Assembly: GCA_030626465.1 (NCBI GenBank)
Contig: DAOUOU010000003.1
Location: 1-33,262, forward strand
Source of the DNA: Bacteroidales bacterium
GTDB lineage: Bacteria; Bacteroidota; Bacteroidia; Bacteroidales; UBA10428
Length of the DNA stretch: 33,262 nucleotides
Direction of reading: 5' to 3'
Part shown: piece after piece, positions 1-33,262 of the stretch
How positions within the stretch are numbered: the stretch's first letter is position 1
How the letters are laid out: every line of letters begins with the position of its first letter
Translations under genes and position numbers: made by a program
The notes under the pieces: model-generated
The model's input: only the letters and a program-made list of their open reading frames with translations
The model's database searches: none
What the model was told of the DNA's origin: nothing

Positions 1-561
<561 letters not shown>

Positions 562-775
562 TATAGAGAAGTTAATAATATCTGAGTCGAGGCTGTCTAA
601 GCCGCCACTTTTCAAGTGACGCAAGGGGGTAAATAAAACTACACCTGATAATCAGATTGTTAATACTTTTACTTATGTCGAGCTCACGTTAAATAGGATA
701 ATATCATATGATAGGATTGTTTCTTACCATTTAGTTAACTAATTTTAGTATATATATCTCTGAGTAAATAAATTC

Positions 776-3700
776 ATGAGAAGCAGATTATTACTACTGT
801 TTTATATACTATTTATATTTCAATCAATATGGGCTCAAAAATACCATCCTGTAGAAAGATTTACTATTAAGCAGGGTTTATCTCACAATGATATCACAAG
901 TCTTTATCTCGACAGTAAAGGTTTTCTGTGGATTGGCACCAGCGAGGGACTAAATCGTTACGATGGATATACTTTTTATAAATATTATTCTGATTTAAAG
1001 GATATTTCTTCCATACCAAATGATCATCTTTTTAAAATACAGGGCGAAGGCGATGATAATCTTTGGTGTGCATCAGCAACCGGAATTTTTAAGCTGGATT
1101 TGAAAAACAATAGTTTCACTTCATATACTAATTTTCTGGACACACTTAACTATTCTGCTTTTTCACCAGTATATGATTTTGTTATTGATACGCTAAATAA
1201 TAAAGTCTACTATGTGGGGAAACAGTTTTTTGGTAAGTTAGACATGATATCAGGATATAGCGAACGAATTCCTCTCGGGAACAATAATCCTTTCACCAGC
1301 TTTACTCACAATTATTCTATCGAATCTTTTTCTGATAGTGACAGCATAATCATTGTTGCCGGGAATGAAATTTTTAACTACAATAACAAAAATGATACGA
1401 TCTTCCCGATATTGGATACATATACTGAATTGTTTGAAAAAGATGGTGGAATCAACGGAATTAGGTCTGGTTTAAACAATGAATTATGGATTTTTTCCAA
1501 GAAGAGAATATGGCAGTACGTTAATAATCAGCAATTGATAGAGATATCTTCTCTAAAGATTGCAGGGGATCATAACATTGAGATCATAAATATTGTCCAG
1601 AAAAATGATAGCACTCTTCAGGTTTTTACTTTCAAGCGGATAATTGAATTTGATTTTCTCAACCAATCCGTAATTTCTTTTTCTATATTTGAAATACCAT
1701 CAACTTCTACCTGTGAGATTTCATCATATCTAAAGGATCGATCTGGTATTTACTGGCTGGGTAGTGATCAAGGCTTATACAAATTCAATCCCCATATAAA
1801 TGTCTTCAAGCATTATTTTATGACTGAGGCTTTTGAAAGATCTTTTTCTTCAGATATTGCATCGGCCGTTTTCGATTCGAATGGAAAGATATGGTTAGGT
1901 CTAAGCTCCGGATACTTATTAATAGTTGATCCTGAAAGGAAAGATCTCATAAATTCCATTCTCGTCAGTAAAAACCTTAACTCAAGGATCAACTCATTGA
2001 AAATAAATAATTCAGGAAAAATATTGGTATGTACCAATAGCGGCTTAAGTGAGTTTGATGTGCCATCTAATAACCTTTATACCAATAATTCCCTGAAATC
2101 AGAAATTATTCTCCTTGATAATATCGTTTATACGGCTTATACAGATGGCCCAGATACTATCTGGATATCAACCAGTAATGGTATTTACTTTCTTGATGGA
2201 AGCAATGATGCCTTACCCAAATCTATCTCATCTGAATTACTCTCATCTGAACCATACGAAAAAATCAAATCTACTTCGGAGCATATATATTTTATGCAGA
2301 CTCACCAGCTTGCTGAATTGAATCGCGCAAACAATCAAATACAACTTATCACAATAACTGATTCAATAAAAAATAATATAAGCTATCTTAATGATATTCT
2401 CCCACTGGATAACAAGCGTTTATTAATTGCAACTTCGGATGGAATGTATGTGTATGATTCTCAGGGTAAACAGATTACCTCATTTGATTTTCATACAAAG
2501 GGAATTAATAATTGCATTAATTCCCTTTTAAAAGATAGCAATGGAGATTTATGGATAGCAACAAGCAATGAGCTGATCTCCATTGAAAATAATAAAAACA
2601 GAGTCAAGCATTATACTATTCAGGATGGTCTAAATATTGGAATATTCGGCAGGAGGGTTGCATCGGTAGCTCCTGATGGCAAATTGCTCTTTGGTGGTAA
2701 GCATGGATTTGTTACTTTTTATCCCGATTCTATCATAGCGAATAAGTATATTCCAAACATTGAATTAACGCAAGCCATATTCTCCGGGAAAAATCGAAGA
2801 TTCACTAAAAATCTGGTCGGGCTTGATACACTCTTGGTTGAACCTGAGTATCGTTATTTAAGAATTGGTTTTTCAGCATTGAACTTCTGGGCTCCGGGAA
2901 AGAACCAATACAAATATTCCTTGGAGCGTTTGGAAAGACCGGAGAATTGGATCCCGCTTTATAACCAGAATTTCATTGATGTATCAGGTTTAAAAGCCGG
3001 CATTTATCGTCTTAAAATATTGGGATCAAATAGTGATGGCATCTGGAATTCTGACTCACGCGACCTCGTAATTCAAATTAATGCTCCCATATGGCAGTCA
3101 AGGGTATCCATTCTTGTTTACGGAATTATTCTAATTATTGTATTTTATATTACAATCTATTTTAGAACCAAACAACTGAGAAAACTTAACAAGGGATATC
3201 GCGAACGAGAGCATATTGGTAAAAAAATAGAATTACAAAAGGAAGAATTAGCCATAAAAAATAAAAATATTACGGATAGCATTAATTATGCAAAACGAAT
3301 TCAAATTGCTCTGATGCCATCCCAAAAACTGTTTAAGAAATTATTTTCTGATTCTTTTATTCTTCATATTCCAAAAGATATAGTAAGTGGCGATTTTTAT
3401 TGGGTCAACGAAGTTGAAGGAAGAATATACATTGCAGCTGTCGATTGCACTGGGCATGGAGTACCGGGAGCTTTTATGTCAGTCATAGGATTTGAATTAT
3501 TTCGACGCATCACTGAAACGGAAAAGAAAAAACAGCCAGCAGAAATTTTAAACAGTCTGAATAGAGGATTTGAGTCCATTTTCAGTGATGCCGATAGTGT
3601 AATACTTCGTGACGGAATGGATGTAGCCTTTTGTGCTATCGATCAGGAAATGAAGGTTCTCGAGTTTGCAGGTGCTTTTAATCCACTTTATCTTATTCGT

Positions 3701-4027
3701 GAGAACAGCATTACTGAGATTAAAGGAGATAGATTTTCTGTTGGCTTGAATGAAGAGGAGAATGAACAAAAATCATTTAATGATCATGTTATTCCTCTTT
3801 CTAGAGGCGATGTAATTTATATTTTTACTGATGGTTTTGCCGATCAATTTGGAGGTCCGGACGGGAAAAAATACAAATACAGAAGATTTCGTCACTTATT
3901 GTTAGCATTGCATCAATTACCTATGGAACGTCAGGGTGAATTTCTTAAAAGAAGTATTTTGGATTGGAAGGGATCCCTGGACCAGGTGGATGATGTTTTG
4001 GTTGTTGGTATAAGGATTGATAAATAA
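776..4027 (+). CDS. Secreted/periplasmic two-component-type beta-propeller sensor with Y_Y_Y-like domain, TM helix, coiled coil and cytoplasmic SpoIIE/PP2C phosphatase domain
   Basis: N-terminal signal peptide; repeated propeller motifs (GLSHNDITSLYLDSKGFLWIGTSEGLNRYDG; INSLLKDSNGDLWIAT); TM helix ILVYGIILIIVFYITIYF; PP2C motifs SGDFYWV, AAVDCTGHGVPGAFMS, YIFTDGFADQFGG, DDVLVVGI. Confidence 0.92.
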   Translation: MRSRLLLLFYILFIFQSIWAQKYHPVERFTIKQGLSHNDITSLYLDSKGFLWIGTSEGLNRYDGYTFYKYYSDLKDISSIPNDHLFKIQGEGDDNLWCASATGIFKLDLKNNSFTSYTNFLDTLNYSAFSPVYDFVIDTLNNKVYYVGKQFFGKLDMISGYSERIPLGNNNPFTSFTHNYSIESFSDSDSIIIVAGNEIFNYNNKNDTIFPILDTYTELFEKDGGINGIRSGLNNELWIFSKKRIWQYVNNQQLIEISSLKIAGDHNIEIINIVQKNDSTLQVFTFKRIIEFDFLNQSVISFSIFEIPSTSTCEISSYLKDRSGIYWLGSDQGLYKFNPHINVFKHYFMTEAFERSFSSDIASAVFDSNGKIWLGLSSGYLLIVDPERKDLINSILVSKNLNSRINSLKINNSGKILVCTNSGLSEFDVPSNNLYTNNSLKSEIILLDNIVYTAYTDGPDTIWISTSNGIYFLDGSNDALPKSISSELLSSEPYEKIKSTSEHIYFMQTHQLAELNRANNQIQLITITDSIKNNISYLNDILPLDNKRLLIATSDGMYVYDSQGKQITSFDFHTKGINNCINSLLKDSNGDLWIATSNELISIENNKNRVKHYTIQDGLNIGIFGRRVASVAPDGKLLFGGKHGFVTFYPDSIIANKYIPNIELTQAIFSGKNRRFTKNLVGLDTLLVEPEYRYLRIGFSALNFWAPGKNQYKYSLERLERPENWIPLYNQNFIDVSGLKAGIYRLKILGSNSDGIWNSDSRDLVIQINAPIWQSRVSILVYGIILIIVFYITIYFRTKQLRKLNKGYREREHIGKKIELQKEELAIKNKNITDSINYAKRIQIALMPSQKLFKKLFSDSFILHIPKDIVSGDFYWVNEVEGRIYIAAVDCTGHGVPGAFMSVIGFELFRRITETEKKKQPAEILNSLNRGFESIFSDADSVILRDGMDVAFCAIDQEMKVLEFAGAFNPLYLIRENSITEIKGDRFSVGLNEEENEQKSFNDHVIPLSRGDVIYIFTDGFADQFGGPDGKKYKYRRFRHLLLALHQLPMERQGEFLKRSILDWKGSLDQVDDVLVVGIRIDK
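2497..2528. repeat. Perfect inverted repeat, 13-bp arms, 6-nt loop (AAAGGGAATTAAT-AATTGC-ATTAATTCCCTTT), within CDS
   Basis: Read directly from sequence. Confidence 0.9.
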
Positions 4028-4028
4028 G

Positions 4029-5771
4029 TTAAGACTCAGGATTTTGCAGAGATAGAAGGTTACGCATTTTTTGTAGCAAAATCTCTACCTGAAATGGTTT
4101 GGAAATGTACTCGTTCATTCCGGCTGCCAGACAAGACTCTTTATCGCCAGATAAGGCGTTTGCAGTAATAGCAATAATAGGCGTTTGTGTATTCGTACTT
4201 GATTCAAGCTCCCTTATTTTCTTTGTTGCAAGAATACCATTCATAACAGGCATCTGAATATCCATCAGTATAAGATCATATTTGGTAGTGCCAAATTTAT
4301 CCAGTGCTTCCTTGCCATTACTGGCAACCTCAATATTCTTAACCTTATTCTTCAGACTCAGTATAACTATTTTCTGATTTATAGAATTATCTTCAACAAG
4401 CAACACATTTGCATCTTCAAGTTTTTGGCTAATGTAAGGTTGAATAATTTGCTTTGATTGTACATCAGGTGTGACTCTTTGTGTCTTATCGTTATTCAAT
4501 AAAAAGGCAAGACCAATATAAGTACGATTATTCTTTGTACTAACCTCAAAGCTTCCGTGATAATGATGAACTATTTTTCGAGCGATGCTAAAATCAAGAT
4601 AATTCTTTTGCAATTCATTTTTTGTTTGAATCGGATTATCCGGAGAAACAAAATAATTATCCTTATCATCTTTTTTCAGTTTTAGCAGAGGACAGGCAAT
4701 TTGAAATTCCAGTTTACTAAATTCATCATTTTCAGCTGAGATAGTCACATCGATTGAGATTTTTGGTTTCCCGTTAAAGCTAATTTTAATAAGGTTTTCT
4801 ATCAGGTTAAGTATTAATTGTTTAATTCTTACCGGATTGCCAATATAATGAGTTTCAGGAGCATTTATTGTTGATTCTATCTCAAGCTTATCCTTATGTT
4901 GATTTCTGAAAAGCATAAGCGTATTATCGATAGTAGATTGAATGTTAAAACTTACCTGACTCTTTTCATCATCATCTATATCAATGGTTGATATCTGAAC
5001 AATATTGTCTACAACATTTACAAGATTATTAGTAGAAGCAATTATGGTCTCAAACAAATCTAGTTGATCCGGAGGCAATTTACTTCTGTCGACGAGATTT
5101 GATATCAGCGTAATATTATTTAATGGTGTTCTGATCTGGTGTGAAAGTTTAGATAGAAAATCATCCTTTCTCTTACTTTCATTTCGACTATCAGCAATCC
5201 ATTCCTGCATAGTTTTCAGATTACGCACACGCAAAAATTCATAGGTATAAATTATTGCATGGATTGAGAGATATGCACCAATTATTCTCAAGCTAAAGCT
5301 TAACTCATAATCGGGAAGCACAGTAATATAAAGATTTAGATAACAAATTAGTGTAATGAAAATCAAGAAAACAAGAGATCCTCTTGTCCCATTATCGAGT
5401 CCTTTTAAGGCAATAGCAAGAATAGGGAAAGGAAAAACCCACAGGAAGCCAGTTCCAAACGCACCTCCGGTTGCAAGACAATACAATAAAACACAGGCGG
5501 TAATGACCAGAATGATGTTAGAGGATAATTCAATTTTTAACGATCTATAGAGAAAATAATATGTTAAGTATACCAATGCAGAAGCAATACCCAATACAAG
5601 TGCAAGCAGGTAATTCTCATTGATGATTGCAATAACACCAAAAGTGAGGTAGAAAAATAGTGAGATAATACCTGCATAGCTGATTGTAATAACCTTATCA
5701 GTATCTTGCAGATCAAGGTTTTTGTCAACTTTCTGCGAGAAATAGTTTGTTAACTGCTGAAGTAATCCCAT
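4029..5771 (-). CDS. Membrane hybrid histidine-kinase-like protein with C-terminal receiver domain; ATPase domain appears degenerate
   Basis: Multiple N-terminal TM segments; HisKA motif LSHQIRTPLNN; N-box-like NLIENLIK; no G1/G2 glycine boxes; intact REC (VLLVEDNSINQ, DLILMDIQMPVMNG, PIIAITANAL, GMNEYISKPF). Confidence 0.88.
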   Translation of the reverse strand: MGLLQQLTNYFSQKVDKNLDLQDTDKVITISYAGIISLFFYLTFGVIAIINENYLLALVLGIASALVYLTYYFLYRSLKIELSSNIILVITACVLLYCLATGGAFGTGFLWVFPFPILAIALKGLDNGTRGSLVFLIFITLICYLNLYITVLPDYELSFSLRIIGAYLSIHAIIYTYEFLRVRNLKTMQEWIADSRNESKRKDDFLSKLSHQIRTPLNNITLISNLVDRSKLPPDQLDLFETIIASTNNLVNVVDNIVQISTIDIDDDEKSQVSFNIQSTIDNTLMLFRNQHKDKLEIESTINAPETHYIGNPVRIKQLILNLIENLIKISFNGKPKISIDVTISAENDEFSKLEFQIACPLLKLKKDDKDNYFVSPDNPIQTKNELQKNYLDFSIARKIVHHYHGSFEVSTKNNRTYIGLAFLLNNDKTQRVTPDVQSKQIIQPYISQKLEDANVLLVEDNSINQKIVILSLKNKVKNIEVASNGKEALDKFGTTKYDLILMDIQMPVMNGILATKKIRELESSTNTQTPIIAITANALSGDKESCLAAGMNEYISKPFQVEILLQKMRNLLSLQNPES

Positions 5772-5924
5772 AATGGGGAATGGTTTAATACTTATTAAAT
5801 TTAATTAAAATTAGCATAAATAGTAATTTTCTTCGTTATTAAAATTACAAGCCCTTAAGTTATTTTCAACTTTAAATCATTTACAAAAGCTGAATTTTTA
5901 TTTCTGACTTTGCTACAGAAAAGG

Positions 5925-5932
5925 TAAATTTG
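5925..5932 (+). promoter_or_regulatory. Putative Bacteroidota -7 element TAAATTTG (TAnnTTTG)
   Basis: Match to the -7 consensus about 24 nt upstream of ATG 5956; no properly spaced -33 seen. Confidence 0.4.
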
Positions 5933-5955
5933 TTTTGACAGGAACTATTTTTATT

Positions 5956-6630
5956 ATGAGATTATTGGCCGGATTGATTTTTCTTGTACTTGTTAACCAC
6001 TGCGTTTCTTCACAGGTTGATTCCACTGAACTAGTTGAATATACAACTGATTTTCAGTTCAAAGAGGGACTATATCTTAATTTTAATCAGATAAAAACCA
6101 ATTCTCCTCTTCCAAAATCCAGAATAATCTCAACATATGATTACAATGATCCCGAATTTTTTGATAAAGTATTGTCCAAGTTGAAAGTCTTTTATTACGA
6201 TAACATTGGTAACAGGAATGAATTAAAATCTGATAATATTTGGGGATATTCCAGAAATGGATTCCTGTATATAAATATAGATGATGATTTTTTTAGAATT
6301 ACATTAATAGGAGCCATTTGTCACTTTATTGCAAGTCATACAACATACACCAATTATTATAATTCGCCCTATTACTACAATTCATATTATGATCCATATC
6401 GTATGCATCCTTCCTCATACCCAACTACAGAGATGAGACAATATTTACTGGATTTTACAACAGGAAGGGTATTGGATTATAACTTTGAATCGCTTGAAGC
6501 AATATTAATGCAGGATCCGGAATTACATGACGAATTCGTTGCTCTGAGTAAGAAAAAAAAGAAACAACTTAAATTTATTTATATACGTAAGTTCAACTCA
6601 AGAAATCCTTTATATTTTCCAAAAAATTAA
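5956..6630 (+). CDS. Uncharacterised exported protein, Tyr-rich segment (TTYTNYYNSPYYYNSYYDPY)
   Basis: ORF with signal peptide MRLLAGLIFLVLVNHCVSSQ; the TTG start at 5935 in the ORF track is less likely than ATG 5956. Confidence 0.75.
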   Translation: MRLLAGLIFLVLVNHCVSSQVDSTELVEYTTDFQFKEGLYLNFNQIKTNSPLPKSRIISTYDYNDPEFFDKVLSKLKVFYYDNIGNRNELKSDNIWGYSRNGFLYINIDDDFFRITLIGAICHFIASHTTYTNYYNSPYYYNSYYDPYRMHPSSYPTTEMRQYLLDFTTGRVLDYNFESLEAILMQDPELHDEFVALSKKKKKQLKFIYIRKFNSRNPLYFPKN

Positions 6631-6642
6631 AAATGTTTAATC

Positions 6643-7491
6643 ATGAGAAAAACGATAATTGCTCTGATCTATAGTGCCTTGTCAACTATAATTATTGCGC
6701 AAAGTTACATCCCAAGCAGAGACGATATCAATGCCTTTTTTAACACTAAAACCATGGTAGTGTTGCTGGATAATCCCTTATTGGAATATAATATTGTAAT
6801 CAAGGAGGTAATGGAACAGGAATGGACCATCACAGAATTCGAATACATCACCTTCAAAGAATTTGAGGAGCTGAGATTTGATCCACAGTATTCTTTTCTT
6901 TATATGTCGCAGGTTACATTTGAAAATGACAAAACAGACGCGAGATACAGATTCCTTCACCTATCACTTGGCGGAGATTATTTCAGAAAGAACCAGATGC
7001 CAGATATTGCTTCTATTCCTCTATCCTACTATAATGTTGAGGAAGACAACTACATATATAAACTGGCAATTCTGGTGAGATTCATCCAGAAACATGCTTT
7101 GCTGATTAAAGATCATCCTGAGATAGTTTCAGCAAATGTTCTTCAACATTACAATAATAATATCAAGGACATAAAGGGCAAGAACCTGTATTTGCTTGAA
7201 GAAGAATTATCAGATGAAGTGAATTCCACAGCCAGGATAAAGAAAATATATTCCTACGATTTCAGGATTGTAACAAAGGAAAATATCACTGAGGCTATTG
7301 CTAACAGGGATAAGGATATTGTATTTCTCCATAAAGTTGGACCTGAAGGTACGAAAATTAATGCAAGGTGTTATAAAATTATTATTGGAGCTGCAGATGC
7401 CAATTTTTACTATTTCGATTATCATAAAATCTCAAATAAAAAACCTGATGGATTTTTAAGTCAGGATTTTAAAAAACTTGAAAGGAAATAA
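6643..7491 (+). CDS. Uncharacterised exported protein
   Basis: 282-aa ORF with signal peptide MRKTIIALIYSALSTIIIAQ, 12 nt after the previous CDS (likely operon). Confidence 0.78.
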   Translation: MRKTIIALIYSALSTIIIAQSYIPSRDDINAFFNTKTMVVLLDNPLLEYNIVIKEVMEQEWTITEFEYITFKEFEELRFDPQYSFLYMSQVTFENDKTDARYRFLHLSLGGDYFRKNQMPDIASIPLSYYNVEEDNYIYKLAILVRFIQKHALLIKDHPEIVSANVLQHYNNNIKDIKGKNLYLLEEELSDEVNSTARIKKIYSYDFRIVTKENITEAIANRDKDIVFLHKVGPEGTKINARCYKIIIGAADANFYYFDYHKISNKKPDGFLSQDFKKLERK

Positions 7492-7650
7492 TCTGTGGCT
7501 GATTGAAATAGCTTCGACAGGTATTTTCACAGATATTATTTTACCTAAAAAATCGAGGATACCCAGCCATATACTGTTTATATGTTCTTAATACGCGAGG
7601 TAAAACTCAAATTTCTTTTTACTATCTTACATGCCAAATAGGATAGAACC

Positions 7651-8406
7651 ATGACCTGCAGATTATATTTTTCTATTCTTATTCTTCTTTTATTATCATT
7701 TAATGCCCAATTATTATCGCAACAAGAAGATTTAGAAGCAAGTTTATTATTGGTAGACAGATATATAGCATCTGGAGAAATTACTAAGGCTCTGACTACA
7801 ATAGAGAATATTCTGGTAAAACAACCAAATAATGTTGATGGACAAGAAAAGAAGATCAGCATACTTACGGAACAGGATAGAAGTAAAGACGCTTATAATG
7901 ATGTAGAGGACTATATGAGGATGTATCCTGACCAGCCGGAATATTTTTATTTTAGAGCTCTACTGCATCTTCAAAAAGGAAAATACTCAAAAGCAATTGA
8001 TGATTTTAACCGGGCTATTCAACTGGACATGCCAGATAATACTGTTTACAAGGTATACCTGAACAGGGGAATGGCTCACTTTTATCTGCAGGATTTTGAT
8101 TTAGCTGAAGATGATTTTAATGAAGTATTATCATTACATTCTAAATCTGCAGCAGCATGTCATGGTAAGGGTATGATTAAATATGAACTGCGTGAATACG
8201 AGGAAGCTGTAATACAGTTTCAGAAAGCATTAAAGCTTGAAGATGAAAACCCTATCACTCATTTTAACATGGCTATGACTTATTTCAGACTGGAAGAGAT
8301 AGATAATGCATGCTATCATTTTAATAAATCATGTTCTCTTGGACATAGAAATGCGTGCAGACTACTTATGATGGAATGTTCCCAGGAAATAAAAATTTCT
8401 AAATGA
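7651..8406 (+). CDS. Exported tetratricopeptide repeat protein
   Basis: Signal peptide MTCRLYFSILILLLLSFNAQLLSQ; TPR motifs (PEYFYFRALLHLQKGKYSKAIDDFNRAIQLD; YLNRGMAHFYLQDFDLAEDDFNEVLSL; KGMIKYELREYEEAVIQFQKALKL). Confidence 0.88.
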   Translation: MTCRLYFSILILLLLSFNAQLLSQQEDLEASLLLVDRYIASGEITKALTTIENILVKQPNNVDGQEKKISILTEQDRSKDAYNDVEDYMRMYPDQPEYFYFRALLHLQKGKYSKAIDDFNRAIQLDMPDNTVYKVYLNRGMAHFYLQDFDLAEDDFNEVLSLHSKSAAACHGKGMIKYELREYEEAVIQFQKALKLEDENPITHFNMAMTYFRLEEIDNACYHFNKSCSLGHRNACRLLMMECSQEIKISK

Positions 8407-8438
8407 GGGTCTTACTACACCCCTAAATATTTATATTG

Positions 8439-8446
8439 TATATTTG
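8439..8446 (+). promoter_or_regulatory. Putative -7 element TATATTTG
   Basis: TAnnTTTG match 17 nt upstream of ATG 8464. Confidence 0.45.
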
Positions 8447-8463
8447 TCCTCTTTTCGCAACCG

Positions 8464-10422
8464 ATGGATCTTTCGGTAATAATAGTAAATTATAACGTCA
8501 AGTATTTCCTTGAACAGTGCCTTCATTCGGTTTTCAAATCATTAGAAGGCATGAGTGGTGAGGTTATTGTGGCAGACAATAACTCGGTTGACGGATCGTG
8601 TCAGATGGTGAAAGAAAAATTCGAGGATGTTATTCTTTTTCAAAACAACAGAAACCTGGGCTTCTCCAAGGCAAACAATCAGGGTATTAAAATTTCCAAA
8701 GGGAAGTATGTTTTATTACTTAATCCGGATACTATTGTACAGGAAGATACTTTTTCAAAATGTTTTTCCTTTATGGAAAAGCATTCAGATGCAGGAAGTC
8801 TGGGTGTAAAAATGATTGATGGCAAAGGTAATTTTTTGCCTGAATCGAAAAGATCCCTGCCAACTCCACTTGTATCTTTTTTTAAAATTTTTGGATTATC
8901 TGCTCTTTTACCTAAATCAAAATTATTCGGAAGATATCATTTAGGTTATCTGAATAATAATGATATAAATAAAGTTGAAATATTATCGGGCGCATTTATG
9001 TTTATTAGAAAGTCTGTTCTTGACCAAACAGGGTTTCTTGATGAGACATTCTTTATGTATGGAGAAGACATCGATCTTTCCTACAGAATCATTCTTGCAG
9101 GGTATGACAACTATTATTATCCCGAAACAACTATCATTCATTATAAGGGAGAGAGTACAAAAAAGGGCAGTATCAATTATGTAATGATGTTTTACAGAGC
9201 CATGATAATATTTGCAAGGAAACACTTTTCGGTAAAAAATGCACGCTTGTTTAGTTTTCTGATCAATTCGGCAATTTATTTACGTGCTTCAGCCTCAATC
9301 ATCAGAAGATTCTTTCTTTCCATTATTATTCCCTTAAGTGATGCTTTGTTAGTATTTGTCGGATTCTATTTTCTGGAACCGTTCTGGGAGAAATTCAAGT
9401 TTGGCAAGGAGAATTATTATCCTAATGAATACCTGATGTATGTAGTTCCTTCTTATATTATAATATGGTTTTTCTTTTTATACATTTCTGGTGCTTATGA
9501 AAAACGCACCAGATCTATTGACCTGATAAAGGGTATTTCACTTGGTACAATGGTGTTACTCCTTATCTATGCTTTACTTCCCGAGAGTTTGAGATATTCA
9601 AGGGCACTTATTCTTCTTGGAACTCTTTGGGCAACATTCTCCATATTTTTCACCAGAATCACTATTGGTACTATCCTGAATAATGTAAAACTATCCTTTA
9701 GAAAACAGAAAAGAAGAATTGTTATAGCAGGGTCACCCAGAGAAAGTAACAGGGTTCTTTCAATTATGAAACAGGTAAATATTGATCCCTCTTTTATTGG
9801 ATTAGTGGGATGGAAAGATGAAGATAAAGTTGAAAGCTACATGGGAAATCTTTCGCAACTTAATGATATCATAAAAATAAACCGAATTGATGAGATAGTT
9901 TTCTGTGCCAAGGATATCCCTTCACAGAAGATAATTCAGACCATGTTAAGTGTTTCCGAAACATCAGTTGATTTTAAAATAGCTCCCCCTGAAAGCCTGT
10001 CAATAATTGGAAGCAGTTCAATAAATTCGGCAGGTGAGTTGTACGTTGTTCATTTCAATTCACTTAGTCAAAATCTGGCCAGAAGAAAAAAGAGAATATT
10101 TGATTTAATTGCAGCATTGGCCCTTTTGCTGACAATTCCCATATCTGTTCTTTTTATCAAAAAACCTTTAGGATTTATACGGAATATTGTTCTTGTGATC
10201 ATAGGTGTCAGAACATGGGTCGGATTTTATTATATCCATTCAAGTGAGTTGAGTTTGCTTCCTCGTATTAGTCCGGGAATTCTTACTCCTATAACAGCAT
10301 CCAGGAATAAGGCAATTAATACTGAAACTATTAAGCGGATGAACTTGTTGTATGCAAAAGATTATAAAATGATAACCGATTTATCTATCATATTACGTGA
10401 CTTTAATTATTTGGGCAGATAA
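8464..10422 (+). CDS. Glycosyltransferase family 2 fused to TM segments, CoA-binding_3-like domain and a truncated bacterial sugar-transferase-like C-terminus
   Basis: GT2 motifs DLSVIIVNYNVKYFLEQCLHSV, LLLNPDT, MYGEDIDLSYRI; TM cluster; KRRIVIAGSPRESNRVLSIMKQ; KKRIFDLIAALALLLTIP and PRISPGILTP...KRMNLLYAKDYKMITDLSIILRDF, resembling sugar-transferase ends. Confidence 0.85.
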   Translation: MDLSVIIVNYNVKYFLEQCLHSVFKSLEGMSGEVIVADNNSVDGSCQMVKEKFEDVILFQNNRNLGFSKANNQGIKISKGKYVLLLNPDTIVQEDTFSKCFSFMEKHSDAGSLGVKMIDGKGNFLPESKRSLPTPLVSFFKIFGLSALLPKSKLFGRYHLGYLNNNDINKVEILSGAFMFIRKSVLDQTGFLDETFFMYGEDIDLSYRIILAGYDNYYYPETTIIHYKGESTKKGSINYVMMFYRAMIIFARKHFSVKNARLFSFLINSAIYLRASASIIRRFFLSIIIPLSDALLVFVGFYFLEPFWEKFKFGKENYYPNEYLMYVVPSYIIIWFFFLYISGAYEKRTRSIDLIKGISLGTMVLLLIYALLPESLRYSRALILLGTLWATFSIFFTRITIGTILNNVKLSFRKQKRRIVIAGSPRESNRVLSIMKQVNIDPSFIGLVGWKDEDKVESYMGNLSQLNDIIKINRIDEIVFCAKDIPSQKIIQTMLSVSETSVDFKIAPPESLSIIGSSSINSAGELYVVHFNSLSQNLARRKKRIFDLIAALALLLTIPISVLFIKKPLGFIRNIVLVIIGVRTWVGFYYIHSSELSLLPRISPGILTPITASRNKAINTETIKRMNLLYAKDYKMITDLSIILRDFNYLGR

Positions 10423-10428
10423 TTCATT

Positions 10429-11757
10429 ATGAGTAAAATAGAAGTTATATTACCAGCAATGGGAGAAGGAATTATTGAGGCCACCATTACGAAGTGGTTG
10501 GTCGAGGAAGGTAAATTTGTTCATGAAGATGAATCCTTGCTGGAAATTGCTACAGACAAAGTTGATTCAGAGATACCTGCTCCTGCATCGGGCATGCTTT
10601 CGCGCATCATTTATCGTGAAGGTGAAATACCAAAAGTTGGAGAAGTTCTGGCAATAATTGAGAGCGGGATCGAAAAAAAAATCGTTATTACAGAAGAAAA
10701 AACAGATACAGACATTGGAGATAATACAATTTTTAAAGAGGTGGCAGATAATGAGATCCTTCCTGATAAACCTGTTATTTCGAGCTCAGAATCAAAAAAA
10801 ATCAGATCCTCATCTGAGGATCTGATTTTGACTCCTTTTATACGTTTTCTTGCCAAGAACCGTGGAATCACATTCGAAGAACTTAGGCAAATAAAAGGTA
10901 CTGGGCTTAACGGACGTATTACAAAAGCAGATTTAACTTCCTATATTGTTTCAGGAAGAAGCTATCAGGCGGTTAGATCAGCAGACTTTTCCAGGGAGCA
11001 AGTATCAAAAACTGTGCAGAAGGAAAACAAACAGGAGGAGTACAACATAGGTCCCGGCGAAGAACTGATAGAAATGGATCGCACGCGAAAGTTAATTGCT
11101 GAGCACATGGTACGTTCCAAACGAATTTCCCCACATGTAACCTCTACAGTTGAAGTTGATGTAACCTCCCTTGTCCTATGGCGGAACAAGAATAAAGATA
11201 ACTTTTCTAAGAAGTATGGAGTTAAGCTAACATTTACACCAACAGTTGTTTATGCTGCCGTAAAAGCATTGAAAGAATTTCCGGACATTAATATCTCGGT
11301 TTCCGGTCATTCTATTATTCGCAAGAAATATATTAACATTGGTGTGGCAACAGCATTACCTGATGGAAACCTGATCGTACCGGTGATAAAAGATGCCGAT
11401 AAACGGAATTTTGCAAACATTGCTCTTCAGGTTGCTGATTTAGCATCAAAAGCCAGGCAAAGCAAACTAAAACCATCTGATATCAAAGGAGGTACATTCA
11501 CCATTACAAATATGGGAAGGTATGATAATATTTCAGGCACTCCAATAATCAATCAACCCGAAGTTGCGATATTAGCTGTGGGAGCTATAAAAAGAAAGCC
11601 TGCTGTTGTAATAAATAATGGCACGGAAACACTGGGGATTCGCGATATCATGGTATTATCCCTGACTTATGATCACAGGGTTGTGGATGGTTCTTTAGGT
11701 GGCTCATTTGTTCAGACTCTGGGAAAATATTTAACCAAAGAACTGCCTGAGTATTAG
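10429..11757 (+). CDS. 2-oxo acid dehydrogenase E2 component (dihydrolipoamide acyltransferase)
   Basis: Lipoyl domain EVILPAMGEGIIEATITKWLVEEG...LLEIATDKVDSEIPAPASG; E3-binding domain TPFIRFLAKNRGITFEELRQIKGTGLNGRITKADL; catalytic LTYDHRVVDGSLGGSF. Confidence 0.95.
   Translation: MSKIEVILPAMGEGIIEATITKWLVEEGKFVHEDESLLEIATDKVDSEIPAPASGMLSRIIYREGEIPKVGEVLAIIESGIEKKIVITEEKTDTDIGDNTIFKEVADNEILPDKPVISSSESKKIRSSSEDLILTPFIRFLAKNRGITFEELRQIKGTGLNGRITKADLTSYIVSGRSYQAVRSADFSREQVSKTVQKENKQEEYNIGPGEELIEMDRTRKLIAEHMVRSKRISPHVTSTVEVDVTSLVLWRNKNKDNFSKKYGVKLTFTPTVVYAAVKALKEFPDINISVSGHSIIRKKYINIGVATALPDGNLIVPVIKDADKRNFANIALQVADLASKARQSKLKPSDIKGGTFTITNMGRYDNISGTPIINQPEVAILAVGAIKRKPAVVINNGTETLGIRDIMVLSLTYDHRVVDGSLGGSFVQTLGKYLTKELPEY
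10798..10829. repeat. Perfect inverted repeat, 15-bp arms, 2-nt spacer (AAAATCAGATCCTCA-TC-TGAGGATCTGATTTT), inside the E2 linker
   Basis: Read directly from sequence. Confidence 0.92.
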
Positions 11758-11843
11758 TATTGGTACACAAAAGTTAGAATGATCTTTCTACTATATATGG
11801 TTACTCTCGTAAAATAATCATTATGTGCATTACAAATTATTTT

Positions 11844-11851
11844 TAAATTTG
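11844..11851 (+). promoter_or_regulatory. Putative -7 element TAAATTTG
   Basis: TAnnTTTG match 25 nt upstream of ATG 11877. Confidence 0.45.
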
Positions 11852-11876
11852 TTAAAAACCAACCAATCTTTAAAAG

Positions 11877-14800
11877 ATGAGGATTAACTATCAGTTTTTG
11901 TCTCTCATTTCCATTGCCTCCCTAATTTGCTTTAATGCGATTACTCAGGAGGTAATCAATACCAAAGAATTATTTATTGAGGCTGAATCTTATTTTCTGT
12001 TTGAAGAATACAGGGATGCATTACCCTTGTACCAGAAGATAATACGTACAGAACCAAATAATTATAATGTTCTCTTCAAAATTGGAGTATGTTATCTCAA
12101 CGATACCTATTTGGCAAATAAATCTTTGCAATACCTTAAACAATCTGCTGAAAACATCAATCTTAAATACAAGCGGAATAACTTTCGAGAGAAACAAGCT
12201 CCTCTTGAAGCCCTTTATTATTTTGGCAGAGCTTACCATATCAACAATATGCTTGACGAAGCCATTGAAAGTTATCAGCGTTTTAAAAATCTTGCACATC
12301 CTGATGAATTTGACATAGATATTGTCAATGAAGATATAAATGCCTGTCAGGTTGCAAAAAAGATGCTTGGCAATCCTGTATTTTTCTCACCTATAAATAT
12401 GGGTAATACAATTAATTCAAGGTTTGAAGAGATCAATCCGGTTGTTTCCGGCGATGGGAAAACATTAATATTTACAAGAAAACTACAGTTCTATGATGGG
12501 GTATTTTTAAGCAAGAAAGATGACAATGGAAATTGGTATGAACTCATAAATCTAACTTCTGATTTTGGATTGGATGGGAATACTTACTCATGCGGAATTT
12601 CCTATTTTGGAGATGAAATTTTTGTGTATCGAAGTGACAATTATGACGGTAATATTTATTCCAGCAAACTTGTTGGAGATAATTGGGGAAGATTAATCAA
12701 ATTGAACTTTAACATCAACACCAAATTCTGGGAATCGCATGCAACTCCTTCACCAGACGGACAATACCTATATTTCACTTCAAATCGTACCGGCGGATAT
12801 GGAGGCCTTGATATTTATAAATCAAAGAAAGGCGCAAAAGGAGAGTGGGGATCTGCAGTAAACCTTGGCCCGGTTATTAACTCTCCTTATAATGAAGACA
12901 CACCTTTTTTAAGTAACGAAGGATATACAATTTTTTTTAGTTCTCAAGGGCATGAAACAATGGGAGGTTATGATATTTTTGTAAGCAATTTAAAGAGCAA
13001 TGGTACCTGGAGTAAACCAAAAAATATGGGTTCTCCGGTTAATACTACCAACGACGATTTATTTTATAATCCGATAGGAGTAAATTCTTTTGGTTACTAT
13101 TCCTTGTTTGATGAATCAAGTTCTTTTGGCATGTTGGACATTTATAAGATTGAAGTGTATAATGAGATGATTCCTCGAAGTTTTGAGGTAAAGGGACAGT
13201 TAAACGTTGCTGATGCCAGTTCGAGATTTTATAAAAAGCTTACTGCAAAACTTATTGATACAGAAACAAGGGAAATAGTTAACGAAACCATGGTTGAAGG
13301 AGACGGGAGTATTTCATTACCCGCCTCACAGGGCGCATATATTTTAGTAATTGAGGGGCAGGAAGTTGAATCTTACCAGAAAGAAATAATCCTTTCCCTT
13401 ACACAACCTGAGACAATTGTTGTTTTGCCTGCAATGAATTTAGTGAAAACTGACAGTAAAACACCTCCTGTAGAAATTGGATCACCAGTAAAAGAAAAGA
13501 TAGTAGCAAAAAGCGATTTCTATGCAGTAAGTGATTCAAGTGTTGTTCCTATTTCCCTTATCATTCCAAAAGGATCCGATTTGAATATTGAGGTTTCGGT
13601 TAACGACAGATTTGGCTATTCAGAACGGTTAGAATCTGTTAATAAGAGATTTACATATTTCTACAAACCAAAACCAGGAGAAAATCTATTAAAGTTTACG
13701 GCTACTGATAAAGATGGAGTTATTTCTTCAACAGAAGTTGTAGTTACCTATTATTTGCCTTATGTGGCTGAAAAAGAAATTAAATTACAGGAAAAGGAAG
13801 CTATTCTGTCGTTGTATGCCAAATCGTTTGATTTGTTAGCAGTAGGAGCATTGCAGGAGTATTTGCATGAGATAGAAACCTCTGATTTCAAGAGCTATTA
13901 CCATTTGTATACTCATCTTTTAGAAGTATCAGAGGAAAAGGGATTTATAAAGAAAGATATTGACGAGGTCTTTTCCATATATTTTACACAAAAGAGCATT
14001 ATACTATTCGATCTGGAGCTTAAAAAAGCATATTCAGAACAAGACAGTAATTGGCAACGTGTTCTTGATAGTTCAACTATCCCTATAATCTATATTCAAA
14101 CTCTTCTAAAGAAAAAACTTGTTTTAGAAAAGAACATACAGGAAGCATTACTGAAAATTGTATCAGATAAATTTGAGAGTGGTAAAGAGACATACAATTA
14201 TCTGTTAGGATTTCATAGGAATACAGATGAGTTTTCCATAAAAGACATTGATATGGCAACATCCGTTCAGGCCTGGGAATTGCTTTCAAACAATATTGGT
14301 GATAAGGATGCTTATTCCTTACTTCAACTGGCATCTACTACCGAAGGCCTGGATTATTTTTACCAGAATTTATTAGCAGCTTCAACAGATAGTTTGCATG
14401 ATTATCTGACAAGTATACAATTTGAACCTCTGGGGATTAATAATTCGGTTGATTTGACCGAACATTTGTTTGATATTGCATCCCAGGGAAGCTTTACTTT
14501 GGCAGAACTTATTAAAATTCTGGAACTGGTCTCAAATAATAAAAAGTATTATTTGAATTCTTTTAACGAGGTACTTACCAATAGTGCAAGAGGCACTTTA
14601 AAATCACAACTTTTACTGCTTAATATGGATGAAAAGCAGATTCACAGTTACGAAGGATTATTGCGGTATCTTGTTGAACAATCCCAACATAAAGATTTCT
14701 CAAGAGAAGAAGTGTATAACTTACTTCTCGAATTGATAGGTATTACAGATATTAATGTATTTGCACATAAAATAAAATCTTATAGTATTGCCTCAATCAA

Positions 14801-15083
14801 TAAGGCTCTTGCAGATACTTCATTAAAATATTTTTCAAATCCATTTGAGCTATTGCAATATCTTTTAGTTTCGGTTCAGGATTACGACTTCACTGAGTCT
14901 GATATCAATAATTTACTCATAAGAATGATTTTGGAACGTGGACTTGCAGAGGGAATTGATAAAAATTATGATGTGGATGAAAAGAAAATTTGGAAGAACA
15001 AGAATTTCCTGACATCCATTATCTTAGTAAATATCGTAATATTGATATTAATTATTCTCCTATCCCGACGTAGAAAAAAATAA
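11877..15083 (+). CDS. Paralog A: exported TPR + PD40 propeller protein with long C-terminal helical-repeat region and C-terminal TM helix
   Basis: Signal peptide; TPR (EAESYFLFEEYRDALPLYQKIIRTEPNNYNVLFKIGVCYLN); PD40 motifs (PSPDGQYLYFTSNRTGGYGGLDIYKSKKG; FSSQGHETMGGYDIFVS); C-terminus NFLTSIILVNIVILILIILLSRRRKK. Confidence 0.88.
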   Translation: MRINYQFLSLISIASLICFNAITQEVINTKELFIEAESYFLFEEYRDALPLYQKIIRTEPNNYNVLFKIGVCYLNDTYLANKSLQYLKQSAENINLKYKRNNFREKQAPLEALYYFGRAYHINNMLDEAIESYQRFKNLAHPDEFDIDIVNEDINACQVAKKMLGNPVFFSPINMGNTINSRFEEINPVVSGDGKTLIFTRKLQFYDGVFLSKKDDNGNWYELINLTSDFGLDGNTYSCGISYFGDEIFVYRSDNYDGNIYSSKLVGDNWGRLIKLNFNINTKFWESHATPSPDGQYLYFTSNRTGGYGGLDIYKSKKGAKGEWGSAVNLGPVINSPYNEDTPFLSNEGYTIFFSSQGHETMGGYDIFVSNLKSNGTWSKPKNMGSPVNTTNDDLFYNPIGVNSFGYYSLFDESSSFGMLDIYKIEVYNEMIPRSFEVKGQLNVADASSRFYKKLTAKLIDTETREIVNETMVEGDGSISLPASQGAYILVIEGQEVESYQKEIILSLTQPETIVVLPAMNLVKTDSKTPPVEIGSPVKEKIVAKSDFYAVSDSSVVPISLIIPKGSDLNIEVSVNDRFGYSERLESVNKRFTYFYKPKPGENLLKFTATDKDGVISSTEVVVTYYLPYVAEKEIKLQEKEAILSLYAKSFDLLAVGALQEYLHEIETSDFKSYYHLYTHLLEVSEEKGFIKKDIDEVFSIYFTQKSIILFDLELKKAYSEQDSNWQRVLDSSTIPIIYIQTLLKKKLVLEKNIQEALLKIVSDKFESGKETYNYLLGFHRNTDEFSIKDIDMATSVQAWELLSNNIGDKDAYSLLQLASTTEGLDYFYQNLLAASTDSLHDYLTSIQFEPLGINNSVDLTEHLFDIASQGSFTLAELIKILELVSNNKKYYLNSFNEVLTNSARGTLKSQLLLLNMDEKQIHSYEGLLRYLVEQSQHKDFSREEVYNLLLELIGITDINVFAHKIKSYSIASINKALADTSLKYFSNPFELLQYLLVSVQDYDFTESDINNLLIRMILERGLAEGIDKNYDVDEKKIWKNKNFLTSIILVNIVILILIILLSRRRKK

Positions 15084-15094
15084 TAGCCAAGTAT

Positions 15095-17104
15095 ATGAAA
15101 TATTGCCTATATTCAGCACTAGTACTCATCTTACAGACAATTTTTATTGTAGATATTCCCGCTCAAATCTGGCTTTCAAATAAGGATATATATAATGAGG
15201 CAGAAGAATACCTGCACGCCAATGAATACATAGAGGCTCTGCCTCTTTATATGTTACTTGAGAAAAAAGAAGTAATAAATGCCAATATCTCTTATAAAAT
15301 TGGTATATGTTATTTGAATATCCGGGGTAAAAAGAATAGGTCAATTCCATATCTGGAAAGTGCCAGCCAAAATGTAAGGTATGATTATCAAAATACTGTT
15401 GAGGAAACAAATGCTCCGCTCAAGGCGATTCTCTTATTAGGTGTAGCATACAGAATAAATAACGAACTAAAAAAAGCGATTAAAACTTTTGAATCACTTC
15501 GAGATAAGGTGGCAATTAGTGACTCGGAGCTGGATGCAATAATCGATATGCATATCAAACGATGCGAAAATGCTATTCTTCTGGGTGCTTTCCCGGGAGA
15601 ACCGCGTACTGAGAAACTTCCGGATCATATAAATAATGAATTTTCAAATTTCAATCCTGTTTTGGTTGACCATGACAGAGTATTGTACTATATGGAAGAA
15701 CTGAAGTTTTATGATGCTTTAATGCGTGTGGAAAGTGATAATGATAGTTGGGGTATGCCTGAAAACTTAACACCAAAAATTGGAAGTGATGGGGATCATA
15801 TACTTGTTGGTGCATCATCCGATGGAAAAACATTGCTGCTATACATATATGAAGCCCTGAAGGCAGGTGAAATTTACTCCATTCAATTTGCTGATGGTGG
15901 CTGGTCTAAACTAAAGCCACTGAATAAAAATATTAACACAAAGTATCACGAAACACATGCCAGTTATTCGGCAAAGAATGAGACCCTGTATTTTACAAGT
16001 AATCGTCCCGAAGGTTATGGAGGCTTGGATATTTATATGTCAAAACTTGACGAAAATAACAACTGGGGACCTGCGGTAAATCTGGGACCAATTATTAATA
16101 CCCCCTACAACGAAGAAACTCCCATTATCAATAACGATGATAATATTCTGTATTTTAGTTCACAGGGGCATCTGAATATGGGAGGATACGATGTTTTTCA
16201 TTCCTTGCGTAAAGAAAAAAACGAGTGGAGACAACCGATCAATATGGGATCGCCGGTATCAACAACCGATGATGACCTTTTTTATTTTCCTCTTGAAAGT
16301 GGTATTTCCGGATTAATGTCACGTCTGGAAGAGTCCAATTCAACTGCATACGACATATACCGTTACAATAGCATGGTGTTTGCAAATTCTCCCCGGTTTG
16401 ATGTAAGGGGAAAAGTACAATCGGTTGATAGTTCAAATTACATAGATCACCAGGTAATAGTTGTTAATAATGAAACATCAGACACACTTATAAGCAGAAT
16501 TCCTGAACCGGATGGAAATTACGAAATATTATTGCCTGCAGGAAATTTTTCGATTCTTGTTTTTGATCAGAAGGGAAATATTAGTTCCGGCACGGTAATT
16601 CTCGAAGATGGAGATACCGAGAAGGAAGTAATTACAGGAACTCTCGCTCAAAGGGTTGATAGTATTGAATCAGAGGAAATAAGAAGAGATACCGTGTATC
16701 TAAAACATTTGCTTTTTGGTTTTGATAATCATGTATTTTCAACCGTATACAAGAATTATCTCGATACCATAATCAGTATTATGCACAAATATCCCTCTCT
16801 TGTAATTAACATTGAAGGATATACAGATGCAATTGGTAGCGAGAATTATAATCTTTATCTTTCAAGGCGACGGGCAAACGCCGTTGCCAGATATCTCCTT
16901 TCTGATAATATTGGCCAGGAAAGGATTAAGGTTATAGCCCATGGAGAATCCAATCCGATTGCAATTAACACAAATACAGATGGGACTGATTGTTCTGATG
17001 GACGAAGATATAACAGAAGAGTTGAACTCGTACCTCAACAGGATACATCAGAAGTTATCTTTGTTATAGAGATTCATATGCCTGAAAGACTAAAACAGAA
17101 GTAA
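15095..17104 (+). CDS. Paralog B: PorE-like exported TPR + PD40 propeller + regulatory-like domain + OmpA domain protein
   Basis: Signal peptide, TPR, PD40 (LYFTSNRPEGYGGLDIYMSK), OmpA family C-terminus NIEGYTDAIGSENYNLYLSRRRANAVARYLL...DGRRYNRRVELV. Confidence 0.9.
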   Translation: MKYCLYSALVLILQTIFIVDIPAQIWLSNKDIYNEAEEYLHANEYIEALPLYMLLEKKEVINANISYKIGICYLNIRGKKNRSIPYLESASQNVRYDYQNTVEETNAPLKAILLLGVAYRINNELKKAIKTFESLRDKVAISDSELDAIIDMHIKRCENAILLGAFPGEPRTEKLPDHINNEFSNFNPVLVDHDRVLYYMEELKFYDALMRVESDNDSWGMPENLTPKIGSDGDHILVGASSDGKTLLLYIYEALKAGEIYSIQFADGGWSKLKPLNKNINTKYHETHASYSAKNETLYFTSNRPEGYGGLDIYMSKLDENNNWGPAVNLGPIINTPYNEETPIINNDDNILYFSSQGHLNMGGYDVFHSLRKEKNEWRQPINMGSPVSTTDDDLFYFPLESGISGLMSRLEESNSTAYDIYRYNSMVFANSPRFDVRGKVQSVDSSNYIDHQVIVVNNETSDTLISRIPEPDGNYEILLPAGNFSILVFDQKGNISSGTVILEDGDTEKEVITGTLAQRVDSIESEEIRRDTVYLKHLLFGFDNHVFSTVYKNYLDTIISIMHKYPSLVINIEGYTDAIGSENYNLYLSRRRANAVARYLLSDNIGQERIKVIAHGESNPIAINTNTDGTDCSDGRRYNRRVELVPQQDTSEVIFVIEIHMPERLKQK

Positions 17105-17223
17105 CAAATTCAGAATTCAAGATATTTGTATCAATCTTATCTCAACTTTTTTTATTAATTTAATGGTGTTAACATGGAATGAAATTGTTAATAGAGTGAT
17201 CTGTTTTATTCATGTTATTGATT

Positions 17224-17231
17224 TAAATTTG
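17224..17231 (+). promoter_or_regulatory. Putative -7 element TAAATTTG
   Basis: TAnnTTTG match 16 nt upstream of ATG 17248. Confidence 0.45.
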
Positions 17232-17247
17232 AATAAAATCCATCCTG

Positions 17248-19110
17248 ATGAAAAGGCTGATTATTATCTTAATACTGGTTCATTATGTGGGATTCAGTTC
17301 TTTTGGGCAAAAAAGTGAAAGTGAAATTGCTTTGAAAGAATATTTTATCGATGCTGAGTTTTTTCTTGCTCAGGAATTCTATATAGACGCGCTTAACGAT
17401 TATTTACAGGTTTACAGAAGAGGGTATGATAATAATGCAAATATCAATTACAGAATAGGTATCTGTTATTTGAATATTCCGGGGCAAAAAGAAAAATCCA
17501 TTCAGTATTTTGAAACTGCTAAAACATCAGTATCTGCAAAATATCGTGAAAGTAGCCTTAAAGAAAAGAATGCTGCCATTGATGTTTATCTATACCTTGG
17601 TAATGCTTATAGGGTAAACAACAGATTGGATGATGCTATTCGTTCTTATAAAGAATATAAGAAACTTTTGCCCGAGAATGAATCAAATTTGCATAAATAT
17701 GCTGACCAGCAGATTGAGGCCTGCAATATTGCCAGCGAATTCATGAAACATCCGATAGATGTTGAATTTTCTAATCTTGGTCCTGTTATCAATAACAGTG
17801 GTGAAAACTACAAAGCTGTGGTTTCAGGAGACGGATCAGTTCTTGTTTATATGAATCGGTTGCCTTTTTATGATGCGGTATCTTTTTCCAGGAATATTGG
17901 TGGAGAGTGGTCAGAACCTGAAAATATTACGCCTCAGATAATGTCTGATGGAAACCAATTTGTCACTTCTTTATCGTATGATGGCACCATGCTCCTTCTT
18001 ACAAAGGAAGATGAATTCAATAGTGATGTACTTGTCAGTCATTATGTAGATAACAGATGGACAAAATCTGAACTCCTGGGCTCAAACATTAATACAAAAT
18101 ACTGGGAGTCTCATGCCTGCATTTCAAAAGATGGTAAAACACTTTATTTTACAAGTAACCGCAAAGGAGGAATAGGAGACATGGACATCTATGTTTCTCA
18201 TCTGACCGCAGAGGGGAAGTGGGGACCGGCGATAAATCTGGGCACTGACATTAACACCAAACTTAATGAAGATACTCCATTTATTACTGAAGATGGTCAA
18301 CAACTTTATTTTGGCTCACAGGGATTTACAAGCATGGGAGGTTATGATATATTTGAATCAAAATTGGAAGGTGAGGGGAAATGGTCTGTACCTGAGAATC
18401 TGGGTTTTCCGATAAACACAACAGATGATGATTTGTTTTACTATCCTTGGAACAATGGTGTAGTGGCATACATGGAAAAAATACAAGAGGATAGTTATGG
18501 TGCTACCGATATATATAAAGTTATATATCCTTTAAAAATCGATGAAAGTATTGCACAACAAGTTATTCCTGTTGATACAAAACCTGATACGACAACCGGG
18601 ATCATTCCGGCACCATTGACAGAGATGCCGGAATCTTCCGAAATTAGAGAAGAACCTGAGCAGACGCTTGAAATAGCGGAGGTTAAAACCATTGCTATTT
18701 CTCCCGTCTTTTTTGGCTTTGATAAATCGATTCTAACTGAAAAGGGCAAGGAAGAATTACACAAGATCGTTGATTTGCTCAGGCAAAATTCGCATATACG
18801 TGTAGAACTGATTGGGTATACTGATCCTTTAGGACCAGCTTATTATAACGTAAGATTGGCAGAAAAAAGAGCAGTATCAGCCATGAATTTCCTTATTGAA
18901 CAGGGGATTGATGCTGATCGGCTAAAAGCAATTGGAAAAGGTGAAGTTGATTTTATCGCAGTGAACACCAATAAAGACGGATCAGATAATAGTAAGGGCA
19001 GAAAATACAATCGCAGAGTCGAATTTGAGATAACAGGTGTTGATAACAATACCTTAATTATAAAGCGGATTGATCCGGTGCCAGAGCATTTGAAAATTCA
19101 ACAGAAATAA
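17248..19110 (+). CDS. Paralog C: PorE-like exported TPR + PD40 propeller + OmpA domain protein
   Basis: Signal peptide MKRLIIILILVHYVGFSSFGQ; TPR; PD40 (LYFTSNRKGGIGDMDIYVSHL; FGSQGFTSMGGYDIFESK); OmpA ELIGYTDPLGPAYYNVRLAEKRA...GRKYNRRVEFE. Confidence 0.9.
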   Translation: MKRLIIILILVHYVGFSSFGQKSESEIALKEYFIDAEFFLAQEFYIDALNDYLQVYRRGYDNNANINYRIGICYLNIPGQKEKSIQYFETAKTSVSAKYRESSLKEKNAAIDVYLYLGNAYRVNNRLDDAIRSYKEYKKLLPENESNLHKYADQQIEACNIASEFMKHPIDVEFSNLGPVINNSGENYKAVVSGDGSVLVYMNRLPFYDAVSFSRNIGGEWSEPENITPQIMSDGNQFVTSLSYDGTMLLLTKEDEFNSDVLVSHYVDNRWTKSELLGSNINTKYWESHACISKDGKTLYFTSNRKGGIGDMDIYVSHLTAEGKWGPAINLGTDINTKLNEDTPFITEDGQQLYFGSQGFTSMGGYDIFESKLEGEGKWSVPENLGFPINTTDDDLFYYPWNNGVVAYMEKIQEDSYGATDIYKVIYPLKIDESIAQQVIPVDTKPDTTTGIIPAPLTEMPESSEIREEPEQTLEIAEVKTIAISPVFFGFDKSILTEKGKEELHKIVDLLRQNSHIRVELIGYTDPLGPAYYNVRLAEKRAVSAMNFLIEQGIDADRLKAIGKGEVDFIAVNTNKDGSDNSKGRKYNRRVEFEITGVDNNTLIIKRIDPVPEHLKIQQK

Positions 19111-19117
19111 ATAAATG

Positions 19118-19146
19118 AGCTGTCTTTCTACCAGACAGCTTTTGTT
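19118..19146 (+). terminator. Rho-independent-like terminator AGCTGTCT-TTCTACC-AGACAGCT-TTTGTT
   Basis: Perfect 8-bp stem, 7-nt loop, T-rich tail, just after the stop of paralog C. Confidence 0.75.
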
Positions 19147-19201
19147 ATTCATTGCCAATTGAGCTCTTAATAAATCGGTATACATTTTGCTGCCTTTTTT
19201 T

Positions 19202-19209
19202 TATTTTTG
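19202..19209 (+). promoter_or_regulatory. Putative -7 element TATTTTTG
   Basis: TAnnTTTG match 21 nt upstream of ATG 19231. Confidence 0.4.
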
Positions 19210-19230
19210 AATTAACCAAACTTGCTATCG

Positions 19231-20562
19231 ATGAAAATGTTTCTTTCATGCCTGTTTATAGCATTCGTTATAGGCTTTACTACAATACAGACTTTTTGCC
19301 AAAATGATAATGCAATTAGTGAAAACTTTAGAGAAGGTGAGTATTTCTTTAAAAGGGGAGAATATAAAAATGCAGTGATGTATTATATCAAACTGGTAGC
19401 AATAGACTCGCTTAATTCAAATTATAATTTTAAGGTTGGAGAATGTTATCTGAATATTCCTTCAAAGGAGCATCTTGCAATACCTTATTTTGAAGTAGCG
19501 GTAAAAAATGTTGTACCAAAGAAAAAGTATAAGAGAAGGTCGCAGGAAGAAAGGAACGCTCCATTGCATGCATATTTTTATCTGGGCAATGCTTATCGTA
19601 TCAATAACAAATTGGATAAGGCTTTGGAGAGCTATGCAAAGTTTATTGATTCTCCCTTTTTTTGGGGCAACTATAATCCGGGTATTGTCGAGCGGGAAAT
19701 CAAGTCCTGCGAAAGAGCAAAAATTATTCAAGATGCTCCTATTGAATATGAAAAAATAAATCTTGGAGAGGCAATTAATTCGCGTTTCTCAGAAGAAAGA
19801 CCTGTTGTATCGGGTGACGGGAATACACTAGTATTCATAAGACGCTTACAATTCTACGATGCTATATTTTACTCTGTGAAGGAGAATGGCAAATGGCGAA
19901 AAGCGAAAAATATTAATCCGCAAATTTTATCTGATGGTGAATTCTACCCTTCAGGGTTATCGCACGATGGAAGTCAATTGCTATTAATAAAAAAAGAATC
20001 AGAGACAAGCAATATTTATATTTCGTATCTTGAAGTAGACAACTGGTCAGAAGCCATAGAAGCAGATAATAATCTGAATTCAAATTCATCCGAAATACAT
20101 GCAAGTTTCGATCGGGAAGGAAATACTATTTATATAACTAGCAACAGATCAAAGAGCAAAGGTGGTTATGATATTTTTAAATCGAAACTTACTTCAAAAG
20201 GAACATGGAGCAAGCCTAAGAATCTGGGGAAGACAATTAATTCCGAATTCAATGAACAGGGAGCATATAATTATTCAATTCCCGGCGTACTCTTTTTTTC
20301 CTCCAAAGGGCATTATAACATGGGAGGCTTTGACATCTTTTATAGCAGAAGAACAGGTAAGAAATGGTCCATACCGGTAAACATTGGATATCCAATTAAT
20401 GATACTCGTGACAATCTGAATTATTGTCCTTCAGAGAAACTGAAAGAAGGATATTATGCTATCAATGATTCCCAAGGACTTGGCCAGTCTGATATATTTC
20501 TTATAAAAATTAAATCACTAAGTGTGTTGAATTTTGAACTGGAAGATGAGAAGGAACAATGA
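19231..20562 (+). CDS. Paralog D: exported TPR + PD40 propeller protein lacking a C-terminal OmpA domain
   Basis: Signal peptide MKMFLSCLFIAFVIGFTTIQTFCQ; TPR; PD40 motifs (GNTIYITSNRSKSKGGYDIFKSKLTSKGTWSKPKNLG; FSSKGHYNMGGFDIFYS); ends soon after the propeller. ATG 19231 preferred over TTG 19222. Confidence 0.88.
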   Translation: MKMFLSCLFIAFVIGFTTIQTFCQNDNAISENFREGEYFFKRGEYKNAVMYYIKLVAIDSLNSNYNFKVGECYLNIPSKEHLAIPYFEVAVKNVVPKKKYKRRSQEERNAPLHAYFYLGNAYRINNKLDKALESYAKFIDSPFFWGNYNPGIVEREIKSCERAKIIQDAPIEYEKINLGEAINSRFSEERPVVSGDGNTLVFIRRLQFYDAIFYSVKENGKWRKAKNINPQILSDGEFYPSGLSHDGSQLLLIKKESETSNIYISYLEVDNWSEAIEADNNLNSNSSEIHASFDREGNTIYITSNRSKSKGGYDIFKSKLTSKGTWSKPKNLGKTINSEFNEQGAYNYSIPGVLFFSSKGHYNMGGFDIFYSRRTGKKWSIPVNIGYPINDTRDNLNYCPSEKLKEGYYAINDSQGLGQSDIFLIKIKSLSVLNFELEDEKEQ

Positions 20563-20578
20563 AGCATAAGTACCAGAA

Positions 20579-20701
20579 TTGAAAACAGATCTTAAATACC
20601 ATAGATTTTTATATGTGTTAGCTGTCTCTCTAATCCTGACATCCTATTTAGATGGACAAGCAACCGGGGATGCGAAAGAGGATTTCCTGATGCCTTTCTA
20701 A
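20579..20701 (+). other. Possible small exported peptide or gene remnant (40 aa, TTG start): MKTDLKYHRFLYVLAVSLILTSYLDGQATGDAKEDFLMPF
   Basis: Short open frame with a signal-peptide-like hydrophobic stretch (FLYVLAVSLILTSYLDGQA) in the gap between paralog D and the GNAT gene; below the length cut-off of the supplied track. Confidence 0.3.
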
Positions 20702-20752
20702 GAACTATAGTTACTGTCCAGAATTATTCAGGAGAATAAAATAGATGGAGCT

Positions 20753-21286
20753 ATGAAGAAAAAAAAGAAAATAAATCTTAGAGCGCTCGAAGCTGAGGAT
20801 ATTGGCTTGCTTTACGAGTGGGAGAATGATAAACGAATATGGCAAGTGAGCAATACCATTACTCCGTTTTCAAAATTTATCCTGCAAAAATATCTTGATA
20901 ATTCTCACATGGATATTTATCAGGCAAAACAACTGAGATTAATGATCGATCTTGCTGAAGGCGATTCAAAGAGAACAGTTGGAGCAATTGACCTTTTTGA
21001 CTTTGATCCTTTTCATCTGAGAGCAGGTGTTGGAATTCTAATAGGGGGAGAAGCAGACCGCAATAAGGGGATTGCTACTATGGCCATGGAGGAACTTATC
21101 AATTATTCTTTTAACATTCTTCACCTACATCAGCTATACTGTAATATTTCTGCAAAAAATAAAGCAAGCTTGAGTGTATTCAAAAAAGCAGGATTTAGTA
21201 TTTGTGGCACAAAAAGAGAATGGTTGAAGTCACATGAAGGATTTGTTGATGAAGTTTTACTTCAACTAATCAATTCAAGTTATTAA
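20753..21286 (+). CDS. GNAT family N-acetyltransferase (RimJ/RimL/SpeG-like)
   Basis: INLRALEAEDIGLLYEWENDKRIWQVSN...GVGILIGGEADRNKGIATMAMEELINYSFNILHLHQLYCNISAKNKASLSVFKKAGF. Confidence 0.92.
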   Translation: MKKKKKINLRALEAEDIGLLYEWENDKRIWQVSNTITPFSKFILQKYLDNSHMDIYQAKQLRLMIDLAEGDSKRTVGAIDLFDFDPFHLRAGVGILIGGEADRNKGIATMAMEELINYSFNILHLHQLYCNISAKNKASLSVFKKAGFSICGTKREWLKSHEGFVDEVLLQLINSSY

Positions 21287-21422
21287 CATTTTTAATAAGT
21301 TAAATAAACAAATTCAAATATTATTTATAACTTAAGTGCATTAACAGCATAATATGGTTTGCACTGGGAAAGGAAATACTCCTGCTTCTATAAAATATCA
21401 ATTACCCTTGAGCCTTATTATT

Positions 21423-23006
21423 ATGAGAAGGAAAGTTATTGAGTACATTATACTGATTTTTATTTGCTCATGTTCTTTTCAAGCAAAAGCTCAGAGTCTG
21501 ATCGCTTTAAAGGATTATGTTATCAAAAAAGACAAATTTGCAGTCGATAAGGCCATTGACAAAATAAAAGAGGCAGGAGAACTCACGCAGGAAGCCAATA
21601 ATTACTATAATGAGGCATTGGAACTACAATCGAATTATAAGCTTGATGAACAGACACTTCAGAAAAAGTTAGCAAAGGTTGAGAAGAAGGCACTGGAAAC
21701 CCAGATGAAAGCAGATAAAATCTATACTTCTGCCTATAAGTCTTTGTATGAAATATGCCAGAAAACTCTACAAGCCACTGGCACTGTTACTTATGGTGAT
21801 GCGGATAGTTTTATAGAAACAGCCGAAGAAATGATGAATAATGCTTCATCAAAAAGAAAGGAAGCATCGGGTGTTACTAATCCATATGAAAAAGCAGCAA
21901 TGCTGAATGATGCAGCAGGAATGGAAAATACTGCAATTGAGAATATGATCGTGGCGTTTAAGGCACAGGCAGGAGAAGATGTTACATCGGCTATGGCAGA
22001 ATCAACTGCTGAGGAATATTATGATTACCAGGAAGAAAGTTATGCCTCTTCTCAGGAAGAGTCATATACCAGTGAGGTATATCAAGTTAGTGAAAATCTG
22101 GCAATCGACAAGAATATAATCCAAAAGTATGAGGATTATGTATCAGACGAATCTATACCTGATCCAATAATGATAAATCGTTCAGGAGTAGTTGGAGTAT
22201 CTGAAGCATCGGTAGATCAGGCAAGGATAATTCTTCATGAGTACACAACAGGAGATATCAGTGCAATGTATACGGACAAAGAACCTTCATTGGCTATCCT
22301 GGATTCCATTAGCAGCATAACTCAGACAGAAGAAGTCACTGGTACTATTGATGATGAATATGCAAGTCAGTACGAGGAGAGAATCATAGAGATGGAGGAG
22401 CCTACCGAAGCAAGAGAAGTTTTTGACATAAGTTATGTGACGCAATCTAAAGGGGTTCGGTTCATGGTGCAATTGGCGGCAAGCAGAATCCCTCTTAATC
22501 GTGCTCAGATGTGGGCTATTTATCCGGGCAATCTTACCATTGGAGTTATCAGAGAAGATAACTGGTACAAGTATCGCATAACAGGATTCAGACTTTTTTC
22601 AGAGGCAAACCGGGTTGCAATTAAATCAGGTGTTAAATATGCCTGGGTTTTATCATCAAACGATGGGATCTTAATAAACCTTGTAGAGGCAAGAGACATG
22701 ACGAGGGTTTTGGAAGCTGATGTAAAACGGAGAGGTAGAGGTGTTATTGAAAATGAAACTGATTTCTTTGTGCAGGTTTTGGCTTCCAAAATAAGACTAA
22801 ACGAGCAGGAGATGAATAGCCATTGCGGTTATTCAGGCCGTTGCAGAGAAATAATTGAAGAAGGATGGTTCAAATATCAAATTTATGCTGGCACATCTTA
22901 CCAGGAGGCGCTCTCGTTGAAAAATGAGATTACCGGTAAGTCATTTATTGTTACATATAAAGCCGGATCTAAACAAAATCTATATAAAGCTATACATAAC
23001 AAGTAA
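21423..23006 (+). CDS. Exported protein with coiled-coil N-terminal region, Tyr/Glu/Ser-rich linker and two SPOR-like repeats at the C-terminus
   Basis: Signal peptide MRRKVIEYIILIFICSCSFQAKAQ (ATG 21423 preferred over 21354); two related segments FMVQLAASRIPLNRAQM...REDNWYKYRITGF and FFVQVLASKIRLNEQEM...EEGWFKYQIYAGTSYQEA. Confidence 0.8.
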   Translation: MRRKVIEYIILIFICSCSFQAKAQSLIALKDYVIKKDKFAVDKAIDKIKEAGELTQEANNYYNEALELQSNYKLDEQTLQKKLAKVEKKALETQMKADKIYTSAYKSLYEICQKTLQATGTVTYGDADSFIETAEEMMNNASSKRKEASGVTNPYEKAAMLNDAAGMENTAIENMIVAFKAQAGEDVTSAMAESTAEEYYDYQEESYASSQEESYTSEVYQVSENLAIDKNIIQKYEDYVSDESIPDPIMINRSGVVGVSEASVDQARIILHEYTTGDISAMYTDKEPSLAILDSISSITQTEEVTGTIDDEYASQYEERIIEMEEPTEAREVFDISYVTQSKGVRFMVQLAASRIPLNRAQMWAIYPGNLTIGVIREDNWYKYRITGFRLFSEANRVAIKSGVKYAWVLSSNDGILINLVEARDMTRVLEADVKRRGRGVIENETDFFVQVLASKIRLNEQEMNSHCGYSGRCREIIEEGWFKYQIYAGTSYQEALSLKNEITGKSFIVTYKAGSKQNLYKAIHNK

Positions 23007-23025
23007 TTACTTTAAATCTATTGAT

Positions 23026-23811
23026 ATGGAACGTATTTACAACCAACGGATTAGAATGCTGATTTTTGCTATTTTACCAGTAGCACTGGTAATGACCTCT
23101 TGTGTTTCACAAAAGAAAGTGAAACTGATTCAGGAAAGAGTAAACAAGGAAATGACCACTCAATTTGAGAATCCTCGTACTACTACTTACCGGATTCAAA
23201 CCGGGGATCATATATACATTCGTGTGTATAGTGTAGATCCTAAGACAAGTAAATTTTTTCAGTCGGATTTTCCTTACCTGATGAATTCAACATACCAATA
23301 CTTAAATACTTATGTTGTTGATGAGTTTGGATATATCTCCTTCTCATTTATCGAGAAATTGTATGTAAAAGGATTAACCATTCAGGAAGTTCAACAATCT
23401 ATCCAGACGCAGCTCGATGAGTATTTTAAGGAAGCAACTGCTTATGTGAAGCTTGTAAATTTTCAGGTTGGCGTTCTGGGAGATGTTAACTCACCCGGAA
23501 ATTATACGATTGAACAAGACCAGATCAATGTATTTCAGGCTATTGGTCTTGCTGGCGGAATAACAGATTTTGGAAATTATAAAGAAGTAAAAATAATAAG
23601 ACAAACTCAAAACGGATCAGAGGTTTATATTCTTGATTTAACAGATAACCGAATTCTTGAATCACCTTATTATTATATGTTGCCTAATGATGTACTCTAT
23701 ATTGAACCTCGAAATTCTAAATCGTGGGCATATAGTAAGTTTCCATATCAAACCTTATTTTACTTCTTTTCTGTGGCTATTTTAGGTGCTGCTTTGTATT
23801 TAAACTACTAA
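23026..23811 (+). CDS. Polysaccharide export outer-membrane lipoprotein (Wza-like, Poly_export/SLBB)
   Basis: Lipobox MTSCVSQ; YRIQTGDHIYIRVYSVDP; VVDEFGYISFSFIEKLYVKGLTIQEVQQSIQTQL; VGVLGDVNSPGNYTIEQDQINVFQAIGLAGGITDFGNYKEVKIIRQ; C-terminal TM. ATG 23026 preferred over 22924. Confidence 0.92.
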   Translation: MERIYNQRIRMLIFAILPVALVMTSCVSQKKVKLIQERVNKEMTTQFENPRTTTYRIQTGDHIYIRVYSVDPKTSKFFQSDFPYLMNSTYQYLNTYVVDEFGYISFSFIEKLYVKGLTIQEVQQSIQTQLDEYFKEATAYVKLVNFQVGVLGDVNSPGNYTIEQDQINVFQAIGLAGGITDFGNYKEVKIIRQTQNGSEVYILDLTDNRILESPYYYMLPNDVLYIEPRNSKSWAYSKFPYQTLFYFFSVAILGAALYLNY

Positions 23812-23826
23812 TGCTGGGGTATCTTA

Positions 23827-26223
23827 ATGAATGATGAGAATCTGATAGCGGTTGAGGAGCAGGGTATTGATTTACAAAAATGGCTTAGACTTTTTTTACA
23901 CAACTGGCTGCTTTTTTTCATCAGTGTTTTAATTGCGCTGATAGCTGCAGTTGTCTTTATCAGACTTTCAACAACTCAATATGAGTTAACAACTCACGTT
24001 CTGGTAAATAAAGAGCATAATCCGCTGGATAAATCAGAGCTTTTCTCTACGCTTTATACAGATCCATATCAATTAGAAAACGAAAAGGGTGTATTAAGGG
24101 CCAAAACAATCACAAGCCGGACTTTACAACAATTGGATTTTCAAACCAGCTACTATGTTAACCAGCGATTCAACAAAGTAGAATTATACAACAACACTCC
24201 AATTACGGTTGAGATGGATACTACCCATCTTCAACCTCTTGGGATCTACTTTTCAGCAATATTCTTAAGTGATACTTTAATAGAACTTGAGGCAGAAGGT
24301 GAGGATGTCGTTTTGTACGATTTCTCAAACAATCAGGTGCAACAAATAATACCTGAATTCAAATTTTCAGATACAGTGAAATTTGGGCAGATAACAGGCA
24401 ATTCCTATTGCAGGTTTACGATCTTGCCTGGATATGCTTATGTCACAAACCAGGATTTAGACAAGAATTACCTTTACAGATTTCATTCATTGAGTGAACT
24501 GATTCGTACGTTTCGTCATTTCAAAATTGAAAACGATCGTGGTTCTTCCATATTAACAGTTTCTTTTCGATACAGACATCCACAAAAAGCAGCCGATTTT
24601 TTAAACAAACTGATCAGGGAATATTTGGTCAGGGGGGTTGAACGTGATAATCAGATTGCCGAAGCAACAATTCGGTTTATCGATGCACAATTGATAGATA
24701 TTGTTGACTCTTTGCATCTATCAGGCGAACGTCTGCAAGATTTCCAGTCTTCCAAACAGGTATTGGATATTGGTTTTCAGGCAGAGAAGGTATACACAAA
24801 GCTTGAAGTTCTTGAAGCAGAAAGAGCCAAATTGCTGGTTAAAAAGAGATATTTTAATTATTTGCTTCAAAACCTTCAGACCAAGTCGGATATAAATGAC
24901 TTAATAGCACCTACTACACTCGAAATTAATGACCCGGTATTAAACAATCTTATTATAGAGCTGGCAGATCTTTATAGCGAAAGAGCTGAAATTTCCTTTA
25001 TTTCTATTAAGAACAATCCCTATCTAAGCTCTCTTGAAGTGCAGATTAACAATACAAGACGCAAGCTGATGGATGCTGCACGAACAGTTCTCGAAGCAAC
25101 CGAAATAACCATTGAAGAAACCGATGCCCAGATTTACAGTGCGGAGCAGACATTAAATCGTTTGCCAAAAGATCAACAGCAGTTATTGAATATAGAACGT
25201 AAATTTAAATTGAATGATGAGCTTTATACCTATCTGCTTACCCGCCGATCGGAGATGGAAATTTTTAAAGCATCCAATTTGCCCGCAAATGAGATTCTTG
25301 ATCGGGCTGATCCCGATGATGCCCAGGCTGTATCACCGAATGTGAGATTGAATCTTATTGTTGCATTGATGCTCGGATTCTTTTTTCCCGGAGCGTTGAT
25401 CTATCTTCGTGAGACACTGAATAATAAGATACGTACCAGGGAAGATATACAAAAGCTTTCTGCTTTACCAATTATTGGACAGGTCATTGATTCAAAATTT
25501 AGTTTTTTCCCGGCCGTGCTGAGTAAGCCAAATTCTGTATTAACAGAATCGTATCGTACATTGCGGACCAACCTTCAATTTGTAATTGATGAAGCCGTAT
25601 CGAATGCTGTACTGATAACATCAGCAATTCAAGGCGAGGGAAAAAGTTTTACTGCTTTGAATTTAGCATCTGTATACGCCTTTTATGGAAAGAAAACAGT
25701 ATTGGTTGATTTTGACTTAAGAAAATCGCAGCTAAAAGAAAATCTTGGAATAGAAAAAGATATGGGTTTAAGCAATTATCTTAGTAAAAATGCCGACTAC
25801 AAAGAGATAATATACACGAATGATAAAATAAACTTTGATCTCATACTCTCTGGTCCTGTTCCGCCAAATCCATCGGAACTGATCGCTTCATCACAAACTG
25901 ATATTCTTTTTGATAAGATGAGAAAGGATTATGATCTGATAATTATTGATTCTCCTCCTTTGGGAGTAGTATCAGATGCACTTCTCATATACCCTCATAC
26001 CGATATTTCATTATTGGTAGTTCGATACAATTTTACTTCAATGGAAGTGTTTGAAAATGTTATAGAAGATCTGAAAACTCGCAAAATAGAAAAAATCAAT
26101 ATAATCTTAAACGATGTAATCATTTCCAAATCAAAGTATGGCTATGGCTATGGTTATGGATACGGGTACGGTTATCTTGAAAGCAGGCAGAGAAAAAAAA
26201 GATTTTGGAGCAAAAGGCAATAA
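23827..26223 (+). CDS. Wzc-like polysaccharide co-polymerase / BY-kinase with Tyr-Gly tail
   Basis: Wzz-like N-terminus with TM; Walker A SAIQGEGKSFTALNLAS, Walker A' VLVDFDLRKS, Walker B LIIIDSPPLGVVSDA; tail KYGYGYGYGYGYGYLES. Confidence 0.93.
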   Translation: MNDENLIAVEEQGIDLQKWLRLFLHNWLLFFISVLIALIAAVVFIRLSTTQYELTTHVLVNKEHNPLDKSELFSTLYTDPYQLENEKGVLRAKTITSRTLQQLDFQTSYYVNQRFNKVELYNNTPITVEMDTTHLQPLGIYFSAIFLSDTLIELEAEGEDVVLYDFSNNQVQQIIPEFKFSDTVKFGQITGNSYCRFTILPGYAYVTNQDLDKNYLYRFHSLSELIRTFRHFKIENDRGSSILTVSFRYRHPQKAADFLNKLIREYLVRGVERDNQIAEATIRFIDAQLIDIVDSLHLSGERLQDFQSSKQVLDIGFQAEKVYTKLEVLEAERAKLLVKKRYFNYLLQNLQTKSDINDLIAPTTLEINDPVLNNLIIELADLYSERAEISFISIKNNPYLSSLEVQINNTRRKLMDAARTVLEATEITIEETDAQIYSAEQTLNRLPKDQQQLLNIERKFKLNDELYTYLLTRRSEMEIFKASNLPANEILDRADPDDAQAVSPNVRLNLIVALMLGFFFPGALIYLRETLNNKIRTREDIQKLSALPIIGQVIDSKFSFFPAVLSKPNSVLTESYRTLRTNLQFVIDEAVSNAVLITSAIQGEGKSFTALNLASVYAFYGKKTVLVDFDLRKSQLKENLGIEKDMGLSNYLSKNADYKEIIYTNDKINFDLILSGPVPPNPSELIASSQTDILFDKMRKDYDLIIIDSPPLGVVSDALLIYPHTDISLLVVRYNFTSMEVFENVIEDLKTRKIEKINIILNDVIISKSKYGYGYGYGYGYGYLESRQRKKRFWSKRQ
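26137..26175 (+). repeat. (YG)6Y-coding dipeptide repeat at the C-terminus of the BY-kinase
   Basis: tat ggc tat ggc tat ggt tat gga tac ggg tac ggt tat. Confidence 0.95.
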
Positions 26224-26228
26224 GATCA

Positions 26229-26702
26229 TCATAATATACTGAAACGAGGGATCTCTTTCAGAAAATCGAAAGTATTTTCAGCATCATTTAACTTACAACA
26301 GTAATGTTTCATTCCGTTCGTTACGAGTAAGTAGTTGGCCTTTATTGAAATATTGTACAATGATATCTGGTCGAATGTATCCTGGTTTACAGCTATTTCA
26401 GGAGCTTTACATTCAATAAGCATAAGGGCATGACCATTTCGATCATATACCAATGCATCATATCGGCGTATCTGTCGATTCACTTTAATGGCTGCTTCAG
26501 TGGATATTAACGAAGGGGGATAATCCTTTTCTTGTATAAGGAACTGCAATATATTCTGACGAACCCATTCTTCCGGGGTAAGTAAAACAAACTTTTTTCG
26601 ATACGGATCATAGATCTGCTGTTTATCATTTTCTGACAGAGTGATAGTAAAAGAATATTCCGGCAGATTCAACTTTTTCATTTTTGCGTAAGGATAATTC
26701 AT
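26229..26702 (-). CDS. Solitary HsdR-N-like PD-(D/E)XK nuclease-fold protein
   Basis: VRQNILQFLIQEKDYPPSLISTEAAIKVNRQIRRYDALVYDRNGHALMLIECKAPEIAVNQDTFDQISLYN; D...ECK core of the HSDR_N family. Confidence 0.82.
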   Translation of the reverse strand: MNYPYAKMKKLNLPEYSFTITLSENDKQQIYDPYRKKFVLLTPEEWVRQNILQFLIQEKDYPPSLISTEAAIKVNRQIRRYDALVYDRNGHALMLIECKAPEIAVNQDTFDQISLYNISIKANYLLVTNGMKHYCCKLNDAENTFDFLKEIPRFSIL

Positions 26703-26761
26703 TTTGTGAACGGCAAATTAATAATCTTTTTCTATTTTTAGCCCGTTTGAAATTCACTGTG

Positions 26762-27763
26762 ATGACCTTTGAAAAAATATTTAGTGACCTTCAGAATAAA
26801 GTATATGCTCCCATCTATCTGTTAATGGGTGAAGAGCCTTATTACATTGATCAGATCAGTGAATACATTGTTTCGAATGTCCTGACAGATGAGGAGAAAG
26901 CATTTAATCAGACAATATTGTATGGAAGAGAAATCGATGCTGCGGCAATAACAGATGCTGCAAAACGTTTTCCCATGATGTCGGAATGCCAGGTAGTGGT
27001 AGTACGGGAGGCACAAAATATAGGAAACATCGATGATCTTGTTTATTATGCTTCAGATCCCTTAAAATCAACAATACTGGTTTTAAACTATAAGTACAAG
27101 AATCTCGATAAGCGAAAAAAACTGTACAAAGTGATTGAAAAAACGGGAATCATTTTCGAATCAAAAAAAATCTATGAAGACAAGGTTCCGGGATGGATCA
27201 ACGAACATCTTAAAAAAAAGGGTTATACCATTCAACCTCCTGCAGCAAGCTTGCTTACTGAATATTTGGGCAACGATCTTCAAAAAATTGATATGGAGTT
27301 GGGGAAACTGATCATTACACTTCCAAAAAACGAAAAGCAAATTACCACATTTCATATTGAAGAGAATATAGGCATAAGCAAAGAATTCAATACTATTGAA
27401 CTTCAGAAAGCATTGGTAGAGAAAAATGCCTTGAAGGCTTTCAGGATTGTGAATTATTTTGGGCATAATCAGAAAAATAATCCCATCACCGTAACCATTA
27501 CATCTTTGTATTTTTTCTTTAGCAAAGTGTTCTTATATTCAGTTCTTAAGGATAAGTCCCGTCAGAATATTGCTGAGAAACTTAAAATCCATCCTTACTT
27601 CCTTACCGAATACCAGAAGGCAGCTCGTGTTTTTAATCCGGCTGAAACGGCACGAATTATTCACTGGCTTCGTGAATACGATTTGAAATCCAAGGGAGTC
27701 GGGAATCTCTCAGGCACTCCACATGATTTACTTAACGAGTTAATATATAAAATTCTTAATTGA
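26762..27763 (+). CDS. holA: DNA polymerase III subunit delta
   Basis: MTFEKIFSDLQNKVYAPIYLLMGEEPYYIDQISEYI...; VVVVREAQNI; LTEYLGNDLQKIDMELGKL; start set at ATG 26762. Confidence 0.93.
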   Translation: MTFEKIFSDLQNKVYAPIYLLMGEEPYYIDQISEYIVSNVLTDEEKAFNQTILYGREIDAAAITDAAKRFPMMSECQVVVVREAQNIGNIDDLVYYASDPLKSTILVLNYKYKNLDKRKKLYKVIEKTGIIFESKKIYEDKVPGWINEHLKKKGYTIQPPAASLLTEYLGNDLQKIDMELGKLIITLPKNEKQITTFHIEENIGISKEFNTIELQKALVEKNALKAFRIVNYFGHNQKNNPITVTITSLYFFFSKVFLYSVLKDKSRQNIAEKLKIHPYFLTEYQKAARVFNPAETARIIHWLREYDLKSKGVGNLSGTPHDLLNELIYKILN

Positions 27764-27772
27764 GGATAAGAT

Positions 27773-28393
27773 ATGACTGTACTCATTATTGCAATTACAA
27801 TACTTATTTCTGTACTGGCCTTTAATAACCGGACTTTATTCTCTCGTCTGCAGTTTAATGCTTATCAGATCTATTACCGCAGAGAATTTTACAGACTTTT
27901 AAGTCATGGTTTTGTGCATGCAAACTGGTGGCACCTGCTTATCAATATGCTTGTTTTGTATTTCTTTGGAGGGTATGTTGAGCAGACATTAAAAATACTT
28001 TCTGTGCAAGGCATGTTAAAATATCCATTACTTGTATATCTGATCCTGTATCTTTCCGCCATCGTTTTTGCCTCAAGTATCAGCCTGGTAAGGCACAAAG
28101 ATAATCATTGGTACAATTCGGTCGGAGCCTCGGGAGCAGTCTCGGCAGTGGTTTTTTTCAGTATCTTTTTTGAGCCATGGAAGAAACTATACCTTTATGG
28201 CGTGCTGGGTATACCGGGGATCGTATTCGCTGTTCTTTACCTGATATATGCGCAATATATGTCGCGCCGGGGAGGAGACAACATCAATCACGACGCACAC
28301 TTCCTGGGGGCTGTTTTCGGCTTTGTTTTTCCTCTTTTTATTGATATGAACTTGTTCAAATACTTTCTTTCCCAGCTGGGAGGGATTTTTTGA
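27773..28393 (+). CDS. Rhomboid family intramembrane serine protease
   Basis: FYRLLSHGFVHANWWHLLINMLVLYFFG; catalytic Ser motif GASGAVSAVV; catalytic His AHFLGAVFGF. Confidence 0.93.
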   Translation: MTVLIIAITILISVLAFNNRTLFSRLQFNAYQIYYRREFYRLLSHGFVHANWWHLLINMLVLYFFGGYVEQTLKILSVQGMLKYPLLVYLILYLSAIVFASSISLVRHKDNHWYNSVGASGAVSAVVFFSIFFEPWKKLYLYGVLGIPGIVFAVLYLIYAQYMSRRGGDNINHDAHFLGAVFGFVFPLFIDMNLFKYFLSQLGGIF

Positions 28394-28469
28394 TATTTTG
28401 CTACAGCATTAAAGTCGTGGCAAAGGATAAAAAGATATTTATTTTCATTAGAATTTCTATAACTACTCA

Positions 28470-28556
28470 GTGTCTTAAGTGCCTAAAGTACTTAAAGTGC
28501 CTGAAATACTTAGAGTGCCTGAAATACTTAGAGTGCCTAAAGTACTTTAAGTACTG
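28470..28556. repeat. 9-bp tandem repeat array (consensus about GTRCYTRAA), 9 full units plus a partial
   Basis: gtgtcttaa gtgcctaaa gtacttaaa gtgcctgaa atacttaga gtgcctgaa atacttaga gtgcctaaa gtactttaa gtactg. Confidence 0.92.
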
Positions 28557-28666
28557 ATTTGTTACGAATTTCTATTGCCCGGACTTTAAAGCCTGTGCAA
28601 CATGATATAGCATGCAACAGATCATCTTATGCCCTGGAAAAATTGTTTATTCCTCGATTGGATTGC

Positions 28667-28674
28667 TAATTTTG
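28667..28674 (+). promoter_or_regulatory. Putative -7 element TAATTTTG
   Basis: TAnnTTTG match 28 nt upstream of ATG 28703, with a TTG about 21 nt further upstream. Confidence 0.45.
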
Positions 28675-28702
28675 TAAGGCATTTTCATATTTATTTTTCT
28701 CC

Positions 28703-29554
28703 ATGCAAGCAAGATACATCTGCCTGAACGGAAAATTCTTACTCAGTACAGAGAATACTCTGCTGCACAACAACCGTGCATTCTGTTACGGAGATGCCTT
28801 ATTTGAAACAATACATTGTCTGGGAACAGAGCCGCAGTTTTTTGAAAGGCACTGGACAAGACTTTTGCATGGTATGAAGCTATTAAAAATGGAAGCTGGC
28901 AGTGATTTTATACAGGAAACGATTCGGTATTCTGTTGAGAAACTTCTGAATAAAAACCGGATCTTTAAAGGGGCACGAATACGGTTCATGATATTTCGCG
29001 ACCATGGTGGATTGTACACCCCGGAAAAAAATTCGGTTTCATGGTTGATGGAATCCTCAGTGCTTGAACACGAGAGGTACGAACTAAACACGAAAGGTAT
29101 GGTAGTTGGTATTTACGATGGTGTGTATAAACCTGCAAATAAGCTCTCAAACCTGAAAACAACAAATGCATTAATATATATACTTGCCGGATTGTATTGC
29201 AAAGAAAATGATCTGGATGAATGTTTTGTCTTAAATCAATATAGTCGAATCGCGGAGTGCATAAGTTCTAATGTATTCCTTGTAGTTGAAGATGAAATTG
29301 TAACCCCTGCATTGTCAGAGGGATGTATTGCCGGAGTTATGCGACAGATAGTAATTGATACTGCTTCCTCAAAAGATTACAAGCTCAGCGAACGGGCAAT
29401 TTCAGGAAAAGACCTGATCAAAGCCGAGGAAATTTTCATCACTAATGCCATACAGGGAATCAGATGGGTAGTGGCCTATAAGGATCGCAGGTATTTTAAC
29501 TTTATCGCAAGGAGACTTATCTCTTCTTTGAACGAGATGGCATTTAGTACTTAA
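28703..29554 (+). CDS. Class IV PLP-dependent aminotransferase / aminodeoxychorismate lyase-like
   Basis: RAFCYGDALFETIHC; catalytic Lys region NLKTTNALIYILAG; ECISSNVFLV; EGCIAGVMRQIV; EEIFITNAIQGIRWV. Confidence 0.9.
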   Translation: MQARYICLNGKFLLSTENTLLHNNRAFCYGDALFETIHCLGTEPQFFERHWTRLLHGMKLLKMEAGSDFIQETIRYSVEKLLNKNRIFKGARIRFMIFRDHGGLYTPEKNSVSWLMESSVLEHERYELNTKGMVVGIYDGVYKPANKLSNLKTTNALIYILAGLYCKENDLDECFVLNQYSRIAECISSNVFLVVEDEIVTPALSEGCIAGVMRQIVIDTASSKDYKLSERAISGKDLIKAEEIFITNAIQGIRWVVAYKDRRYFNFIARRLISSLNEMAFST

Positions 29555-30138
29555 TTCATCTCCGGATTCTCAGGGAAGTTTGACCACATCTCATACTTCT
29601 TACCCATGCGTTGAAGCGTTTTTGTCCAGAAGTGCTTGTTCATTGGCATCATAACTTCTTCGGGGGTTATGTCACCAACAACCCATGCATTCTCTGCAAG
29701 CTCATCCTTTAGTTGATTTGGTGACCATCCCGAGTATCCCAGGAAAAACCGGACCTGACCTTTTCCAATATTTCCTGAACTTATTAAGCGTTCAACTACT
29801 TCAAATTCCCCTCCCCAATAAATATTCCCCATCACATGAACACTATCAGGTATGATATCGCCAAGTGTATGAAGATAATGCAAGGTATTGGTGCTTACCG
29901 GTCCTCCAAGGGCAACATCTGCATTTATTTCAGGAAAGTTTTCAATTACATCGCTGATATTCACATCAACAGGTTTGTTCAGCACAAAACCGATTGTACC
30001 GTTCTCATTGTGCTCGGTGATCAGTACAATGGAACGCTTAAAGTAATTATCCAGCAAAAAAGGCTCACTTAACAATACTTTGCCTTTTTGTGGCTCCTGG
30101 TTATTATCCGGTTCGAAAAAATTATAATCCAATACCAT
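29551..30138 (-). CDS. YqgE/AlgH family protein
   Basis: GKVLLSEPFLLDNYFKRSIVLITEHNENGTIGFVLNKPVD...LGGPVSTNTLHYLHTLGD...RFFLGYSGWSPNQLKDELAENAWVV. Confidence 0.95.
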   Translation of the reverse strand: MVLDYNFFEPDNNQEPQKGKVLLSEPFLLDNYFKRSIVLITEHNENGTIGFVLNKPVDVNISDVIENFPEINADVALGGPVSTNTLHYLHTLGDIIPDSVHVMGNIYWGGEFEVVERLISSGNIGKGQVRFFLGYSGWSPNQLKDELAENAWVVGDITPEEVMMPMNKHFWTKTLQRMGKKYEMWSNFPENPEMN

Positions 30139-30359
30139 AATAAACCTAAATTAATCGAGTTCCTGGTTGGCAGTAGTGCATTATGTTACAAAAATAAATT
30201 ATTTCCTGTATATCCAACTATGCTTAGATTATTTTATGGTTAAATTAACAATAAATGATTAGATTGTCTGATTTGAAAAAGACAAATACCATCTTTCTTT
30301 TTAGGAAAATTATGGTAAATATGCGTTCTTTGAAAAACCACCTATTACATATCTAATTA

Positions 30360-31808
30360 ATGAGCAGCTTAAAAAAACCTTCAATTCTTATTTCACTAGT
30401 ACCTGTTATTTTTCTTATCATCTTTCTTACTGCGAATGTTTTGATATATGGAGATGCCACACTTGAGGGGTCAAACCAGATCGCTCTTCTGCTTGCAGCT
30501 TCTTTGGCATCCTTAATCGCCTATCGTTATAAAATCAACTGGACAAGAATAAGCGATTCGATTATCAACAACATAGGGAAAGCCATGCCAGCTATGTTAA
30601 TATTACTACTGATTGGATCTCTTGCAGGAACCTGGCTGATCAGCGGGGTAGTGCCCGCAATGATCTTCTATGGCTTGAAAATAATTCATCCGAAGGTATT
30701 TTTGGTCACAGCATTGATTGCTAGTGGGCTGATCTCCATGGCCACAGGCTCTTCATGGTCTACAATTGCTACTATTGGTGTGGCTTTGCTGGGCATAGGC
30801 AAAGCATTAGGAATTCATGAGGGTCTGGTAGCAGGAGCAATTATCTCCGGAGCGTATTTTGGAGATAAAATGTCACCCTTGTCAGATACAACAAACCTTG
30901 CTCCTGCAATTGCAGGAACAGACTTGTTTACCCACATACGCTATATGGTTATTACTACCGGACCGTCAATAACCCTGGCCGGAATTATTTTCCTGATAAC
31001 AGGTTTTCTTCACAAATACAATAATGAAGTTTCTGATATAGAGGGAGTAATGCAGGCTATTGAAGGGAAATTCTACCTGTCTCCGGTTTTGCTGCTGGTT
31101 CCAATTGTATTAATCTTCATCATAATAAAAAAAGTACCTCCCCTGCCTTCTCTTATGATGGGCACTTTGCTGGGTGGATTTTTCGCCGTTTTTTTTCAAC
31201 CGGCACTTGTTAAGGAGATAGCCATGCATGATGCTCCTTACCTGGTTCAGTCATACAAAACATTTATGCAGGCTATGTTTGGAGAGATTAAGATTATCAC
31301 TGATAATGCAATTGTAAGTGAGCTTTTTAACACAGGGGGAATGAAGGGAATGTTAAATACTGTCTGGCTGATATTATCTGCAATGATTTTTGGAGGTTCT
31401 ATGGAGGCTGCAGGTTTCTTGTCGCGTATAACTGAGGCTATAATAAGTCGCGTAAAGTCGACCGGATCATTAATCATGTCCACCATTTTCACATCAGTTT
31501 TTTTCAATATTACGGCATCCGATCAATACATATCCATTGTAGTTCCCGGACGCATGTATTCTGATGTATACAGAAAAAGGGGGCTGAAACCGGAGGTTCT
31601 TAGCCGTACGCTTGAGGACGGAGGCACATTAACGTCTGTACTTATTCCATGGAATACATGCGGTGCAACGCAATCAAAAGTGTTGGGTGTGTCAACATGG
31701 ACATATCTGCCCTATTGTTTTTTCAATCTTATCAATCCATTGGTTGCCATACTAATTGGGTATCTCAATTATAAAATAAGAAGAACTGAAGAAACAAAGG
31801 AGGATTGA
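30360..31808 (+). CDS. Na+/H+ antiporter, NhaC family
   Basis: Polytopic; LIGSLAGTWLISGVVPAMIFYGL, SMATGSSWSTIATIGVALLGIG, GAYFGDKMSPLSDTTNLAPAIAGTDLFTHIRYM, LIPWNTCGATQSKVLGVSTWTYLPYCFFNLINPL. Confidence 0.93.
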   Translation: MSSLKKPSILISLVPVIFLIIFLTANVLIYGDATLEGSNQIALLLAASLASLIAYRYKINWTRISDSIINNIGKAMPAMLILLLIGSLAGTWLISGVVPAMIFYGLKIIHPKVFLVTALIASGLISMATGSSWSTIATIGVALLGIGKALGIHEGLVAGAIISGAYFGDKMSPLSDTTNLAPAIAGTDLFTHIRYMVITTGPSITLAGIIFLITGFLHKYNNEVSDIEGVMQAIEGKFYLSPVLLLVPIVLIFIIIKKVPPLPSLMMGTLLGGFFAVFFQPALVKEIAMHDAPYLVQSYKTFMQAMFGEIKIITDNAIVSELFNTGGMKGMLNTVWLILSAMIFGGSMEAAGFLSRITEAIISRVKSTGSLIMSTIFTSVFFNITASDQYISIVVPGRMYSDVYRKRGLKPEVLSRTLEDGGTLTSVLIPWNTCGATQSKVLGVSTWTYLPYCFFNLINPLVAILIGYLNYKIRRTEETKED

Positions 31809-31881
31809 AAAGGAATAGTATCATTGTATGAACACTAATTTAATTTATTTATAAAATATTTATTTGCTAAAATCAATCAAA

Positions 31882-32520
31882 ATGCTGAAAACTTGGATTA
31901 CAGCAGTGAGACATGGTGAGACGAAATGGAATGTTGCCATGCGACTGCAGGGTATTCAGAACAGTGAATTATCAGAGAAAGGGAACCAGCAGGTTGAATC
32001 GGTTTCAAAGGAGCTGAGTAACAAAAAGTTTGATATGATTATTTCAAGCGATCTTGGCAGGGCCATAAAAACAGCAGAGGTAATTAATAAATACCATAAG
32101 CTTGATATTATCAGAGATCCTTCTTTGAGGGAAAGAAATTTTGGCATAATGGAAGGTCTTACCCGGGAGGAGATTCTGGAAAAGTATCCTGATGTTTTTA
32201 GTGCCTATCAGAAAAGGAAAGAAAGTTATAAAATACCCCAAGGCGATAGTCTTATTGAGTTTTATGAAAGAGTATTAACAGGATTAGAAAAGGTAATCAG
32301 TTTGAATAAAGGGAAAAGGATTTTGATTGTAACGCATGGAGGTGTACTCGATTGTATCATACGCATGATGTTTAACTATTCATTGTCGGCCCGTCGAAAT
32401 TTTTCAATTTACAATACTGCGATCAATATCTTTTCTGTCATGAATAATGAGTGGACACTTGAAGAATGGGGAAATTCAAATCATCTTAATACCGATGAAG
32501 CATCCAGTGAGTTCAATTAG
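31882..32520 (+). CDS. Histidine phosphatase family protein (phosphoglycerate mutase-like)
   Basis: WITAVRHGETKWNVAMRLQGIQNSELSEKG; ISSDLGRAIKTAEVI; LRERNFGIMEGLTREE; ILIVTHGGVLDCIIR. ATG 31882 preferred over TTG 31864. Confidence 0.94.
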   Translation: MLKTWITAVRHGETKWNVAMRLQGIQNSELSEKGNQQVESVSKELSNKKFDMIISSDLGRAIKTAEVINKYHKLDIIRDPSLRERNFGIMEGLTREEILEKYPDVFSAYQKRKESYKIPQGDSLIEFYERVLTGLEKVISLNKGKRILIVTHGGVLDCIIRMMFNYSLSARRNFSIYNTAINIFSVMNNEWTLEEWGNSNHLNTDEASSEFN

Positions 32521-32601
32521 CAAATTTGTCCCGGTATTGAATTATTGAATCATTAATTTTATATACCCAGCATAACTCTAAAAGAAATTAGTTATTTACG
32601 T

Positions 32602-32629
32602 TAAACCTTTTTATAATATTATCATCAAA
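32602..32629 (+). promoter_or_regulatory. Candidate ECF-type promoter motif copy 1, TAAACCTTTT-N12-ATCAAA
   Basis: TAAACCTTTTTATAATATTATCATCAAA upstream of the sigma gene; matched by a second copy at 33220..33247 with identical spacing. Confidence 0.5.
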
Positions 32630-32661
32630 CAGAACAAAAAGTCCTCTGGCTGATAACAGGA

Positions 32662-33222
32662 ATGGTGCAAATGAAGGGTGAATATACCGATTCGGAACTC
32701 ATAAGACTTTTTCATGAGCCGGGGAAAAGTAACTATGCCTTTAACCTTATTGTGCTCAGGTACCAGGAACGATTGTACTGGCACATTCGAAAATTACTTA
32801 TTGACCACGAAGATACGGATGATGTATTGCAGGATACCTTCATTAAGGCCTGGAACGGATTGGATGGTTTCAGGGAGGATGCATCACTATATACCTGGTT
32901 GTACCGTATAGCTACAAATGAAGCTCTTAGTTTTTTAAGAAAGAGAAAGAAACGGTTTATATTGCCTTTGTTCGATAGTGAACATAAACTTGAAGAGAAA
33001 CTCGAAAGCGATGTATATTTCGATGGTGATACCATTCAAAAAAAATTGCAAAAAGCAATTCTCACCTTGCCGGAGAAGCAGAGGATTGTCTTTAATATGA
33101 GGTATTTTGATGAAATGAAATACGATGAAATATCGAAAATCCTTAATACAACTATAGGTTCTCTAAAAGCATCGTACCATCATGCAGTTAAAAAAATAGA
33201 AAATTTTCTATTGAGCGAATAA
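32662..33222 (+). CDS. RNA polymerase sigma factor, ECF/sigma-70 family
   Basis: Region 2: YAFNLIVLRYQERLYWHIRKLLIDHEDTDDVLQDTFIKAWNGLDGFREDASLYTWLYRIATNEALSFLRKRKK; region 4: LPEKQRIVFNMRYFDEMKYDEISKILNTTIGSLKASYHHAVKKIE. Confidence 0.95.
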   Translation: MVQMKGEYTDSELIRLFHEPGKSNYAFNLIVLRYQERLYWHIRKLLIDHEDTDDVLQDTFIKAWNGLDGFREDASLYTWLYRIATNEALSFLRKRKKRFILPLFDSEHKLEEKLESDVYFDGDTIQKKLQKAILTLPEKQRIVFNMRYFDEMKYDEISKILNTTIGSLKASYHHAVKKIENFLLSE

Positions 33223-33247
33223 ACCTTTTATAATTTTATTAGTCAAA
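33220..33247 (+). promoter_or_regulatory. Candidate ECF-type promoter motif copy 2, overlapping the sigma gene stop codon
   Basis: TAAACCTTTTATAATTTTATTAGTCAAA, just upstream of a possible ATG at 33255 (next gene, cut by the window end). Confidence 0.5.
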
Positions 33248-33262
33248 GTAGAGAATGAAAAA

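Follow-up and report, generated by a model that had tools for sequence, protein, structure and literature searches.

A four-gene array with a shared core

The window, that is, the whole 33,262-nucleotide stretch of Bacteroidales DNA analyzed here, contains four consecutive genes on the + strand (the strand of all features given below), denoted A (11877 to 15083), B (15095 to 17104), C (17248 to 19110) and D (19222 to 20562), with intergenic gaps of 11, 143 and 111 bases. The encoded proteins are 1068, 669, 620 and 446 amino acids long; the start codon of D is TTG, with in-frame ATG codons at 19231 and 19237. A signal peptide, a TPR region and a TolB-like propeller are common to all four proteins. 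A Pfam domain search produced PD40 matches and weak TPR matches in each of them, and OmpA matches in B and C only, in agreement with the preliminary description of four adjacent open reading frames that combine one core with unlike C-termini. The cores are 36-40% identical in pairwise comparisons, with scores of 240-360 bits, far above chance. The landmark motifs listed in that description are genuine in all four proteins but not letter-identical: A has FYDG instead of FYDA, and D has NDTRDNLNY for NTTDDDLFY and INSEFNEQGAY in place of INT..NEDTPF. A lipobox is absent from A-D, as originally noted, and even a loose pattern matched only 2 of 140 relatives.

In protein A, the signal peptide is followed by the TPR region (11961 to 12371; residues 29-165), which yields weak Pfam TPR matches and an AlphaFold2 model with pLDDT mostly >90, and by the beta-propeller (12381 to 13160; residues 169-428; PD40, 74.5 bits), the closest PDB folds of whose AlphaFold2 model are those of TolB. 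TolB entries comprised 19 of the 20 top PDB matches of A in a Foldseek search (1crz, E 1.8e-9, TM 0.41-0.43 by target length); at a TM of about 0.4, the likeness is that of a common fold. Two beta-sandwich domains are modeled next (13179 to 13751; residues 435-522 and 548-625), and then a helical-repeat stalk (13788 to 14957; residues 638-1027), delineated by a repeat HMM together with the model. The HMM locates repeats at residues 654-699, 828-882, 896-951 and 962-1015. The repeat unit spans about 66 residues and is present in 0 to 11 copies depending on the species, with the membrane anchor retained throughout; both the repeat make-up of the stalk and its variable copy number are new here and had been missed before. 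No relative of the stalk was detected in the PDB by sequence, nor by fold at E <1 (all E >1), the latter with a model built from 5 sequences only, of mean pLDDT 68. The protein ends in a transmembrane helix and a basic RRRKK tail (15000 to 15080; hydropathy 3.18 over 19 residues). A C-terminal helix with a basic tail also ends each of the 29 A-type proteins that are complete in the first set, consistent with the original reading of this end as helical repeats, a membrane helix and RRRKK. An exosortase or rhombosortase sorting signal was considered and rejected, there being no such conserved motif before the helix in the 29 tails inspected.

Protein B consists of the TPR region, the propeller, a beta-sandwich and an OmpA peptidoglycan-binding domain (16715 to 16981; PF00691, 62.7 bits, and 67 bits in the genome scan). 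Protein C contains the TPR region, the propeller and an OmpA domain (18709 to 18984; 67.4 and 71.3 bits, respectively). As had been proposed, these OmpA domains keep the conserved Asp and Arg positions, which a motif scan showed to be intact in B, C and nearly all relatives; the full-length exceptions that were inspected are variants, such as NTD, that fall outside the pattern. Protein D has no anchor and stops after the propeller, as described, and neither an OmpA domain nor a transmembrane helix is present in any of 27 D-type proteins.

Conservation of gene order and anchors

The array is preceded by a GT2/sugar-transferase-like gene (8464 to 10422; hereafter GT8464) and an E2 acyltransferase gene (10429 to 11757), together spanning 8464 to 11757, and is followed by a GNAT acetyltransferase gene (20753 to 21286); the neighbors on both sides are conserved. 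Loci were compared using GT8464 as the anchor gene, which makes the comparison unbiased by the array itself. The gene order GT-(E2)-A-B-C-D-GNAT is kept across the family, and order and anchor types are largely conserved in 12 or more of the families that make up the order. Conservation of the order and of the C-terminal diversity in relatives was a check set beforehand; both are conserved, and the earlier idea that one module is mounted on several anchors is supported.

Many relatives encode a fifth paralog, E, located between D and the GNAT gene and ending in a SPOR domain, which is not part of the array in the window. This SPOR-bearing paralog is new here and was overlooked in the preliminary description. 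One E protein passes the SPOR threshold (PF05036, cut-off 21 bits) with 37.9 bits and another scores 17.3 bits; 4 of the 6 scanned E proteins have no SPOR match at E <= 0.01. The tails of all seven E proteins align with one another and are homologous. SPOR domains bind denuded septal glycan. Septal proteins of this kind and E have the SPOR domain in common, terminal in E, but in E it is carried by a TPR-propeller, and the array of the window has none; a literature search found no paper linking PD40 with SPOR.

In a tree of the core domains, A, B, C, D and E each form a separate clade with a fixed anchor; support is 100 for B, 97 for C and 96 for D, and the latter two clades include members from other families. 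Each of the 36 loci that include both flanks has a transmembrane tail on exactly one member, which occupies the first or second place. The commonest anchor strings among these loci are TM-OmpA-OmpA-none (11), TM-OmpA-none (9) and TM-OmpA-OmpA-none-SPOR (5). The array is no local accident. Nevertheless, duplicated PorE-like genes whose C-termini diverged and whose proximity merely reflects descent, with little division of labor, would account for the variation in copy number (1 to 6 among lineages, with A alone in one relative) and for the absence of the array from most genomes of the order (present in 53 of 295 at E <= 1e-150). Such drift is disfavored because old, separate clades with fixed anchors, a fixed order and a single membrane-anchored member per locus are not expected of it, and we consider local expansion unlikely.

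The neighborhood also brings to mind polysaccharide export, for which the array might serve as a scaffold, perhaps holding an export channel to the wall. GT8464 adjoins the array at nearly all loci, phylum-wide, and SPOR-Wza-Wzc genes lie downstream of the GNAT gene in the window and in many family members. However, in several family members and in other families, GNAT is followed directly by HSDR-holA-rhomboid, without Wza-Wzc, and GT8464 stays in place where the array is missing. Further neighbors such as holA resemble old housekeeping synteny. A role in export is quite improbable.

Relationship to PorE and the type IX secretion system

The TPR-PD40-OmpA architecture led to a suggested link with the type IX secretion system (T9SS) component PorE (PG1058, NF052230). 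B and C indeed show the order of signal sequence, TPR, PD40 propeller, beta-sandwich and OmpA domain, but A and D do not; A, D and E lack OmpA, and A carries an inner-membrane tail. In hmmscan, the NF052230 scores of A, B, C and D are 128.8, 193.5, 204.2 and 107.7 bits (108-204 bits overall), all below the cut-off of 600, whereas a true PorE of the same genome, on another contig, scores 671.6 bits. This PorE ortholog also has no lipobox, so the contrast previously drawn between the array and PorE on this feature fails to discriminate between them. It has been reported previously that one genome can encode several PorE homologs, some of them extended at the C-terminus (PMC5053529).

A complex of PorE, PorP and PG1035 is known from Porphyromonas gingivalis (PMC9143113), and by analogy the array might be a T9SS accessory set of PorE paralogs, each holding a PorP/SprF-like barrel and type B cargo. 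Besides this complex and the domain order of B and C, the abundance of PorP-like genes favors such a set: at least 11 were found in each family genome listed, except the incomplete window genome, with 8. However, no PorP-like gene is listed in the array, the nearest one listed on the same contig being about 26 kb away, and PorE, as far as the two of its rows with a placement in the tree show, is an outgroup to the array cores. Six T9SS-positive genomes have the intact site without the array, and their best match to A anywhere is at most 140 bits; across 295 genomes, the presence of the array is not associated with SprA (Fisher p = 0.21). The suggested link is not supported by these results, and the T9SS reading is weak. 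An accessory set is improbable, and a T9SS part was rejected as the main reading given the separate PorE, the T9SS genomes without the array and the lack of PorP in it.

A possible periplasmic tether

The array looks more like a multi-part cell-envelope tether than like a group of secretion genes. Specifically, we tentatively propose, with a probability of roughly 45%, that its products are parts of a Tol-Pal-like periplasmic tether, with CpoB/TolB-like cores placed at the inner membrane, at peptidoglycan and, in relatives, probably at the septum. Each part would comprise a common hub, a CpoB-like TPR region joined to a TolB-like propeller, held at a different site. A would be fixed in the inner membrane by its C-terminal helix, which follows a helical stalk that differs in length between species; the OmpA domains would secure B and C to peptidoglycan; D would be free in the periplasm; and the SPOR domain would be the fixing point of E in relatives. 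The cores may bind one another or outer-membrane partners that they share, which would keep both membranes and the wall between them at fixed distances, perhaps chiefly where the cell divides.

Like the Tol-Pal system (CpoB, TolB, Pal and TolA), the array includes a TPR hub, a TolB-like propeller, an OmpA peptidoglycan domain of the Pal type (with the propeller detected by Foldseek and the conserved Asp and Arg in OmpA) and an inner-membrane-anchored part. The differences are that the hub domains are fused in every member and TolB_N is missing, that the membrane anchor of A is C-terminal rather than N-terminal, and that no motor genes are seen in the neighborhood; family scans of the window annotated no TolQR-type motor, although A does have a membrane helix. 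TolB_N (PF04052) was not found in 23 close genomes and matched in only 2 of the 295 genomes of the order. This scarcity, the TolB fold matches of A, the SPOR domain of E, the anchors fixed per clade and the single inner-membrane member at 36 of 36 loci are all consistent with a tether.

In 2025, PorE was proposed to be a CpoB-TolB-Pal fusion that tethers the outer membrane to peptidoglycan in Bacteroidetes lacking tol-pal (PMC12204202); apart from that proposal, a search under one wording found no literature on the absence of Tol-Pal from Bacteroidota. Deletion of CHU_0125 in Cytophaga hutchinsonii impairs outer-membrane integrity and results in about 6-fold more vesicles (PMC5891637). CHU_0125 (NF053607) has the TPR-PD40-OmpA architecture and is related to the array proteins, which score 131-216 bits against NF053607, below its 620-bit cut-off, but it was described as a single gene, not as a set with differing anchors. 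Both the PorE proposal and this phenotype are in line with a tether, whereas PorE of P. gingivalis has been reported to be non-essential for outer-membrane integrity (PMC5053529).

Against a tether, no outer-membrane link is apparent: A-D have no lipobox, and the array genes include no PorP-like barrel. The TolB fold is common, and SPOR is missing from the array in the window and from the matches of most scanned E proteins. Furthermore, the array is not an essential replacement of Tol-Pal in the order because relatives with an empty site live without it.

A more far-reaching and somewhat unlikely possibility is that the array represents an undescribed trans-envelope machine of Bacteroidota, in which a single inner-membrane TPR-propeller, carried by a helical stalk whose length can be adjusted, and wall-bound, soluble and septum-bound copies of its module would replace TolA-TolB-Pal and coordinate outer-membrane constriction with wall remodeling where there is no canonical TolB. 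Under the tether reading, the varying repeat number of the A stalk suggests a spacer that may follow the width of the periplasm. To the 2025 PorE tether proposal, which concerns how Bacteroidota tie the outer membrane to the wall without recognizable tol-pal genes, the locus adds what it lacked, namely, an inner-membrane partner (A), a soluble member (D) and, in relatives, a putative septal one (E), all in one conserved cluster, and such a clustered set makes the tether idea testable.

Four paralogs with a common core and different anchors

Four open reading frames, at the places assigned to them in the preliminary description, lie on the plus strand throughout: A (11877-15083), B (15095-17104), C (17248-19110) and D (19222-20562), with intergenic gaps of 11 (A-B), 143 (B-C) and 111 (C-D) bases. 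A domain search found PD40 in all four proteins and OmpA domains in B (62.7 bits) and C (67.4 bits; cut-off 27.2), with no OmpA match in A or D. The shared core, TPR plus a TolB-like propeller, is 36-40% identical in pairwise comparisons; the landmark motifs previously listed for it hold in part, some of them varying (FYDG in A, NDTRDNLNY in D). Signal peptides were assigned by eye and transmembrane (TM) helices, including the one that precedes the basic tail of A, by hydropathy.

The AlphaFold2 model of A, built from 29 aligned sequences (mean pLDDT 81), comprises TPR helices (residues 29-165), the propeller (169-428), two beta-sandwiches (435-522 and 548-625), further helices (638-1026) and a final helix (1042-1066). 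TolB accounts for 19 of the 20 top PDB fold matches (TM ~0.4 by target length), the one exception being an archaeal S-layer propeller. The helical region, or stalk, repeats every ~66 residues, and no PDB relative of it was found by sequence search or by a fold search with a weaker model from 5 sequences. An iterated repeat HMM detected 0 to 11 copies across 50 A-type sequences, a set containing a few truncated sequences and one SPOR-ended paralog; copy number correlates with protein length (Spearman 0.93), which is partly expected because the repeats are themselves added length. The length differences among A-type proteins consist of repeats: the longest proteins seen (L189, L194 and L195, ~1490 aa) have 8-11 detected copies, and those with no detectable copy (600-723 aa) keep the TM helix and basic tail at the C-terminus. 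Within this helix, Asn 1052 (15030-15032) is invariant in 17 aligned family sequences and not in other families; it may have a role in helix packing.

Conservation and origin of the array

The gene order in the family (G001-G022) is h5935-h6643-TPR-GT-(E2)-A-B-C-D-(E)-GNAT, where GT is a glycosyltransferase, E2 an acyltransferase, GNAT an acetyltransferase and E a fifth paralog, followed by SPOR-Wza-Wzc or HSDR-holA-rhomboid. In one family genome, G009, A (which has runs of N) and B-C-D are at two separate places; the window genome itself is 70% complete. Outside the family, loci of the order usually read TM-OmpA-none or a variant of this. Where GT and GNAT are both present (36 loci), there is always a single TM member, leading the array in 32 loci and standing second in the other 4; the TM anchor never occurs together with OmpA or SPOR in one protein. 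The presence of A in these loci is partly due to selection, because most were found through A; its single copy, position and anchor are not products of that selection.

A neighbour scan anchored on the GT gene, and so not biased by the array, recovered Bacteroidales GT+GNAT loci with an array including A (L081, L082, L088 and L092) and others in which GT is directly followed by GNAT (L089, L098, L101, L111, L133, L138, L154 and L155). In more distant Bacteroidota (L084, L090, L091, L121, L123, L139 and L143), TPR-propeller genes without the TM type follow GT-E2; the different TPR-propeller proteins near GT-E2 in L084, L091, L121 and L090 include OmpA members of 1164-1363 aa.

Five genus-mates whose locus is complete, and one other genus, carry E after D and before GNAT; the protein terminates in a SPOR domain. 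Its PF05036 score is 37.9 bits in one protein (cut-off 21) and weaker or unreported in others, and the E tails align with one another. In other families, SPOR occurs either alongside OmpA in a single protein or by itself. E is not in the window, where GNAT starts 190 bases after D.

A maximum-likelihood tree built from 103 cores by a quick method, with 30 of 100 inner branches below 80, places each paralog in its own group (support A 90, B 100, C 97, D 96, E 100). Because proteins from other families of the order fall within the A, C and D groups, the duplications are older than the family. The two PorE rows, the only ones to pass the length filter, and one other OmpA protein of the window genome fall outside the array cores (support 99).

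A row of four paralogs could reflect plain gene expansion, the reading that the preliminary description reserved for an array whose order and C-terminal diversity were local. Both are kept in relatives, as the family-wide order and the one TM member in 36/36 GT+GNAT loci attest.

Genomic neighbourhood

The GT gene (8464-10422), which marks the locus phylum-wide, encodes a fusion of a GT2 glycosyltransferase with a sugar-phosphotransferase-like (WcaJ/EPS_sugtrans) region; its C-terminal catalytic domain is unrecognised by Pfam. Directly before Wza and Wzc, a SPOR-like secreted protein (21354-23006) has a weak match (15.1 bits); orthologs from other genera score above the Pfam cut-off (28.0 and 24.8 bits). 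The Wzc-like kinase ends in a run of GYGYGYGYGY (26120-26220). Such neighbours would suit a polysaccharide-related array; neighbourhood alone is weak functional evidence, because holA, HSDR and rhomboid genes remain where the array is absent.

A small orphan HSDR_N protein (26229-26702, minus strand) overlaps the holA start, a pair kept in many Bacteroidales. The conserved neighbourhood also holds a rhomboid protease gene (27773-28393), and the topology of A matches that of a rhomboid substrate; their proximity may be chance, since the rhomboid gene is also present without the array. Upstream, 776-4027 encodes a SpoIIE phosphatase joined to a two-component-regulator propeller plus Y_Y_Y; no histidine kinase domain was found there.

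Relation to type IX secretion

The array could alternatively be part of the type IX secretion system (T9SS), whose marker SprA is found on two contigs of the window genome and, across the order, in 277 of 295 genomes. Array-type matches (E <= 1e-150, a threshold that lets in C-type proteins too) occur in 53 of the 295, accompanied by SprA in 52; the remaining genome, G161, has a completeness of 82% and SprA-positive relatives. The association between array and SprA across the 295 genomes is not significant (p = 0.21). Six genomes with an empty GT-GNAT site (G060-G065) have SprA, and any match to A in them stays at or below 140 bits; G066 and G067, with further GT-GNAT loci, have array-like matches of 214-223 bits at other places. 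The true PorE of the window genome is on contig C81, away from the array, and likewise lacks a lipobox, so that the contrast with PorE drawn previously on this point falls away. None of the listed PorP-like genes, of which the incomplete window genome has 8, lies within an array.

A possible envelope tether

PorE has been proposed to be a CpoB-TolB-Pal fusion and an outer membrane-peptidoglycan tether in Bacteroidetes, where tol-pal loci were not found (PMC12204202); TolB_N was not found in the window genome or its close relatives. An outer-membrane integrity phenotype is described for a related protein, CHU_0125 (PMC5891637), and PG1058/PorE itself was reported to be non-essential for outer-membrane integrity (PMC5053529). 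We favour, at a probability of roughly 45%, a Tol-Pal-like tether as the reading of the array over its rivals (T9SS, polysaccharide or plain gene expansion), because its predicted anchors would supply inner-membrane-anchored, soluble and, in relatives, septal versions of one shared core. With these versions of the same core, the array would extend the PorE-tether proposal.
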